Shown here piece after piece: positions 1 to 64,000 of a stretch of 64,000 nucleotides of DNA (positions are counted from its first letter, which is position 1; each line of letters begins with the position of its first letter). Source of the stretch: Rhodocyclaceae bacterium (GTDB lineage: Bacteria > Pseudomonadota > Gammaproteobacteria > Burkholderiales > Rhodocyclaceae); assembly GCA_018261935.1 (NCBI GenBank), contig JAGTRP010000007.1, forward strand, positions 62,001 through 126,000, given 5' to 3'. The position numbers and the translations under genes were made by a program. The notes beneath the pieces are model-generated. The model saw only the letters and a list, made by a program, of their open reading frames with translations. It ran no database searches and had not been told where the DNA came from.

Positions 1-35
1 ACCAATAGCCCGGCGATATGCACTTCCGGCTCCAT
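1..35 (-). CDS. 5' end of a gene cut by the window edge; possible NapD chaperone
   Basis: A textbook Shine-Dalgarno (AAAGGAGG, reading leftward) sits a few bases before an ATG at 35-33. The visible peptide is MEPEVHIAGLLV, after which the gene leaves the window. The EVHIA-x-L-hydrophobic start resembles the first beta strand of NapD, the cytoplasmic chaperone that binds the Tat signal of periplasmic nitrate reductase NapA. Twelve residues cannot prove this. The gene would be followed outside the window by the rest of a nap cluster if the guess is right. That an open gene starts here is fairly secure; its identity is tentative. Confidence 0.35.
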   Translation of the reverse strand, partial: MEPEVHIAGLL

Positions 36-196
36 GGGACCTCCTTTCGAGTCAGCCGGACAGGCCCGGCAGGACAGCGGAAACTGCACCTTACGACTCG
101 GTAGGGTCAACTTGGTTCCCAGCCCTGTCATGACCCCAGAGCCGACCGGGGCCCGGCGGCGGCCGGAAAAGTCGCTTCCTGACAGGGGCATGCCGA

Positions 197-1045
197 TCAG
201 GCGCGGCGTCGGTCGCCCTTCCGGCGGTCCGGACCGCTCCAGGCGACCTCGTGCTTGTACCGGGCGGGGGGCTCGATGGCGGGACGCTCGCCGTTGGCGA
301 CGATGGCCATCACCGGCAGGTGGTCGGAGGCCGCGGCGGCCATGGCCGAGCGATGGGTGCCGAAGGCCAGCAGGGTCTCCCGGGGCCGTACCCAGACCCG
401 GTCGAGGGCGAACATCGGGAAGCGGGCCGGGAAGGAGCGCTCGGCCGGGGCGTAGCCCAGCATGCCATGGAGCCAGCGCAGGGGCCGTCCCATGGGCAGC
501 CATTCGTTGATATCCCCCAGCACCACCACCGGCTCGTCCTCGGGAAACCGCTGCAGAAGGACCAACATTTTCTGGACCTGGTAGCGCCGCTCGGCGGGCT
601 TCAGGCCGAGATGGGTGACGAAGACCCGCACCCGGCGCCCGGCCACGTCCAGATCCACCTGCAGGGCCCCCCGGGGCTCCCGCCGCCCGAAGGAAAGCTC
701 GTGCAGGCGCACATCCAGGATGGGCCGCCGGGTGAGCAGGGCGTTGCCGTAAAGCCCCTCGTGACGGACGATGGTATGGCCGGCGACGGCGCTCATGCCG
801 GTGGTGTCGGCCAGGAAGTCGAGCTGCATGGAGTCGTGGCCGGGACCGGGCTGGTTGTCCACTTCCTGGAGGCCGACGGTATCGCAGCCGATCTCCTCGA
901 TCACCCTGGCGACCCGGGCTGCGCTGCTGCGGCCGTCGGTACCGACGCAGCGGTGGATGTTGTAGGACGCGATGCGCAGGCAGTCGGCCCCCAGGGTGTG
1001 GATGAGGTTGCCCCATTCAGCGAGGGTGGTGGCTTGGCTGCCCAT
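197..1045 (-). CDS. Endonuclease/exonuclease/phosphatase (EEP) family protein, YbhP-like
   Basis: This 282-residue protein has the EEP (DNase I/inositol phosphatase fold) signature: N29 in SYNIHR, E61 in LQEVD, T-H-L-G at 144-147, G-D-I-N at 177-180, and S-D-H at 240-242. These residues bind the divalent metal and the scissile phosphate in the family. No signal peptide is evident, so it is probably cytoplasmic. It starts inside the end of the upstream phospholipase D gene (29 bp overlap), so the two are probably translationally coupled. In E. coli the EEP protein YbhP is encoded beside cardiolipin synthase ClsB, so a role in phospholipid-related phosphodiester chemistry is plausible but inferred. 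Substrate is unknown. Confidence 0.85.
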   Translation of the reverse strand: MGSQATTLAEWGNLIHTLGADCLRIASYNIHRCVGTDGRSSAARVARVIEEIGCDTVGLQEVDNQPGPGHDSMQLDFLADTTGMSAVAGHTIVRHEGLYGNALLTRRPILDVRLHELSFGRREPRGALQVDLDVAGRRVRVFVTHLGLKPAERRYQVQKMLVLLQRFPEDEPVVVLGDINEWLPMGRPLRWLHGMLGYAPAERSFPARFPMFALDRVWVRPRETLLAFGTHRSAMAAAASDHLPVMAIVANGERPAIEPPARYKHEVAWSGPDRRKGDRRRA

Positions 1046-3200
1046 GGCTGCCCCCGTGGGAAAGGTGATGGCGGCTCTGTTCCTTCAGCCAGCGGCCCAT
1101 GGTCAGGGCCAGGAGGGCCATGACCCCGAGGGCGACGGCGATGAGGCCGTAGCTGATCTGGGACGGGTCCCGCAGGGCGACTTCGATCTGCCCGCCGAAG
1201 ATGATGGCGGTGACGGTTCCCGGCACCATGCCGAGGAGGGTCCCGAGCATGAAGTGCCAGAGCCTGATGTGGATGGCCCCGGCCACCAGGCCCACCGCCG
1301 CGAAGGGCATGACCGGCACCAGGCGCACCGCCGTCATGGCCATGAGGCCCCGGCGGCGCAGGGTGTCGGTGACGCTGTTGAGCTTGTCCCCGGCCAGGCT
1401 GCGGACCGTGCCCCGGGGCAGGCGCCGTCCCGCCAGATAGCTGAAGAAGGCGGCCAGCAGCCCCCCCGCCAGGGCGTAGGCGATGCCCGGGAAGGGGCCG
1501 AAGGCGACGATGGCGGCGAGGGTAATGAGGGGGCGCGGAAACATGACCACGGAGGCCGGCGTGTAGGCCACCAGGATGACCAGGGGCGCCCAGGGGTGGT
1601 GCGCGAAGGCGTGGGCCCAGCCGACGATGCGCTCCGGGGAAACCAGGCCGGCCAGGGGGGTGTAGCGCCAGAGGGCGGTGAGGGCGGCGAGGAGCAGGGC
1701 CACCATGGCCAGCCGGGCCCAGTGGATGCCCTGCTCCGGCGAGGCGGGATCGGCCGCCCGGTATTCGGCCACCACTTCCTCCAGGGAAACCGGGCGCTCG
1801 GGATCGGCGACCCGGGCCAGTTCCACCACCGTTTCGGACCATTCCGGCACCTTGTCCAGGGGCCGCAGGCTGCGGCCCGGACCCCGCAGCACCTCGATGG
1901 CCCGGTAGAGGCTGCCGCGGCTGGCCACTTCCCTGCCCACCCGGGCCGGCGGCAGGCCCAGATGCTCCCCCAGGAGGCGGTCGCGGAACTCCTGGATGAC
2001 CGCGGCGAGGCGGGGGTTTCCCCTGGCCTCGATGGCGACGTCGCATTCGCTGTCCATGCCCATGGAACGGTTGCAGAGATTGGCCGAACCGATGCGCAGG
2101 ATCTCGTCGTCCACGATCATGAGCTTGGAATGGACGTCGATGCAGGTGCCGTCCCTGAGGCCGTCGATGTGGGGGTAATAGACGTGGAAGCGCCGGCCGC
2201 GGTCGGCCGCCTCCAGCTCCCAGAGGAGGCGGGTGCGCAGCACGTGCATGGTGTGCTCCTCCAGCCAGCCGTGGCTCAGCAGCCGGGTGACGAGGATGAT
2301 CTCCGGCCCCTCCGGCTCGGTCAGCCGGGCCGCCAGGGCCTCGCCGATGCGATGGGCGGTGAAGTACTGGTTCTCGATGTAGATGGTGTGGCGGGCTGCG
2401 GCGATCATGTCCAGGTAGAGCTGCTCCACTTCCCGCACCCCGGGGCGCTCCGGGGTGGGGGGAAGGGTGCGGACGATGGCCAGGTCCACGTCGGTCACAT
2501 CCACCGGCAAGCCCGCCGGCCAGGGGTCGCCGTTCCCCGCCGCCGGCGTCATCACCTGCTGGGTGGCGGCCTCCCAGCGTTCCCGGGCGATGCCGGCCAG
2601 GACCCGGGCGGCATCGCCATCCACCGCCACCATGAGGTCGTGGAAGGGGGGGTAGGCCACCTGGCCGTGGACCCGCCGGGCCTCGTCGGCGCAATGGTCG
2701 GGGGTATCCCAGCGCCGGGCGGTGAGATCGAGGCCGCCGACAAAGGCCAGGGTACCGTCGATGACGACAATTTTCTGGTGATGGGAACCGGCCACCGGGT
2801 GGGTGTCGTCGTAACGGACATGGACCCGGCGATGGGGCGTCCAGCCGAGGCCATAGAGAGGCGGGAATTCCCGGTCGGTGCCGAAGACCATGGGGTAATC
2901 CCAGTCGAGGACGAAAATCTGCAGCCCGCGCCGGCGCCGGGCCAGCCAGTTGAGGAAATCCCCCACCCGGGCCGGCGCCCCCGCCGCCCTTTCCTCCCGG
3001 TCGAAGCGCAGGCAGGCGCTGCTGTTGAAATCCCAGGCGACGATCATGATGGAGTGCCTGGCCCGCTCCGCCGCCTGGGCGAAGGCCCGGAAATAGGCCT
3101 CCCCATCCACCAGGAAGGCCACCCGGTCGGCGTGGGCGACGGCGTAGCAGTTGCGTCCGGGGGCGAACAGGCCGGCGGGACGCGGGAGGGCAGGTTCCAT
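1017..3200 (-). CDS. Phospholipase D / cardiolipin synthase-like protein fused to a C-terminal VTT (DedA-like) membrane domain
   Basis: The protein is about 727 residues from the chosen ATG at 3200. The N-terminal two thirds carry two intact HKD motifs (HHQKIVVID and VHSKLMIVD), the catalytic pair of phospholipase D enzymes that transfer phosphatidyl groups through a phosphohistidine. The last 230 residues contain several hydrophobic segments and the VTT/SNARE-associated pattern (FPRPLITLAA, then VRLVPVMPF), a membrane domain of the DedA/TVP38 family. The fusion puts a cardiolipin-synthase-like head on a putative lipid-handling membrane module. An upstream in-frame codon at 3275 would add 25 basic, low-complexity residues and run into the divergent nhaP leader, so I prefer 3200, although no strong ribosome site is visible. 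It overlaps the downstream EEP gene. Confidence 0.85.
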   Translation of the reverse strand: MEPALPRPAGLFAPGRNCYAVAHADRVAFLVDGEAYFRAFAQAAERARHSIMIVAWDFNSSACLRFDREERAAGAPARVGDFLNWLARRRRGLQIFVLDWDYPMVFGTDREFPPLYGLGWTPHRRVHVRYDDTHPVAGSHHQKIVVIDGTLAFVGGLDLTARRWDTPDHCADEARRVHGQVAYPPFHDLMVAVDGDAARVLAGIARERWEAATQQVMTPAAGNGDPWPAGLPVDVTDVDLAIVRTLPPTPERPGVREVEQLYLDMIAAARHTIYIENQYFTAHRIGEALAARLTEPEGPEIILVTRLLSHGWLEEHTMHVLRTRLLWELEAADRGRRFHVYYPHIDGLRDGTCIDVHSKLMIVDDEILRIGSANLCNRSMGMDSECDVAIEARGNPRLAAVIQEFRDRLLGEHLGLPPARVGREVASRGSLYRAIEVLRGPGRSLRPLDKVPEWSETVVELARVADPERPVSLEEVVAEYRAADPASPEQGIHWARLAMVALLLAALTALWRYTPLAGLVSPERIVGWAHAFAHHPWAPLVILVAYTPASVVMFPRPLITLAAIVAFGPFPGIAYALAGGLLAAFFSYLAGRRLPRGTVRSLAGDKLNSVTDTLRRRGLMAMTAVRLVPVMPFAAVGLVAGAIHIRLWHFMLGTLLGMVPGTVTAIIFGGQIEVALRDPSQISYGLIAVALGVMALLALTMGRWLKEQSRHHLSHGGSHGQPSHHPR

Positions 3201-3240
3201 GATCGGCACGGGTAGGGCGAGGGAGCGAAGACGGCGTACT

Positions 3241-3334
3241 CCGCCTGCGCTCGTGCAGGCGGGTGCAATCCCCATACCGGTGGCCGACCTTGCGGCCTCG
3301 GGGGTATGCCCACCTTGGGCATGGGGGCTGGGAT
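3241..3334 (+). promoter_or_regulatory. Structured 5' leader candidate upstream of the cation/proton antiporter gene
   Basis: Between the divergent PLD-VTT and nhaP starts there is a run of nested pairings. CCGCCTGC (3241-3248) pairs perfectly with GCAGGCGG (3255-3262). CATACC (3273-3278) pairs with GGTATG (3303-3308) around an inner hairpin GGCCG/CGGCC (3282-3286/3293-3297). GCCC (3308-3311) pairs with GGGC (3317-3320). CCCCAT (3270-3275) can alternatively pair with ATGGGG (3321-3326), which would break the second stem, so two folds compete. It lies about 65 bases before the nhaP ribosome site. A cation-sensing riboswitch such as the nhaA-I/Li+ class is one hypothesis; I could not match the family consensus from memory. 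Confidence 0.4.
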
Positions 3335-3397
3335 GTAAGTTCTACCGATCGGGGGGCAATTGTGCACGGCCCGCCGCTTGCTGCGGAGGTCTCCCTT

Positions 3398-4699
3398 ATG
3401 AGTCAGCTCAGCAACTGGTTCCTCGTCATCGGCGCGGTGCTGGTATCCATGGCCCTGGTGGGTTCAGTGGTCAAGCGCCTGCCGTTTACGCCGGCCATCC
3501 TCTACCTCGCCTTCGGCTACGCCGTCGGGACCGGCGGCACCGGGGTGCATCCCATCCAGGACGCCGGGTTCATCCGTTCCCTGACCGAAGTCGGGATGGC
3601 CATCGCCCTCTTCGCCGTCGGGCTCAAGCTCCGTTCCCCTCTCAAGCTCCGTGCCTGGCGGGTGCCGCTGTGCCTGGGCCTGCCGGCCATGGTGGTCACC
3701 ATCGCCGTCTTTGCGGTCATCGCCAGGCTGATCTGCGGCTTTCCCTGGAGCATCGCCCTCATCCTGGCGGCCGTCCTGGCGCCCACCGATCCGGTGCTGG
3801 GGTCCGATGTCCAGGTGGAAAGGACGGGGGACGGCGACCACGTGCGTTTCGGGCTGACCGGCGAAGGCGGCCTCAACGACGGCCTGGCGGCACCGGTCGT
3901 GTGGCTCGGGCTGGGCATGGCGGGCCTGCACGGCCTCGGCCCCTGGGGCACCCGCTGGCTGCTGGTGGAGGGGATCTGGTTCATCGCCGCCGGGATGGCC
4001 ATCGGCGGCCTCGTCAGCCTCCTCACCGCCCGCCTGGTCCTTTACCTGCGCCGCAGCCATGCCATGGCCGTGGGCCTGGAGGAGTTCCTGGGCTTCGGGC
4101 TCATCGGCCTCAGCTTCGGCCTGGCGGGGCTCCTGCATGCTTCGGAATTCCTGGCGGTGTTCGCCGCCGGGGTAGCCTTTCGCCACGTGGAACGGCGCAC
4201 CTCCATGGCCGCCGGCGTCACTCCGGGAAAGATCCACGTGGCCATCGACGACGAGGAAACCGCCACCAGCCCGGAGCGGGCCGCATTCCATTTGACGGAA
4301 ACGGTGCTCGCCTTCAATGCCCAGGCCGAGCATATCGCCGAACTGGCCCTGGTAACGGTGCTGGGGGCGCTCCTGGCCAACGTCCGCCTGGAATGGCAGG
4401 CCATCCCCCTGGCGGCGGCCCTCTTCCTGGTAGCCCGGCCGGCGGCGGTGGCGGCTACCCTGGCCGGCGCCCGGACCACCGGGATGCAGACCTGGCTGAT
4501 CGCCTGGTTCGGCATCCGGGGCATCGGCTCCCTCTACTACCTGGCGGTGGTCCTCCAGGCCGGCGTCCCGGAGCCCTGGGCCAGCCGGCTGGCCTCCCTG
4601 GTGCTGACGGTGGTGGCGATTTCCATCGTGGTGCATGGGGTTTCGGCGACGCCGCTCATGCATGTGTATGGGAGGAAGGTGGGGAGGGGGAGGCGATAG
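3398..4699 (+). CDS. nhaP: Na+(K+)/H+ antiporter, CPA1/NhaP family
   Basis: This is a 433-residue, almost wholly hydrophobic protein with about 12 predicted membrane spans. It has the CPA1 exchanger layout, including the conserved APTDPVLGSDV segment (about residues 127-137), GEGGLNDG shortly after it, and a WFGIRGIGS segment near the C-terminus. It should exchange cytoplasmic Na+ or K+ for protons in pH and osmotic homeostasis. The start at 3398 is set by a ribosome site GCGGAGGT seven bases upstream; an earlier in-frame ATG would place the leader hairpins inside the protein. It is transcribed away from PLD-VTT and towards mscL. A 7-bp hairpin TTCAGGC/GCCTGAA (4707-4713/4726-4732) follows the stop. 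Confidence 0.88.
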   Translation: MSQLSNWFLVIGAVLVSMALVGSVVKRLPFTPAILYLAFGYAVGTGGTGVHPIQDAGFIRSLTEVGMAIALFAVGLKLRSPLKLRAWRVPLCLGLPAMVVTIAVFAVIARLICGFPWSIALILAAVLAPTDPVLGSDVQVERTGDGDHVRFGLTGEGGLNDGLAAPVVWLGLGMAGLHGLGPWGTRWLLVEGIWFIAAGMAIGGLVSLLTARLVLYLRRSHAMAVGLEEFLGFGLIGLSFGLAGLLHASEFLAVFAAGVAFRHVERRTSMAAGVTPGKIHVAIDDEETATSPERAAFHLTETVLAFNAQAEHIAELALVTVLGALLANVRLEWQAIPLAAALFLVARPAAVAATLAGARTTGMQTWLIAWFGIRGIGSLYYLAVVLQAGVPEPWASRLASLVLTVVAISIVVHGVSATPLMHVYGRKVGRGRR

Positions 4700-4760
4700 C
4701 GGGCCCTTCAGGCACAAGGTTCCGCGCCTGAAACGCGGCGTACTTTCTTGTGCTTCGGCA

Positions 4761-4793
4761 AAACAAAAAAAGTTACACGCCGGTCAACGGCGG
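4761..4793 (-). terminator. Probable rho-independent terminator of mscL
   Basis: Read leftward after the mscL stop, CGCCG and CGGCG form a stem (4788-4792/4778-4782) with a five-base loop. An almost uninterrupted T tract follows (the A-run at 4761-4772 on the plus strand). The stem is short, but stem plus T-run in the right order and place between two convergent genes supports termination. The adjoining ACTTTCTTGT / ACAAAAAAAGT half-sites (4742-4751/4763-4773) can also pair and may assist transcription arriving from nhaP. Confidence 0.55.
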
Positions 4794-4812
4794 AACCCGG
4801 CGGCGGAGGCCC

Positions 4813-5220
4813 CTACCGCTTCAACCCATCCCGAATCTCCCGCAGGAGAACGACCTCCTCCGAGGCAATCTTGGCTTCTTCCGGCGCCCTCTTCCGGAGC
4901 CGGTTCATCGCCCTGACCATCATGAAGATGATGAAGGCCAGGATGATGAAATTCAGGGCCACGCTGAGAAAGCTGCCGTAGGCCAGCACCGCGCCGGCTC
5001 TCCTGGCTTCGGCCAGGGTGGTGGCGGTCTGTCCGGAAAGGGGGATGAAGTAGTTGCTGAAGTCGAGGTTGCCGAAGATCCGGCCCACGACGGGCATGAT
5101 GATGTCGCCCACCAGGGAGTCGACGATCTTGCCGAAGGCGGCGCCGATGATGACCCCGACCGCCAAGTCCATGACATTGCCCTTGAGGGCGAATTCCCTG
5201 AACTCACCGAGCATGCTCAT
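4813..5220 (-). CDS. mscL: Large-conductance mechanosensitive channel MscL
   Basis: The 135-residue protein matches MscL in length and layout. An N-terminal amphipathic helix ([17 protein letters not shown]) leads into TM1 with the pore-lining [17 protein letters not shown] stretch. A periplasmic loop, TM2 (about residues 75-98) and a charged C-terminal helix follow. The homopentamer opens under membrane tension to release solutes during hypo-osmotic shock. GAAGGAG lies eight bases before the ATG. Its neighbour, the antiporter gene, acts on the opposite side of osmotic balance. Identification is secure. Confidence 0.97.
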
Positions 5221-5353
5221 TGCTCACTCCTTCACGACAGATGACGGAGAAATCCTGAGATTGGAAGGCAGCTGATGAATCGGGAGGCTGCCAGCCATAA
5301 GACCGGTGAAAATCGGGAAGGTGCCTTCGCCCCCGGAAACGAGGGCTATCCCC

Positions 5354-6472
5354 TTACTGACGGCACAGCACCGCGGGCTGCTCCATCCCGGCCTCGGCCA
5401 TGCGCTCCAGGCAGCCGACCACGCTGACGCTGGCGTTCTCCATCGCCCCCACATGCCTGAGCATGGTATCGATGTCGCCCCGCAGCTTTGCCTCCAGGGC
5501 GGCGATCCCGCATTTATGCACATCGACGTGGGGCGCTTCCAGTTCCCGGTAGCCGGGCAGCTTGCTGAAGCAGTCGCGCCCCTCGCCCTCGTAGTACCAC
5601 TTGCCCAGCCGGCAGGCGGTGTGGGCGGCGACTTCTTCGGGGCGCAGCGGGTCCAGGCCGAAGAGGCCCATGTAGATGCGGAACTTGAAGACCAGATGGT
5701 CCACCTTCGCCACCTCGACAAAGCTCCTCAGGGCGCTGCTGGCGATGACGCCTTCCATGCGGCCCGACAGGCTGACGAGCTCGTCCATGCTTTCCGTCGC
5801 CTTGGTGCCGAGGTGGCTGAAATCGTCGGCCGAGGCGGACAGGGTGTCCATGGCATCCTTGGCGGTGCATGAATTCTCCCGGATGCTGGCCACCAGCGCC
5901 TCGATATCCTTGGTCGCCTTGGAAGTGCGCTCCGCGAGCTTTCTCACCTCGTCGGCGACGACGGCGAACCCCCGCCCGGACTCCCCGGCGCGGGCCGCCT
6001 CGATGGCCGCGTTCAAGGCCAGGAGATTGGTCTGGTCGGCGATTTCATGGATGAGCTGGACGATGGCACTGATCTGGTCGGCCTGCTTCGCCAGGGTCTC
6101 CACTTCCCGGGCGGTGGAAGAGGATTCTTCGGCGAGCCGGCCGAGGTTGGAGGCGATCTGGGTCGTGATCTGGCCGCTGGTGACGGAGACATCCGCCGCC
6201 TGGACGGCCTCGTTGCGCTCCTCCCGCAGCATCGTGGCCATCTGGCCCAGGCTCTGCTGGGAACCCGCCAGGGTTTCGCTGAACGCCCCCAGGTTGCGCA
6301 CGACCGATCTGAGGGTCTCGCATTCGTGCTCCTTCTCGCTCTGGGCCTGCGTCTTCGCCGCCAGCTCCGTCTGGAGCTGCCGATTCTCCTGGTTCACCGC
6401 CTCCAGTTGAGCCCGGAGCGTGGCCACTTCAGCCTGCGCCGCCGATAGCGCCTTATTGTTTCCCCAAAACAT
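5354..6472 (-). CDS. Soluble methyl-accepting chemotaxis protein with C-terminal CZB zinc-binding domain
   Basis: The protein is 372 residues with no membrane span. It has an N-terminal coiled coil (about 5-60), then an MCP signalling domain with the hairpin-tip signature ([21 protein letters not shown], cut here to its core) that contacts CheA and CheW. A CZB domain follows, with the ligand pattern H in VDHLVFK, C-R-L-G-K-W-Y, and H-x-D-x-H-K-C. CZB domains bind zinc and, in studied receptors, respond to hypochlorite or zinc. It is probably a cytoplasmic receptor. GGGGAGG is correctly spaced before the ATG. No other che gene is nearby. A second CZB receptor lies at 47130. Confidence 0.92.
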
Positions 6473-6518
6473 CTCGCCTCCCCGCTTGTTATGTTATTTG
6501 CAAGGGGGCGATTCTACA

Positions 6519-6544
6519 GTTACTACAGTGTTGACAGTAGTAAC
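6519..6544. promoter_or_regulatory. Perfect inverted repeat upstream of the CZB chemoreceptor gene
   Basis: GTTACTAC (6519-6526) and GTAGTAAC (6537-6544) are exact reverse complements separated by ten bases, about 50-70 bp before the leftward receptor start. On that strand a TAGAAT box (-10-like) lies just downstream of the repeat, so a dimeric regulator bound here would cover the -35 region. The local sequence is AT-richer than its surroundings. The regulator is unknown. Confidence 0.4.
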
Positions 6545-6641
6545 ACGGATTAAGGTTTTTCAATCCCATCAATGCCCGTGGCCGACGGCGAAGGCCTAGC
6601 CGGTGCAGGCGCCCAGGCGCTGTTCAGCCCTAGCCGTTGCC

Positions 6642-6818
6642 TTATCCGAAAATCGCCACGCCGAGGAGGACCCCGAAGACCAGGATGACGAGAAAGATCG
6701 CCAGGGCGATGAAAAAGAGGATTTTCGAAATCCTGCGGGCGCCGGAAGCGACGCCCGTAAAGCCGAAGTAGCCGGCGATGACCGAGATGATGAAGAAGAT
6801 GATGGCCAGTTTGAGCAC
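6642..6818 (-). CDS. DUF1328 small membrane protein (YtjA family)
   Basis: This 58-residue protein starts [20 protein letters not shown] and consists of two hydrophobic helices split by a short basic loop (GARRISK), the standard DUF1328 pattern. The start is a GTG at 6818, set by GGAGG nine bases upstream; the longer reading frame adds 33 unrelated residues. DUF1328 proteins sit in the inner membrane and often lie among osmotic or envelope stress genes; no biochemical function is known. A paralogue lies at 44412. Confidence 0.85.
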
Positions 6819-7070
6819 GGTGCCGCCTCCGGCGTGGTTGAACGCAGGCCCGCGTGCAACCGGCGTTCCCCAGGGGGCGGCGCCGGCCCGGGGCGCGGGG
6901 CGCCTTCCCGGTTGCAACAGTTACAGGCGCTTGGAAATCTTGCCGGGGCCGCCGGCGGGTCGCCGCGCCACGGCGCCTCCAGCCGGGGGAACGGTGTTTG
7001 CTACGGCCTCTCTGCAAGCCCGCCACGATCAGGTTCGTGGCTTCGTCATTGACTTCGCAAGGAGGCAAAC

Positions 7071-8018
7071 ATGAAAGCTGAACTCAAGCGCACCCTGATC
7101 GCCACCCTGATCGTGCCCGCTCTCGGCTTGTCGGTCGCCGGCGTCTCCCTGGCCGCCAGCGACAAATCCGACACCAAGAGCCAGTCGGCCACCAGCATGC
7201 AGCGCCAGTCCGCCGCCCAGGACTACCGCGCCAGCAAGCTGATCGGGATGACGGTAAAGAATGCCCAAGGGGAGACCCTGGGCAAGATCGACGACCTGGT
7301 GGTGGATGTGAACAACGAGCGCATCTACTACGCCGTCCTCGCCTCCGGCGGGATCCTGGGCATGGGGGGCAAGCTCTTCGCGTACCCGGTGAGCCTGTTC
7401 CGGCCCGGTGCCGACAAGGACGAGCTGGCCCTCAACGTGGACAAGGAGCGGCTCAAGAAGGCGCCCGGCTTCGAGAGCAAGAACTGGCCGGATTGGGGCA
7501 ACACCCAGGACCGCTACCGCAGCGAGGTGGACCGCTATTTCGGCCCCACCGTCACCGCCAAGGCCATGCCCAACGAGCGGCTGGCGCGGGCCAGTACCCT
7601 CATCGGCAAGAACGTGGATGACCGCGACGGCAAGAAGGCCGGCGAGATCAAGGATCTCGCGGTCAACCTCGGCACCGGCCGAGTGCACTATGCCGTGCTG
7701 GACGTGGACACCTCGTGGATGAAGGCCGACAAGCTGGTGCCCATCTCCCTGCATGCCTTCGCCTATCCGGCACCCCAGGACAAGAGCAAGAACCTGACCA
7801 TCAACCTGGCCAAGAACCAGATCGACACTTCCCAGGGCATCGACAAGAAACGCTGGTCCGACATGGATATCAACGATCCCGGCTATCAGCGCAACGTGGA
7901 CAGCTACCTGAGCGCCATGTCGTCGACCATGGGCACCCGCGGCGCCGCCGGGCCCAGCGGCACCCGCGAACGGAACACGGGTGGCCGGTCGGACCCGTCC
8001 GACCGCAACCGGGAATAA
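7071..8018 (+). CDS. Exported protein with two PRC-barrel domains
   Basis: The protein is 315 residues with a signal peptide (K-rich start, hydrophobic core, cut near SLAAS at about 27-31). Two repeats of a PRC-barrel follow, each opening with S-x-LIG-x-x-V-x-x-x-x-G (about 53-70 and 177-195) and continuing with I-x-DL-V/A-V. The tail is low-complexity and polar. PRC-barrels are small adaptor domains; exported tandem forms are common in stress gene neighbourhoods and lack a defined activity. AAGGAGG precedes the ATG. A GGAAC-N16-TCTCT arrangement (6988-7013) resembles an ECF/sigma-E-type promoter but is only a single-site resemblance. Confidence 0.85.
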   Translation: MKAELKRTLIATLIVPALGLSVAGVSLAASDKSDTKSQSATSMQRQSAAQDYRASKLIGMTVKNAQGETLGKIDDLVVDVNNERIYYAVLASGGILGMGGKLFAYPVSLFRPGADKDELALNVDKERLKKAPGFESKNWPDWGNTQDRYRSEVDRYFGPTVTAKAMPNERLARASTLIGKNVDDRDGKKAGEIKDLAVNLGTGRVHYAVLDVDTSWMKADKLVPISLHAFAYPAPQDKSKNLTINLAKNQIDTSQGIDKKRWSDMDINDPGYQRNVDSYLSAMSSTMGTRGAAGPSGTRERNTGGRSDPSDRNRE

Positions 8019-8165
8019 CCCCGGGTTCTTCCTGACCCGCCGGGTGCCGCCGTTCCCGACGGCCCCGGCAAGCGCGGATGGGGGGCCCGTGCCAGGGGCC
8101 CGGACCCGTGTTGGGGCACCGGAATTGCTTCCGGTCCTGTCCTATGGAATCCAGGGGAAAAGAAA

Positions 8166-10664
8166 TTGGCTGCCTCCCAGGAAGTCACCTCCAGCCCTCC
8201 GGCCGTCGGAAACGAAGTGCCGGAGGGCGCCCTCATTCTCATTCCCGTCCGCGACGTGGTGCTGCTGCCCGGGCTTCTGACGCCGGTCGCCATCGGCCGC
8301 CGCTTTTCCATCGCCGCGACCCAGGAAGCCGTCCAGCAGAACAAGCCGGTGGGTATCCTGCTGCAGCGCAACCCCAGCGCCGACACCCCCAAGCTCGACG
8401 AGCTCCACACCATGGGCACGGTGGCCAATATCGTCCGCTACGTCACCGGCGAGGGCGGCTCCCACCAGGTGCTGTGCCACGGCCTGCAGCGCTTCCGGGT
8501 CACCGAGTTCCTCCAGGGCTACCCGTTCTACGCCGCCCGGGTGGAACGCCGGCTGCAGGAGTGCGACGCCCCCACGCCCCCCATCCAGGCCCGCATGGAG
8601 CACCTGAAGGAGCGGGCCGCCGAACTCCTCGCCCTGCTGCCCGAGCCGCCCCCGGAAATCGGCGCCGCCATCCGGGGCATGACCTCGCCCTCGGCCCTGG
8701 CCGATTTCGTCGCCGGCCTCCTGGACATGACCCTGCAGGAAAAGCAGGACTTCCTGGAGACCCTGGATGCCGAAAAGCGCATGGACCAGGTCCTGGACTA
8801 CCTGGCCCACCGGGTAGAGGTCCTTTCCCTGTCCAAGGAGATCGACCGCCAAACCAAGAGCCGCATGGACGAGCGCCAGCGGGAATTCCTCCTGCGGGAG
8901 CAGATCAAGACCATCCGCCGGGAACTGGGGGAAACGGAGACCGAAGCCGGCGGCATCGACGAGCTGGGGGCCGCCATCGCCCGGGCCGGCATGCCGGAGG
9001 AGGTGGAGACCCACGCCCGCAAGGAGCTGCGGCGGCTCTCCCGCATGAACGAGGCCAGTTCCGAATACTCCACCCAGCGCACCTACCTGGAAACCCTGGT
9101 GGAACTGCCCTGGGCGGTAACCACCGAGGACCGCATCGACATCGCCGAAGCCCGCCGCATCCTGGACGAGGACCACGCCGGCCTGCCCAAGGTGAAGCGC
9201 CGCATCCTCGAATACCTGGCGGTGAAGAAACTGAATCCCAAGGGCAGGAGCCCCATTCTCTGCTTCGCCGGCCCCCCCGGGGTGGGGAAGACCTCCCTGG
9301 GCCAGAGCATCGCCCGGGCCACCGGCCGCAAGTTCGCCCGGGTGAGCCTGGGCGGGGTCCATGACGAGGCGGAGATCCGCGGCCACCGCCGCACCTACAT
9401 CGGCTCCCTCCCCGGCAACATCATCCAGGCGGTGGCCAAGGCCGGGGCCAGGAACTGCCTCCTCATGCTGGACGAAATGGACAAGCTGGGGGCGAGCGCC
9501 CACGGCGACCCGGCGGCGGCCCTCCTGGAAGTCCTGGACCCGGCCCAGAATTCCACCTTCCGGGACAACTACCTGGGGGTGCCCTTCGACCTCTCGCAGA
9601 TTCTCTTCATCGGCACCGCCAATGTGCTGGACGCCGTGCCCCTGGCCCTGCGGGACCGCATGGAGGTCATCCACCTCCCCGGCTACACCGAGGAGGAAAA
9701 GACCCAGATCGCGATGCGCTACCTGATTCCCCGGCAGCGCGAGGAGAACGGCCTCGCCGCCGCCAAGTGCGACCTCGGCGAGGCGGTGGTGCGGGCCATC
9801 ATCCACGACTACACCCGGGAAGCCGGGGTGCGCAACCTGGAGCGGGAAATCGGCAACGTCTTCCGCCATGCCGCCATGCTGATCGCCGAAGGCGCCACGG
9901 AGTGCATGGACATCGGCCCCGGCGACCTGCCCGCCATCCTCGGCCCGGCCCGCTTCGAAAGCGAGGTCGCCCTGCGCACCGCCCTCCCCGGGGTGGCCAC
10001 CGGCCTCGCCTGGACCCGGGTGGGGGGGGACATCCTCTTCATCGAGGCCACCGTCACCCCGGGCAGCGGCAAGCTCACCCTCACCGGCCAGCTCGGAGAC
10101 ATCATGAAGGAAAGCGTCCAGGCGGCGCTGACCCTGGTCAAGGCCCAGGCCCGGCGCCTGGAGCTGCGGCCCGACCTGTTCGAGAAGACCGACCTCCACG
10201 TCCACGTGCCGGCCGGCGCCATCCCCAAGGACGGCCCCAGCGCCGGGGTGGCCATGTTCGTGGCCCTGGCCTCCCTGCTGGTGGGCCGGCCGGTGAAGAA
10301 CGACGTGGCCATGACCGGGGAGATCAGCCTGCGGGGCCTGGTGCTGCCGGTGGGGGGCATCAAGGAAAAGGTCCTGGCCGCCCTCCAGGCCGGCATTTCC
10401 ACGGTGTTGCTGCCGTCCCGCAACAAGAAGGACCTGGAGGATATCCCGGAAGAGGCCCGCAGCCGCCTCCACTTCGTGTGGCTGGAGACGGTGGAGGACG
10501 CCCTGGGTGAAGCCCTGGTTCCCCTGGCGCCCCGCAACGGGAATGCGAATTGCAGCCCCCCCGCTGTAGCGCTGGATGCATCCCCCGTCCCGGAGGGTAA
10601 GGCGCCGCCGTCCACGGCAGGAGAACACCATGAACCTACTCGACCACAAGGGCGTGCCCCTTGA
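8166..10664 (+). CDS. lon: ATP-dependent protease Lon
   Basis: The 832-residue protein has the full Lon layout. An N-terminal substrate domain (PVRDVVLLPG) is followed by an AAA+ module with Walker A GPPGVGKTS near residue 368 and Walker B LLMLDEMDK. The protease domain has its catalytic serine in KDGPSAGV (about 691) and lysine in VGGIKEK (about 733). It degrades misfolded and regulatory proteins in the cytoplasm. The start appears to be TTG at 8166, with only a weak purine-rich stretch before it. The last 40 or so residues are a low-complexity tail that runs 35 bp into the next gene. Many Lon-bearing genomes have a second, clp-linked copy; its sitting among stress genes suggests this could be an accessory Lon. 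Confidence 0.93.
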   Translation: MAASQEVTSSPPAVGNEVPEGALILIPVRDVVLLPGLLTPVAIGRRFSIAATQEAVQQNKPVGILLQRNPSADTPKLDELHTMGTVANIVRYVTGEGGSHQVLCHGLQRFRVTEFLQGYPFYAARVERRLQECDAPTPPIQARMEHLKERAAELLALLPEPPPEIGAAIRGMTSPSALADFVAGLLDMTLQEKQDFLETLDAEKRMDQVLDYLAHRVEVLSLSKEIDRQTKSRMDERQREFLLREQIKTIRRELGETETEAGGIDELGAAIARAGMPEEVETHARKELRRLSRMNEASSEYSTQRTYLETLVELPWAVTTEDRIDIAEARRILDEDHAGLPKVKRRILEYLAVKKLNPKGRSPILCFAGPPGVGKTSLGQSIARATGRKFARVSLGGVHDEAEIRGHRRTYIGSLPGNIIQAVAKAGARNCLLMLDEMDKLGASAHGDPAAALLEVLDPAQNSTFRDNYLGVPFDLSQILFIGTANVLDAVPLALRDRMEVIHLPGYTEEEKTQIAMRYLIPRQREENGLAAAKCDLGEAVVRAIIHDYTREAGVRNLEREIGNVFRHAAMLIAEGATECMDIGPGDLPAILGPARFESEVALRTALPGVATGLAWTRVGGDILFIEATVTPGSGKLTLTGQLGDIMKESVQAALTLVKAQARRLELRPDLFEKTDLHVHVPAGAIPKDGPSAGVAMFVALASLLVGRPVKNDVAMTGEISLRGLVLPVGGIKEKVLAALQAGISTVLLPSRNKKDLEDIPEEARSRLHFVWLETVEDALGEALVPLAPRNGNANCSPPAVALDASPVPEGKAPPSTAGEHHEPTRPQGRAP

Positions 10665-11694
10665 GAAACAGGCCTTCACCTGGAAGGAAATGGTGGGCAA
10701 GCCCAGCAGCAAGCTCGACGACGAAGCCTTCACCCGGGTCCGGACCATCCTGATGGCGGGGCTGGAACTGGATGCCATCCGCTTTTCCCGCCTGGGCGCC
10801 CGCTTCCAGGACGAGCTGCGGCTGCCCCTGGCGGAAATCCGCCGCGTCGAGCAGCACCAGGCGACCCTGGTGAACTGGCTCATCTCCACCGACCACTCGC
10901 CCCTGGAGACCACCATCGCCTACGAGCAGGCGGCTATCGAGGTGACGGCGGCGGTGACCCGGCAGGAGCCCGACGACTACCTGGCCCAGGTCTACCGCTG
11001 CGGGCTCCTGGAGCACTTCGACCACCTCTACCGCTATTCCGCCCTCCTCAACCGCCTGGAGGGCAAGGACGCCAACGACATCCTCCTGGGCCATACCGAC
11101 ATCGTTCCCGGCCGGCCGACGACGGACGGGCACCGGGCCCCGGAGGACGACCTGCGCACCCCCATGGCAAACGACGCCGCCCTCCTTTCCAAGCTCCACG
11201 CCAACCTCATCACCGGCTCCGAGTCCCAGACCCACGACTACTACATGAACATCGGCCCCACCTTCGCCGACCCGGTGGCCCGCCAGCTCTATGCCGAAAT
11301 CGCCTCCATCGAGGAGCAGCACGTCACCCAGTACAGCTCCCTGATCGATCCCGGCCAGAGCTTCCTGGAACAGTGGCTGATCCACGAGGCCACCGAGGCC
11401 TACTGCTACTACAGCTGCGCCGAGTCCGAGGGCAATCCGCGCCTCAAGGCCATCTGGGAGCGCTGCTGCGACTACGAACTGGGCCACATGCACCATGTCG
11501 CCGACCTCTTCCAGCAGTACGAGAAGCGGGACCCCGCCGAACTCCTTTCCGAAACCCTGACCCCCCTGCCCTTCACGAGCCAGCGCGACTTCGTGCGCCG
11601 GGTCCTGGACAGCGAGGCGGACCTGCGGGCCGAAGACTACCGCTGGTCTTCCGGCGCCGAACTCCACCGCCGGCACTTGAAGACGGCCGCCTGA
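10630..11694 (+). CDS. Ferritin-like four-helix protein, function unknown
   Basis: This 354-residue, all-helical protein is rich in metal-ligand-like pairs: E-H-F-D-H, I-E-E-Q-H, and E-L-G-H-M-H-H near residues 285-291. Such E-x-x-H patterns suggest a ferritin-like di-metal bundle, possibly duplicated. The start at 10630 is fixed by AGGAG six bases upstream and overlaps the end of lon by 35 bp, implying co-translation. It is followed at 24 bp by the glycosyltransferase. Related genes recur with stress loci, but I know no assigned substrate; iron storage or peroxide handling would be guesses. Confidence 0.7.
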   Translation: MNLLDHKGVPLEKQAFTWKEMVGKPSSKLDDEAFTRVRTILMAGLELDAIRFSRLGARFQDELRLPLAEIRRVEQHQATLVNWLISTDHSPLETTIAYEQAAIEVTAAVTRQEPDDYLAQVYRCGLLEHFDHLYRYSALLNRLEGKDANDILLGHTDIVPGRPTTDGHRAPEDDLRTPMANDAALLSKLHANLITGSESQTHDYYMNIGPTFADPVARQLYAEIASIEEQHVTQYSSLIDPGQSFLEQWLIHEATEAYCYYSCAESEGNPRLKAIWERCCDYELGHMHHVADLFQQYEKRDPAELLSETLTPLPFTSQRDFVRRVLDSEADLRAEDYRWSSGAELHRRHLKTAA

Positions 11695-11718
11695 TCGGCC
11701 GACACGAAAGGAACCGCC

Positions 11719-12768
11719 ATGCGGATCGCCATCATCTCGCCCCTCATGGAGAGCGTGCCGCCCAAGCTCTACGGCGGAACCGAGCGCATCGTCTCCTACC
11801 TGACCGAGGAACTGGTGCACCAGGGCCACGACGTGACCCTGTTCGCCTCCGGCGACTCGGTGACCTGCGCCGACCTCCGTCCCATCACCGAGCAGGGCCT
11901 GCGCCTGGATCCCGCCTGCCGGGATCCCTTCGCCCACTACGCCATCATGCTCGACCAGGTGGCCAGCGTCGCCGACGAGTTCGATGTCCTGCACTTCAAT
12001 ATCGACTACCTGCACTTCCCCCTGGCCCGCCAGCGGGGGCTGCGGACCGTCACCACCCTGCACGGGCGCCTCGACCTGCCGGACCTGCTGCCCCTCTACC
12101 GGCACTTCGACGACATCCCCCTGGTTTCCATCTCCGATGCCCAGCGCCAGCCGCTGCCGGTGGCCAACTGGGCGGCCACCATCTACCATGGCCTGCCGAG
12201 CAAGCTCTACAGCCTGCACCGGAAGCCGGGGGACTACCTGGCCTTCCTCGGCCGCATCTCGCCGGAAAAGCGCCCCGACCGGGCCATCCGCATCGCCCGC
12301 CGGGCTGGCATCCCCCTCAAGATCGCGGCCAAGGTGGAGAAGGGCGTCGACGAGGTCTACTTCGAGGAGTGCATCCGGCCGCTGCTGGCCGGGCCCGGGG
12401 TGGAATTCATCGGCGAGATCGGCGAGGGGGAGAAGAACGAGTTCCTGGGCAACGCCCTGGCGCTCCTCTTCCCCATCGACTGGCCGGAGCCCTTCGGCCT
12501 CGTCATGATCGAGGCCATGGCCTGCGGCACGCCGGTGGTCGCCTTCCCCTGCGGCTCGGTGCCGGAGGTGATCCGGGAAGGGGTGAACGGCTACATCGCC
12601 GCCGACGAGGACGAGGCCGTGGCGGCGGTCGAAAAGTGCGCTGGCCTCGACCGGCAGAAATGCCGCGCGGATTTCGAGGAGCACTTCTCCGCCGAGCGCA
12701 TGACCCGGGACTACGTCCGGGTCTATGGCCGCCTGCTGGCGGATTCGCCTTCGGCCATCGAAGCCTGA
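11719..12768 (+). CDS. Family 4 glycosyltransferase
   Basis: The 349-residue protein has the GT-B fold of GT4 enzymes. The N-terminal domain contains P-x-L-YGGTER and an H-x-GHDV-TLFASGDS segment; the C-terminal nucleotide-sugar domain has FLGRISPEK and the terminal acidic motif EPFGLVMIEAMACGTPVVAF. It should transfer a sugar from an activated donor with retention, in the cytoplasm. AAAGGAA precedes the ATG. The debranching-type glucosidase gene begins one base after its stop, so the two probably act on the same glucan or trehalose-like compound. Acceptor is unknown. Confidence 0.9.
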   Translation: MRIAIISPLMESVPPKLYGGTERIVSYLTEELVHQGHDVTLFASGDSVTCADLRPITEQGLRLDPACRDPFAHYAIMLDQVASVADEFDVLHFNIDYLHFPLARQRGLRTVTTLHGRLDLPDLLPLYRHFDDIPLVSISDAQRQPLPVANWAATIYHGLPSKLYSLHRKPGDYLAFLGRISPEKRPDRAIRIARRAGIPLKIAAKVEKGVDEVYFEECIRPLLAGPGVEFIGEIGEGEKNEFLGNALALLFPIDWPEPFGLVMIEAMACGTPVVAFPCGSVPEVIREGVNGYIAADEDEAVAAVEKCAGLDRQKCRADFEEHFSAERMTRDYVRVYGRLLADSPSAIEA

Positions 12769-12769
12769 C

Positions 12770-14935
12770 ATGGAAGACACCATCCGGATCGCCGAGCAGT
12801 GGTATGTGGCGGCGACCTCCTCCCGGACCGACGACCGCACCCGGGTCCTCAAGCATGGGCCGACCTTCGCCGTCTTCGACCGCTTCGGCGACATTCACCG
12901 CATCGGCACCGGCGAGCAGGGCATCTACCACGACGGCACCCGCTTCCTGTCCCGCCTGGAACTGCGGATCAACGGCCGCCGGCCCATGCTGTTGAATTCC
13001 AGCATCAAGCGGGACAACAGCCTCCTGACCGTGGACCTCACCACCCCGGACCTGCCGGCGGGAGAGCACATCGCCGTCAGGAAGGGCACGGTGCACCTGT
13101 TCCGGGCCAAGCTCCTGTGGCGATCCGGCCTGCGGGAACACCTGCGGGTGGTGAATTACGACGACGAGCCCGTCGCCCTGCAACTCTCGGTGGAATTCGC
13201 CGCCGACTTCGCCGACATCTTCGAGGTCCGCGGCATCCATCGCGACAAACGGGGGCGGGATCTGGCGCCGGAAATCCAGCACGACCACGTGGTGCTGGCC
13301 TACGAGGGGCTGGACGGCGTCACCCGCCGCACCGTGGTGGGCGGCACCCCGGCCCCGGACCACATCACCGAGGACCGCATCGAGTACGAGATCAACCTCA
13401 AGCCCATGGAGCAGTCCGACCTGCACATCATGGTGGATTGCGAATCGGATGCGGCGGAGGCCAAATTCGTCAACTACGCCGGCGCCCTCAACCGGGCGAC
13501 CTCGGCCCTGCGCACCATCCGGGAACGGGGCTGCACCGTGCGCACCTCCAACGACCAGTTCAACGACTGGCTCACCCGCTCCGCCGCCGACCTGGCCATG
13601 CTCACCACCGGCAACCTGGAGGGGGCCTATCCCTACGCCGGCGTGCCCTGGTACAGCTGCCCCTTCGGCCGCGACGGCATCCTCACCGCCCTCGCCTACC
13701 TGTGGGTGGATCCCTCCATGGCCAGGAGCGTCCTCGGCTACCTGGCCGAGTTCCAGGCCGGCGCCGAGGACACGGAGCGGGACGCCGAGCCCGGCAAGAT
13801 CCTGCACGAAACCCGCAAGGGCGAGCTGGCGGCCCTGGGGGAAATCCCCTTCGGGCGCTACTACGGCAGCATCGACTCGACGCCGCTGTTCATCATCCTC
13901 GCCGGCGCCTACTACCAGCGCACCGGCGACCTGGCCTTCATCCAGAACCTGTGGCCCCACGTGCAGCGGGGCATCGACTGGATCGACCGCTACGGCGACC
14001 GGGATGGGGACGGCTTCGTCGAATACTTCCGCCGCAGCTCCACCGGCCTGGTGAACCAGGGCTGGAAGGATTCCCACGACGCCGTCTTCCATCGCGACGG
14101 CAGCCTGGCCGAGGGCTCGGTGGCCCTGGCCGAGGTCCAGGGCTACGTCTATCTCGCCCGCCTCCAGGCCGCCGACCTGGCCCAGGCCCTCGGCGACCCC
14201 AACCAGGCGGCCAGCCTGCGGCGGCAGGCCCACGAATTGAGGGAACGCTTCGAGCACGCCTTCTGGTGCGAGGAGATCGGGGCCTACGCCCTCGCCCTGG
14301 ACGGCCACAAGCAGCAATGCCAGGTGGTGTCCTCCAACGCCGGGCAGGTACTGTGGAGCGGCATCGCCAGCGCCCAGCACGCCCGCCAGACGGCGGACAC
14401 CCTGCTCTCGCCGGCCAGCTTCTCGGGCTGGGGCATCCGCACCATCGCCGACGGCGAGGCCCGCTACAACCCGATGTCCTACCACAACGGCTCCATCTGG
14501 CCCCACGACAACGCCCTCATCGCCGTCGGCCTCGCCCGCTACGGCATGAAGGACAAGACCCTGCCGATCCTCGGCGCCCTCTTCCAGGCCAGCCTGTTCA
14601 TGGACCTGCACCGGCTGCCCGAGCTCTATTGCGGCTTCGTGCGCCGGGAGGGCGAAGGCCCGACCCTCTACCCGGTGGCCTGCTCGCCCCAGGCCTGGGC
14701 CGCCGCCAGCGCCTTCTCCGCGCTGCAGGCCTGCCTCGGGCTGTCCTTCCATTCCGAGGAGCCCCGCATCCGCTTCGACCACCCCATCCTCCCCAGCTTC
14801 CTCGGCCGGGTGGAAATCTCCAACCTGCAGGCCGGGAGTGCCGTGGTGGACCTGGTGCTGGAACGCCACGCCCACGACGTCGGGGTGAATGTGTTGCACA
14901 AGAAGGGCGAGATCGACGTGTCGGTCATGCTGTGA
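12770..14935 (+). CDS. Glycogen-debranching-type amylo-alpha-1,6-glucosidase
   Basis: The protein is 721 residues. The N-terminal 250 form the beta-sandwich of bacterial glycogen debranching enzymes. The C-terminal (alpha/alpha)6 barrel carries the clan's markers: PWYSCPFGRDG, SIDSTPLF, WKDSHDAV and YHNGSIWPHDNALI. Such enzymes hydrolyse alpha-1,6 branch glucose or related alpha-glucosides. No signal peptide is present, so the substrate is cytoplasmic. The ATG at 12770 is one base after the glycosyltransferase stop, so the upstream alternative start inside that gene is rejected. With the GT4 enzyme it suggests a stress-linked glucan pathway; exact specificity is not visible. Confidence 0.88.
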   Translation: MEDTIRIAEQWYVAATSSRTDDRTRVLKHGPTFAVFDRFGDIHRIGTGEQGIYHDGTRFLSRLELRINGRRPMLLNSSIKRDNSLLTVDLTTPDLPAGEHIAVRKGTVHLFRAKLLWRSGLREHLRVVNYDDEPVALQLSVEFAADFADIFEVRGIHRDKRGRDLAPEIQHDHVVLAYEGLDGVTRRTVVGGTPAPDHITEDRIEYEINLKPMEQSDLHIMVDCESDAAEAKFVNYAGALNRATSALRTIRERGCTVRTSNDQFNDWLTRSAADLAMLTTGNLEGAYPYAGVPWYSCPFGRDGILTALAYLWVDPSMARSVLGYLAEFQAGAEDTERDAEPGKILHETRKGELAALGEIPFGRYYGSIDSTPLFIILAGAYYQRTGDLAFIQNLWPHVQRGIDWIDRYGDRDGDGFVEYFRRSSTGLVNQGWKDSHDAVFHRDGSLAEGSVALAEVQGYVYLARLQAADLAQALGDPNQAASLRRQAHELRERFEHAFWCEEIGAYALALDGHKQQCQVVSSNAGQVLWSGIASAQHARQTADTLLSPASFSGWGIRTIADGEARYNPMSYHNGSIWPHDNALIAVGLARYGMKDKTLPILGALFQASLFMDLHRLPELYCGFVRREGEGPTLYPVACSPQAWAAASAFSALQACLGLSFHSEEPRIRFDHPILPSFLGRVEISNLQAGSAVVDLVLERHAHDVGVNVLHKKGEIDVSVML

Positions 14936-15172
14936 GGGAGTCCGCCCCCTCCGCAAGACCCCGCCTCGCTCCCCTCTCCGCCGCCCCAGACGCCTCTCCA
15001 TCACCCCGCACTCCCTACAGATCGATCCCCGGGGCTATGGGGAGATGCCGGTATTTGCGCCGCGATCCATGACAGGTAGATTGAGCCATCGCTGCCGCAT
15101 ACCGCCAGGACGGCGACATGGCCTCGCCGAAGGCGTCGCCCGGCCTGGGATTGCTCCGAGGGGATCCGAGAA

Positions 15173-16426
15173 ATGACCGAGACACCCACTGAATTCATCG
15201 ACGTGGCCCGGCTGCGCATCGGCCACTACATCCATCTCGACGTCGGATGGATGTCCCACCCCTTTCCCCTCAATAGCTTCAAGATCCACTCCAAGGACCA
15301 GATCGAGGCCATCCGCACCCTGGGGCTGAGGCGCATCCGCTATTTCCCCCTGCGCAGCGATCCCGACCCGGAGGCAACCGCCCCTGCGGCCGCTTCGGCC
15401 GGGGAAGCCTTCCAGCCGCTCTCCGGCGGTCCGCGCCGGGAACTCCTGGCGGAGCAGCGGGCCGGCCTGGAGCAGTGCGAACGGCTGTTCAGCCAGGCTT
15501 CCCGCACCTTCCGCCGCATCACCGACCTCGCCCATGCCCGGCCGGAAGCCGGCCGGGAGGCGGCCCAGGCGCTGGTGCAGGACATGAGCGACGGCATCGA
15601 CGGCGCCCAGGAATCCTGCATCCGTCTCCTTTCGGAAAAGATCGGCGAACGGGCGTCGGTGCACGCCATCAACGTCACCGTCATTTCCCTCCTGCTGGCG
15701 AGGGCCTGCGGCATGGACGAGGCCGCCCTCGCGGCCGTGGGCCTCGGCGCCCTGCTCCACGACGTGGGCAAGATCGACCTGCCCGAGCGCCTGCGCTACC
15801 ACAACGGCCATCTGACCACGGCCGAACAGCAGTTCTACCAGGAGCATGTCCGCTACGGCGTGGAAATCGCCCGGAAGATGAACCTGCACCAGGAGGTGGT
15901 GCTGGCCATTGGCCAGCACCACGAGCAGGCCGACGGCAACGGCTACCCCGCCCGCATCGACAACGGGCGCATGGCCCCGGCGGCCCGCATCGTCTCCCTG
16001 GTGGACCGCTACGACAATCTGTGTAACCCGGGCAATCCCTGCCATGCCCTGACGCCCCACGAGGCCATGTCCCACCTCTTCGCCCAGCGCAAGCACTGTT
16101 TCGACAATGCCGTCCTCACCACCTTCATCCGCATGATGGGCGTCTATCCTCCCGGCTCCGTGGTCCAACTCGGCGATGGCCGGTACGCCCTGGTGGTATC
16201 CGTGAACGCCTCCCGCCCCTTGAAGCCCTGCGTCGTCATCCACGACCCGGCCGTCCCCCGGGAGGAGGCCCTGGTGGCGGACCTGGGCGGCACGCCGGAA
16301 CTCGGCATCCGGCGTAGCCTGCGGCCCCTGCAACTGCCGAGGGCCAGCTTCGACTACCTGTCCCCCCGCCAACGGCTCTGCTATTTCTTCGAGCCTGGCC
16401 GCGCCAGCGCCGACGGGGAATGCTGA
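15173..16426 (+). CDS. HD-GYP c-di-GMP phosphodiesterase with DUF3391 N-terminal domain
   Basis: The 417-residue protein has an N-terminal DUF3391-type domain (V-x-x-L-RIGHYIHLDVGWMSHPF) and a C-terminal HD-GYP domain with LLHDVGK (His about 196), HH, and DGNGYP at about 254-259. These metal-binding residues support hydrolysis of c-di-GMP to pGpG/GMP. No membrane span is seen. Its end overlaps the start of the next gene by seven bases (ATGCTGA), so this degrader and the downstream GGDEF-EAL protein are made together. The 237 bp before the start contain no feature I can name. Confidence 0.92.
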   Translation: MTETPTEFIDVARLRIGHYIHLDVGWMSHPFPLNSFKIHSKDQIEAIRTLGLRRIRYFPLRSDPDPEATAPAAASAGEAFQPLSGGPRRELLAEQRAGLEQCERLFSQASRTFRRITDLAHARPEAGREAAQALVQDMSDGIDGAQESCIRLLSEKIGERASVHAINVTVISLLLARACGMDEAALAAVGLGALLHDVGKIDLPERLRYHNGHLTTAEQQFYQEHVRYGVEIARKMNLHQEVVLAIGQHHEQADGNGYPARIDNGRMAPAARIVSLVDRYDNLCNPGNPCHALTPHEAMSHLFAQRKHCFDNAVLTTFIRMMGVYPPGSVVQLGDGRYALVVSVNASRPLKPCVVIHDPAVPREEALVADLGGTPELGIRRSLRPLQLPRASFDYLSPRQRLCYFFEPGRASADGEC

Positions 16427-18126
16427 GCATGGAATACCCGGCGCCCTGGCAGCCCCTCATCGAAGGCCTGATCGAGTCGGTGCTCGTAGTGGACTGCCTC
16501 GACCTCTCCATCCGGGCCGTGAACCGCAGCGCCTGCCGGCTCCTGGCGGCGGCGGAAAACGACCTGATCGGCCATCCCGTCCTCGAGTTCGCCGCCCCCC
16601 CGGAGGATTTGTCCTTCTGGGAGGACGTGGCCGCCGGCCTGGCCGACGGCGTCCTCTCAAGTACCGTGGTGCGCCGGGCCGATGGCTCGATCGTCCCCGT
16701 GGAACGCCGGGTCAGCCGGGTCATCCTGGAGGACGGCAATCCGGCCTTCCTGGTCGGCATCAATGACCTGACCGAGCGGCTCGCGGCCAACAAGCGCATC
16801 GAGGAACTGGCCTACCACGACACCCTGACCGGGCTGCCCAACCGCACTCTCCTCAGGGAGCGCATCGAATTCGTCCGGCAGTGGTCGGCCCGGGCGGAAA
16901 AGTCCTTCGCCCTGCTCTTCGTCGACCTGGACCGCTTCAAGCAGATCAACGACTCCCTCGGCCACCTCTTCGGCGACCGGGTGCTGGTGGCGGTGGCCGA
17001 GCGCATCAAGGGCTGCCTGCGCCAGTGCGACACGGCAGCCCGCCTGGGCGGCGACGAATTCGTCCTCGTCCTCCACGACGTGGACGAACGGGGGGCGGAG
17101 ATCACCGCCCAGCGCCTCATCGCCGCCCTCAACCAGCCTCTCGCCATCGACGACCTCAGCCTGACGGTGACCTGCAGCATCGGCATCGCCCTCTATCCCG
17201 CCGACGGCCAGACGGCGGACGACCTCATTCGCAACGCCGACACCGCCATGTACCGGGTGAAGGAACATGGCCGCGCCGACTTCCGCTTCTACCAGCGCCA
17301 GACGAACGTGGACCTGCTCGCCCGCATGCGGCTCGACCAGGCCATGCGGCGGGCCCTGGAGCAGGGCGATTTCCGCCTCCATTACCAGCCCCGGGTGGAC
17401 TTCCGGAGCGGCCGCATCGTCGGCGCCGAAGCCCTGCTGCGCTGGCGGGACCGGGAACTGGGCGACATCCCCCCCGGGCGCTTCATTCCCCTGGCCGAGG
17501 ACAGCGGGCTCATCATCCCCATCGGCATGTGGGTGCTGAACGAGGCGGTGGCCCAGGCAGCCGCCTGGCGCCGCCGGGGCATCGATGTGGTGGCCGCCGT
17601 CAATGTCTCCGCCCTGCAGTTCCGCCGGGCCGATTTCGTCCCGGCGGTGGCCGCCGCCCTGCAGCAGTCCGGCCTGCCCCCGGCGGCCCTGGAACTGGAG
17701 CTCACCGAGTCCGTCCTGATGCAGGACGCCGGCGAGGCCCTGCTGCGCCTGCGGGCTTTGGCCGAACTCGGGGTCCAGCTCGCCATCGACGACTTCGGCA
17801 CCGGTTATTCCAGCCTTGCCTACCTGAAACGCTTCCCCATCCACAAGCTCAAGATCGACGGTTCCTTCGTGGCCGGGCTGCCCGAGGACGGCAGCGACAA
17901 TGCCATCGTCACCGCCGTCGTCAACCTCGGCCGCGCCCTGATGCTGGAGGTGGTGGCCGAGGGGGTGGAAACGGAAGGGCAGCGCCGTTTCCTGAAAAAC
18001 ACCGGCTGCGACCAGTTCCAGGGCTTCCTGTTCTCACCGGGGGTGGAGCCCCAAGCCTTCGAAAGGCTGTTCCCCCGCCTGTCTCCGAGAGCCCTGGAAG
18101 CCATCCCCCTGGCCTGCCGAGTTTAG
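16420..18126 (+). CDS. PAS-GGDEF-EAL protein (c-di-GMP synthesis/degradation)
   Basis: The 568-residue soluble protein has a PAS domain (about 8-125), a GGDEF domain with intact GGDEF near 210 and an inhibitory RxxD site (RQCD) five residues before it, then an EAL domain with EALLRW near 337, ELTESVLM, and DDFGTGYSS. Both active sites look complete, so the dominant activity cannot be read from sequence. It starts inside the stop of the HD-GYP gene and is translationally coupled to it. The PAS domain suggests control by a small ligand or redox state. Confidence 0.92.
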   Translation: MLSMEYPAPWQPLIEGLIESVLVVDCLDLSIRAVNRSACRLLAAAENDLIGHPVLEFAAPPEDLSFWEDVAAGLADGVLSSTVVRRADGSIVPVERRVSRVILEDGNPAFLVGINDLTERLAANKRIEELAYHDTLTGLPNRTLLRERIEFVRQWSARAEKSFALLFVDLDRFKQINDSLGHLFGDRVLVAVAERIKGCLRQCDTAARLGGDEFVLVLHDVDERGAEITAQRLIAALNQPLAIDDLSLTVTCSIGIALYPADGQTADDLIRNADTAMYRVKEHGRADFRFYQRQTNVDLLARMRLDQAMRRALEQGDFRLHYQPRVDFRSGRIVGAEALLRWRDRELGDIPPGRFIPLAEDSGLIIPIGMWVLNEAVAQAAAWRRRGIDVVAAVNVSALQFRRADFVPAVAAALQQSGLPPAALELELTESVLMQDAGEALLRLRALAELGVQLAIDDFGTGYSSLAYLKRFPIHKLKIDGSFVAGLPEDGSDNAIVTAVVNLGRALMLEVVAEGVETEGQRRFLKNTGCDQFQGFLFSPGVEPQAFERLFPRLSPRALEAIPLACRV

Positions 18127-18169
18127 CGGCGGGCCAGGGACACGGGGGGAGTTGAGGCGTTGGCCGGAA

Positions 18170-18406
18170 TCAGGGAAAGGTGCCGCGATGGCCCTTTTTC
18201 ATTCCAGGGGTCTTGTGCTCATCGTCCACTCCCAGGTGATCCCGGTTCTGCTTGAGCTTGTCCGCGCCTTCCCGGGCATCGCCGGCGGGAGGCGTGGCGG
18301 TGGGCGCCGGCGATGGGTTGGGGCGGGCGGGATCGATCTGGTCCCGCTCGTCGTCGGCGCTGGTGGGAACATGGGTAGGCTTGCTGGGGGATTTGACTCG
18401 GTTCAT
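18170..18406 (-). CDS. Small hydrophilic protein, unrecognised
   Basis: This 78-residue product (MNRVKSPSKPTHVPTSADDE at its start) is charged, proline-rich and probably disordered, with no signal peptide or hydrophobic stretch. GAGAGAGG lies about ten bases before the ATG, which makes this start more credible than the longer frame beginning at 18559. It is isolated on the minus strand, tail to tail with the GGDEF-EAL gene. It resembles in character, not in sequence, the acidic 129-residue protein at 25471. A GAAAGAATTACCC motif 128 bp upstream resembles one upstream of the DUF3309 gene. Reality of the gene is likely but not certain. Confidence 0.5.
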   Translation of the reverse strand: MNRVKSPSKPTHVPTSADDERDQIDPARPNPSPAPTATPPAGDAREGADKLKQNRDHLGVDDEHKTPGMKKGHRGTFP

Positions 18407-18656
18407 GCCGGAGTACCTCTCTCTGCTGGCAGGGGGCCGGGGACCCGGCCCGGGTCCGAAATGGTGCAAGCGCCATGCCCCGGGGGCGGTCTTTCCGGCC
18501 CCCCGGAACGCCCGGCGGCCGCAAACCGCCCCCGGGTAATTCTTTCGGCCTGCCTGCATTAGTTACCGGCGGGCGCCGCGCCGCCCCGCCGTCCCGATGG
18601 GAACGTCCCTTGCAACCCGGTCCGGGCTATTGGACCCGTCTTTCGACATCGCCCCC

Positions 18657-20156
18657 ATGCCCAAGTCCCTGCCCGGCCGCCCCGTCTCCCTGTGGCTCGA
18701 CACCACCCCGGAAACCGGCTTTCCGCCCCTGCCGGAGGGCCTCGAAGTGGATGTGGTGGTGGTCGGCGGCGGCCTCGCCGGCCTGACGGCGGCGACCCTC
18801 CTGAAGGAGGCCGGGCGGACGGTGGCGGTGCTGGAGGCCGGGCGCATCGTCCACGGGGTCACCGGCCACACCACCGCCAAGATCACCGCACTGCACACCC
18901 TCATCTACGACCATCTTATCCGCCATGCCGGGGAAGCCAAGGCCCGGGCCTACGGCGAAGCCCAGCAGGCGGCCATCGAACAGGTGGCGGCCCGGGTCCG
19001 GGACAAGGCCATCGATTGCGACTTCGTCCGCAGCGACGCCTACACCTACACCGAGTCCCCCGAGGAGAAGGGCCGGATCGAGGCCGAGGTCGAGGCCGCC
19101 CAGCGCCTGGGCCTGCCCGCCACCTACCTGGAGGACACGCCCCTGCCCTTCCCGGTGGAAGCGGCGGTGCGCTTCGACGGCCAGGCCCGCTTCCACCCCC
19201 GCAAGTACCTGCTCGCCCTGGCCCGGGACCTGCCCGGGGAGGGCAGCCATATTTTCGAGGCCACCCGGGTCCTGGACGTGACCCCGGGGGAACCTTGCCA
19301 GGTGACCACCGACCGGGGCCGGGTGGCGGCCCGGGACGTCATCGTCGCCAGCCACTTTCCCTTCGCCGACAAGGCCCTCTTCGCCTCCCGCCTGCAGCCC
19401 CACCGGTCCTACGTCCTCGCCCTGCGCCTCGACGGCCCGCCCCCCGACGGCCTCTTCATCGACACCGGCGAGAACTTCAGCCTGCGTCCCCAGCCCCTGC
19501 CTGACGGCGACACGCTGCTGCTGGTGGGAGGCGAGGGGCACCGGGCCGGAGAAGGGGGCGACACGGTGGCCCGCTATCAGCGCCTGGAGGTCTGGGCCCG
19601 GGGCCGCCTGCCGGTGCGCGCGGTGGAATACCGCTGGTCCACCCAGGACAATTTCACCGTGGACCGGATTCCCTACATCGGCCCCACGACCCAGCACTCC
19701 AGGCATCTCTATGTCGCCACCGGCTTCAACGGCTGGGGCATGACCAACGGCACGGTGGCCGGCATGCTGCTGCGGGACCTCATCCTCGAGGGGGACAATC
19801 CCTGGGCCGCAGTCTTCGACCCCAGCCGCATGAACCTCAACGACGTCCCGGAACTGGTGAGGCAGAACGCCAGAATCGCCGCCCACCTGGTGGCCGACCG
19901 GGTGCACCGCACCGACCCGGACACCGTGGGCCCCGGCGAAGGCAAGGTGGTGCACACCCTGCACGGCAACGTCGCCCTCTACCGGGACGAGGCGGGCCTG
20001 ATCCACCGCCTGTCGCCGGTATGCACCCACATGGGCTGCATCCTGCACTGGAACCCGGCGGAAAGAAGCTGGGACTGCCCCTGCCACGGCTCCCGCTTCG
20101 GCGTCGGCGGCGAGGTCCTCCACGGCCCGGCGCTGCGCCCCCTGGAGAAGAAATAG
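18657..20156 (+). CDS. FAD-dependent oxidoreductase with C-terminal Rieske [2Fe-2S] domain (YhfW-like)
   Basis: The 499-residue protein has a DAO-type FAD domain with VVVGGGLAGL near residue 35 and TGHTTAK shortly after. The last 85 residues form a Rieske domain with C-T-H-M-G-C and, 15 residues on, C-P-C-H-G-S, the two Cys-His pairs that hold the cluster. The fusion moves electrons between FAD and the cluster; the substrate of this family, typified by Bacillus YhfW, is unknown. The start MPKSLPGRP fits the usual family N-terminus; an in-frame ATG at 18597 adds 20 residues and neither has a clear ribosome site. No signal peptide is seen. Confidence 0.88.
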   Translation: MPKSLPGRPVSLWLDTTPETGFPPLPEGLEVDVVVVGGGLAGLTAATLLKEAGRTVAVLEAGRIVHGVTGHTTAKITALHTLIYDHLIRHAGEAKARAYGEAQQAAIEQVAARVRDKAIDCDFVRSDAYTYTESPEEKGRIEAEVEAAQRLGLPATYLEDTPLPFPVEAAVRFDGQARFHPRKYLLALARDLPGEGSHIFEATRVLDVTPGEPCQVTTDRGRVAARDVIVASHFPFADKALFASRLQPHRSYVLALRLDGPPPDGLFIDTGENFSLRPQPLPDGDTLLLVGGEGHRAGEGGDTVARYQRLEVWARGRLPVRAVEYRWSTQDNFTVDRIPYIGPTTQHSRHLYVATGFNGWGMTNGTVAGMLLRDLILEGDNPWAAVFDPSRMNLNDVPELVRQNARIAAHLVADRVHRTDPDTVGPGEGKVVHTLHGNVALYRDEAGLIHRLSPVCTHMGCILHWNPAERSWDCPCHGSRFGVGGEVLHGPALRPLEKK

Positions 20157-20168
20157 GGCTGTTCCATA

Positions 20169-20224
20169 CCCTATCCAAGGTCATCAAGCCCCACTATTGA
20201 TGGGTATTTCACCTTAGAATAGGG
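20169..20224 (+). promoter_or_regulatory. Long imperfect hairpin abutting the start of the binding-protein/GGDEF-EAL operon
   Basis: Three consecutive arms pair: CCCTAT (20169-20174) with ATAGGG (20219-20224), AAGGT (20177-20181) with ACCTT (20211-20215), and CATCAA (20182-20187) with TTGATG (20197-20202). Only small bulges interrupt them, giving 17 base pairs in total. The ATAGGG arm occupies the ribosome-site position directly before the ATG at 20226. If transcribed, the fold would hide the start region, so translational control is possible. It could also be a DNA operator. Confidence 0.45.
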
Positions 20225-20225
20225 C

Positions 20226-20993
20226 ATGACCATGATCGAACCTACCGATCCCCGCAGCCGGCGGCGGTGGTTCTCCATCCTTGCCCTGCTGGCCCTTTGC
20301 TGCGCGGTCTTTCCGCCCCTGGCCGCCGGCGAGCCCCTGCGGCTCAATACCGGGGTGGGGGCGCCCTACATCCAGCCCGACAAGAAGGGCTTCCTCGACC
20401 GCCTGGTGCCGGAAGTCTTCCGGCGCCTCGGCATCCAGGCCGAGGCGGTCGTCTACCCGGCGTCCGAGCGGGCCAACATGAATGCCAACAACGGTCTCGA
20501 CGACGGCGTCGCCATGCGGGTCAAGGGTCTGGAGGCCGCCTACCCCAACCTGGTCCGGGTCGAGGAAAAGGTGGCGGACAACGATTTTGTCGCCTATTCG
20601 GGCCACCACGTCTTCGCCACCACCGGCTTCGAGGCCCTCACGCCCTACCAGGTGGGCTACATCGCCGGCTGGAAGGTGTTCGAACCCCGCCTCAAGGACG
20701 GCTATGCCGTTACCCTGGTGCAGGACGCCGACCAGCTCTTCAACCTGCTGGCCAACGACCGGGCCGACGTGGTGCTGTTCGAGCGCTGGCAGGGCAACTG
20801 GCTGGTCCGGGAACGCCGCCAGAAGGCGAAGCTGCTGCTGCCGCCCCTGGTCTCCACCGAAATGTTCATGTACCTGCACAAGAAGCACGCCCACCTGGCC
20901 GGCCCCGCCGCCCAGGCGCTGCGGGCCATGAAGGCCGACGGCACCTACCGCCGGCTGGTGGAGGAAAATCTCCGAGTGTCCGATCCGCGATGA
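20226..20993 (+). CDS. Periplasmic solute-binding protein (family 3-like), sensor-linked
   Basis: The 255-residue protein has an N-terminal signal peptide (RRRWFSILALLALCCAVFPPLAAG) and a type II periplasmic-binding fold. The pattern runs R-L-N-T-G-V-G-x-P-Y-I, F-L-D-R-L-V-P-E-V-F-R, Y-P-A-S-E-R and D-G-V-A-M-R, as in SBP_bac_3 proteins. No ABC permease or ATPase gene is present. Its stop overlaps the ATG of the downstream GGDEF-EAL sensor (ATGA), so it most likely presents a ligand to that sensor rather than feeding a transporter. The ligand is unknown. A second in-frame ATG six bases on (20232) is an alternative start. Confidence 0.82.
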   Translation: MTMIEPTDPRSRRRWFSILALLALCCAVFPPLAAGEPLRLNTGVGAPYIQPDKKGFLDRLVPEVFRRLGIQAEAVVYPASERANMNANNGLDDGVAMRVKGLEAAYPNLVRVEEKVADNDFVAYSGHHVFATTGFEALTPYQVGYIAGWKVFEPRLKDGYAVTLVQDADQLFNLLANDRADVVLFERWQGNWLVRERRQKAKLLLPPLVSTEMFMYLHKKHAHLAGPAAQALRAMKADGTYRRLVEENLRVSDPR

Positions 20994-23854
20994 CGCGCCG
21001 GGAAGCCATCGTCCCGGCCCCGCAGCCGGCTCGCCTGGCACGCCGGCTGGTCCAGGTGATCGTCCTGGCCAGCTCCCTGATCGCCATCTTCATCACCGCT
21101 GCCCAGCTCTACCTGGAATTCAACCGGGACGTGGGGGACATCCATGCCCGCTTCGAGCAGATCCGGGACGCCTACCTGCCCAGCGTCGTCCAGAACGTCT
21201 GGCTCACCGACCGGGCCCGGGTCCAGGTCCTCCTGGACGGCATCCGGCGCCTGCCGGATTTCGAATCGGCCCGGGTCATCGTGGATGGACAACCCTTCGC
21301 CGCCGCCGGCAAGGCCGCCGCCAACCCGGGGATGATGCGCCGCTTCACCCTCCTGCAGGAATTCCGCGGCCAAACCCTGGAAATCGGCGTCCTGGAAGTG
21401 GGCGCCAGCCTCGACGGCCCCCTGCAGCGGACCTGGGAACGCCTGTGGCTGGTGCTTTTCCTCAACGGCGCCAAGACCGCCCTGGTGGCGGCCCTCATCT
21501 TCATCCTGGTGCGGCGCATGATCACCAGTCCGGTGCAGCGCATGGCGACCCAGGCCCGGCGCCTGGCCGACGACGACCTCGACCAGCCCCTGAGCCTGGA
21601 AAGGTGCTTCGCCTGCCAGGATGACGACGAGATCCATGCCCTGGCGGCGGACATCGAACGCATGCGGGTCGGCCTGCGGGATCGGCGGGAGGCCCTGCTG
21701 GCTTCCCACGACCAGCTCTCCCGGGCCCTGGCGGAAAAGGAAATCGCCCTCCTGCAGGCCAGGGCTGGCGAGAAGGCCCTGCAGGAAAACCGGGCCCACC
21801 TGACCCGGGCCCAGCAGGTGGCCAACCTGGGAAGCTGGGAATGGACCTGGGGCGAGGACGAAATGCGCTGGTCGGAGGAGGTCTACCACCTCCTCGGCCT
21901 GCCGGTGGCCGGCGGCAAGCTGCCCGCCCCGGGCGCCCTTTCCCGACTGCGGGAAGCGGTCATCGAAGCCGACCGGCCGCTCCTGGACGCCCAACTCGCC
22001 GAGGCCCGCGCCTCCCGCTCCCTGGATTCGGCGGAATTCCACATCCGCCGCGGCGACGGCACCACCCGGCTGCTGCACCAGCTGGTGGAGCCCCTCTCCG
22101 ACGGGGACGAGGACCCGCCCCGCCTGCTCGGAACCCTGCAGGACATCACCGAGCAGAAGCGAGTGGAGGAAGCCCTGGACCTGGCCGCCAGCGTCTTCGG
22201 CAACACCCGGGAGGGCATCCTGGTAACCGATACCGGGGGCACCATCCTGGCGGTGAACCCGGCCTTTACCGAGATCACCGGCTACAGCGAGGCGGAAGTG
22301 GTCGGCAAGACGCCGCAGTTCCTGCACTCCGACCGCCAGGACCCGGGCCTGTACGACACCATCGAGCGCACCCTGAAGCAAACCGGCGTCTGGCAGGGGG
22401 AAATCTGGAACCGCCGCAAGAACGGCGAGTCCTTTCCCCAATGGACCACCATCAGCACCATCGCCGACGCCGAAGGGAACGCCAAGCGCCACGTCGGGGT
22501 CATCAGCGACGTGACCGAAATGCGCCGCAAGGACGAATGGATCCGCCACCAGGCCTACCATGACGCCCTCACCGGCCTGCCCAACCGGCTGCTGCTGGAG
22601 GACCGCCTGAGCCAGGCCATCGGCGCCGCCCACCGCACCGGCGGCCGAGTGTGTGTCCTCTTCCTCGACCTCGACCGCTTCAAGCTGGTGAACGACAGCC
22701 TCGGGCACCGGGCCGGCGACAGCCTCCTGAAGCTCGCCGCCGCCCGGATCAACCAGTGCGTGCGGACCACCGACACGGTGGCGCGGCTGGGGGGGGACGA
22801 GTTCGTCCTCGTCCTCACGGGCTTTGCCGCCATCACCGACGTTGCCCACGTGGCCGAAAAGATCGTCTCCTCCATGGCCGAGGGCTTCGACATCGGCGGC
22901 CAGCACGTCCATGTCGGCGCCAGCATCGGCATCAGCGTCTATCCCCAGGACGGCGACAACCCGGACACCCTGCTGCGCAACGCCGACACCGCCATGTACG
23001 AGGCCAAGGCCGCCGGCCGCGGCACCTTCCGCTTCTTCGACAGCCACATGAACTCCCGGGCGGTGCACCGCCTGCAGATCGAAGCCCGGCTGTGGCGGGC
23101 CCTGGCCGAGCGCCAGTTCGAGGTCTTCTACCAGCCCAAGGTGGTGCTCGGCAACGGCGCCATCCACGGCATGGAGGCCCTGGTGCGCTGGCGCGACCCG
23201 GAAAAGGGCCTGATCTCCCCGGCCGAATTCATCCCGGTGGCGGAAGAGACCGGCCTCATCCGGGAAATCGGCGAATGGGTCCTGGACGAATCCTGCCGCC
23301 AGATGAGCCTGTGGGTGGACCGGGGCATCATCGAGGGCCCGGTGGCGGTCAATGTCTCGGCCCGCCAGCTGGCCGACCCCGAATTCGCCGGCCGGGTGAA
23401 GGCCACCCTGGAGCGCCATGGCCTCGCCCCCCACTGGCTGCAGCTGGAAGTCACCGAATCCATGGTGATGACCGAGCCCGAACAGGCCATCCGCATCCTC
23501 GGCAACCTGGTGAAACTGGGCATCACCATCGCCATCGACGACTTCGGCACCGGCTACTCCAGCTTCAGCTACCTGAGGCGCCTGCCCATCCACCTCCTCA
23601 AGATCGACCGCTCCTTCGTGGACGACATCGGCAGTTCCCGGGAGGACGAGAACATCGTCGCCGCCATCGTCACCATGGCCAAATCCCTGGGCATGCAGAC
23701 CATCGCGGAAGGGGTGGAGACCGCCGTCCAGGCAGAATTCCTGGTCGGCCTGGCCTGCGACTTCGGCCAGGGCTATCTCTACTCCCGGCCCGTGCCGGCG
23801 CCGGAATTCGAAGCCCTGCTGGAAGCCGGCGCTTTCAGCGGCGTCGCCGCCTGA
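20990..23854 (+). CDS. Membrane sensor with HAMP, two PAS, GGDEF and EAL domains
   Basis: The protein is 954 residues. TM1 lies near 18-40 and TM2 near 150-172, enclosing a periplasmic domain of about 110 residues. A HAMP-like linker with a CFACQDDDE insertion follows, then a coiled coil, two PAS domains (about 275-390 and 395-510), GGDEF (intact, near 602, with RTTD inhibitory site before it) and EAL (EALVRW near 728, EVTESMVM, DDFGTGYSS). It should couple an envelope signal to c-di-GMP level. The four-base overlap with the binding-protein gene indicates equal synthesis and probable physical partnership. An upstream open stretch in the same frame is non-coding shadow. Confidence 0.93.
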   Translation: MTRREAIVPAPQPARLARRLVQVIVLASSLIAIFITAAQLYLEFNRDVGDIHARFEQIRDAYLPSVVQNVWLTDRARVQVLLDGIRRLPDFESARVIVDGQPFAAAGKAAANPGMMRRFTLLQEFRGQTLEIGVLEVGASLDGPLQRTWERLWLVLFLNGAKTALVAALIFILVRRMITSPVQRMATQARRLADDDLDQPLSLERCFACQDDDEIHALAADIERMRVGLRDRREALLASHDQLSRALAEKEIALLQARAGEKALQENRAHLTRAQQVANLGSWEWTWGEDEMRWSEEVYHLLGLPVAGGKLPAPGALSRLREAVIEADRPLLDAQLAEARASRSLDSAEFHIRRGDGTTRLLHQLVEPLSDGDEDPPRLLGTLQDITEQKRVEEALDLAASVFGNTREGILVTDTGGTILAVNPAFTEITGYSEAEVVGKTPQFLHSDRQDPGLYDTIERTLKQTGVWQGEIWNRRKNGESFPQWTTISTIADAEGNAKRHVGVISDVTEMRRKDEWIRHQAYHDALTGLPNRLLLEDRLSQAIGAAHRTGGRVCVLFLDLDRFKLVNDSLGHRAGDSLLKLAAARINQCVRTTDTVARLGGDEFVLVLTGFAAITDVAHVAEKIVSSMAEGFDIGGQHVHVGASIGISVYPQDGDNPDTLLRNADTAMYEAKAAGRGTFRFFDSHMNSRAVHRLQIEARLWRALAERQFEVFYQPKVVLGNGAIHGMEALVRWRDPEKGLISPAEFIPVAEETGLIREIGEWVLDESCRQMSLWVDRGIIEGPVAVNVSARQLADPEFAGRVKATLERHGLAPHWLQLEVTESMVMTEPEQAIRILGNLVKLGITIAIDDFGTGYSSFSYLRRLPIHLLKIDRSFVDDIGSSREDENIVAAIVTMAKSLGMQTIAEGVETAVQAEFLVGLACDFGQGYLYSRPVPAPEFEALLEAGAFSGVAA

Positions 23855-23948
23855 AACCCTCCGCACTTTTTGCCGCATCCGCTATCCAATAGCCGCACCG
23901 CCGGCCCAAGGACGGACCGCGGCCTCAACCCAGCGGAAGGACCAGACC

Positions 23949-24962
23949 ATGAACAAGATCAACCTGATGCGAATCCAGGTGGCCGCGGCCCTCGCCGCCC
24001 TGTCGAGCCTGATTGCCTCGGCGGCATGCGCCGCCGGCGACGAGGTCACCGCCGACCGCGTCGTCCAGGCCCTTGAAGGCACCTTCGGCGTCCATCCCGG
24101 CCAACGACGCAACCACACCAAGGGCACCTGTGCCGCCGGCGAATTCGTCGGCAGCCCGGACATCGCGCCCTACAGCCGGTCACCGATCTTTTCGGGCAGG
24201 CCGGTGCCGGTGGTGGCCCGGTTTTCCGTCGCCGGCGGCAACCCGAAGGCCCCGGACACGGGCAAGACGCCCCGGGGCATGGCGCTGGAATTCAGGCTGC
24301 CGGAGGGGCTGCGCCAGCACATCACCATGATCAACACCCCCATTTTCGGCGCCGCCACGCCCCGGACCTTCCTCGACCTCACGGTCGCCGCCCGCCCCGA
24401 CCCGGCCACCGGCAAACCCGATCCGGAAAAACTCAAGGCCTTCCAGGCGACCCATCCCGACAACAAGGCCCAGGCGAACTTCCTGGCGGCCCACAACCCG
24501 CCGGCCAGCTATGCCAACGGCGCCTACTTCGGGCTGCACACCTTCAAGTTCATCAACCGGGACGGCAAGACCACCCTGGTGCGCTGGCAGTTCATCCCCC
24601 AGGACGGGGAAAAGCGCCTGTCGGACGAGGAGATGAAGACGGCCGGCCCGGACTTCCTGGAGCCGGCCCTGATCGAGCGCACCCGCCGGGGACCGGTGCA
24701 CTGGGATATGGTGGTGGCCATCGGCGAGCCCGGTGACCCGGAGGACAACCCGACCCTCGCCTGGCCCGAAGGGCGCCGGAAGATCAGGGCCGGAACCCTG
24801 ACCATCAGCGCCGCCATGCCGCAAAGGGGCGCCGAGTGCGAGCCCATCAACTACGATCCCCTGGTCATGGCGGACGGCATCGCCGCGACCAGCGACCCGG
24901 TGCTCCTGTTCCGCTCCCCGGCCTATGCGGTTTCGGTCGGCAAGCGGCTGGCCGGGCAATGA
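23949..24962 (+). CDS. SrpA-like catalase-related peroxidase, exported
   Basis: The 337-residue protein carries a signal peptide (cut after SAACAAG, about 28). A mini-catalase fold follows: N-H-T-K-G with the distal histidine near 56, V-V-A-R-F-S-V-A-G-G-N, G-M-A-L-E-F, and the proximal heme tyrosine region F-R-S-P-A-Y-A near 324-330. It lacks the C-terminal NADPH and flavodoxin-like parts of full catalases, as SrpA/YodB-type enzymes do. It probably removes peroxide or organic peroxides in the periplasm. GGAAGGA lies 14 bases before the ATG. The VanZ-like gene starts ten bases after its stop, suggesting one operon. Confidence 0.87.
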   Translation: MNKINLMRIQVAAALAALSSLIASAACAAGDEVTADRVVQALEGTFGVHPGQRRNHTKGTCAAGEFVGSPDIAPYSRSPIFSGRPVPVVARFSVAGGNPKAPDTGKTPRGMALEFRLPEGLRQHITMINTPIFGAATPRTFLDLTVAARPDPATGKPDPEKLKAFQATHPDNKAQANFLAAHNPPASYANGAYFGLHTFKFINRDGKTTLVRWQFIPQDGEKRLSDEEMKTAGPDFLEPALIERTRRGPVHWDMVVAIGEPGDPEDNPTLAWPEGRRKIRAGTLTISAAMPQRGAECEPINYDPLVMADGIAATSDPVLLFRSPAYAVSVGKRLAGQ

Positions 24963-24971
24963 AGGATCGCC

Positions 24972-25502
24972 ATGGCCGATATCAGGAGCACTCACCCCCT
25001 TGCGGACATGAACCGTCTCTATCGCTTCCTCGATTTCCTCGTCTTCGACCCCCGCTACCGCAGGACCCGGCTGGTGCTGGCCCTCGCCGTCTATTTCCTG
25101 GTGCTGGCCCTGGGCTCCGTCCCCGGGGCGAGGGCGGAAGTGGGCAAGCTCGCCCCCGGCGTGGTGCTCCACGCCCTGACCTACGCCTTCATCACCGCCA
25201 TGGTGTTCGGCGGCCTGGGCAGGACCACCGCCGGTCCGGCCCTCTTCTCCCTCCTCGTCGTCTCGGCCATGGGCGCCCTCGACGAGTTCGTCCAGAGCTT
25301 CCTGCCGTACCGCACGGCCGCCGTGGCGGACTGGGGAGTGGATGTGGTTTCCGGCCTTTCCATCCTCGCCTTCCTGCTCATGGTTTATGTCGCCGGGCGC
25401 AGGCACCGGCAGCCGGCGCTTCCGGGCATGGCGCCTGCTGGGAACCCGGTTTCCCTTGCAGGAGAACGCCATGGCAAGGCGCAACATCAGCGGCCAGGAT
25501 GA
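24972..25502 (+). CDS. VanZ-like membrane protein
   Basis: This 176-residue protein has four hydrophobic segments (about 35-55, 63-82, 87-106, 120-140). The VanZ pattern appears as K-L-A-P-G-V-V-L-H-A-L-T-Y, A-x-L-D-E-F-V-Q-S-F-L-P and D-W-G-V-D-V-V-S-G. VanZ-family proteins are small inner-membrane proteins of unclear activity; the founder gives low-level teicoplanin resistance. The C-terminus is polar and overlaps the next gene by 32 bp, so the three genes 23949-25860 look co-transcribed. Confidence 0.78.
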   Translation: MADIRSTHPLADMNRLYRFLDFLVFDPRYRRTRLVLALAVYFLVLALGSVPGARAEVGKLAPGVVLHALTYAFITAMVFGGLGRTTAGPALFSLLVVSAMGALDEFVQSFLPYRTAAVADWGVDVVSGLSILAFLLMVYVAGRRHRQPALPGMAPAGNPVSLAGERHGKAQHQRPG

Positions 25503-25860
25503 CGAGCCGGCCCGGCCCCCGGGCCACGGCACCGCCGACCTCGGCCCCAGCGACACTTCCGACAGCGGCAGCGACATCAGGGGCGGCCAGGGCCTGGCCC
25601 AGGAGGCCGGCCTGGACGACGACACCGGCAACACCTCGGACATGGAGCACGCCCGCGGCGCCGGGCCCGACCTGGGGGATGCCAACCTGGACAGCGACAG
25701 CGACAGCGAAGGCACCGGCGAGCGGACCACCGCCGGCCGCGACAGTGATATCCGGGAAGGCGGCGACATCGCCCCCGACCAGGTCACCCGCAACCCCGGC
25801 GGCCTCGTAATCGGGGAAGACCCCGAAGGCATCGGCGTCACCCGCAAGCGCGGAAAATAG
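25471..25860 (+). CDS. Acidic low-complexity protein, unrecognised
   Basis: The 129-residue product is very rich in Asp, Gly, Ser and Glu (D-S-D-S-D-S-E-G-T-G-E-R, G-G-D-I-A-P-D-Q) with no hydrophobic core, so it should be soluble and disordered. AGGAGAACGCC precedes the ATG at 25471, a good ribosome site, and the frame stays open through a region where composition differs from neighbours, supporting a real gene. It overlaps the end of the VanZ-like gene. The character recalls hydrophilin-like or calcium-binding stress proteins; no family is recognised. Confidence 0.65.
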   Translation: MARRNISGQDDEPARPPGHGTADLGPSDTSDSGSDIRGGQGLAQEAGLDDDTGNTSDMEHARGAGPDLGDANLDSDSDSEGTGERTTAGRDSDIREGGDIAPDQVTRNPGGLVIGEDPEGIGVTRKRGK

Positions 25861-25931
25861 AGCCGGCGCGGGAGGCGGGAGAACCTGCCGGCCTGACGAT
25901 TGTCCCGGCAGAAGTCCCAGGAGGAAATGCC

Positions 25932-28900
25932 ATGACCGATCGCACCCCGCTCTCCCCCCTGCGCCAGGCCATCACCCTTGCCTGCCGGCGCGACGAAGCC
26001 GACTGCGTCGCCGAGCTGGCGGCCGAGATGGCGGCCGCCGCTCCCGACCGGGGCGCGGCGGCCGCCCGGGCCCGAAGCCTGGTGGAGGCGATCCGCCAGC
26101 AGCGCAGCGGCGCCGGCGGGGTGGACCAGCTGATGCACGAGTTCGCCCTCTCCAGCCAGGAGGGGATCGCCCTCATGTGCCTGGCGGAAGCCCTCCTGCG
26201 CATTCCCGACGCCGCCACCGCCGACCGCCTCATCCGGGACAAGATTTCCCGGGGCGACTGGCGCTCCCACCTGGGCCACAGCGACTCCCTGTTCGTGAAC
26301 GCCGCCACCTGGGGCCTCCTGGTCACCGGCAAGCTGACAGCCACCCGCAGCGAGGGGGAGCTGGGAGGCGCCCTCACCCGCCTCATCGCCCGGGGCGGCG
26401 AGCCGGTGGTGCGCCGGGGCGTGGAATTCGCCATGGCCCTCCTGGGCCGGCAGTTCGTCATCGCCGAGACCATCGGCGAGGCGCTGCGGCGCGCCCGGTC
26501 CCGGGAGGCGCGGGGCTACACCTACTCCTTCGACATGCTGGGGGAGGCGGCCCTGACCGGGGCCGACGCCCTGCGCTATTTCGCCGCCTACGAGGAGGCC
26601 ATCCATGCCATCGGTCGGGCCGGGGGCAGCCGCAGCGTCCAGGCCGGGCCGGGGATTTCCGTCAAGCTCTCGGCCCTCCACCCGCGCTATGTCCGCTCCC
26701 AGCGGGACCGGGTCCTGGCCGAGCTGCTGCCCCGGCTGCAGTCCCTCGCCGCCCTCGCCCGGCAATACCGCATCGGCCTCAGTATCGATGCCGAGGAGGC
26801 CGAACGCCTGGACCTTTCCCTCGACCTCCTGGAAGCCCTCGCCGGCGACCCCGCCCTGGCCGGCTGGGACGGGCTGGGCTTCGTGGTCCAGGCCTACCTG
26901 AAGCGCAGCCCCTTCGTCGTCGATTACCTGGCGGACCTCGCCCGCAGGAACGGGCGGCGCCTCATGGTGCGTCTGGTGAAGGGGGCCTACTGGGACAGCG
27001 AAATCAAGCGCGCCCAGGTGGACGGCCAGGCCGACTACCCGGTCTTCACCCGCAAGGCCCACACCGACCTCGCCTACCTGGCGTGCGCCAAGCGCCTCCT
27101 GGCGGTCCAGGCCCTCTATCCCCAGTTCGCCACCCACAACGCCCACACCCTGTCGGCGGTCATGGAGATGGCCCGGGAGCGGGGCGTCGCCGACTACGAG
27201 TTCCAGTGCCTGCACGGCATGGGCGAGCCTCTCTACGACCACGTGGTGGGGCCCGGCCAGCTGGGCCAGCGCTGCCGCATCTACGCCCCGGTGGGCAGCC
27301 ACGCCACTCTCCTGCCCTACCTGGTGCGCCGCCTGCTGGAAAACGGCGCCAACACCTCCTTCGTGAACCGCATCGTGGATGAGGCCGTCAGCATCGATGA
27401 GCTGGTGCGGGACCCCCTGGAGCAGGTGCGGGAGGAAGGCTTCGGCCCCCATCCGAAAATTCCCCGGCCGCCGGACCTCTTCGCCCCCGGCCGGCGCAAC
27501 TCGGCGGGCCTCGACCTCTCGGACGAGAACACCCTAGCCCCCCTCGGCACCGACCTGGAAGCGCTCCTGACCCGCGCCTGGGAAGCCTCCCCCCGGATCG
27601 CCGGCCGGCCGCCCCGGGGCGGACCGGCGCGGCCGGTGGCCAGCCCGGCCGACCGTGAAGACCCGGTCGGCATCGTGGTGGACGCCAACCCCGAGGACGT
27701 CGCCGCCGCCCTGGCCGCCGCTGCGGCCCAGGCCGGAGAATGGCACGCCGTCCCGCCGCCGCGGCGGGCCGAACTGCTGCGGGCGGTGTCGGACCGCCTG
27801 GAAGCCCGGCGGACCGAACTCATGAGCCTCTGTATCCGGGAAGCCGGCAAGACCTGGGGCAACGCCCTCGCCGAGGTGCGGGAGGCGGTGGACTTCTGTC
27901 GCTACTACGCCCGCCAGATCGAGGACATGGACCCCGCCCACCTGGCCGGCCCCCCCGGGCCGGCGGTGTGCATCAGCCCCTGGAATTTCCCCTTGAGCAT
28001 CTTCGCCGGCCAGGTGGCGGCGGCCCTGGCGGCGGGCAGCCCGGTGCTGGCCAAGCCCGCCGAGCAGACGCCCCTCGTCGCCGCCTTCGCGGTCGGCCTC
28101 TTCCATGGGGCCGGCATCCCCCCCGCCGCCCTCCAGCTCCTGCCCGGGCCGGGGGAGAGCGTCGGCGCGGCCCTGGCCGCGGACCCGCGGGTGGGGAGCA
28201 TCCTGTTCACCGGCTCCACCGAGGTGGCCCGGCTCATCGACCGCGCCCTGGCGGATCGGGAAACGCGGCTGATCGCCGAGACCGGCGGCCAGAACGCCAT
28301 GATCGTGGATGCCTCGGCCCTGCCCGAGCAGGTGGTCCAGGACGTCCTGGTCTCCGGCTTCGACAGCGCCGGCCAGCGCTGCTCGTCGTTGCGGGTCCTG
28401 TGCCTGCAGGAGGACATCGCCGACCGGGTGCAGGCCCTCCTCAAGGACGCCATGGGCGAGCTGGCCATCGGCGACCCCCGCCACCTGGCCACCGACATCG
28501 GCCCGGTCATCGACGGGGAAGCCCGGGCCGGGCTGGAGGCCTACATCGCCCGGATGCGGGCGGCGGGGAAGGAGGTCTTCCAGGTTCCCCTGCCGGCCGC
28601 CTGCACCGCCGGCACCTTCGTCCCCCCCACCCTGATCGGGATCAATGCCATGCACGAGCTGGAGCGGGAAGTGTTCGGCCCGGTGGTCCATGTGCTGCGT
28701 TACGAGGCCGGCCGACTGGAATCCCTCATCGACGCCATCAACGCCAGCGGCTACGGCCTCACCTTCGGGCTCCACAGCCGCATCGACGAAACGGTGGAAC
28801 TGGCCGCCACCCGGGTGCGGGCCGGCAATATCTACGTGAACCGCAACATGGTGGGGGCGGTGGTGGGCGTCCAGCCCTTCGGCGGCGAGGGCCTGTCGGG

Positions 28901-29558
28901 GACCGGCCCCAAGGCCGGCGGCCCCCTCTACCTCCATCGCCTGGCCGGGACGGACAACCTCCTGCCGCGGGAAATCGGCCTGCCGCCCGAACATCCCGAC
29001 GACAGGCGCCTTGCCCCTTTCCGGGCCCTGGGCGAATGGGCCTGGAAGACGGGCAACTCCGCCCTGGTGGAAGCCTGCAGCCGCTACGGGCTGTGGAGCC
29101 TCCTGGACCGGGAGCTTCGCCTCCCCGGCCCCACCGGGGAGAGCAACACCCTGGGTTTCGCCCCCCGGGGCCAGGTCCTGTGCGCGGCGGCGACGGAAGA
29201 AGAATTCCTGGAACAGGTCGCCGCCTGCCTGGTGACGGGGAACCGGGTCCTGTTCCCGGCCGGCAACCCGGCGGAGCGGGTCCTGCCCCGCCTGCCGGCG
29301 GCGCTGGGGCAGGACATCGGGCTATGGACGGAGCATGCCGCCATGCCCCTGGCCGCCGCCCTCGTCGCCGGCGACGGGGAAAACGCCGGCCGCTGGCGCC
29401 AGCGCCTGGCGAAGCGGGACGGGGCCCTGGTGCCGGTGCTGCGCCCGAATTCCGCCGATGGCCGCTACCCCCTCCACCGCCTGGTGGCGGAACGGGTGGT
29501 GACCATCAACACCACGGCGGCCGGCGGCAACGCGACCCTGATGACCCTGGCCCCGTGA
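25932..29558 (+). CDS. putA: Bifunctional proline dehydrogenase / pyrroline-5-carboxylate dehydrogenase PutA
   Basis: The 1208-residue enzyme oxidises proline to glutamate. The N-terminal FAD barrel (to about 480) shows LVKGAYWDSEIK and YEFQCLHGMGE. The NAD-dependent aldehyde dehydrogenase domain (about 560-1010) has WNFPL, ETGGQN and the catalytic cysteine in AGQRCSS near 816. The C-terminal 200 residues form the extra ALDH-superfamily-like domain of long PutAs. There is no N-terminal ribbon-helix-helix segment, so unlike E. coli PutA it should not repress its own gene. AGGAGG precedes the ATG. No putP transporter or regulator gene adjoins it. A CTACCC/GGGTAG hairpin (29578-29583/29591-29596) follows the stop. 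Confidence 0.97.
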   Translation: MTDRTPLSPLRQAITLACRRDEADCVAELAAEMAAAAPDRGAAAARARSLVEAIRQQRSGAGGVDQLMHEFALSSQEGIALMCLAEALLRIPDAATADRLIRDKISRGDWRSHLGHSDSLFVNAATWGLLVTGKLTATRSEGELGGALTRLIARGGEPVVRRGVEFAMALLGRQFVIAETIGEALRRARSREARGYTYSFDMLGEAALTGADALRYFAAYEEAIHAIGRAGGSRSVQAGPGISVKLSALHPRYVRSQRDRVLAELLPRLQSLAALARQYRIGLSIDAEEAERLDLSLDLLEALAGDPALAGWDGLGFVVQAYLKRSPFVVDYLADLARRNGRRLMVRLVKGAYWDSEIKRAQVDGQADYPVFTRKAHTDLAYLACAKRLLAVQALYPQFATHNAHTLSAVMEMARERGVADYEFQCLHGMGEPLYDHVVGPGQLGQRCRIYAPVGSHATLLPYLVRRLLENGANTSFVNRIVDEAVSIDELVRDPLEQVREEGFGPHPKIPRPPDLFAPGRRNSAGLDLSDENTLAPLGTDLEALLTRAWEASPRIAGRPPRGGPARPVASPADREDPVGIVVDANPEDVAAALAAAAAQAGEWHAVPPPRRAELLRAVSDRLEARRTELMSLCIREAGKTWGNALAEVREAVDFCRYYARQIEDMDPAHLAGPPGPAVCISPWNFPLSIFAGQVAAALAAGSPVLAKPAEQTPLVAAFAVGLFHGAGIPPAALQLLPGPGESVGAALAADPRVGSILFTGSTEVARLIDRALADRETRLIAETGGQNAMIVDASALPEQVVQDVLVSGFDSAGQRCSSLRVLCLQEDIADRVQALLKDAMGELAIGDPRHLATDIGPVIDGEARAGLEAYIARMRAAGKEVFQVPLPAACTAGTFVPPTLIGINAMHELEREVFGPVVHVLRYEAGRLESLIDAINASGYGLTFGLHSRIDETVELAATRVRAGNIYVNRNMVGAVVGVQPFGGEGLSGTGPKAGGPLYLHRLAGTDNLLPREIGLPPEHPDDRRLAPFRALGEWAWKTGNSALVEACSRYGLWSLLDRELRLPGPTGESNTLGFAPRGQVLCAAATEEEFLEQVAACLVTGNRVLFPAGNPAERVLPRLPAALGQDIGLWTEHAAMPLAAALVAGDGENAGRWRQRLAKRDGALVPVLRPNSADGRYPLHRLVAERVVTINTTAAGGNATLMTLAP

Positions 29559-29644
29559 CGGGCCGGTGGCAGCGGAACTACCCCCCGGCAGGGTAGTCGA
29601 CTTATGTACTTTGCCTTCCGCGGGGCGAAAGCTTCCGAGACGCC

Positions 29645-30760
29645 ATGGACAGCCCCTCCATAACCAGCCAACCGACGGGAACCATCCTGCTGGTGGACGA
29701 CGATCCGGTGAACCTGGACATCCTCGCCCGCCTGCTCCGCCCCTATTACGAGGTCCTGGCCGCCCCCTCGGGGGAGCGGGCCCTGGAGGTCGTCGCCGGC
29801 CCGGCGAAGCCGGATCTCATCCTCCTCGACGTGCTGATGCCCGGCATGAACGGTTACGGCGTGCTCGCCCGCCTGCGGGAAGACCCGGCCACCCGGGACA
29901 TTCCGGTCATCTTCGTCACCGGCCTGGATTCCACGGCGGACGAGGAACGGGGCCTCGAGCTCGGCGCCGTGGATTACATCACCAAGCCCTATCGCGCCTC
30001 CATCATCCTGGCCCGGGTGCATACCCAACTCGAACTGCGGCGCGCCCGCCAGTGGCTCGCCAACCAGGTGGTCTACCTGGAAGCCGAGGTGGCGCGGCGC
30101 ACCCAGGACATCCAGCTCGCCCAGGACATCACCATCCGGGCCCTGGCCGAGCTGGCCGAGACCCGCGACTCGGAGACCGGCAACCATATCCGCCGTACCC
30201 AGGAGTACATGCACATCCTGGCCAAGCGCCTGCAGAGCCATCCCCGGTTCTCCGCCTTCCTGACCGACAAGGTGGTGGAGCTGCTGACCAAATCCGCCCC
30301 CCTCCACGACATCGGCAAGGTCGGCATCCCCGATCAGATTCTCCTCAAGCCGGGCAAGCTGACCGCTGAGGAATGGCGAATCATGAAGACCCACTGCCTG
30401 CTGGGGGCCGACGCCATCGAGCGGGCCGTGCACGAGGCCAACCACTCGGTCGATTTTCTCGACATGGCCCAGCAGATCGCCCATTACCACCACGAGAAAT
30501 GGGACGGCAGCGGCTATCCCGAGGGACGGCAGGCGGACGCCATCCCCGTCCCCGCCCGGCTCATGGCCCTGGCCGACGCCTTCGACGCCATCGTCTCCTT
30601 GCGCAGCTACAAGAGGCCGGTCCCGGCCGAGAAAGCGAAGGAACTGATCGCCCGGGAGCGCGGCCACCAGTTCGACCCGGACATGGTGGACGCCTTCCTG
30701 GCCAGCTATCCGGACTTCGTGGCCGCCGCCCAGAGATATAACCAGCAGCATGATGTATAG
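29645..30760 (+). CDS. Response regulator with HD-GYP output domain (RpfG-like)
   Basis: The 371-residue protein has a receiver domain (about 12-128; DDD at 18-20, phospho-acceptor D62 in LLDVLMPG, K in ITKPY) and, after a coiled linker, an HD-GYP domain with LHDIGKVG near 222, HHEKWDGSGYP, and A-D-x-F-D-A. Phosphorylation should adjust c-di-GMP hydrolysis. A kinase gene begins 11 bp downstream, the obvious candidate partner. Together they open a six-gene signalling run extending to 38481. Confidence 0.94.
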   Translation: MDSPSITSQPTGTILLVDDDPVNLDILARLLRPYYEVLAAPSGERALEVVAGPAKPDLILLDVLMPGMNGYGVLARLREDPATRDIPVIFVTGLDSTADEERGLELGAVDYITKPYRASIILARVHTQLELRRARQWLANQVVYLEAEVARRTQDIQLAQDITIRALAELAETRDSETGNHIRRTQEYMHILAKRLQSHPRFSAFLTDKVVELLTKSAPLHDIGKVGIPDQILLKPGKLTAEEWRIMKTHCLLGADAIERAVHEANHSVDFLDMAQQIAHYHHEKWDGSGYPEGRQADAIPVPARLMALADAFDAIVSLRSYKRPVPAEKAKELIARERGHQFDPDMVDAFLASYPDFVAAAQRYNQQHDV

Positions 30761-30771
30761 CGGCTGAGATC

Positions 30772-32829
30772 GTGGGCCGGGACAGCACCGAACTGCCGCA
30801 AGCCCCCGTTTCCCGCTTCCCGCGCCTGGCCCGGGTGCTGGACCGCCTGGCGCCGGCCTCCAGCGGGGCGGCGGTGGCCCTGGGGAGCCTGGTGCTGCTT
30901 GGCTGGGCCCTCGATCTCACCATACTGAAGAGCGTCCTGCCCGGCCTCGCTGCCATGAAGGCGAACACGGCCCTGGCCTTCATCCTGGCCGGCCTCTCCC
31001 TGGGGGCTGCCTGCACCGGCTCGCCATCCCCCTGGCCCCGGCGCCTTTCGGCCGCCTGCGCGGCGGCGGTGCTGGCCCTCGGCCTGCTGACCCTCGGAGA
31101 ATATCTGACCGGCGTCGACCTCGGCATCGACAACCTGCTGGTACGGGAAATCACCGAACTTCCTGGCGACATTCCCGGCCGCATGGCCGTCGACACCGCC
31201 CTCTGCTTCTCCGTCCTCGGCGCGGCGCTCCTGCTGCTGAGCCGGGACCGGGGCCACCGGGCCGCCATCCATGCCCTGGCCATCGTCGCCATCCTGGTGG
31301 CCGGATCGGTGTTCATCGGCTATGCCTACGACGTCGATGAATTCCTGCGGGTGAAGCTCGACTACACGCCCATGGCGCTCAATACGGCGGCGGTGCTGGT
31401 GCTGCTGGCCGTCGGGATCGTCAATGCGCGCCCCGACTATCCCATCCGGCAGTTCCTCCTCACCGACAGCCCCGCCGGCACCATCGTGCGTCGGCTGGTT
31501 CCGCCGGCAATCGTCCTCCCCCTGGCGACAGGCTGGCTGATCCTGCTGGGCTATCGCACCGAGGCTCTCTCCGAGGCCTCCGGGCTGGCCGTGTTCGCCG
31601 CATCGGTCATCGTCCTCTCCATCGGCCTGGTCCTGTGGAATGCGGGGGACTTCCACGCAGCCGCCATCCGCGGCCGGCTGGCGGAAGAGGCATTGCGGGA
31701 GGATGAGGAACGGCTGAATGTCATCCTGAGAATCCTGCCGGTGGGGCTCTGGATTCTCGACGCCAAAGGGGGAGTCCTCTATAGCAACGATGCGGCACGG
31801 CGGCTCTGGACTGACGTCCGCTACGTCACCCTAGACGAACTCGATACCTACAAGGGCTGGCGGCTTCCCGGGAGGGAGCCCATCGCCGCCCATGAATGGT
31901 CGGGCGCGCGGGCCGTCGAGAAGGGCGAGACGACCATCGAACAGGAAGTCGAGATCGAATGCCTCGATGGCACCCACAAGATCATCTGGGACTCCGCCGT
32001 GCCGCTCCGCAGGAGCGATGGGAGCATCTATGGCGCGGTCACCGTCAACTTCGACATCACCAGACGCAAGCGGGCCGAGGCCGAAATCCGCCGGCTCAAC
32101 GCCGAACTGGAGCAGCGGGTGGCGGAACGCACCGCCGGCCTGGAAGCCGCCGTCAAGGAACTGGAATCCTTCGCCTACGCCATTTCCCACGACCTGCGGG
32201 CGCCCCTGCGGGCCGTCGACGGCTTCTCGGCCAAGGTGGCCGCAAACTATGGCGACCGGCTCGACGACGAGGGCCGGCGCCTGCTCCAGGTGGTGCGTGA
32301 AAACGCCCTGCGCATGGGCCGGCTGATCGACGACCTCCTGGCCTTTTCCCGCCTGGGACGCCGGGAAATGACCCTGCAGGCCGTGGATATGGAGGCCATG
32401 GCCAGGAACCTCGCCCAGGAACTGCGGGCGGCGGAGCCCGGGCGCGCCATCGAGTTCGCCTTCCCGCCCCTGCCGCCGGCCTGGGGGGACCCCGCCATGC
32501 TCCGGCAGGTTTGGGTGAACCTCATCGGCAATGCGGTGAAATTCACCTGCCGGCGGCCGGTCGCCCACATCGAGATCGGCGGGCGCAGCGAAGGCGCCGA
32601 GAACCATTACTGGGTCAAGGACGACGGCGCCGGCTTCGACATGCGCTATGCCGGCAAGCTGTTCCACGTCTTCGAACGCCTCCATGGCCCGGAGGAATTC
32701 GAGGGCACCGGCACCGGCCTGGCCATCGCCCAGCGCATCGTGCTCCGCCACCAGGGCCGCATCTGGGGAGAGGGCCGGCCCGATGCCGGGGCCACCTTCC
32801 ACTTCGCCCTGCCCGCCGCCCCCCATTGA
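30772..32829 (+). CDS. Membrane-bound PAS histidine kinase
   Basis: The 685-residue protein starts at a GTG. About eight hydrophobic segments fill residues 30-295, a MASE-like sensory region. A PAS domain (about 315-425), coiled coil, HisKA with S-H473-D-L-R-A-P-L and an HATPase with [16 protein letters not shown] and GTGTGLAIAQ follow. All catalytic boxes are present. The region from the H-box to the end is a near copy, in exact register, of the kinase at 33972. It lies 11 bp after the REC-HD-GYP gene, its likely output. Confidence 0.88.
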   Translation: MGRDSTELPQAPVSRFPRLARVLDRLAPASSGAAVALGSLVLLGWALDLTILKSVLPGLAAMKANTALAFILAGLSLGAACTGSPSPWPRRLSAACAAAVLALGLLTLGEYLTGVDLGIDNLLVREITELPGDIPGRMAVDTALCFSVLGAALLLLSRDRGHRAAIHALAIVAILVAGSVFIGYAYDVDEFLRVKLDYTPMALNTAAVLVLLAVGIVNARPDYPIRQFLLTDSPAGTIVRRLVPPAIVLPLATGWLILLGYRTEALSEASGLAVFAASVIVLSIGLVLWNAGDFHAAAIRGRLAEEALREDEERLNVILRILPVGLWILDAKGGVLYSNDAARRLWTDVRYVTLDELDTYKGWRLPGREPIAAHEWSGARAVEKGETTIEQEVEIECLDGTHKIIWDSAVPLRRSDGSIYGAVTVNFDITRRKRAEAEIRRLNAELEQRVAERTAGLEAAVKELESFAYAISHDLRAPLRAVDGFSAKVAANYGDRLDDEGRRLLQVVRENALRMGRLIDDLLAFSRLGRREMTLQAVDMEAMARNLAQELRAAEPGRAIEFAFPPLPPAWGDPAMLRQVWVNLIGNAVKFTCRRPVAHIEIGGRSEGAENHYWVKDDGAGFDMRYAGKLFHVFERLHGPEEFEGTGTGLAIAQRIVLRHQGRIWGEGRPDAGATFHFALPAAPH
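32155..32814 (+). repeat. Direct repeat, copy 1: kinase catalytic module
   Basis: This 660-bp stretch encodes the HisKA-HATPase part of the kinase at 30772. It aligns without any insertion or deletion to 34695-35354, exactly 2540 bp away. Long blocks are identical or nearly so in DNA, for example around GGCGACCGGCTCGACGACGA and the [18 protein letters not shown] coding segment. The sensory halves outside the repeat are unrelated. This indicates a duplicated module or recent gene conversion. Confidence 0.9.
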
Positions 32830-32941
32830 AAGCCGCCCCCCGCATACTGCCCGCCCTCCCCGTCACCGCCGAAGGAACGGGGGACCAGGGCCGGGAACTA
32901 ACAGCAAATGACATGCAGGGCACGGAAAGAGCGGCAACGCC

Positions 32942-33967
32942 ATGAAAACGACCGGAAGACGCACCTGGACCTGGATCGGGCTGCTGGCCGTGCTGCTCGC
33001 CCTGGGGGCGTTTTTCGCGGCGGGGCGCCTCCGCCCCGCCCCGGCCCCGCCCCCGGCTCCCCGGGAAAGCCTGACCCTGGGCACCCCCCAGACAATTTTC
33101 GGACTGCCCCTGGCGGTAGCCGAGGAGCAAGGGCTGTTCCGCGAAGAGGGGCTGGATGTCACCGTCAAGCGCTTTCCCACCGGCAAATCGACCCTGGAGG
33201 CGATGCTGCGCGGCGAGGTGGAGGTGGGGGCTGGGGGGGAGACCCCCATCGTCTTGGCCAGCTTCAAGCGCCGTGATTTCGTCATCATCGCCAGCATCAG
33301 CCACAGCGACAACGGCGGCCAACTGGTCGCCCATCCGTACAGCGGCATCCGTACCGCCGCCGACCTGCCCGGCCACCGCATCGGCGTCCTCTGGGGCACC
33401 ACCGCCCATTATTTCCTCGATGTGCTCCTCGCCGACCAGGGGCTGAAACCGTCCGCCGTCACCGAGGTCCCCCTGGAGGCCCCCCGGATGGCCGCAACCC
33501 TGGCGGCCCGGCAGGTGGATGCCATCGCCGCGTTCGAACCCTACGCCTCCCAGGCCATCGCCGCCCTCCGGGGCAGCGCCACCGTCCTGGACTGCCGGGA
33601 ACGCTGCCGCGAAACTGTGGTCCTGATCGTCTCCCGGGACTTCCCGCGCCGACGCCCCATCGCCGCCCAGCGCCTGCTGCGCGCCACCGGCCGGGCCATC
33701 GACTGGATCCACCAATATCCCCGGGAGGCCATGGCCCTCGCCGCCCGCCGGCTGAACATGGACATCGCGGTGTTCGATGGCCGGTGGAACGACTACGAAT
33801 TCGTCCTGGGCCTCGACCAGGCCTACCTGCTCTCCCTGGAAAACCAGGCCCGCTGGGCCCTCAGGACCTTTCCGGAGGCCGGGGCCGCGGTGCCCAACTA
33901 TCTCGATTTCTTCGACTTCGGGCCCCTCACGGCGGTGGCCCCCGGAGCCGTCGCCATCCCCCACTGA
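32942..33967 (+). CDS. Orphan NitT/TauT-type periplasmic binding protein
   Basis: The 341-residue protein has an uncleaved-looking or late-cleaved N-terminal hydrophobic segment (about 12-28) and a proline-rich linker. An NMT1/SsuA-like binding fold follows: [20 protein letters not shown]-x-E-E-G-L-D-V, [11 protein letters not shown] and [13 protein letters not shown]. Such proteins usually deliver small organic or inorganic nutrients to ABC importers, but no permease or ATPase gene is near. The kinase gene at 33972 begins four bases after its stop, so it is probably a ligand-sensing partner of that kinase. The ligand is not predictable. Confidence 0.82.
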
Positions 33968-33971
33968 AGCC

Positions 33972-35399
33972 ATGGATCTCCTCGCCCGCACCCGCCTGAT
34001 CGCAACCCTGGTCATCACCGCGACCCTGCTGCTGACGGGTGCCTTCCTGATGGCGCAGCAGCGCATGCGGGAGGCCCAGGCGGCCAAGGACGGCCTGGAG
34101 GCCCTGAGCGCCGAGGTCCACAGGCTGCGCACCGCCGCCTTCGACTATGTCCAGCAACCGGAAACACGGGCCCGGGCGCAGACGGAGGCCGAGTTCCAGC
34201 GTCTGCACGCCCTGGTCACCGGCGACTGGCTCGCCACCGTCGTCAGCCAGCAGGCCGCCGAAGAGGGGCGCCTGCGCCGGGAAGTCCGCGATGCCCTCGA
34301 CCAGAGCGAGGAAATCTTCCGCCAGCTCCCGGCCGGCGACAGCGATCCGGCCTTCGCCGAGCGGGACCGCCTCACCCGCACCCATCTGCTGCTGCAAACC
34401 CAGTCCCTGGCCAGCGCCATCGCCGCCCTGCATCCCATCCTGAGCGCCACGGCGGTGCGGGCCCGCAACCGTGCCGGAACCATCGGCGTCGCCCTGGGGG
34501 GCCTGCTGGTGGCCATGGCGCTGCTGTCCGTCGCCCTGCTCGAGCACTACATCCTCCGGCCCCTCGGCCAGTTGCGCCAGATGGCCATCGGCCACGGCGA
34601 GGCGGCGGCGCCGCTCCCCGGCCGGCGCACCGACGAGATCGGCCATCTGGCCGACGCCCTCGACGGCATACTGGCCCGGCTGGAGGCCGCCAACAAGGAG
34701 CTGGAGGCCTTCGCCTACTCGGTATCCCACGACCTGCGCGCCCCCCTGCGGGCCATCGACGGCTTCTCCCGCAAGGTGGTGGCCAATTACGGCGACCGGC
34801 TCGACGACGAAGGCCGGCGCCTGCTCCAGGTGGTGCGCGACAACGCCCAGCGCATGAACCAGCTCATCAACGACATCCTCGCCTTCTCCCGCACCGGGCG
34901 CCGGGAAATGGCTCCCGAGCCGGTGGATATGGAGGCCATGGCGAAAAGCGTCGCCGAGGAGGCGCGGCAGGCTGAGCCCGGGCGTGCCATCGAGTTCGCC
35001 TTCCTGCCCTTGCCGCCGACCAGGGGGGACCCCGCCCTGCTGCGGCAGGTGTGGGTCAATCTCATAGGCAATGCGGTGAAATTCACCCGACGGCGCCCGG
35101 TGGCCCACATCGAGGTCGGCGGCAGCACCGAAGGCGGCGAGAACCACTACTGGGTCAAGGACGACGGCGCCGGCTTCGACATGCGCTATGCCGGCAAGCT
35201 CTTCGGCGTCTTCCAGCGCCTGCACAGCCAGGAGGAATTCGAGGGCACCGGCGTCGGCCTGGCGATTGCCCAGCGCATCCTGTTTCGCCACCAGGGCCGC
35301 ATCTGGGCCGAGGGCCAGCCCGATGGGGGGGCCACCTTCCACTTCGCCCTGCCCATCCCATCTCCTAACGCCCCTCTTTCACGAGGACAGAAATCGTGA
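33972..35399 (+). CDS. Membrane histidine kinase paired with the orphan binding protein
   Basis: The 475-residue protein has TM1 near 8-27, a periplasmic helical domain of about 140 residues, TM2 near 175-197, a HAMP domain, HisKA with S-H253-D-L-R-A-P-L, and HATPase with [16 protein letters not shown] and [10 protein letters not shown]. The catalytic half is a near copy of that in the kinase at 30772. The start follows the binding-protein stop by four bases. Its own stop overlaps the next gene's GTG start (GTGA), placing binding protein, kinase and single-domain regulator in one translational chain. Confidence 0.92.
34695..35354 (+). repeat. Direct repeat, copy 2: kinase catalytic module
   Basis: This is the partner of 32155-32814, offset 2540 bp with no gaps, and encodes the HisKA-HATPase half of the kinase at 33972. 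Recombination between the two copies would delete the binding-protein gene and fuse the eight-span PAS sensor to the second kinase tail. Confidence 0.9.
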
Positions 35400-35839
35400 A
35401 CGTGACTAGCCGGGAATTACAGATTTTGCTGGTGGAAGACAATCCGGCCGACGCCGAGCTCACCCTGGACGCCCTGCGGGAAGTCCACTTGGCCGACCGG
35501 GTGCTATGGGTCAAGGATGGCGCCGAGGCCCTCGACCTGCTCTTTGCCCCAGGCGCCGCTGAAAGCCGGCGCCTGGGGCTGGTGCTCCTCGACCTGCGGC
35601 TGCCCCGGGTGGACGGCCTCGAAGTGCTGCGCGCCGTGCGCGCCGATGAGCATACCCGGCGGCTGCCGGTGGTGGTGCTGACTTCCTCCCACGAGGATAT
35701 CGACGTGGTGCGGGCCTACGACCTGGGGGCTAGCAGCTACCTGGTGAAGCCGGTGGAATTCGGGGCCTTCATGCAGGCGGTGCGCGACATCGGGCGCTAC
35801 TGGATGCAACTCAACCGCTTGCCGGGCGAAACGGGATGA
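35396..35839 (+). CDS. Single-domain response regulator (Rcp1-like)
   Basis: This 147-residue receiver-only protein has E14-D15, phospho-acceptor D66 in [14 protein letters not shown] near 97 and K-P in YLVKPVEF. Regulators of this type relay phosphate from HDLRxPL kinases of the phytochrome kind, which matches both neighbouring kinases. It starts with GTG overlapping the upstream kinase stop and ends in an ATGA overlap with the hybrid kinase, so the three genes are tightly coupled. It probably acts as a phosphate shuttle or by protein contact. Confidence 0.92.
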
Positions 35840-38481
35840 CCAGCCAGGACACGGAGCTGCCGCGCCGCCCCATCGACCTGGTGGTGGTCGAAGACTCGCC
35901 CCTTGATGCCGAACTGATGGTGGATGCCCTGCGGGCAGCCGGCATGGCGGTGGATATGCGGCAGATGGAGGATGAGCCTGCCTTCCGCGCCGCCCTCGGC
36001 GAGCGCCAGCCCGACGTCATCCTGTCCGACTGGACCATGCCCCGCTTCAGTGGCCGCCGGGCCCTGGAAATTGCCCGGGAATGCTGCCCCGAGGTGCCCT
36101 TCATTTTCGTTTCCGGCACCATTTCGGAGGCCTCCGCCTCCGAAGCGCTGCGCCAGGGAGCCATCGACTACGTCTATAAGCATGAACTGCAACGGCTCGG
36201 CCCCATCCTGACCCGCGTCCTCCACGAGGCCCTGACGCTGCGCCTCCTGCGAGAGAGCGAGGAAACGTACCGGCAGCTCTTCGACAGCGCCCGGGACGGC
36301 ATCGTGCTGATCGATATCCCCCCCGGCCTGATCTGCGACTGCAACCCCGCCTTCGAGCAACTGACCGGCCGGTCCCTGGCGGAACTCAAGACCATGCACA
36401 GCTGGGAATTGCGGCCGCCGGAGCTGCGGGAGGCAGCGCGGCGCCTGTTCGAGAAGATCGTGGCCACGGGCGAGGGCGAGTCGACCGATCTCGACCTGGA
36501 GAGGCCGGACGGCACCCGGGTGCCGGTGGACTTCCGGTCCCGCCGCATCCGCATCGCCGGCAGCGACTATGTCCAGAGCCGATATCTCGACATCACCGAA
36601 CGTAAGCGCAACAGCGAGGAACTGGAGCGCTACCGCCAGCACCTGGAGGAACTGGTGGATACCCGGACCCACGAACTGGCCCAGGCCAAGCAGGCGGCCG
36701 AGGGCGCCAATGCGGCCAAGAGCGCCTTCGTCGCCAACATGAGCCATGAGATCCGCACCCCCCTCAATGCCATCCTCGGGCTCACCCACCTGTTGCGGCG
36801 CGGCCATGCCGACCCCGCCCAGCGGGAGAAGCTGGACAAGATCGTCGACGCCTCCCGGCACCTGCTCTCGGTCATCAACGACATCCTCGATTTCTCCAAG
36901 ATCGAGGCTGGCAAGCTGAGCCTCCATGTGACCGACTTCGCCCTCGACCGCATGCTGGACAGCGTCATTTCCATGGTTGGCCCGAGGGCCAAGGAGAAAG
37001 GGCTTGAAGTCGTCGTGGACCGGGACGAGCTGCCGCCCGTGCTGGTGGGCGACTCCACCCGCCTCGCCCAGGCACTCCTCAACTACCTCTCCAACGCCCT
37101 CAAGTTCGCCCAGCAGGGCCGGATCACGGTGCGCATTTCCCGGCAGGAGGAAACCCCCATCGATCTGCTGGTGCGCTTCGAAGTGACCGACACCGGCATC
37201 GGCATCCCCCCCGGGAAGATGGCGGATCTGTTCGCGGCCTTCGAGCAGGTGGATGCCAGCACCGCGCGCCACTACGGCGGCACCGGCCTGGGGCTCGCCA
37301 TCACCCGGCGGCTGGCCCAGCTCATGAAGGGCGAGGCGGGCGCCACGAGCATGCCCGGCCAGGGGAGCACCTTCTGGTTTACCGCCCGCCTCGGCAAGAG
37401 CTGGCTCAGCCTGGAAGCCCTGGCCGAAGCGCCCGCCCTCGCCGAATCGAGCCTGCAGGCCGTGCCGGCCGGCGCCCGCATCCTGCTGGCCGAGGACAAC
37501 CGGATCAACCAGGAAGTGGCGGTGGAACTCCTGGCCGAGGCCGGGCTGACGGTGGAGGTGGCCAGCGACGGCCATGAGGCGGTGGAGAAGGCCCTGGGCG
37601 GCGGCTACGACCTCATCCTCATGGATATCCAGATGCCCGGCATGGACGGCCTCGATGCGACCCGGGCCATCCGCGCCCTGCCCGGCGGCGGCGCCATCCC
37701 CATCCTGGCGATGACCGCCAACGCCTTCGACGAGGACCGGGAACGCTGCCGGGCGGCGGGCATGAACGACTTCATCGCCAAGCCGGTGGATCCGGTGCAG
37801 CTTTTCGCCACCCTGCGGCGCTGGCTGCCGGAAGCGGCCATGACCGCCCCGGCGGGGGGCGGCGGGGAGGCGCAGATTCCCGACGCCCTGGCGGCCATCC
37901 CCGGCCTGGACGCCCGGCGGGGCATCCAGGCGCTGAACGGCAACCTGGATGCCTACCTGCCCCTGCTGCACCGCTACGGGGCCGAGCACGCCGGAGACAT
38001 GGACCGGCTGCGGGCGCAGATGGCCGCCGGGGAGCGGGACGAGGCCAGGCGGCTGGCCCATGGGCTGAAGGGGGTCTCGGGCAACCTGGGCGCCACCGGC
38101 GTGGAGCGCCTGGCCGCCGAGCTGGAGATGGCGATCGGGGAAGGCCGCGACGACGCCGAGATCGAACGGCTGGCCGACGCCGCCGGCGCCGAGCTGCAAC
38201 AGCTGGCGGAGGCCATCCTGGCGGCCCTGCCGGCACAGGCCCCGGCCCCCCTGGCCGGCGAAGTGGACTGGGCGGCGGCGGGGCGGGTCCTGGCCGACCT
38301 GGAACCCATGCTGCAAAGGGGCAGCACCCGGGCCAACCTCATCGTGGAGAGCCATGCCGCGCTGCTGAAGGCCGCCCTCGGCCCCCTGGGCGAGGAACTG
38401 GAACAGCGGGTCGGCCGTTTCCTCTACCCCGAGGCCCTGGAAACCCTCCAGCGGGCACGGCGGGAAATCCCGGCGCCGTAG
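35836..38481 (+). CDS. Hybrid sensor kinase REC-PAS-HisKA-HATPase-REC-HPt
   Basis: The 881-residue soluble protein has six modules in order: receiver (D65 in LSDWTMP), PAS (about 140-260), HisKA with M-S-H304-E-I-R-T-P-L-N, HATPase with DTGIGIP and [10 protein letters not shown], a second receiver (D597 in LMDIQMPG), and a C-terminal HPt with acceptor H742 in LAHGLKG. It holds a complete phosphorelay in one chain. Phosphate could leave from the HPt to another regulator, while the N-terminal receiver offers an input from the upstream kinases. It overlaps the regulator gene by four bases and ends nine bases from the convergent amidohydrolase gene. Confidence 0.94.
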
Positions 38482-38490
38482 GCGGCGGAA

Positions 38491-39201
38491 TCAACCTGCT
38501 CCGCAGGCCTGCACCAGGGCGGCCACCACCGCCCGCCGCAGCTCCCGCCAGGACGCCCCGCCGGCCAGGCAGTGCTTCTGGTTGATTTCCAGTTCGATGC
38601 CGACATAGTCGCCGGGCCCGAAGCGCCGCCGCAGCCAGGAGCAGAAACCGTCGGACTTGCCGGTATAGGGATAGTTGCGGCGCACCCGGAACCGGGGCGC
38701 CAGGGTTTCCAGGGCTGCCTGCCAGGCATCGCACAGGGCCCGCTCCCCCGGGCGGCCGGGATGGTAGAGAAGGCCGATGTCGGCATTGCGGACCTCGCCG
38801 TCCAGGACCGGGGTGAAGCTGTGGCTGGAGATGTGCACCACCCGCCGCCCGCCGGCGATGGCCCCGGCCACCAGCTGGCCGGCCCGCTCCCGGTAGGGCC
38901 GGTAGTAGCGGGCGACCGCCTCTTCCCGCACTTCCCGGGGGGCAGCGCGCCAGGCCTCGGACAGCAGCCGGGGATGGCGCGGGGAACGGTTGAGTTCCAC
39001 CACCAGGCGGCTGACGGTGGAGTAGACGAGGGGCGCCGCCAGGGCCCGGGCCAGGTCCCGGGCCTGGGCCAGGGCTCCGGGATCGTGGCCCCGGTGGCTG
39101 GCCAAAGCCTCCTCCCAGCCCTGAAACCAGTTCCGGTAGCGCGCCGGCACCCGATTGCCGGCGTGCTCGCAGGTCACCAGGAAGAAGGGTTCCGGCGGCA
39201 C
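38491..39201 (-). CDS. N-formylglutamate amidohydrolase-like enzyme
   Basis: The 236-residue protein has the family's opening T-C-E-H-A-G-N-x-V-P, H-R-G-H-D-P-G, L-V-V-E-L-N-R-S, H-I-S-S-H-S-F-T-P and N-x-P-Y-x-G-x-S-D. Characterised members cleave N-formylglutamate in histidine degradation, but no hut gene is near. I chose a GTG start at 39201, four bases after the upstream ligase stop, because the conserved block then begins at residue 8; longer in-frame starts lie inside the ligase gene. It is the last gene of the amidoligase operon, where it may deprotect or trim a glutamyl product. Confidence 0.82.
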   Translation of the reverse strand: MPPEPFFLVTCEHAGNRVPARYRNWFQGWEEALASHRGHDPGALAQARDLARALAAPLVYSTVSRLVVELNRSPRHPRLLSEAWRAAPREVREEAVARYYRPYRERAGQLVAGAIAGGRRVVHISSHSFTPVLDGEVRNADIGLLYHPGRPGERALCDAWQAALETLAPRFRVRRNYPYTGKSDGFCSWLRRRFGPGDYVGIELEINQKHCLAGGASWRELRRAVVAALVQACGAG

Positions 39202-39205
39202 AGGG

Positions 39206-40513
39206 TCAGGACAGATACATCCTGCCTTCCTGGAGGCACCGGGCAAGTTCGCCGTAGACCGCCTGGAGCCGCCGCCGGGACGGGTTGGGGCCGACCGCGT
39301 CCACCAGGCGCCGGGCCAGGGGGCCCTGCTCCAGGATGAAGCGCAGGGGCTTGATCCAGGCCTGGGAAAGCTCGCCGTGGGCCACCATGTCGTTGAGGAG
39401 CCAGGCCCAGATTTCCCGCGCCTGCCAGCTTCGCCTTTCAAGGCCCAGGACGGCGATGTAGTCCAGGTCGTCCACCACCGCCTGCTCGGCGTCCCGGATG
39501 CAGGCCAGGAGGATGTCCGCCAGGGCCCGGGTTTCCATCTTGCCCTGCCGGTCCAGCCAGGCCGCCCCGGCGCTGTAGAAGCGCCGGACGAGGGCGGTGA
39601 CGGCGGCGACGATGGCGCAATCGGCCAGGGGGCATTCCTGGGTATCGAGGAGGCGGATCTCGAGGGCGCTGCGCTCGAAGCGGGGAATGAGGCCGCGGGC
39701 GTTGAGCCATTCGTGCTGCAGCAGGCCTTCCGGATCGTGGGGGGCGATCTGCCGATACATGGGCAGCAGGACTTGGGCCCGGTAATCGGCCGGTGAGGCG
39801 ATGCTGTCCGGGATCACCACGCCCATGGTGGCGGGCACCCGCATCTGGTGGCTGCGGTAGACCTCCAGGCGGTAGTCCATGAAACCGGTGAAGCGGCCCT
39901 CGGCGAAGGGGGAACTGGCGGCCAGGGCCGGCAGGAGGGGCAGCACCAGGCGGGCGGCGGCGTGCAGCCGGGCGAATTCCAGGTCGTTGCCGAAGGGCAG
40001 GTTGAGATGGATGCTCTGGATATTGACCCAGCCATGGCGGCGGCAGTCGAAGATGCGGTCGTAGGCCGCGTAGAGCTCGGCCTGCTGCCGGGACCACAGC
40101 CGCGCCTCCTTCGCCGGGTCCATCCAGGGATGCATGCCCCCCGGCATGAGCCGGGCCGAGACCGGGGCGAGGAGGGCGTTGGCGGCCCGCACTTCGGCCT
40201 GGAGGTTGGCGGCCAGGCCCTCCAGGCCGGCCTGGGGGACCCGGTTCTTGATCTCGAAGACGTGCAGGGCCAGTTCGTTGGACCAGCCCATGGGGCCGCG
40301 GGGCACATCGCTCGCATCCTCGCCCGCCGCCGCCCGCAGGAGTTCGTCGGCCAGGGGGCGCACATCCAGGCTGTCCCGGTCCACGATCATGTATTCGGAT
40401 TCGATGCCGTAGCCGGCGAAAACCGGATAGACGTTGGGTGCCGGCGGGGCGACGGAGGGGACCTCCGGGGACAGGGGAGGATCCGACAGGGGGGTTTCCC
40501 GATAAAGATTCAT
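39206..40513 (-). CDS. GCS2-family glutamate-cysteine-ligase-like amidoligase
   Basis: The 435-residue protein belongs to the GCS2/carboxylate-amine ligase group: G-I-E-S-E-Y-M-I-V near 36-44, S-N-E-L-A-L-H-V-F-E-I-K-N, N-I-Q-S-I-H-L-N-L-P-F, and R-x-S-A-L-E-I-R-L-L-D-T-Q-E. These residues form the glutamine-synthetase-like ATP/Mg site that activates a glutamate side chain and joins it to an amine. It is unlikely to be the housekeeping GshA given its operon. Its start overlaps the ATP-grasp ligase stop (ATGA), and the amidohydrolase gene follows at four bases. Acceptor amine is unknown. Confidence 0.86.
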   Translation of the reverse strand: MNLYRETPLSDPPLSPEVPSVAPPAPNVYPVFAGYGIESEYMIVDRDSLDVRPLADELLRAAAGEDASDVPRGPMGWSNELALHVFEIKNRVPQAGLEGLAANLQAEVRAANALLAPVSARLMPGGMHPWMDPAKEARLWSRQQAELYAAYDRIFDCRRHGWVNIQSIHLNLPFGNDLEFARLHAAARLVLPLLPALAASSPFAEGRFTGFMDYRLEVYRSHQMRVPATMGVVIPDSIASPADYRAQVLLPMYRQIAPHDPEGLLQHEWLNARGLIPRFERSALEIRLLDTQECPLADCAIVAAVTALVRRFYSAGAAWLDRQGKMETRALADILLACIRDAEQAVVDDLDYIAVLGLERRSWQAREIWAWLLNDMVAHGELSQAWIKPLRFILEQGPLARRLVDAVGPNPSRRRLQAVYGELARCLQEGRMYLS

Positions 40514-41979
40514 GGTGAACTACTCCCGGGCTGGCGCTCTTCCAGGCGGCGCAGGAACACGCCCATGACCTCCCGGTAAAGGGCATCCTTGAGGACGCCG
40601 TCTTCGTTGCCGGCGTCCACATTGGGGTTGTCGTTGACTTCGATGACGCAGTAGCGCTGGCCCACCTGCTTGATATCCACGCCGTAGAAGCCGTTGCCGA
40701 TATGGCTGGCCGCCTGCAGGGCGATGTCCACTACCTCTTCCGGAGCCTCGCTTACGGCCAGGGCCTCGGTGGCGCCTTCGGCCGGGGCGCCGTCCACCTG
40801 GTGATTGACGATCTGCCAGTGGCCGGCGGCCATGTAGTACTTGCAGACGAAAATGACCCGCCCGTCGAGGACGCCGACCCGCCAGTCGAAGGTGGTGGGC
40901 AGCCATTCCTGGGCGACGATGAGGTCGGACTTGCCCAGCAACTCGGCCACCTTGTTCTGCAGTTCGGCCTCGGTCTCCACCTTGGCCACTCCCACCGAGA
41001 AGGAGCTGTCGGGCTGCTTGAGGACGCAGGGCAGGGAAAGTACCGACAGGATCTGGCCGACATTGCCCCGGTGGACCATGAGGGTGCGGGGCGACGGCAG
41101 GTTGTGACGGGCCAGCATCTCGGCCAGGTACACCTTGTTGTTGCACTTCAGGATGGAGTCCGGGTCGTCGATGACCTCCAGGCCCTCGGCGGCGGCCCAG
41201 CGGGAGAAGCGGTAGGTGTAGTGGTGGACGAAGGTGGTGTCGCGGATGAAGAGGGCGTCGAATTCCGCCAGCCGATAGAAGTCGGCCGGGGTGATGAAGG
41301 TGGGCTGCATCCCCACCGCCTCCGCCGCCCGGGCGAATTTGTGCAAGGCCTCCGGGTTGGAAGGCCGGTCCGGCGCCTCCGGGTTGTGGAGGATGGCGAT
41401 GCGGTAGGGGGTGACGGTGCTTTTCGGCCGGCTGCGGCCGCTGAAATGGCTCATCGCCGCCTCCCGGGCGAACTCCCGGTGCTCCGGCGGAATTTCCCCG
41501 GCGCCGATGAGGCGGATGGCGCGGGCCCGCCAGTGGCCCTCCTCCCGTTCGAAATGGGCCTGCAGGAGGGGGGCCTGGAGGAGCTTGAAGAGCTGCTTGG
41601 CGAGCACGCTGTAGCGCTGGGCCAGGTTGCGCCCGAAGTAGACCGACAGGTCGAAACGGCTGGATTTGAGGGGAGCCAGGGTCTGCTGCACCAGTTCGGC
41701 CAGCTCGTCGGTGAGGACGCGGACCAGGTTCTGGGACTGCAGGTCCTCGATGGTGCCGGCATGGGGCATGGGCTTGTGCCCCCGGGCCTCGGCCAGGAGG
41801 GAGACGTAATAGCCGATGCTTTGGTAACGGTAGGACTGGCACAGGTTCACCACCCGGGCCGACCGATCTTCCCCGTAGGCGAGATCGGTCAGGTAGCTGC
41901 GGCCGGGAACCACTGCCACCCCGCTGGCATCCAGGGGCCAGTCGGCAGGGTCGTCGACCACGATCAAGGTGTTGCTCAT
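40510..41979 (-). CDS. RimK-like ATP-grasp ligase with N-terminal RLAN domain
   Basis: The 489-residue protein has an N-terminal RLAN-type domain (about 1-160; SYLTDLAYGE, LCQSYRYQSIGYYVSLLAEARGH region). A linker and a RimK-like ATP-grasp domain (about 210-470) follow, with FIRDTT, NNKVYLAEML, V-L-K-Q-P-D-S-S-F-S and the metal-binding E-V-N-D-N-P-N near the end. ATP-grasp ligases form amide bonds through acyl-phosphates; RimK itself adds glutamates. RLAN fusions are known from comparative genomics only. It is coupled by four-base overlaps to the C39-like peptidase before it and the GCS2 ligase after it. Confidence 0.88.
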   Translation of the reverse strand: MSNTLIVVDDPADWPLDASGVAVVPGRSYLTDLAYGEDRSARVVNLCQSYRYQSIGYYVSLLAEARGHKPMPHAGTIEDLQSQNLVRVLTDELAELVQQTLAPLKSSRFDLSVYFGRNLAQRYSVLAKQLFKLLQAPLLQAHFEREEGHWRARAIRLIGAGEIPPEHREFAREAAMSHFSGRSRPKSTVTPYRIAILHNPEAPDRPSNPEALHKFARAAEAVGMQPTFITPADFYRLAEFDALFIRDTTFVHHYTYRFSRWAAAEGLEVIDDPDSILKCNNKVYLAEMLARHNLPSPRTLMVHRGNVGQILSVLSLPCVLKQPDSSFSVGVAKVETEAELQNKVAELLGKSDLIVAQEWLPTTFDWRVGVLDGRVIFVCKYYMAAGHWQIVNHQVDGAPAEGATEALAVSEAPEEVVDIALQAASHIGNGFYGVDIKQVGQRYCVIEVNDNPNVDAGNEDGVLKDALYREVMGVFLRRLEERQPGSSSP

Positions 41980-42710
41980 GGCACTGGCGCAGGGCCTTTT
42001 TTCTTCTTGGGGGAAATGACGAGCAGGTTGGCATCGTGGGTGACGATGCCCAGGAGGACCGCGTTGAGCACCCGGTCCATCTTGATCCAGTAGTCCCGGG
42101 CGGTGCCGTAGGGATGGGGACCGTAGGGATCGGCCACCAGGACGGTACGTTGCTTGCGGTTGTAGCCGGCGATGACCACGAAGTGCCCGGACGGGGTGCC
42201 CCGGACGTCGTCGGGCTTGTCGAGGATGCCGTATTCCCGGGGGGCCCGGTAGAGGAAGGTGGACGAGAGGCCGGTGAGGATGGGCAGCTTCCGGCGCAGG
42301 AGGCCCCGCACCAGGGGCAGCGACAGGTCGTGGAAGCGCAGCTTGCCGCCCAGGCGCAGGAATTCCAGGTAGCCCTCGGTGGCGTGGATGAGGCGGGGGT
42401 CGTCCTTGGCTTCCAGCTGGGCCATCAGGCGTTCGGCGATGTCCCGCTTCTCGCGGAACCAGGTGGGATCGAAGACCGTCAGGTTGTAGGTGTAGATGAC
42501 GGCCTGGAAGCCGCGGCTGAGGGCATCGCAGGCGAGGAAGACGGCAAAGGTGCCGCCGTGCTCAAGGGCGCGGGTGCGGCCGATCACTTCTTCCAATTTC
42601 TCCTCGCTGCCCCAGTATCGATAGACGGCATGTAGACACGTGGGCCCACAGGTCGTTTCCGTCGGTTGGGGCATGATCCGCACGGGCAGATGAAGGGAAA
42701 CGGGGAGCAT
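41976..42710 (-). CDS. C39-like cysteine peptidase, first gene of the amidoligase operon
   Basis: The 244-residue protein has the C39_2/papain-like catalytic pattern: Q-P-T-E-T-T-C-G-P-T-C-L near 15-26 (nucleophile Cys), S-G-H-F-V-V-I-A-G-Y (His) and V-A-D-P-Y-G (Asp). No signal peptide or transporter domain is present, so it acts in the cytoplasm. The ATG at 42710 is preferred; a TTG at 42746 would lengthen it by 12 residues, and an ATG at 42674 would leave only two residues before the conserved block. In this operon it could cleave a precursor, or reverse the reaction as an amide-forming transferase. It diverges from the CBS gene. Confidence 0.82.
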   Translation of the reverse strand: MLPVSLHLPVRIMPQPTETTCGPTCLHAVYRYWGSEEKLEEVIGRTRALEHGGTFAVFLACDALSRGFQAVIYTYNLTVFDPTWFREKRDIAERLMAQLEAKDDPRLIHATEGYLEFLRLGGKLRFHDLSLPLVRGLLRRKLPILTGLSSTFLYRAPREYGILDKPDDVRGTPSGHFVVIAGYNRKQRTVLVADPYGPHPYGTARDYWIKMDRVLNAVLLGIVTHDANLLVISPKKKKGPAPVP

Positions 42711-42804
42711 GGGCGTAGAGGGCGATTGGACTGGGAGTCCCTGCAATGTACGTACCCAGGGGCGGCGCGGAAATAAGGTGGGAATCGGTATTGCTGGCAG
42801 TGGA

Positions 42805-42824
42805 CTGCAGCACGCTTGCTGCAG
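42805..42824 (+). promoter_or_regulatory. Perfect 8-bp hairpin just upstream of the CBS gene ribosome site
   Basis: CTGCAGCA (42805-42812) and TGCTGCAG (42817-42824) are exact reverse complements with a four-base loop. They end four bases before the AGGAG that serves the CBS gene at 42839. As RNA it is a compact stem next to the ribosome site; as DNA it is a good dimeric operator in the divergent region shared with the amidoligase operon. Confidence 0.45.
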
Positions 42825-42838
42825 AACAGGAGCCTTTT

Positions 42839-43300
42839 ATGCAAGTTCGTGAAGCAATGACCCGCGACGTGCGCATCGCGAATCCCGACCAGAGCATCCA
42901 CGACGTGGCCCGCATCATGGCCGAGTGCGACGTGGGCGCCCTGCCCGTGGGAGAAAGGGACCGGCTGGTCGGCATCATCACCGACCGGGACATCGCCGTC
43001 CGGGCGGTGGCCGAGGGGAAGTCCCCGGACGCCACCAAGGTGCGGGACGTCATGAGCCGGTCGGTGAAATACTGTTTCGAGGACGAGGACGTTTCCCAGG
43101 TAGCCCAGAACATGGGCAGCATCCAGGTCCACCGGCTGCCGGTCCTCAACCACGACAAGCGCCTGGTGGGGATCGTGGCCCTGGCCGACATCGCCAATTG
43201 CGAGGGGGCCGACACGGCCGGCCAGGCGGTGTGCGGTATCGCCAGCACCGGCAGCGCCGCCGAGCACATGTCGTCTTCCGGCGGCAGCCAGCAGCATTGA
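42839..43300 (+). CDS. Tandem CBS-domain protein
   Basis: The 153-residue protein is a single Bateman pair. CBS1 spans about 6-58 (V-R-E-A-M-T-R-D-V to V-G-I-I-T-D-R-D-I-A) and CBS2 about 72-124 (V-R-D-V-M-S-R to V-G-I-V-A-L-A-D-I-A). The tail is Gly/Ser-rich. Stand-alone CBS pairs bind adenine nucleotides and regulate partner proteins; the partner here is unknown. ACAGGAGCC precedes the ATG at 42839, which fixes the start over a longer frame from 42746. It is transcribed away from the amidoligase operon. Confidence 0.92.
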   Translation: MQVREAMTRDVRIANPDQSIHDVARIMAECDVGALPVGERDRLVGIITDRDIAVRAVAEGKSPDATKVRDVMSRSVKYCFEDEDVSQVAQNMGSIQVHRLPVLNHDKRLVGIVALADIANCEGADTAGQAVCGIASTGSAAEHMSSSGGSQQH

Positions 43301-43325
43301 CGCCCCTGCACCGGGCAGGCCGCCG

Positions 43326-43949
43326 TCAGGGGGATTCCCGGTCTTCCGGCCCCCCGGCGGGGGCCGGAAGGAAGGGCCGGGCCAGGCGCAGGTCCGCCAC
43401 GAAGGACTGGTAGACCAGGCTATGGGCCTGGGGCGGCACCCGCAGGATGTAGGAGGGGTGGACAGTCACCAGCCAGGCCGGGCCGGCCTGGCGCTCGATG
43501 ATGCGGCCCCGCAGCCCGGTGATGGTCGCCTCCCGGTCGATCAGGGCGTGGACCGCGGTCGCCCCCAGGCAGACCACCAGGTCGGGCCGGATGGCCGCCA
43601 GTTCCCCTTCGATCCAGCGGCGGCAGGCGGCGATTTCCTGCTGGAGCGGGGTTTTGTGCATGCGCCGCTTGCCCCGGGGTTCCCACTTGAAGTGCTTGAC
43701 CGCATTGGTGACGTAGATGGCGGCGCGGTCGATGCCCGCCTCGGCGAGCGCCCGGTCGAGCACCTGGCCGGCAGGCCCCACGAAGGGGTGGCCGGCCCGG
43801 TCCTCGGCATCGCCGGGCTGTTCGCCCACCAGGACGATGCGGGCCTGGGGATCGCCCTCGCCGAAGACGGTCTGGGTGGCATGGATCCACAGGGGGCAGG
43901 CTTTGCAGCTTTGGGCTTCGCGCCGCAGTTCGGCGAGGTCGGGGGGCAC
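43326..43949 (-). CDS. udgX: UdgX-type uracil-DNA glycosylase
   Basis: The 207-residue protein is an iron-sulfur uracil-DNA glycosylase, with cysteines 15 and 18 plus two later ones to hold a [4Fe-4S] cluster. Its motif A is G-E-Q-P-G-D-A-E-D (42-50) and its second motif V-H-P-S-Y-I-L-R. The segment K-R-R-M-H98-K-T-P matches the R-loop unique to UdgX, whose histidine forms a permanent covalent bond with the abasic sugar after uracil removal. If that holds, this enzyme suicidally crosslinks to uracil-containing DNA. It stands alone between convergent CBS and the small DUF3309 gene. Confidence 0.88.
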   Translation of the reverse strand: MPPDLAELRREAQSCKACPLWIHATQTVFGEGDPQARIVLVGEQPGDAEDRAGHPFVGPAGQVLDRALAEAGIDRAAIYVTNAVKHFKWEPRGKRRMHKTPLQQEIAACRRWIEGELAAIRPDLVVCLGATAVHALIDREATITGLRGRIIERQAGPAWLVTVHPSYILRVPPQAHSLVYQSFVADLRLARPFLPAPAGGPEDRESP

Positions 43950-43974
43950 GGGTCACCTGCCTTGGGCTCCCGGG

Positions 43975-44133
43975 CTAGAAGGCGCCGAGGAGCCACAGCA
44001 CGAGGAAGGCGACGAGGATGATGCCCAGGACGCTGCTTGGCGCGTATCCCCAGCCGGAACTGTAGGGCCAGCTGGGCAGCGCGCCGAGGAGGAGCAGCAC
44101 CAGCACAATCAGGAGGATGGTGGTGAGCGTCAT
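43975..44133 (-). CDS. DUF3309 small membrane protein
   Basis: The 52-residue protein has two hydrophobic helices joined by P-S-W-P-Y-S-S-G-W-G-Y-A-P-S, the DUF3309 hallmark. AAAGGAG sits seven bases before the ATG at 44133, so the longer reading frame is rejected. Function is unknown; homologues are small inner-membrane proteins often near stress genes. About 110 bp upstream on its strand lies GTAAGAATTGCCC, similar to a motif before the gene at 18170. Confidence 0.85.
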   Translation of the reverse strand: MTLTTILLIVLVLLLLGALPSWPYSSGWGYAPSSVLGIILVAFLVLWLLGAF

Positions 44134-44411
44134 GACAGCACTCCTTTCCAGGCGAGCGGCAGGGCCGCGACAAGCCCACAGGGCAGCTTTCATGCCTAGA
44201 AGCCGAAAAGCGGGCAAGGGGATGGAAAGGCCGCGGCGGCCAGGGCAATTCTTACAAGCCGGTCCCCATTTTTTCACGCCGGCGGCCCTTGCCGTCGGGG
44301 TCAATCCGGCATTCGGCCGGGAAAGATCCCTATTTTCCTGGGTACGGGGATTGCCTAGGTGTGGATACGGCGGATCGCCTATGTCCGTCAGCGAATGATT
44401 GGAGGTGTCAC

Positions 44412-44573
44412 ATGTTGTATTACGCCGGAGTATTTTTCGTCATCGCGCTGATCGCAGCGCTCTTCGGCTTTGGCGGCATCGCGGCCGGCGCCGTGGGGAT
44501 CGCCAAGGTCCTGTTCTATGTCTTCCTGGTAATCGCCCTGGTATCCCTGATTGCCGGGGTCATCAGAAGATAG
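44412..44573 (+). CDS. DUF1328 small membrane protein (YtjA family)
   Basis: This 53-residue, two-helix membrane protein begins [20 protein letters not shown] and has the [11 protein letters not shown] turn. GGAGGTG is positioned six bases before the ATG, and the CsbD gene begins ten bases after its stop. It is a paralogue of the protein at 6642. Its function is unknown, but it heads a stress-type operon continuing through CsbD and two BON proteins. Confidence 0.9.
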
Positions 44574-44583
44574 GAGAACGGCC

Positions 44584-44781
44584 ATGAATTGGGATCGCAT
44601 CAAGGGCGACTGGAAGCAGTTCAAGGGTCAGATCAAGCAGAAGTGGGGCAAGCTCACCGACGACCACATCGACCAGATCGAAGGCCAGCGCGACCAGCTC
44701 GTCGGCAAGATCCAGCAGCAATACGGCGTCAGCCGGGACGAGGCCGAGCGCCAGGTTCGGGAATGGGAATCCCGGAGTTGA
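44584..44781 (+). CDS. CsbD family stress protein
   Basis: The 65-residue, charged helical protein opens MNWDRIKGDWKQFKG and contains W-G-K-L-T-D-D-H-I and I-E-G-Q-R-D-Q-L-V-G-K-I-Q, the CsbD signature. CsbD proteins are general-stress proteins in Bacillus and abundant osmotic/stationary-phase proteins in many proteobacteria; the molecular role is unclear. AGGAGAACGGCC precedes the ATG. It sits between DUF1328 and BON genes, almost certainly one transcript. Confidence 0.94.
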   Translation: MNWDRIKGDWKQFKGQIKQKWGKLTDDHIDQIEGQRDQLVGKIQQQYGVSRDEAERQVREWESRS

Positions 44782-44797
44782 TCGGCAAAGGAAATCC

Positions 44798-45148
44798 ATG
44801 AGGTCGCACCTGTCAGCCTCGGCACTGGCCCTGGCCTGCCTGGCGGGCCTGTCTGCCTGCCACCGCCCGGCGACGCAGCCGGCGTCGGTTGCGCTGCAAA
44901 TGAGCGCCGTCCATGGGGCAACGGCCACCGAAAAGGATGCTCTCATCACCACCCTGGTGAAGGAGGCGCTGCTCGCCGCCGAGGATATCAACGGCGACGA
45001 CATCTCGGTGACCACCCGACAAGGCCAGGTCACCCTGACCGGCCGCGTGCCCGCCCGGCAGATCGCCCTGGCCGGGGAACTGGTCCAGGGCATCGATGGC
45101 GTCCGCCGGGTCGACAACCGCCTGAAGCCCATCGGCGTCATGGCTTGA
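44798..45148 (+). CDS. BON-domain lipoprotein
   Basis: The 116-residue protein has a signal peptide ending in a lipobox-like L-S-A-C (cysteine 21) and one BON domain (about 45-112; D-I-S-V-T-T-R-Q-G-Q-V-T-L-T-G-R-V). BON domains bind phospholipid and are found in envelope-protective proteins such as OsmY. It should be an envelope lipoprotein. It lies 16 bp after csbD and 51 bp before a second BON lipoprotein. Confidence 0.86.
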   Translation: MRSHLSASALALACLAGLSACHRPATQPASVALQMSAVHGATATEKDALITTLVKEALLAAEDINGDDISVTTRQGQVTLTGRVPARQIALAGELVQGIDGVRRVDNRLKPIGVMA

Positions 45149-45199
45149 ACCCCGAAGGACGAGAAGGAACGAAGGATTGAACAATCTGGAGGATGAACC

Positions 45200-45523
45200 A
45201 TGATCAACACCAAACCCCTATTGATCGCCGCCCTGGTGGCAGCCACCTTGCCGGCCCTGACCGCCTGCAGCCCGACGCCGACCCGCGAGACCGTAGGCGA
45301 GTACACCGATGACGCCACCATCACCACCCGGGTCAAGACTGCCCTGGTGGAGGACCCCAACGTGAGTGCCATGCAGGTCAACGTGGAAACCTACCGGGGG
45401 GTCGTGCAGTTGAGCGGCTTCGTAGACTCGCAGGCCAATGCGGCCCGGGCGGTGAATCTGGCCCGCCAGGTTCCCGGCGTGCAGTCCGTGAAGAACGACC
45501 TGCGGATCAAGCCGGCCCAGTAA
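45200..45523 (+). CDS. BON-domain lipoprotein (OsmY-like)
   Basis: This 107-residue protein has a signal peptide ending in L-T-A-C (cysteine 23) and one BON domain (about 36-105; D-D-A-T-I-T-T-R-V-K-T-A-L, G-V-V-Q-L-S-G-F-V-D). It is a close relative in layout of the preceding protein, perhaps an old tandem duplication. GGAGG lies eight bases before the ATG. The phospholipase D gene begins 12 bp after its stop. Confidence 0.9.
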   Translation: MINTKPLLIAALVAATLPALTACSPTPTRETVGEYTDDATITTRVKTALVEDPNVSAMQVNVETYRGVVQLSGFVDSQANAARAVNLARQVPGVQSVKNDLRIKPAQ

Positions 45524-45535
45524 GGAAAACCCGAC

Positions 45536-46996
45536 GTGAGACGGCCGTGGTGCAGTTCCACACACGGCTCAATCCACTTTGAGGGATGGCGCCTGGCCCC
45601 TGGGCCACGGCGCCATTTTCTTGCCGCTGCCGCCGCCCTCGCCGCCGCCCTGCTGGCGGGCTGCGTGGCGCCGGCGGCGGTGCCCGTGGCCCGGCCGGCC
45701 GGGGCCCGGGGACCGGCAGCCGTACGGGTCATCGACGAAAAGGGGCCCCTGGAAGGGCAGCAGGCGGCGGGGGCAGTACGGCACCTGGAGAGCAAGGGCG
45801 ACACCTCCCTGCTGGCCCATCATCTGGCCCACGTCGAGCACGCCATCCAGGCGCCCCTGACCCTGGGCAACGACGCCCGGCTCCTGATCGACGGCCCCCA
45901 GGCCCTCGGCGCCATGATGGAGGCCATGGCCCGGGCCCGCGACAGCATCAACCTCGAAACCTACATCCTGGAAGCCGACGAAAGCGGCCAGCGCCTGGCC
46001 GATCTCCTGATCCAGAAAAGGGCCGAGGGGGTGAAGGTCAATGTCCTCTACGACAGCGTCGGCGCCATCACCACGCCGCCGGAGTATTTCCGGCGCCTGG
46101 CCGACGCCGGCGTCGCGGCGTGCGAGTTCAACCCGGTCAATCCCCTCAAGGCCAACGGCAACGGCGGCTGGCGCATCAACAACCGGGACCACCGCAAGCT
46201 GCTGATCGTGGACGGCCGTACCGCCTTCACCGGCGGCGTCAATATCAGCGCTGTCTACGAGAGTAGTTCTTTCAGCCGCCGGCACCGGAAGCCGACCCCC
46301 AAGGAGGGCTGGCGGGATACCCACGTGGAGGTCAGGGGGCCGGTGGTGGCGGAATTCCAGCGGCTTTTCCTCACAACCTGGGAAGAGCAGCGCTGTACTC
46401 CCAAACTGGCCGCCGACAGCTACTTTCCCCCGCCGGAACGCCAGGGGGACAGGGCCATGCGCCTCCTGGCCGCCGACCCGGGCAACGGCCGCACCGAGTT
46501 CTACGTCGTCCTGCTGTCGGCCATCAACCACTCCGAAAGCCGGGCCTGGCTGACCTATGGCTATTTCGTGCCGGACCAGCCCATGCTCCAGGCCCTCAAG
46601 GGCGCCGCCCGGCGGGGGGTGGATGTGCGCCTGGTGCTGCCGGGCTTCAGCGACTTCTGGGCGCCTTTCAATGCCGGGCGTTCCCGCTACCGCACCCTCC
46701 TGGCCGACGGAGTGCGCATCTTCGAGCGCCGGGACGCCCTCCTCCATGCCAAGACGGCGGTCATCGACGGGGTCTGGTCGAGCATCGGGTCCACCAATCT
46801 GGACTGGCGCAGTTTCGTCCACAACTACGAGGCCGACCTGCTCATCCTCGACCCCGCCTTCGCCCGGGAAATGGAGGCCCTGTTCCGCCAGGACGAGTCC
46901 GCTTCCCACGAGATCGGGCTCGCCGAATGGCGCCATCGGGGACTGGCTCCGCGCCTGAAGGAGTGGGCCGCCCGCTGGTGGGAATACCTGCTGTGA
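45536..46996 (+). CDS. clsC: Phospholipase D family cardiolipin synthase, ClsC-like
   Basis: The 486-residue protein has an N-terminal export segment (about 28-44, ending A-G-C) and two HKD motifs: D-H-R-K-L-L-I-V-D-G and L-H-A-K-T-A-V-I-D-G, each followed by the G-G/G-S-x-N step. It matches the ClsC type that makes cardiolipin from phosphatidylglycerol and phosphatidylethanolamine. The start appears to be GTG at 45536 with AAGGAA upstream; the 30-residue leader before the hydrophobic part is long, so a later start is possible. Its place behind CsbD/BON genes links it to envelope stress. Confidence 0.86.
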   Translation: MRRPWCSSTHGSIHFEGWRLAPGPRRHFLAAAAALAAALLAGCVAPAAVPVARPAGARGPAAVRVIDEKGPLEGQQAAGAVRHLESKGDTSLLAHHLAHVEHAIQAPLTLGNDARLLIDGPQALGAMMEAMARARDSINLETYILEADESGQRLADLLIQKRAEGVKVNVLYDSVGAITTPPEYFRRLADAGVAACEFNPVNPLKANGNGGWRINNRDHRKLLIVDGRTAFTGGVNISAVYESSSFSRRHRKPTPKEGWRDTHVEVRGPVVAEFQRLFLTTWEEQRCTPKLAADSYFPPPERQGDRAMRLLAADPGNGRTEFYVVLLSAINHSESRAWLTYGYFVPDQPMLQALKGAARRGVDVRLVLPGFSDFWAPFNAGRSRYRTLLADGVRIFERRDALLHAKTAVIDGVWSSIGSTNLDWRSFVHNYEADLLILDPAFAREMEALFRQDESASHEIGLAEWRHRGLAPRLKEWAARWWEYLL

Positions 46997-47129
46997 GGAA
47001 CCTTTCCTGGCGGAGCCGAGCACTATTACGCAGTCTTAATTCCCCGGGCATGATATCGTTCGCCAAAAATTCGAGTGCCGGAAGGGCACCGACGATAAAA
47101 CAAGAACTTATGCAGGGAGGCAAGAAGAG

Positions 47130-49199
47130 ATGTACGCGTATTTCAAGACTCTCAAGATCTCGGCCAAGATCTGGATTCTGGTGGGCTTGCTGTTCATCGC
47201 CATGATCGGCTCCGGCATCTACCAGTTGTTCGACCGCCAGGCCGAACTGCTGCAGGAGAAGGCCCTGAAGACCCGCCACCTGGTGGAAACGGCCTATTCC
47301 CTCCTTGCCCACTACCAGGGCCTTGAGCAGTCCGGCAACTTGTCCGGGGAGGAGGCCCGCCGCCAGGCCCTCGCCGCCACCAAGGCCCTGCGCTACCAGG
47401 GCACCGAATATTTCTGGATCAACGACCTCACCACGCCTGCCCCGAAAATGCTGATGCACCCCACCGTGCCGGCCCTGGACGGCAAGGTCCTGGACGACCC
47501 CAAGTTCAACAAGGCGACCAGCGAACAGGAAGGCGTCGACGGCAGGAAGGTGGCGGTGCACGGCAAGAATCTCTTCGTCGCCTTCAACGATGTGGTGAAC
47601 CGGGCCGGCCATGGCTACGTCATCTATGACTGGCCCAAGCCCAAGGCCGGCGGCGGAGTCACCAGCGAACTGTTCCCCAAGCTTTCCTACGTGAAGAAAT
47701 TCGAGCCCTGGGGCTGGGTGGTGGGCAGCGGCATCTACATCGACGACGTGGACGCCAGCCTGCGCAGCCATGCCCAGAAACAATTCATGATCGCCGCGGC
47801 CCTCCTGGCGGTGCTGGCCCTGGTCTCCGTCTTCATGGTGCGCAGCATCGGTTCCGCCATCGACAATACGGCCAAGGCCATGCACGACATCGCGGCCGGC
47901 GACGGCGACCTGTCGCGCCGCCTGGCTCCCGCCGCCAAGGGTTCCCTGGCCTGGCTGGCCGAAGGCTTCAACGCCTTCGCCGCCAAGATCGAGCAGACCA
48001 TCGTCCAGGTGAACCGGTGCAGCACCGAACTGTCGGCCTCCGCCAGCAAGCTGTCCGACGTCGCCTACCATACTGCCCACGGCGTGCAGCGCCAGGAAGA
48101 GGAAGGACGGGCCGTGCAGTCGGCGGTGGGCGAGATGACGGCCCATGTCCAGCGGGTGGCGGAAAGCGCCGCCGCCGCCGTGGCCTCGGCCCGCCAGGCC
48201 GACAGCGAGGCCCAGGGGGGCAAGGCGGTGGTGGACCGCGCGGTGGGCGCCATCCTGGCCCTGGCTGATAACGTCAGGCATGCCGACAGCGTCATTGCCG
48301 AACTCAAGGTGGAAAGCAGCAACATCGGCAGCATCGTCGAGGTCATCCGGGAGATTGCCGACCAGACCAACCTCCTGGCGCTGAACGCCGCCATCGAGGC
48401 GGCCCGGGCGGGGGAACAGGGGCGCGGCTTCGCCGTGGTGGCGGACGAGGTGAGAAAGCTCGCCCAGCGCACCCAGGAAGCCACCAGCCAGATCCGGGAC
48501 AAGATCCAGACCCTGCAGCAGGGGGCCGAATCGGCGGCGGAGGTGATGAACGCCAGCCGGGAAAAGGCCCAGGCGAGCGTCGACGAGGCCAACCAGGCGG
48601 GCGCCTCCCTGGAGCGCATCACCCGCTCGGTGGACGACATCACCAGCCAGAATGCCCAGATCGCCGCCGCGGCCGCCGAGCAGGCCCGCATGGCGGAGCA
48701 CATCACCCAGAACCTGACGGGCATTTCCGCCGTGGCCCAGGAAACCGCCCAGGACGCCCGGGAAACCCAGAACGCCACCGGCGAGCAGGCCGCCCTGGTG
48801 ACCCAGCTTCAGGCCCTGGTCTCCCAGTTCCGCATCGGCGGCACCGGGGGGCAGCATTTCGACTTCGATGCCGCCATCTCCGCCCACCTGGCCTGGAAGG
48901 CCCGGCTGCGCAGCTTCCTGGACGGCATGACCACCCTCTCCCAGGAACAGGCGGTCTCCCACCGCCACTGCGTCCTGGGCAAGTGGTACTACGGGGAGGG
49001 GATGGCCAGCTACGGCAGCTTCCCGAGCATGCGGGACATCGAGGCACCCCATGCCGAGCTCCATGACATGATCGCCCGCATCGTCGAGGCCAAGAATGCC
49101 GGGCGCAAGGATGAGGCGGAAGCCCTGTTCGCCAGGATCGAGCCCCTCTCCCAGCGCATCGTCGGGCTGCTCCAGGAGGCCCGGCGGCAGGTGGGCTGA
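47130..49199 (+). CDS. Methyl-accepting chemotaxis protein: sCache, HAMP, MCP signal and CZB domains
   Basis: The 689-residue receptor has TM1 (about 12-32), a single-Cache periplasmic domain ([18 protein letters not shown]), TM2 (about 213-233), HAMP, an MCP domain with [14 protein letters not shown] and a C-terminal CZB domain ([20 protein letters not shown]). sCache domains commonly bind small carboxylates, and CZB adds zinc/oxidant sensing. AGGGAGG precedes the ATG. A GACGATAA box (47092-47099) is one base from the FliA -10 consensus, but no matching -35 is seen. Confidence 0.94.
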
Positions 49200-49224
49200 G
49201 CCGGGGCAAATCGACCCGGCATCC

Positions 49225-49251
49225 AAAAAAAAGGCTCCGACCAGCGGAGCC
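49225..49251 (-). terminator. Rho-independent terminator of the phasin gene
   Basis: GGCTCC (49233-49238) and GGAGCC (49246-49251) form a six-pair stem with a seven-base loop. Read leftward it is followed by eight T residues (A-run 49225-49232), the classic intrinsic terminator order for the minus-strand phasin gene that stops at 49282. For the plus strand there is no T-run, so it does not clearly end the chemoreceptor gene. Confidence 0.85.
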
Positions 49252-49281
49252 TAAAAGGGGGCGGGGTGCAACAACCGGGGG

Positions 49282-49842
49282 TCAGGCTGCCTTTTGGTAG
49301 GAGCGGGCAGCGTGGGCTTGGTGGGTGCCGATGGACTGAACCGTGTCGGCCAGGGCGTTGGCATTGGCCTGGGCCATTTCAGTTACCCGTCGGGTCGTTT
49401 CGGTCAGGTTCTGACAGGAGGCGGTGGCTGTCGCGACCGCCGATTTCAGGGCGACCACCGCCATGGCGGCGCCGACGTTGTTGTCGGAACTCGATGCCCG
49501 ATCGAGCAGGGAGATGGCGGTCTTGCCGAATTCGGACATGTGGGATTGCACCAGGCGGGCGATTTCCACCTGGGTTTCGGCGGAAATATGGGCCAGGTTC
49601 TTGAAATAGGTGGCCGTTTCCTTGGCCAGGGGCTGCCCGGGAAGCGCGCCGGAGGAGCCATCGGCGCCATTGGAAGAGAAGCTGGCCGCCCCCTGGCTGA
49701 GGGCATTGCGGGTCATCTCCAGGTTCAGCAGGGTGATCTTGTGGCCCGCCTCGAGCATGACGTTGGTGAGGGACTGGGCAGCCTCGACATTGCCGGCCTG
49801 GACGGACGAAAGATCTTGTACGGAGAAGAATGGAGTGGTCAT
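49282..49842 (-). CDS. phaP: Phasin family protein (polyhydroxyalkanoate granule-associated)
   Basis: The 186-residue, helical, Ala-rich protein has the Phasin_2 layout: a short N-terminal region, E-A-A-Q-S-L-T-N-V-M-L-E-A-G, a flexible Ser/Gly insert (about 52-70), then amphipathic helices with H-I-S-A-E-T-Q-V-E-I-A-R-L. Phasins coat PHA granules and set their size. TAGGAAA lies seven bases before the ATG. No phaC/phaR gene is adjacent. It has its own terminator and faces a 338-bp control region. Confidence 0.88.
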   Translation of the reverse strand: MTTPFFSVQDLSSVQAGNVEAAQSLTNVMLEAGHKITLLNLEMTRNALSQGAASFSSNGADGSSGALPGQPLAKETATYFKNLAHISAETQVEIARLVQSHMSEFGKTAISLLDRASSSDNNVGAAMAVVALKSAVATATASCQNLTETTRRVTEMAQANANALADTVQSIGTHQAHAARSYQKAA

Positions 49843-50180
49843 CGTCGGTTTCCTAATAAGATGATGCGCTTCAGCAAGTTGTTCGGACGGGAAGGCTGGC
49901 GGCTCTGCTCCGGGGTCCTGGCCGGAAAGTGCCGGACAAGCGACTGGGTTAGACGCATCGTACGCGGCGACCCATTTCGCATGAATACCCGGTTCACCGC
50001 ATTTGGGTTGGGGGTTGAACGGTAGGTGGCTGGACCAGGCCCGGGTCCGCCGCCGCGATTTCCAGCCCCCGGCTTGCAGTGGGTCGATTGCAATGCCAAA
50101 GTCAAGTCGTTACGATCCCGAAATTGGCATGACCCGGCGGGATTCCACCGCGCCACCGCTATTCCACGGAGAAACAACAT
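49843..50180. other. Gene-free divergent region between phasin and the kinase-like gene
   Basis: This 338-bp stretch has no credible gene on either strand. It must hold the promoters of both divergent genes. I see the ribosome sites at each end and a TTGCA-rich patch (50072-50095: TTGCAGT then ATTGCAATGCC) that could bind a regulator. No convincing -35/-10 pair or clear palindrome stands out. Confidence 0.6.
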
Positions 50181-52556
50181 ATGGAAGCAGGCCGGCAACC
50201 CATACCACTGCTCCCCTGGCGGCTCTTTGCGGGCCTGGCCCTGCTCGCGGTCTTTTCCCTGGGCCTCGCCGGCCTGGTTATTTCCTACCTGGAACAGGGG
50301 CGGCACGGCGTTGAATGGCTGCAGCTGGCCGGCATCGCCCTGGCGGTCCTTGGCCTGGGGGCCCTGCTTTTCCGGCGGATCTGGCGACAACAGGAACTGC
50401 GGGGACGGAACGCTCTGGCCCGCCAGCTGGTGGACCTGGCGGCGGCTGTGCCGGGCGCCCTCGTCACCTTTCGCCAAGCGCCCGATGGCGCCATCAGCAT
50501 CGTTTACGCCAGCTCCGCCATCGAGGAGCTTTGCGGACTGGCCCCGGCCCAACTGGCTGACGACGCCAGTGCGTTCTCCGCCCTGGTGCATCCTGCCGAC
50601 CGGGAACATTTCCATGCCGCCATCGCGGAATCGGCCCGCACGCTCTCCCTCTGGCACGCCGAATTCCGCATCCTGCACCCCAGGAAGGGGCAAATCTGGA
50701 TCGAGGGCCGCTCCGCTCCCCGGCGGGAACCCGACGGCGCCATCCTCTGGCATGGCTTCATCCACGACATCAGCCAGCGCCGCAGCGCCGAAGCGGCCCT
50801 GCGGCAGGCGACCGAGCGCTGGCGCCACCTGGCGGAGGCCATGCCCCAGCTGGTATGGATCTGCGACGCGACGGGAAAGGGCCAATATTTCAACCGGCAC
50901 TGGCAGGAGTACACCGGGCAGGTTGGCCAAGCCTGGCTGGAAACGCTGCATGCCGAGGACCAGCCCCGGCTGACCCGGGTCCTGGACCAGGCCACCCCCG
51001 ACGGCAACGCCTTCGAAGGGGAGTTCCGGCTGCGCCGCGCCGACGGCGCCTACCGCTGGTTCAAGACCCATGCCGTGCCGATCCGGGACGAGGCCGGAAT
51101 ACTCACGGGCTGGTACGGATTCAACACCGATATCCAGGCCATCAAGGAAGTCGAGCTTTCCCTCCAGCGCTCCCTGCTGCGCCAACAGGCTCTGCAAAAG
51201 CTCGACCGCGCCATCCTCGAATCATCCACGCCGGAAGAGACGGCCGCCAAAGGCCTGGCCCACCTGGCGACCCTGCTGCCCTGCTGGTCCACGGCAGCCA
51301 TGACCATCGACCTCGATGCCGGCGAGGGCATCATCCTCGCCGCCCACAACCGCCACGAGTCCCTGGGCTACGTTCAGGGGCTGCATGTCAGCCTGGCGGA
51401 TTACGGCACCGCCGATCTGGCCATCCTCAGGACCGGCCAGATTCGCACCATCCCCGACCTGGCGGCCCTGCCCAGCCGCCCAGCCCTCCTCGAATCCCTG
51501 TACCGCCAAGGGATGCGTTCCTGCGTCCGCATCCCCCTCATGGCAGAAGGGCGGCTGGTGGGGGCCCTCGGCCTGGGATCGGAGGAGACGGGCTATTTCG
51601 GCAAGGCCGAGATGGAATCGGCCCTGCCGGTGGCGGATGTGCTCGCCATCGCCCTGCAGCAGTCCCTGCTGCGCCACCGCCTGCTGCAGCAGACCGCCAC
51701 CCTGGAGATGCGGATACAGGAACGCACGGCGGAACTGGAGCGCCTGAAGGACGAGGCGGAGGCGGCCTGCCGGGCCAAATCCCAGTTCCTGGCCAATATG
51801 TCGAGCGAACTGAAGACGCCCTTGAACAGCCTGCTCATCCTTTCCGAGCTGCTGGCCGACAACGCCCAGGACAACCTCACCCCGGAACAGCGGGAATTCG
51901 CCCAGGTCATCCATCACGCCGGCAACGATCTCCTCGCCCTCATCAACGACATCCTCGACATCTCCAAGCTGGAGACCGGGCGTGCCGCCGTCCATTGCGG
52001 CGACTTGGGCTTCGTTACCATCCTGGGCCACATCGACCGCATCTTCCGCCGTAGCGCCGAGGAAAAAGGCCTGGCCCTCGACCTGGAACTGGCGGCGGGC
52101 CTGCCGGCTTTCATCCACACCGATTTCGACCACTTGGAGCCCATCCTGCGCAATCTGGTGGCCAATGCCATCAAATTCACCACCGCCGGCTCGGTCCTCC
52201 TGCGGGCCTACCCGGCCCAGGCCGGCTGGAGCGCCGGGCATCCGGTGCTTGCCGAAGCCAAAACGGTAGTCGCCTTCGAAGTCGTCGATACCGGCATCGG
52301 CATCGCCGCCGACCAGCAGGCCAACCTATTCGACCCTCTCCCCCCGGTCGGAATCGACATGACCCGCCGTTACGGCGGCACCGGCCTGGGGCTTCATATC
52401 GCCCGCAGCAACGCCGAACTGCTGGGGGGCGAGCTGACCGTGGCCAGCACGCCCGGCCAGGGCAGCACCTTCACCCTCTACCTCCCCCAGATCTACGTCG
52501 GTCCCGGCAGCGTCGCCAAGAAAAGGGGCGCCCCCGCCCTCCTGCCCATGGCTTGA
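50181..52556 (+). CDS. Membrane PAS-PAS-GAF histidine-kinase-like protein lacking the phospho-acceptor histidine
   Basis: The 791-residue protein has two membrane spans near the N-terminus (about 12-34, 45-62), two PAS domains (about 80-205, 210-330), a GAF domain (about 345-495), a coiled coil and a HisKA-HATPase core. The H-box reads M-S-S-E-L-K-T-P-L-N: serine 542 (codon AGC at 51804) stands where family members have histidine, and R of ELRTP is K. The ATP-binding boxes remain (LRNLVANAIKFT, DTGIGIA, GGTGLGLHIA). It may bind ATP and dimerise but should not autophosphorylate at that site; a pseudokinase or scaffold role is inferred. GGAG precedes the ATG. Confidence 0.9.
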   Translation: MEAGRQPIPLLPWRLFAGLALLAVFSLGLAGLVISYLEQGRHGVEWLQLAGIALAVLGLGALLFRRIWRQQELRGRNALARQLVDLAAAVPGALVTFRQAPDGAISIVYASSAIEELCGLAPAQLADDASAFSALVHPADREHFHAAIAESARTLSLWHAEFRILHPRKGQIWIEGRSAPRREPDGAILWHGFIHDISQRRSAEAALRQATERWRHLAEAMPQLVWICDATGKGQYFNRHWQEYTGQVGQAWLETLHAEDQPRLTRVLDQATPDGNAFEGEFRLRRADGAYRWFKTHAVPIRDEAGILTGWYGFNTDIQAIKEVELSLQRSLLRQQALQKLDRAILESSTPEETAAKGLAHLATLLPCWSTAAMTIDLDAGEGIILAAHNRHESLGYVQGLHVSLADYGTADLAILRTGQIRTIPDLAALPSRPALLESLYRQGMRSCVRIPLMAEGRLVGALGLGSEETGYFGKAEMESALPVADVLAIALQQSLLRHRLLQQTATLEMRIQERTAELERLKDEAEAACRAKSQFLANMSSELKTPLNSLLILSELLADNAQDNLTPEQREFAQVIHHAGNDLLALINDILDISKLETGRAAVHCGDLGFVTILGHIDRIFRRSAEEKGLALDLELAAGLPAFIHTDFDHLEPILRNLVANAIKFTTAGSVLLRAYPAQAGWSAGHPVLAEAKTVVAFEVVDTGIGIAADQQANLFDPLPPVGIDMTRRYGGTGLGLHIARSNAELLGGELTVASTPGQGSTFTLYLPQIYVGPGSVAKKRGAPALLPMA

Positions 52557-52570
52557 GGGCGGGCCGATCC

Positions 52571-53062
52571 CTAATCGAAATAGCTTCTGGCCGCCTCGAA
52601 ACGCTGGTCGAAGTAGCGGTCCGTCAACCGGTCGATGCGGACCTTGCCGTTGGTCTTGGGAGCATGGACGAAGCGCTCGTCCCCGATATAAATGCCGACG
52701 TGGGAGAAAGGCTGGCCCGTGGTATTGAAGAAGACCAGATCGCCGGGCAGGAGCCGATGGCGCTCCACCGCCCGCCCGCGGCGGGCGATATCGGCGGCGC
52801 TGCCGGAAACCCGTACCCCGGCGGCCTGCCCGAAGACATAGGCGACCATGCCGCTGCAATCGAGCCCGGCCTGGGGATTCTTGCCGCCGAAACGGTAGCC
52901 GGTGTCGAGGAGACCGAGGGCGAAAAGCACCACGTCGTTGGCCTGGGCGTTCGCCCGCTCGTTGCGTTGCGTTATAGTTTCCGCCTGTTCCGCCGGCCGC
53001 GGCACGGCAGAGCCGCAGGCGGCCAGCGCAAAAACGAGCGGCAGAAAGAGGAAGCTCCGCAT
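52571..53062 (-). CDS. NlpC/P60 cell-wall peptidase lipoprotein
   Basis: The 163-residue protein has a short lipoprotein signal (F-L-P-L-V-F-A-L-A-A-C, cysteine 16) and an NlpC/P60 domain with catalytic C in L-D-C-S-G-M-V, H in F-S-H-V-G-I-Y-I-G-D and the polar H in F-V-H-A-P. Such lipoproteins (Spr/MepS type) cleave peptide cross-links in peptidoglycan to allow growth. It is convergent with the kinase-like gene and divergent from gabD, 61 bp away. Confidence 0.9.
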   Translation of the reverse strand: MRSFLFLPLVFALAACGSAVPRPAEQAETITQRNERANAQANDVVLFALGLLDTGYRFGGKNPQAGLDCSGMVAYVFGQAAGVRVSGSAADIARRGRAVERHRLLPGDLVFFNTTGQPFSHVGIYIGDERFVHAPKTNGKVRIDRLTDRYFDQRFEAARSYFD

Positions 53063-53123
53063 ACCTCAAGCCATTTCTGGAAACCGTACGTAACGTAGCG
53101 TTTTTACAGGATAGACCAAACCC

Positions 53124-54578
53124 ATGCAACTCAACGACCCCAACCTCCTGCGGACCCTGAACTATATCGATGGGGAATGGGCCGCCGCTGACGGCGGCGC
53201 CACCTTCCCTGTCCTCGACCCGGCCAGCCGCCGGGAAATCGCCGCCGTCCCCAAGGCCGGCGCCGCCGAGACCCGTCGCGCCATCGCCGCCGCCGAGGCC
53301 GCGTGGCCGGCCTGGAAGGCCATGACCGCCAGGGCCCGGGCCCTGCTCATGCAGCGCTGGTTCGCCCTCATCAACGAGAATGTCGAGGACCTCGCCCAAC
53401 TCATGACTGCCGAATGCGGCAAGCCCCTGGCCGAGTCCCGGGGCGAGGTGGCCTACGGCGCAGCCTTCGTCGAATGGTTCGCCGAGGAAGGCAAGCGGAC
53501 CTATGGCGAGACCATCCCCTCCCCCACTCCGGACAAACGCCTGCTGGTCATCAAGCAGCCCATCGGGGTGTGCGCCGCCATCACACCGTGGAATTTCCCC
53601 ATGGCCATGATCACCCGCAAGGTGGCCCCGGCCCTGGCCGCCGGCTGTCCGGTGGTGGTCAAGCCCGCCGAGCAGACCCCGCTCACCGCCCTGGCCCTGG
53701 CCGCCCTGGCCGAGCGGGCCGGCTTTCCGGCCGGAGTATTCAACGTGGTCACCGGCGACCCGGCAGCCATCGGCGGCGAACTCACCGCCAGCCCGGTGGT
53801 GAGGAAGCTCTCCTTCACCGGCTCCACCGAGGTCGGGCGCCTCCTCATGGCCCAGTGCGCTCCCACCCTGAAGAAAATCTCCCTGGAACTGGGCGGCAAC
53901 GCCCCCTTCATCGTCTTCGACGACGCCAACCTGGACGAGGCGGTGCGGGGCGCCATCGCCGCCAAGTACCGCAATACCGGCCAGACCTGCGTCTGCGTCA
54001 ACCGCTTCCTGGTGCAATCGGGGATCTACGAGGAATTCGCCCGCCGCTTCGCCGCCCGGGTGGCCGAGATGCGGGTCGGCGCCGGCATCGAGGCCGACGT
54101 CACCCAGGGCCCCCTCATCGATGACGCGGCCTTGGCCAAGGTCGAGGCCCACGTCGCCGATGCCCTCGGCAAGGGCGCCCGGGTGTTGACCGGCGGCCGG
54201 CGCCACGCCCGGGGCGGCACCTTCTTCGAGCCCACGGTCCTGGCCGACATCAGCACCGCCATGCTGCTGACCCGGGAGGAGACCTTCGGCCCGGTGGCTC
54301 CCCTCTTCCGCTTCGACACCGAGGAGGAGGCCATTCATCTCGCCAACGACACGGAATACGGCCTCGCCGCCTATTTCTATTCCCGCGACGTGGCCCGCTG
54401 CTTCCGGGTCGGGGAAGCCCTGGAGTACGGCATGGTGGGCATCAACACCGGCATCATCTCCAACGAAGTGGCCCCCTTCGGCGGTGTCAAGCACTCCGGC
54501 CTCGGCCGGGAGGGCTCCAAGTACGGCATCGAAGACTACCTGGAAATCAAGTATCTCTGCTTCGATATAAAGGGGTGA
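53124..54578 (+). CDS. gabD: Succinate-semialdehyde dehydrogenase GabD
   Basis: The 484-residue aldehyde dehydrogenase has ITPWNFPMAM, the cofactor segment K-P-A-E-Q-T-P, FTGSTEVG, the general base in L-E-L-G-G-N-A-P-F and the catalytic site N-T-G-Q-T-C-V-C, whose C-x-C pair is typical of GabD (the second cysteine allows redox control). It oxidises succinate semialdehyde to succinate with NAD(P)+, feeding GABA or 4-hydroxybutyrate carbon into the TCA cycle. No gabT or transporter gene is adjacent. Its last 32 bp overlap the convergent diguanylate cyclase gene. Confidence 0.94.
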   Translation: MQLNDPNLLRTLNYIDGEWAAADGGATFPVLDPASRREIAAVPKAGAAETRRAIAAAEAAWPAWKAMTARARALLMQRWFALINENVEDLAQLMTAECGKPLAESRGEVAYGAAFVEWFAEEGKRTYGETIPSPTPDKRLLVIKQPIGVCAAITPWNFPMAMITRKVAPALAAGCPVVVKPAEQTPLTALALAALAERAGFPAGVFNVVTGDPAAIGGELTASPVVRKLSFTGSTEVGRLLMAQCAPTLKKISLELGGNAPFIVFDDANLDEAVRGAIAAKYRNTGQTCVCVNRFLVQSGIYEEFARRFAARVAEMRVGAGIEADVTQGPLIDDAALAKVEAHVADALGKGARVLTGGRRHARGGTFFEPTVLADISTAMLLTREETFGPVAPLFRFDTEEEAIHLANDTEYGLAAYFYSRDVARCFRVGEALEYGMVGINTGIISNEVAPFGGVKHSGLGREGSKYGIEDYLEIKYLCFDIKG

Positions 54579-55761
54579 CTTCCGCCACCCGGGCGCTGGG
54601 ATCGAAAACCACCACCCGGTTGCGGCCCCGGCCCTTGGCCGCATAAAGGGCCAGGTCGGCACTTTGGGTCAGCTCGTCCGGGGTGCCGCCGTGCCCCGGA
54701 TAAGCGGCGACGCCAAAGGAGGCGGTGAGACGGATTTCGCTGCCGCCGGCATCGATCCGGATCGCCTCGATGGCCCGGCGCCAGCGTTCGGCCCGCTCGG
54801 CGGCCACCGCCAGTTCCATGTGGGGCATGAGGATGAGGAACTCCTCGCCGCCGTAGCGGCAGGCGATATCCTGCGCCCGCACATTGCGGTGCAGGCTTGC
54901 GGCCACGGCCCGCAGGGCCTCGTCCCCCGCCGGGTGGCCGTAGGTATCGTTGAGGTCCTTGAAATGGTCGATGTCGAGCATGACCATGCACAGGGGCAGG
55001 TTGTCGCGGCGGGCCCGGGCCAGTTCCCGCTCCAGGTTCTCGTCCAGGTAGCGACGGTTGTAGAGGCCGGTAAGGCTGTCCCGGATGGTCTGCTCCTTCA
55101 GGGTAGCCTGCAGCTTGACGATCTCGTCCAGGCGCAGGCGCAGCCCGGCGTTGGCATCCTGGGCCCGGGCTTCGCTCTCCCGCACCGCCGCCTCCGCCCG
55201 GGTGCGCGCGGTGATATCCACCATCACCGAGTGGGTGGCGGGCTTGCCATCGAATTCGATGATGCGGGCGGAGAGCAAGGCATCGATGGCTTCGCCCTGG
55301 GCATTGATAAGGGTGATGGTGCGGTCGGTGACGAGGCCGTAGCGCTCCAGGTCGGCCAGCAGTGCGTCGTGCTCGGCCTTGTCCCGGAAATAATAGGGCG
55401 CCGGCCGGCCGACGATGGCGTCCGGCTGCCCCGGCAGGCCGATGGCCCGCAGGGCATGCTCGTTGACGTAGAGGATGCGGTTTTCCTGCTCGAGACTGGT
55501 GACGACCACCGGCACCGGCGCCACGTCCATCAGGCGGCGAAAGTTTTCGGCATTGGCCCGGGCGGTCCGCTCCGCTGACCTGCGCGCCAGGATCTCGGCG
55601 TTGAGCGCCCGGTTCAGATAGGCGAAGCGCCAGGCCACCGCCCCGATCAGGACGAGGAAGACCACGGCCAGGAAAAGGGCCGCATCCTCCCCCCCCGACG
55701 ATGCCGCCTCGCCGGCGGCGGCCTGGCCGGCCAGGAGCAGCGGCAGGACGGCCTTTTTCAC
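54547..55761 (-). CDS. Membrane PAS-GGDEF diguanylate cyclase
   Basis: The 404-residue protein has a signal-like start, one membrane span (about 27-48), a coiled coil, a PAS domain (about 75-190) and a GGDEF domain with R-Y-G-G-E-E-F near 302 and an inhibitory R-A-Q-D five residues before it. It should make c-di-GMP and be product-inhibited. It begins with GTG overlapping the stop of the dienelactone hydrolase gene (GTGA), so the pair is co-translated, an unexpected coupling of signalling and metabolism. Its 3' end overlaps gabD tail to tail. Confidence 0.92.
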
Positions 55762-56636
55762 ACCCCGTGCTTCTTGAACCAGGCCTGCAGGCGGCGCCAG
55801 CCGTCCTCGGCTTCCTCCTTGCGGTAGCTTGGCCGGTAATCGGCATGGAAAGCGTGGGGAGCGTTGTCGTAGAGGACGATTTCGGAAGCGTTGCTGTCGG
55901 AGTTATCCGCCGCCTTCAGGCGCCGTTCCATGGTTTCCACCGTATCCCGGGGAATGCCGGCGTCGAGGCCGCCGTAGAGGCCCAGCACCGGCGCCTTCAA
56001 CTGGCCGGCGACGTCGGCGGGATGGCGGGGGGTGAGGTCGCTCACCGGCCCCACCAGCCGCCCATACCAGGCAACGGCGGCCTTCAGCCGGGGATTGTGG
56101 GCGGCGTAGAGCCAGGTGATGCGCCCGCCCCAGCAGAAGCCGGTGATGCCCAGGCGACTGCGATCGCCATCATGCTTGGCGGCCCAGGCGGCGGTGTCGT
56201 CCAGGTCCGAGATGACCTGGGTGTCCGGCGTCTTGCTGGTGATCCGGTCCATGATCTCGGCAATGCTCCCGTACTGGCGGGGATCGCCCTGGCGGGCGAA
56301 GAGTTCCGGGGCGACGGCCAGGTAGCCGAGCTTGGCCAGCCGCCGGCAGATGTCCTTGATGTATTCGTGGACACCGAAGATCTCGGACACCACGAGGAGG
56401 GTGGGAAAGGGTCCGCCGGTGGCCGGCTGGGCCCGGTAGGCCGCCATTTCCCCGTCCTTGACCGGCACCTTCACCTCGCCGGCGGTCAGGCCCTGGGTAT
56501 CGGTATGGATGGCGGTCTGGGCCATGACCGGCTGCACCGCCAGGGCGAAGCCGGCCCCCAGGCTGGTGGCCACGAATTCCCGTCGGCTGAAGCTGCGATC
56601 GGGGACAAGACTTTCGAAATCCGGGTCGGGCGGCAT
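55758..56636 (-). CDS. Dienelactone hydrolase family protein, Tat-exported
   Basis: The 292-residue protein has a Tat-type signal (F-S-R-R-E-F-V then a hydrophobic stretch ending V-M-A-Q) and an alpha/beta-hydrolase core. The nucleophile is Cys in G-F-C-W-G-G, the acid in Y-G-G-L-D and the His in A-P-H-A-F-H, the dienelactone hydrolase triad. Exported members have poorly defined ester substrates. AAGGAG precedes the ATG at 56636; the upstream in-frame start at 56720 adds a lysine/asparagine-rich run from non-coding DNA. It is followed by the overlapping diguanylate cyclase gene. Confidence 0.88.
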
Positions 56637-56655
56637 GTTTTTCTCCTTCTTACGT

Positions 56656-56698
56656 CGACATGATGTCGCATCGCTCTTGTACGACAACGATTTGTCGT
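56656..56698 (-). promoter_or_regulatory. Paired CGACA/TGTCG palindromes upstream of the dienelactone hydrolase gene
   Basis: CGACAT-G-ATGTCG (56656-56668) and ACGACAA-N4-TTGTCGT (56681-56698) are both exact inverted repeats sharing CGACA/TGTCG half-sites. They lie 20-62 bp before the leftward start. Two similar dyads close together suggest a cooperative operator, though half-site spacing differs (3 and 6 bases between the CGACA/TGTCG cores). Confidence 0.4.
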
Positions 56699-56901
56699 TG
56701 TTTTTATTTGATTTGTTCAATTTGCCAGCGGAAAAACAGGCACTTGCCCCTCCCTTGCCTGGCTTTGCACCCTGCCGGCGACCTGCAGGGGGGTGATCAT
56801 TGACTCACCACGCACAGACCGAAGCCATTTTTGCCGCCAATGCAGGGATTGACCTTACCGCTCGGGCCAAAGATCAGCTGAGCAGTAGCCTTTATAAGAC
56901 A

Positions 56902-56917
56902 ATTAGCGTATTCTAAT
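56902..56917 (+). promoter_or_regulatory. ATTAG-N6-CTAAT inverted repeat upstream of the SQR-like gene
   Basis: ATTAG (56902-56906) and CTAAT (56913-56917) are exact reverse complements in an AT-rich stretch about 50-65 bp before the start at 56966. Sulfide-responsive ArsR-type repressors (BigR/SqrR) use AT-rich dyads in such places, but this sequence is not their published half-site as I know it, so the regulator is open. Confidence 0.35.
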
Positions 56918-56965
56918 GTACCAATACAAAAAGAAACTCACATTCATTAACGCAGGGGAGCGTCC

Positions 56966-58423
56966 ATGGCGAAGATTCTCATACTTGGAGCAGGTATTTC
57001 CGGCCACACTGCGGCCCGTTACCTTGACCGCTGGCTAGGCAAAGAACATCAGATCGTTGTGGTTTCACCCAACGCCAGATGGAACTGGATTCCTTCGAAC
57101 ATCTGGGTCGGCGTGGGACAGATGACCGAAGAGGACGTCACTTTCGACCTCGCGCAGGTCTATGGAAAAACCAACGTCGATTTTCGGCAGGCCCGCGCCC
57201 TTTCCATCCATCCGGAAGGCGAAGGCGGCAATCACGACCCGTTCGCGACGATCGAGTACACCCTGCCCGGGAAGGAAGGGACGATTGAACGCGTCTCCTA
57301 CGACTACCTCATCAACGCCACCGGTCCCAAGCTGAACTTTGGTGCCACCGAGGGACTGGGACCCGATCACGGGCATACGGTCTCCGTCTGCACCGCCAGC
57401 CATGCGACCGAAGCAAACAAGAAGCTGCAGGAAATCGTCGATGCCCTGAAGCGGGGCGAGCGCAAGACCCTGGTGATCGGCACGGGACATGGAACCTGCA
57501 CCTGCCAGGGGGCGGCCTTCGAGTACATCTACAACGTCGACTACATCCTGCGCGAAGCCGGGGTGCGGGACATGGCGCGCATCGTCTGGATCAGCAACGA
57601 ATACGAACTGGGCGACTTCGGGATGGGGGGCGTCCACATCGAGCGTGGCGGCTACGTCACCAACGGCAAGACCTTCGCCGAATCCCTCATGGTGGAGCGG
57701 AACATCGAGTGGATCGTCCGTGCCCACGTCAAGAAGGTCGAGGCCGGCAAGATTCACTACGAGACCCTGGACGGGCAGTTCCACGAACTCGAATTCGATT
57801 TTTCCATGCTGATACCGCCCTTCGCGGGGGTCGGCCTGAAAGCGATCAACGCCGCGGGCGAAGACATCACCAGCCAGGTATTCGCGCCGAGCGGTTTCAT
57901 GAAGGTCGATGCCGACTACGCACCGCGGCCCTATGCCGAGTGGAGCGCGGAAGACTGGCCCAAGACTTACCAGAATCCGACCTACCGGAACCTCTTTGCA
58001 ATCGGAATCGCCTTTGCGCCGCCGCACCTGATCAGCAAGCCGATGCAAAGTGCGAACGGCACGCCCATCAACCCGGCGCCGCCCCGTACCGGCATGCCCT
58101 CGGCGAAGATGGCGATCGCGGTGGCCGAAAGCATTCGCGACATGGTCAGGGGGGCCAAGGCGCCGACGCAGACCGCCTCGATGGCCCGCATGGGGGCTGC
58201 GTGCATCGCCTCGACCGGCTCCCATCCACTGCGCGGAACGGCCGTCACCATGACCGTCTTCCCCGTCGTTCCCGACTATGAAAGATATCCCATGTATGGC
58301 CGGGACCTGAACCTGACTTTCGGAGAGATCGGGCTCGCCGGACACTGGATGAAATCCCTGCTTCACCACACCTTCATCTACCAGGCCAAGATGCAGCCCG
58401 GCTGGTGGCTCCTTCCCGACTGA
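56966..58423 (+). CDS. Sulfide:quinone oxidoreductase-like flavoprotein
   Basis: The 485-residue protein has an N-terminal FAD site (G-A-G-I-S-G, 8-13), N-A-T-G at 117-120, and a C-terminal amphipathic, Trp-rich tail (about 460-485) suited to membrane attachment. Cysteines at 142, 178, 180 and 413 fit the pattern of redox-active cysteines in the SQR family, with an unusual C-T-C pair. It probably passes electrons from sulfide or a related sulfur compound to quinone on the membrane. AGGGGAG precedes the ATG. A 52-residue gene follows at 25 bp. Subtype, and sulfide itself as substrate, are inferred. Confidence 0.82.
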   Translation: MAKILILGAGISGHTAARYLDRWLGKEHQIVVVSPNARWNWIPSNIWVGVGQMTEEDVTFDLAQVYGKTNVDFRQARALSIHPEGEGGNHDPFATIEYTLPGKEGTIERVSYDYLINATGPKLNFGATEGLGPDHGHTVSVCTASHATEANKKLQEIVDALKRGERKTLVIGTGHGTCTCQGAAFEYIYNVDYILREAGVRDMARIVWISNEYELGDFGMGGVHIERGGYVTNGKTFAESLMVERNIEWIVRAHVKKVEAGKIHYETLDGQFHELEFDFSMLIPPFAGVGLKAINAAGEDITSQVFAPSGFMKVDADYAPRPYAEWSAEDWPKTYQNPTYRNLFAIGIAFAPPHLISKPMQSANGTPINPAPPRTGMPSAKMAIAVAESIRDMVRGAKAPTQTASMARMGAACIASTGSHPLRGTAVTMTVFPVVPDYERYPMYGRDLNLTFGEIGLAGHWMKSLLHHTFIYQAKMQPGWWLLPD

Positions 58424-58448
58424 CACTGTGTAATCGACGAGGTCCGAC

Positions 58449-58607
58449 ATGACGAAGATCGCAAACAAGGAGCCCTACCAACAGGCTTACTACCCCCCTG
58501 TCCCCACCGCATGGACCCGGTTCATGCGCACGTGTTTTCTATGGCAGGCGGTGCGTTTCCTGGTGATCAACGTGAAGATGCTGAAACTGATGCGGAATTC
58601 CCACTGA
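58449..58607 (+). CDS. Small 52-residue protein following the SQR-like gene
   Basis: An ATG with GAGGT upstream opens a 52-codon frame (starts MTKIANKEPYQQAYYPP). The N-terminal half is polar and Tyr/Pro-rich. The C-terminal half (F-L-W-Q-A-V-R-F-L-V-I-N-V-K-M-L-K-L-M) is an amphipathic or membrane-seeking basic helix. Only 25 bp separate it from the flavoprotein gene, and codon use is consistent with coding. I do not recognise a named family; a membrane partner or assembly subunit of the flavoprotein is a reasonable guess. Confidence 0.65.
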   Translation: MTKIANKEPYQQAYYPPVPTAWTRFMRTCFLWQAVRFLVINVKMLKLMRNSH

Positions 58608-58616
58608 TCGCATCGG

Positions 58617-58644
58617 CGCCGGCCGTCCCCCAGGGCGGCCGGCG
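58617..58644 (+). terminator. Strong GC hairpin after the SQR operon, no T-run
   Basis: CGCCGGCCG (58617-58625) and CGGCCGGCG (58636-58644) are exact reverse complements around a ten-base loop, nine bases after the small gene's stop. The stem is very stable, but the sequence after it is not T-rich. It may stabilise the transcript end or act as a weak or Rho-assisted terminator separating the SQR genes from the pump operon. Confidence 0.4.
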
Positions 58645-58819
58645 TCGGCTCCTGTGGCGAATTGGGTAGCCACTGAATCGAAACCGAGACGGCCGGCCTG
58701 TGCCTCCGGTTTTCCGCTCGATCAGACTCGGCCGTGAAGTCGGCCCGGGTCGCCGCTCCTCGGCTGAGCTGGCTTGAGCTAAAAACGCAAATATGAACTT
58801 AACCAATAAGGAACGTACG

Positions 58820-59866
58820 ATGAAGCGCTTGCATCTGGTGGCATTCGCATCGCTGGCCGCCCTGACGACCCCGCATTCGGCCTGGTCCTCTGAAGGGGCA
58901 TCCTTGGCCACGGTCACTGTCCAGGGTTCAGCACAGGCGGCCAACGAAGCCAGCTTGGACGCAGTGGTCGAGGCGGTTCGCCAAACGACGCTTGCCTCCC
59001 AGGTCGCGGGCGCCATCGTGGTACTGAACGTCAAGGTTGGCGACCACGTCAAGGCCGGCCAGGAACTGGTTCGCATCGACGCGCGCGCGGCGCAGCAGGG
59101 CGTCGCCGTCAGTGCCTCCCAAGTGGAGGCCGCCAAGGCTCAACTCAAGGTCGCCAGCCGGGAACTGGAGCGCCAGAAACACCTGCACAAGCAAGAGTAC
59201 ATCAGCGAGGCCGCCCTCGACCGCGCCCAAGCCCAGTGGGAAGCCGCACAGGCCCAGCTCAACGCCCTGAAATCCCAGACCGAAGCGGCGCAGACGCAAT
59301 CGGGCTTCTTCGTGATCAAAGCCCCCTATTCCGGCATTGTCAGCGAGGTTCCGGTCACCCTCGGCGACATGGCCATGCCGGGTCGGCCGCTGGTCGCCCT
59401 GTACGATCCGTCGGCGCTTCGCGTCAGTGCGGCGGTGCCCCAGGCCATGCTGGGGGCGTTGGCCGGCAAACTGGAGGCGGTGCGCTACGAAGTGCCCGGC
59501 GCCCCCGCTCCGAAACCCACCAAGGTCGAACTGCTGCCGACCATCGACCCCGCCACCCACACCGCCCGGATCCGCCTCAACCTTCCGGCCGGCCAGGCAG
59601 GGCTGACGCCGGGGATGTTCGCCCGGGTCTGGCTGCCGGCCGCGGGCGACGCCAAGGCCGCGGAACGGCTGTACGTGCCTGCCGCCACGGTCCTGCGGCG
59701 CGCCGAAATGACGGGCGTGTACGTCGTGGATCCCCAGGGCAAGGTGCTGTTGCGCCAAATCCGGCTGGGGCGTGCCGCCGGAGACCGCATCGAAGTGCTG
59801 ACCGGCCTGCGCGCCGGCGACAAGGTCGCTGCGAATCCGCAGGCCGCCGCTGCATTGGCCCGCTGA
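58820..59866 (+). CDS. RND efflux periplasmic adaptor (membrane fusion protein)
   Basis: The 348-residue protein has a signal peptide (cut near S-A-W-S-S) and the adaptor layout: a split lipoyl half with V-x-V-x-V-G-D-H-V-K-A-G-Q-E-L, a long helical hairpin (about 90-155), a second lipoyl half (A-P-Y-S-G-I-V-S-E-V), then beta-barrel and membrane-proximal domains (T-P-G-M-F-A-R-V). It bridges the inner-membrane pump and the outer-membrane channel. AAGGAACG before 58820 favours this ATG over 58793. It is ten bases ahead of the pump gene. Confidence 0.9.
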   Translation: MKRLHLVAFASLAALTTPHSAWSSEGASLATVTVQGSAQAANEASLDAVVEAVRQTTLASQVAGAIVVLNVKVGDHVKAGQELVRIDARAAQQGVAVSASQVEAAKAQLKVASRELERQKHLHKQEYISEAALDRAQAQWEAAQAQLNALKSQTEAAQTQSGFFVIKAPYSGIVSEVPVTLGDMAMPGRPLVALYDPSALRVSAAVPQAMLGALAGKLEAVRYEVPGAPAPKPTKVELLPTIDPATHTARIRLNLPAGQAGLTPGMFARVWLPAAGDAKAAERLYVPAATVLRRAEMTGVYVVDPQGKVLLRQIRLGRAAGDRIEVLTGLRAGDKVAANPQAAAALAR

Positions 59867-59876
59867 GGGAGGCGGC

Positions 59877-62800
59877 ATGAGGGAAAACACCAAACTCAAT
59901 ATATCGGGGCGCATCGCCGCGCTGTTCCAGTCGGCGCAGGTCACGCCCCTCCTGGCCCTGGTCGCCCTGCTGCTGGGCGTCTTCGCCGTCCTGGTCACCC
60001 CCAGGGAGGAGGAGCCGCAGATCAACGTCACGATGGCCAACGTGATCGTGCCTTTCCCGGGCGCTTCGGTGCGGGAAGTCGAACAGAAGGTGGCGATTCC
60101 GGCTGAACAGGTGTTGTCGCGCATCTCGGGCACGGAACATGTGACCTCCGTCTCCCGTCCGGGGGTGGCGGTGATCACGGTGCAGTTCAAGGTCGGGGTG
60201 CCGCGCAGCGAGGCCCTGGTCCGCCTGCATGACACCCTGCGGGACAACACCGATTGGCTCCCCAAGGGCCTGGGCGTCATGGAACCCCTGGTCCGGCCCA
60301 AGGGCATCGACGACGTTCCCATCGTCACCCTGACGCTGTTCAGCAAGGATGCCGACACGGGGGCCTACGAGCTCGAACGGGTTGCCCATAGCATGGAAGC
60401 CGACCTCAAGCGGGTCCCGGGGACCATGGATGTCCAGACCGTCGGCGGCCCGAAACGCGCCGTGCTGGTCCAGATCGATCCTTCCCGCATGGCCGGCTCC
60501 GGGGTGACCGTCAACGACCTGCGCATGAGCCTGCAGTCGGCCAACATGGGGATGCCCGTGGGCGACCTGCTGGCCGGAGACCGCAGCGTTGCCGTCGAGG
60601 CCGGGCCCTGGCTCGCCAATGCCGACGAAGTCGCCGAACTGGTCGTCGGAACCCAGGGCGGCAAGCCCGTTTTCCTCAAGAGCGTGGCCGACGTCAAGGA
60701 AGGCCCGCTGCCGGCCGCCCGCTACGTGCGGTACGGTGTTAGCGAGCAACAGGGCGGCGGCGAGTACCCAGCCGTCACCCTCGCCATCACCAAGAAGCCG
60801 GGCGAGAACGCGATCGACATCGCCAATGCCGTGATGCAGCGCGTCGGCATCCTGCGCGGCACCGTGATCCCGGACTCGGTGCAAGTCGCCGAAACCCGCA
60901 ATTACGGCACGACCGCCAACGACAAGGCGCAAAAGCTGATCCAGAAGCTGCTGTTCGCCACCGCCTCGGTGGTGGCCCTGGTGTTCATCGCCCTGGGCCG
61001 TCGCGAAGCGGCCATTGTCGGAGCCGCCGTCATCCTGACGCTGACCGTCACGCTTTTCGCCTCCTGGGCCTGGGGCTTCACCCTGAACCGGGTCTCGCTC
61101 TTCGCCCTCATCTTTTCCATCGGCATCCTGGTGGACGATGCCATCGTCGTGGTCGAGAACATCCACCGGCATCAGCAGCTGCAGGCCGGCAAGGCGCTCG
61201 CCGAAATCATCCCGAAGGCGGTCGCCGAGGTCGGCGGCCCCACCATCCTGGCAACCCTGACCGTCATTGCGGCGCTTCTGCCCATGGCCTTCGTGAGCGG
61301 CCTGATGGGCCCCTACATGAGCCCGATCCCCATCAACGCCAGCATGGGCATGCTCCTGTCCCTGGCGATTGCCTTCGTGGTCACCCCCTGGCTGGCCCGG
61401 CTGTGGATGAAAGCGGTGCATGGCCACGCTGACGGGCAGCATTCGCCCACCGGCCTGGCAGCAAAGCTCGGCCCCCTGTCCGAGCGCGTCTTCGGGCCGC
61501 TGCTGGATGCCCGGTCCGGTGCGCGCAACCGGAAACTGCTGGGACTGGGCATCGCGGGCCTGATCGCCCTCTCCGTGCTGTTGCCGGTGCTCGGACTGGT
61601 GCAGCTCAAGATGCTGCCCTTCGACAACAAGTCCGAATTCCAGGTGGTGGTCGACATGCCGGCCGGTACGCCGGTCGAGGACACTGCCGCCGTTCTCCGG
61701 GAAATGGGCGCCTATCTCTCCACCGTTCCCGAGGTCGTCGACTACCAGACCTACGCGGGGACGGCGGCGCCCATCAACTTCAACGGCCTGGTGCGCCAGT
61801 ACTATCTGCGGGCAGGCGGTGAAGTCGGGGATATCCAGGTCAATCTGCAGGGCAAGCATGACCGCAAGGACAAGAGCCATGCGATCGCCACCCGGCTGCG
61901 CCCCGAGCTCCAAGCCATCGGCAAGCGCTTCGGCGCCAACGTCAAGGTGGTCGAGGTGCCGCCGGGACCGCCGGTGCTGTCGCCGATCGTGGCCGAGATC
62001 TACGGCCCCGACGCCGAGGGGCGCCGCACCCTGGCCAAGGCCGTGCGGGCCGTGTTCGAAAAGACCGAGAACGTGGTGGATGTGGACGACAGCAGCATCG
62101 CGTCGGCGCCTCGCAAGCTCCTGCTGGTCGACCGCCGCAAGGCCGCCGCCCTGGGAATCCCGCAGCAGGCCATCGTCACCACGCTGCGCGCCGGCCTGGC
62201 CGGAGAAGAGACCACCTGGCTCCACGACGGCAGCAAGTACTCGGCGCCGGCATTGATCCAGCTGCCGCCCGAGCGCCACGGCGATCTCGACGCGCTGTTG
62301 CAGCTGACGGTGCGCGGCGCCTCGGGCAAGCTGGTGCCGATCCGCGAACTGGTCACGGTCAGCGACACCCTGCGGGAACAGCCGGTGATCCACAAGGATC
62401 TGCTCCCGGTCAATTTCGTGGTGGCGGACATGGCGGGCAAGCTCGACAGCCCGCTCTACGGGATGTTCCAGATGCGCGGCGAGCTCGCCCAACTTCCGAC
62501 GCCGGACGGCGGCAAGCTGGCCGAGTATTTCATCAGCCAACCGGCGGACGCCTGGCGCGGCTACGCCCTCAAATGGGACGGCGAATGGCAGGTGACCTAC
62601 GAGACCTTCCGCGACATGGGGGCTGCATACGGTGTCGGCCTGATCCTGATCTACCTGCTGGTGGTCGCCCAGTTCGGCTCTTATCTCACGCCGCTGATCA
62701 TCATGGCCCCCATCCCGCTCACCATCATCGGCGTGATGCCCGGCCATGCCCTGCTGGGGGCGCAGTACACGGCCACCTCCATGATCGGCATGATCGCATT

Positions 62801-63095
62801 GGCCGGCATCATCGTGCGGAATTCCATCCTGCTGGTGGATTTCATCAACCTGCAGGTCGCCGAGGGGGTGCCCTTCGCCGATGCCATCGTGCGTTCGGCC
62901 GTCACCCGCGCCCAGCCGATCATGCTGACCGGCCTGGCCGCCATGCTCGGCGCCTTCTTCATCCTTGACGACCCCATCTTCAACGGCCTGGCGATTTCGC
63001 TGATCTTCGGGATCTTCGTCTCGACCATCCTGACCTTGGTCGTGATTCCGACGCTCTACTACGCGGCCTACCGTCGTCGATTCGAAACCGCCTGA
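59877..63095 (+). CDS. RND efflux pump inner-membrane permease (AcrB/MexB superfamily)
   Basis: The 1072-residue protein has the RND pattern of 12 spans with two large periplasmic loops. TM1 lies near 21-40; the proton-relay pair appears as V-D-D-A-I-V-V-V-E-N near 420-429; a second block of spans lies between about 910 and 1060 (G-A-Q-Y-T-A-T-S-M-I-G). It exports substrates by proton exchange. The two aspartates in TM4 are present, so it should be active. Substrate class is unclear. It does not show the methionine-rich features of CusA-type metal pumps. Adaptor and TolC-like genes flank it. Confidence 0.92.
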   Translation: MRENTKLNISGRIAALFQSAQVTPLLALVALLLGVFAVLVTPREEEPQINVTMANVIVPFPGASVREVEQKVAIPAEQVLSRISGTEHVTSVSRPGVAVITVQFKVGVPRSEALVRLHDTLRDNTDWLPKGLGVMEPLVRPKGIDDVPIVTLTLFSKDADTGAYELERVAHSMEADLKRVPGTMDVQTVGGPKRAVLVQIDPSRMAGSGVTVNDLRMSLQSANMGMPVGDLLAGDRSVAVEAGPWLANADEVAELVVGTQGGKPVFLKSVADVKEGPLPAARYVRYGVSEQQGGGEYPAVTLAITKKPGENAIDIANAVMQRVGILRGTVIPDSVQVAETRNYGTTANDKAQKLIQKLLFATASVVALVFIALGRREAAIVGAAVILTLTVTLFASWAWGFTLNRVSLFALIFSIGILVDDAIVVVENIHRHQQLQAGKALAEIIPKAVAEVGGPTILATLTVIAALLPMAFVSGLMGPYMSPIPINASMGMLLSLAIAFVVTPWLARLWMKAVHGHADGQHSPTGLAAKLGPLSERVFGPLLDARSGARNRKLLGLGIAGLIALSVLLPVLGLVQLKMLPFDNKSEFQVVVDMPAGTPVEDTAAVLREMGAYLSTVPEVVDYQTYAGTAAPINFNGLVRQYYLRAGGEVGDIQVNLQGKHDRKDKSHAIATRLRPELQAIGKRFGANVKVVEVPPGPPVLSPIVAEIYGPDAEGRRTLAKAVRAVFEKTENVVDVDDSSIASAPRKLLLVDRRKAAALGIPQQAIVTTLRAGLAGEETTWLHDGSKYSAPALIQLPPERHGDLDALLQLTVRGASGKLVPIRELVTVSDTLREQPVIHKDLLPVNFVVADMAGKLDSPLYGMFQMRGELAQLPTPDGGKLAEYFISQPADAWRGYALKWDGEWQVTYETFRDMGAAYGVGLILIYLLVVAQFGSYLTPLIIMAPIPLTIIGVMPGHALLGAQYTATSMIGMIALAGIIVRNSILLVDFINLQVAEGVPFADAIVRSAVTRAQPIMLTGLAAMLGAFFILDDPIFNGLAISLIFGIFVSTILTLVVIPTLYYAAYRRRFETA

Positions 63096-63109
63096 AAGTG
63101 ATTTCAAAG

Positions 63110-64000
63110 ATGATCCATCGCACTCTGATTTCCGCCGCCGCGCTGGCACTTTATGCTGCGGCGGCGGGCGCCACCGACCTGCTGCAGGTCTGGGAGGCCG
63201 CACGCCGGCACGATCCGCAAGGCGCCATCGCCGACGCGGCGCGCGCCGCCGGCTCCACCCGGCGCGACCAGGCCTCCGCACTGTGGCGGCCGACGGTCGG
63301 GCTGGCCGCGACCGCCGGCCGCGCCAATGCCGAATCCCGCATGGAAGGGGCCCAGTTCTCGGCCCCCGGCTTTCCTCCCTCGAGCGGCGTATCCTTCGGC
63401 ACCTCCATCGACGGCGGCACGCTGACGCGCTGGACCGTGGGCGTCAAGCAGCCCCTCTACAACGCCGAGCGCTTGGCCCAGCGTCGCCAGCTCAACCTGG
63501 CGGCGGACGCCGCCGAAGTCGAGTGGCAGGCGGCGCAGCAGGACTGGATGCTGCAGATCGTGCAGCATTATTCCGACGTCCTGGTCGCCGAGCGCCGCCT
63601 GGCGCTTCTGGACCGGCAGCGGGAAGCTGTCGAAAGGGCCTACCGCGAGGCGAAGGAGCGCTATCGGGTGGGCGATGCCCCGGTCACCGATACCCACGAG
63701 GCCGCTGCCCGCGCCCAGGCGCTTCAGGCCCAGGCACTCACCGCAGCCAACGACCTGGAACTGGCCCGCATTGCCTTGTCCGACAGCACCGGCCTGCCGC
63801 CCGGACAGTTGCAGCTGCAGCCGCCCGCGGGCAATTTCAAGGCGAGCCCGCCGGAGCCCCTCGCCCAGCTACTGGCCCATGCCGCCCAGAACAATCCGCT
63901 GCTGCGCCAGATGCAGTCCCAACTCGATGCGGCCCTGGCCGAGGCGGACAAGCATCACGTCGCCGCCTCGCCGACCGTCGATCTCGTCGCCCAGGCAAGC
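63110..64000 (+). CDS. TolC-family outer-membrane channel, 3' end outside the window
   Basis: An ATG at 63110 opens a frame that stays open for 297 codons to the window edge. The product has a signal peptide (I-S-A-A-A-L-A-L-Y-A-A-A-A-G-A) and then the TolC repeat start: L-L-Q-V-W-E-A-A-R-R-H-D-P, A-L-W-R-P-T-V-G-L, V-G-V-K-Q-P-L-Y-N-A, Y-x-D-V-L-V-A-E and A-K-E-R-Y-R-V-G-D-A-P-V-T-D-T. It is the outer-membrane exit duct for the preceding RND pump, 14 bp downstream of it. Only roughly the first two thirds is visible. Confidence 0.92.
   Translation, partial: MIHRTLISAAALALYAAAAGATDLLQVWEAARRHDPQGAIADAARAAGSTRRDQASALWRPTVGLAATAGRANAESRMEGAQFSAPGFPPSSGVSFGTSIDGGTLTRWTVGVKQPLYNAERLAQRRQLNLAADAAEVEWQAAQQDWMLQIVQHYSDVLVAERRLALLDRQREAVERAYREAKERYRVGDAPVTDTHEAAARAQALQAQALTAANDLELARIALSDSTGLPPGQLQLQPPAGNFKASPPEPLAQLLAHAAQNNPLLRQMQSQLDAALAEADKHHVAASPTVDLVAQAS

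Follow-up and report, generated by a model that had tools for sequence, protein, structure and literature searches.

RimK, the glutamate ligase of ribosomal protein S6, adds one or more amino acids to that protein, and some graspetide-like clusters are built from an ATP-grasp enzyme together with a C39 peptidase. Iyer et al. 2009 reportedly noted neighbourhoods in which an RLAN domain fused to a RimK-like ATP-grasp enzyme is encoded beside a GCS2 ligase and a C39-like peptidase; our search of a literature collection from which subscription journals are mostly missing turned up no product for such RLAN/GCS2/C39 operons. The NAGGN osmolyte pathway, an asnO-ngg-peptidase operon (PMC8070244), brings N-capping, peptide ligation and a peptidase together in one operon.

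Here we analyse a window of 64,000 nucleotides from a Rhodocyclaceae bacterium (contig JAGTRP010000007.1). It contains an operon that resembles the neighbourhoods reportedly noted by Iyer et al. 2009 in its RLAN-RimK fusion with adjacent GCS2 and C39 genes. The logic of NAGGN synthesis is shared as well, but the window operon differs in having GCS2 in place of acetylation and in being without an asparagine-synthase-like gene (none of the four operon genes gave a Pfam match to an asparagine-synthase-like or asnO-type amidotransferase). We propose that this is a cytoplasmic biosynthetic operon making a short N-capped peptide (cap-X-Y), a reading to which we give a probability of about 0.5.

Results

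A tightly spaced operon of four genes

The operon lies on the minus strand and begins with a C39-like (papain-fold) cysteine enzyme (41976..42710, 244 aa; Pfam Peptidase_C39_2, E = 1.5e-11; this and the Pfam matches of the other three genes all exceed the curated cut-offs). It continues with an RLAN domain fused to a RimK/LysX/ArgX-like ATP-grasp ligase (40510..41979, 489 aa; Pfam RLAN 3.8e-49, RimK 1.4e-9), a GCS2-family carboxylate-amine ligase (39206..40513, 435 aa; Pfam GCS2 1.8e-31) and an N-formylglutamate-amidohydrolase-like hydrolase, hereafter FGase (38491..39201, 236 aa, GTG start; Pfam FGase 5.4e-25). ATGA overlaps of 4 bases join C39 (42710-41976) to RLAN (41979-40510) and RLAN to GCS2 (40513-39206), and a 4-base gap (39202-39205) separates the GCS2 stop at 39206 from the FGase start at 39201. 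Coordinates and Pfam matches thus confirm the head-to-tail layout given in the preliminary description. With overlaps and a gap this short, a precursor gene could not fit between the operon genes.

For the CBS start used, 128 bases separate C39 from a divergent CBS gene, and a promoter and terminator scan returned nothing exceeding shuffles. DUF1328, CsbD, two BON and one PLD gene also lie nearby. Relatives of the window CsbD, DUF1328 or BON proteins were found at 4 of 36 Betaproteobacteria-labelled loci against 0 of 34 control stretches (one-sided p 0.064), at none of 44 other loci (some of them unlabelled betaproteobacteria) and at none of the 33 loci of the GNAT type described below. Given this p value and a panel chosen from the window itself, the stress context is a hint only, and we rejected a stress island as the general setting of the operon. 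We likewise rejected an anti-phage defence system, as PADLOC models gave 0 families for the four proteins at E 0.01.

The gene order is shared across phyla

We compared the best 80 loci of at least 562 relatives of the window GCS2, so that the rates given here are valid for window-like loci and not for all GCS2 relatives. Among these best 80, all four genes stand in the window order at 60 loci, which bears out the expectation that the four families co-occur in this order across genomes; RLAN adjoins GCS2 at 78, C39 adjoins RLAN at 73 and FGase adjoins GCS2 at 64. Within the same best 80, and with start codons chosen by rule, 4-base overlaps were found at 38 of 73 measured C39-RLAN junctions, 50 of 77 RLAN-GCS2 junctions and 17 of 64 GCS2-FGase junctions. 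By record labels, the order is kept in Pseudomonadota, Planctomycetota, Myxococcota, Thermodesulfobacteriota, Gemmatimonadota, Balneolota, Hydrogenedentota and Krumholzibacteriota. Carriers with species names include Aromatoleum tolulyticum, Azoarcus indigens, Thiobacillus thioparus and Noviherbaspirillum autotrophicum. The distances of the four proteins, compared only among these four, increase together (Spearman 0.70-0.85, 65 loci). The association of the genes is not due to chance: they make up a closely packed unit that many bacteria share.

The operon is nonetheless patchy: of 25 genomes from its own family, 2, one of them the source genome, have strong GCS2 matches of the window type. 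A search of plasmids gave 18 records, 7 of them from Azospirillum, with 45% identity at best.

The fixed stoichiometry proposed for the two amide-forming and two amide-cleaving enzymes is not supported in that form. At 15 of the 79 loci where enough flanking sequence was present for a judgement (again among the best 80 of at least 562), FGase does not adjoin GCS2, and no C39 match turned up at L195, L196 and L213, all planctomycete loci, so neither is needed everywhere. At L112, one of the loci where FGase does not adjoin GCS2, it sits 2.5 kb further on. RLAN and GCS2 share one open frame at 5 of the 11 planctomycete loci in which both are present, half of that set having been selected for long frames. 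Because some half of the 20 planctomycete loci were chosen for their unusual look, we draw no rates from them.

With rough gene calls of at least 60 aa, no neighbour cluster was present at more than 15 of 88 loci; on this basis we rejected a precursor peptide and likewise a conserved fifth gene. The largest cluster, at 15 loci, consists of kinases. No small gene or transporter of that size recurs near the operon across phyla, which, together with intergenic gaps too short for a precursor, argues against maturation of a ribosomal, graspetide-like peptide whose double-glycine leader C39 would cut. The pairing of ATP-grasp and C39 enzymes does fit such a cluster, and the RLAN model also matches the graspetide ligase PsnB (7drp); we regard this explanation as very improbable.

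GCS2 and GNAT alternate near RLAN

Loci outside the GCS2 type also depart from this two-plus-two set. Among 40 fetched RLAN loci from the class of the source genome, 33 have neither GCS2 nor FGase, and a direct search found a GNAT acetyltransferase within 1.3 kb of RLAN at all 33, fused to a C39-like domain at 31 (DUF3335 in the one fusion scanned). RLAN therefore has an amine-acylating partner at 40 of the 40 fetched class loci, GCS2 at 7 and GNAT at 33: what stays constant is the RLAN ligase, while an amine is acylated by either GCS2 or GNAT. Clustering placed a DUF2817 gene beside RLAN at 3 of the 33 GNAT-type loci, where it may parallel FGase by analogy. The one DUF2817 gene scanned also had a sub-threshold AstE/AspA deacylase match.

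One branch with 100% SH-aLRT separates the GNAT and GCS2 types (33 vs 84 rows). A tree of the ATP-grasp part only gave three changes between them, but more than one exchange is not supported, as a single clade was not rejected (AU p 0.714) and the one-clade tree was the better one. RLAN also occurs with neither GCS2 nor GNAT nearby (L157, L158, L160 and L200): it is solo at L157 and accompanied by C39 only at L158, and at L160 GCS2 lies elsewhere in the genome.

The RLAN ligase resembles amino-acid ligases

In an alignment of 57 RLAN ligases (10 rows of GNAT type, one of unexamined type), K282, K321, R367, D435, E447 and N449 are invariant, as is the family motif Y381...H387-W388-Q389; the active-site invariants are common to the GCS2 and GNAT types. 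The predicted model (pLDDT 90.3) is nearest to LysX (3vpd, Z 26.9), ArgX (3vpb, 26.8) and RimK (7qys, 25.6), so that on modelled structure the closest ATP-grasp folds are amino-acid ligases; the comparison says very little about the RLAN domain proper. LysX and ArgX, with their carrier LysW (3vpd, 3vpb, 5k2m), are the best structural match (Z 26.6-26.9), but no carrier-like gene recurs in the neighbour clusters (at least 60 aa). The protein scores far under the NCBIfam cut-offs of both LysX (62.5 bits vs 275.6) and the RimK equivalog (28.7 vs 331).

RimK (4iwx, 5zct, 7qyr) has the same ATP-grasp fold; the RLAN ligase differs from it in its extra RLAN domain and its other partners. Glutamate-contacting residues of RimK include R64, R189 and N262 (PMC10092738). 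These align with window R246, R367 and N449, all invariant; the R189 equivalence was computed, and those of R64 and N262 were taken directly from the alignment. RimK S68 aligns with F250, which is not kept, and S7, R8 and S14 are unaligned. The active-site-loop residues R211/H215/R216 have no counterpart in the one profile alignment, where this region is gapped, and glutamate as donor is thus not implied.

These likenesses bear on a protein target, in which C39 would expose a terminus on a cellular protein, RLAN add one or more amino acids, GCS2 or GNAT cap the amine and FGase or DUF2817 reverse the mark. The closest folds include RimK with RpsF (5zk6) and ArgX/LysX with LysW, whose acceptors are proteins. 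Double-glycine peptidases, level with phytochelatin synthase, are the nearest folds of C39, and two removal enzymes would suit a reversible mark. A protein could serve equally well as the acceptor, but we hold protein modification to be less likely than a small peptide: the RimK loop residues are not kept, no candidate target gene recurs nearby across phyla (rough gene calls, at least 60 aa), and the GNAT/GCS2 alternation suits a small amine at least equally well.

The other three proteins and glutathione

Q15, C21, H176 and D194 of the C39-like protein, which we take to be the active-site Cys-His-Asp and oxyanion Gln, are invariant across an alignment of 40 sequences that counts the window protein among them. 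In papain fold and in these residues it is like both phytochelatin synthase Alr0975 and the C39 double-glycine peptidases. Its AlphaFold2 model (pLDDT 92.9) has as nearest folds, tied, the double-glycine peptidase 6mpz (Z 16.3) and phytochelatin synthase 2bu3 (Z 15.5). The sequence profile picked up ComA/PCAT-type chains, a single C39-like peptidase (3erv) and an improbable Vps8 match, but no phytochelatin synthase. Unlike C39 bacteriocin-processing peptidases, the 244-aa protein has no ABC transporter attached, and Pfam gives C39 matches only.

Eleven GCS2 residues (E38, E40, N79, E80, H128, R188, R215, R273, E285, R287 and E293) are invariant in 48 aligned sequences. Every NCBIfam match of this protein is far under its cut-off: 64.2 bits vs 371 for the best, a carboxylate-amine ligase model, 42.7 vs 409 for the best glutamate-cysteine-ligase model and 19 vs 370.8 for EgtA. 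The FGase-like protein reaches 89.3 bits against a Pfam PF05013 cut-off of 28.9, and its E12, H13, H123, H127, E203 and E205 are invariant in 35 aligned sequences; E12, H13, H127 and E205 are presumably metal-site residues. Family match and conserved residues place it with N-formylglutamate amidohydrolases (2odf, 2q7s), the best solved relative by profile being 2odf (Atu2144, E = 1.9e-39). No histidine-degradation gene was found among the operon neighbours scanned. Putative catalytic residues are thus kept in all four proteins, in alignments of 35-57 sequences.

The window GCS2 and FGase are each the sole match to their family in the genome. GCS2 as the cell's only GshA is rejected: a different contig carries a PF08886 gshA with a gshB close by, so that this part of the earlier interpretation stands. 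The same pair weighs against a glutathione-linked thiol pathway, in which GCS2 and the ATP-grasp enzyme would mimic GshA and GshB and a phytochelatin-synthase-like C39 protein would act on glutathione or gamma-glutamyl dipeptides, as does the low glutamate-cysteine-ligase score. Such a pathway could draw on the match of the ATP-grasp part to glutathione synthetase 1gsa (Z 21.2) and on a C39 model about equally close to the glutathione acyl-enzyme of phytochelatin synthase (2bu3) and to C39 peptidases. Yet GSH-S_N, of glutathione synthetase, had no match in 18 of 50 carrier genomes, which may be incomplete (by record titles 4 Pseudomonadota, the other 14 from other phyla or unlabelled), and was merely marginal in two more. 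Glutathione is therefore unlikely as a general substrate, and we think the pathway as a whole quite improbable.

Discussion

A constant RLAN ligase with GCS2 and GNAT as alternatives fits a short N-capped peptide that is trimmed by FGase or C39. By analogy with LysX, ArgX and RimK, the RLAN ATP-grasp enzyme would activate a carboxylate as an acyl phosphate and couple this to an amino acid through its amine. GCS2 would link a second carboxylate, perhaps gamma-glutamyl, to a free amine, a capping step that GNAT may perform with an acyl-CoA in the other type. FGase could strip or recycle the cap, and the C39 protein could trim or transfer the peptide through a cysteine acyl-enzyme. The product would probably not leave the cell, where it might serve as a stress solute.

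The earlier interpretation thus stands in part: co-occurrence, conserved residues, RLAN-GCS2 fusions and the separate GshA speak for it, and none of the three outcomes that it named as counting against it came up; its fixed two-plus-two set of enzymes is not supported in that form. A glutamate-containing product, as proposed there, is suggested by family names only, while a proofreading or deprotection role of the cleaving enzymes is plausible. Tentatively, and with less confidence than for our reading of the operon, we suggest a widespread and undescribed group of N-capped cytoplasmic peptides in which RLAN is constant across phyla and, depending on lineage, a glutamyl-type cap is added by GCS2 (and cleaved by FGase) or an acyl cap by GNAT-C39.

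The GCS2/GNAT alternation predicts that the partner enzyme acylates an amine of whatever molecule the RLAN ligase handles. Of the genomes sampled, 63 of 274 in the class of the source genome and 74 of 294 in the phylum of a planctomycete carrier (weak and partial matches included) have RLAN matches, and a common bacterial metabolite or modification may therefore be missing from textbooks.

Organization and surroundings of the operon

The operon consists of four minus-strand genes encoding a C39-like enzyme (42710-41976), a ligase in which the RLAN domain is fused to a RimK-like ATP-grasp (41979-40510), a GCS2 ligase (40513-39206) and an N-formylglutamate-amidohydrolase-like enzyme (FGase; 39201-38491, GTG start). 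All four have Pfam matches well above the cut-off, and no NCBIfam model reached its cut-off for these proteins. The window sequence bears out the positions given in the preliminary description, as well as its junctions, with two overlaps and one gap of 4 bases each. The genome has a single match each for RLAN, GCS2 and FGase. On another contig, a separate gshA (PF08886, E=2.5e-199) and, within 1 kb of it, a match to gshB (PF02955) rule out GCS2 as the cell's only GshA.

A stress-type gene cluster adjoins the operon at 42839-46996 (a CBS pair, a minus-strand uracil-DNA glycosylase (UDG), DUF1328, CsbD, two BON-domain genes and one PLD-family gene). Such neighbors are seldom found around operon loci elsewhere, so this context gives only a weak hint of a role in stress. 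Signalling genes occupy 30772-38481: two encode histidine kinases, one a receiver protein and one an 881-aa hybrid kinase containing an Hpt domain. The hybrid kinase gene faces FGase and ends nine bases from the FGase stop.

Conservation of the gene order

Scanning genome contigs with the GCS2 alignment yielded at least 562 confirmed relatives among 583 stretches. The order of the four families, a check named in the earlier proposal, recurs across genomes: among the best 80 of these at least 562 relatives, C39-RLAN-GCS2-FGase was found in 60 loci and C39-RLAN-GCS2 without an adjoining FGase in 11 more, while one (L131) is cut off on the FGase side and the remaining eight show other states, contig ends included. 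Individual loci vary: the RLAN gene of L077 is located elsewhere in the genome, RLAN and GCS2 are 1.2 kb apart in L127, and a heparinase-like gene sits between C39 and RLAN in L150. Pairwise distances of the four operon proteins, compared only with one another over 65 loci, correlate at 0.70-0.85.

The record labels of carrier loci name eight phyla. The RLAN proteins of L082 (titled Rhizobium) and L143 (titled Klebsiella pneumoniae) group in the tree with Thiobacillus and with another genome of the class, respectively, and from this placement both are probably mislabelled MAGs or bins. The operon is rare among relatives, with strong matches to the window GCS2 type in 2/25 genomes of the family (its own included) and 1/16 other genomes of the order, where one further match is weak (E 9.1e-4).

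Two types of RLAN locus

In the class sample, RLAN occurs in 63 of 274 genomes, with one match each. The 40 neighborhoods fetched from these comprised six full operons, one RLAN-GCS2 pair and 33 loci lacking both GCS2 and FGase. All 33 have a GNAT acetyltransferase within 1.3 kb of RLAN (on opposite strands in five), and in 31 the C39-like part is fused to it; a Pfam scan of one fusion returned GNAT and DUF3335 ('Peptidase_C39 like'). A single branch with 100% SH-aLRT parts the two types in the RLAN tree (33 vs 84 rows), and GNAT-partnered rows appear elsewhere too once planctomycetes are added. Several GNAT/GCS2 exchanges may have occurred; a single clade is not rejected. In three GNAT-type loci (L031, L051, L069) a DUF2817 gene, Pfam-checked in L031, adjoins RLAN and is possibly the counterpart of FGase.

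Among 50 window-type carrier genomes from the 80 loci, 48 have one RLAN copy and two have two. One second copy is solo (L157); the other, L158 (5296-7495), pairs C39 with RLAN but lacks GCS2, lies in a genome that carries the full operon as well, and is closely related to the window genes. Neither has a GNAT-C39 match, and both types were never seen together in the genomes examined. As exceptions to the pairing of RLAN with GCS2 or GNAT, no putative capping enzyme lies near RLAN in L157, L158, L160 or L200.

Sampling the phylum to which a planctomycete carrier belongs gave RLAN matches in 74/294 genomes. We fetched 20 stretches, about half picked because their frames had odd lengths or their matches were weak; 11 contain both RLAN and GCS2, and in five of these (L195-L199) a single stop-free frame of about 1000 residues spans both (1022 aa in L195), which places the two ligases in one pathway. 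No match to C39 was obtained for L195 (with just 1.2 kb of upstream sequence), L196 or L213, so the enzyme is not required everywhere. In the planctomycete loci L200-L203, which form a long branch in the tree, the RLAN and ATP-grasp parts appear to be encoded separately, as seen in L202. L201-L203 have a GNAT but no C39 match, and L200 has neither.

Residues and structure models

Residues that we take to be the ATP-grasp metal and phosphate sites are invariant in the RLAN ligase alignment, and the motif Y381/H387-W388-Q389 is common to both types. The ligase model (pLDDT 90.3) is closest to LysX, ArgX and RimK. The glutamate-contacting R64, R189 and N262 of RimK have conserved equivalents, whereas its S68 and loop residues R211, H215 and R216 do not. 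From this pattern we expect the ligase to act on a carboxylate in a RimK-like site but not to be a poly-Glu synthase. Double-glycine peptidases and phytochelatin synthase tie as nearest folds to the C39 model (pLDDT 92.9), which would allow either hydrolysis or transpeptidation. Putative catalytic residues are conserved in GCS2 and FGase.

Relation to earlier work and proposed function

Iyer and colleagues reportedly associated RLAN with GCS2 and C39 in 2009. The present analysis contributes counts of breadth and gene order, shows the RLAN-GCS2 fusions and the alternation of GNAT with GCS2, and rules out an only-GshA role; parts of this may already be in the 2009 work. ATP-grasp ligases in general are described in a further study as operon-linked with COOH-NH2 ligases or GNATs (PMC4431377); together, the two accounts place the window operon within a predicted kind. 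F. tularensis lacking FTT0178, a 'RimK' of 490 residues, was not attenuated in mice (PMC2675058); by its length FTT0178 would be a candidate RLAN ligase rather than RimK.

Both types combine a constant RLAN ligase with an enzyme acylating an amine, either GCS2 or GNAT, and this shared design suggests that the operon may make a short N-capped peptide (cap-X-Y).
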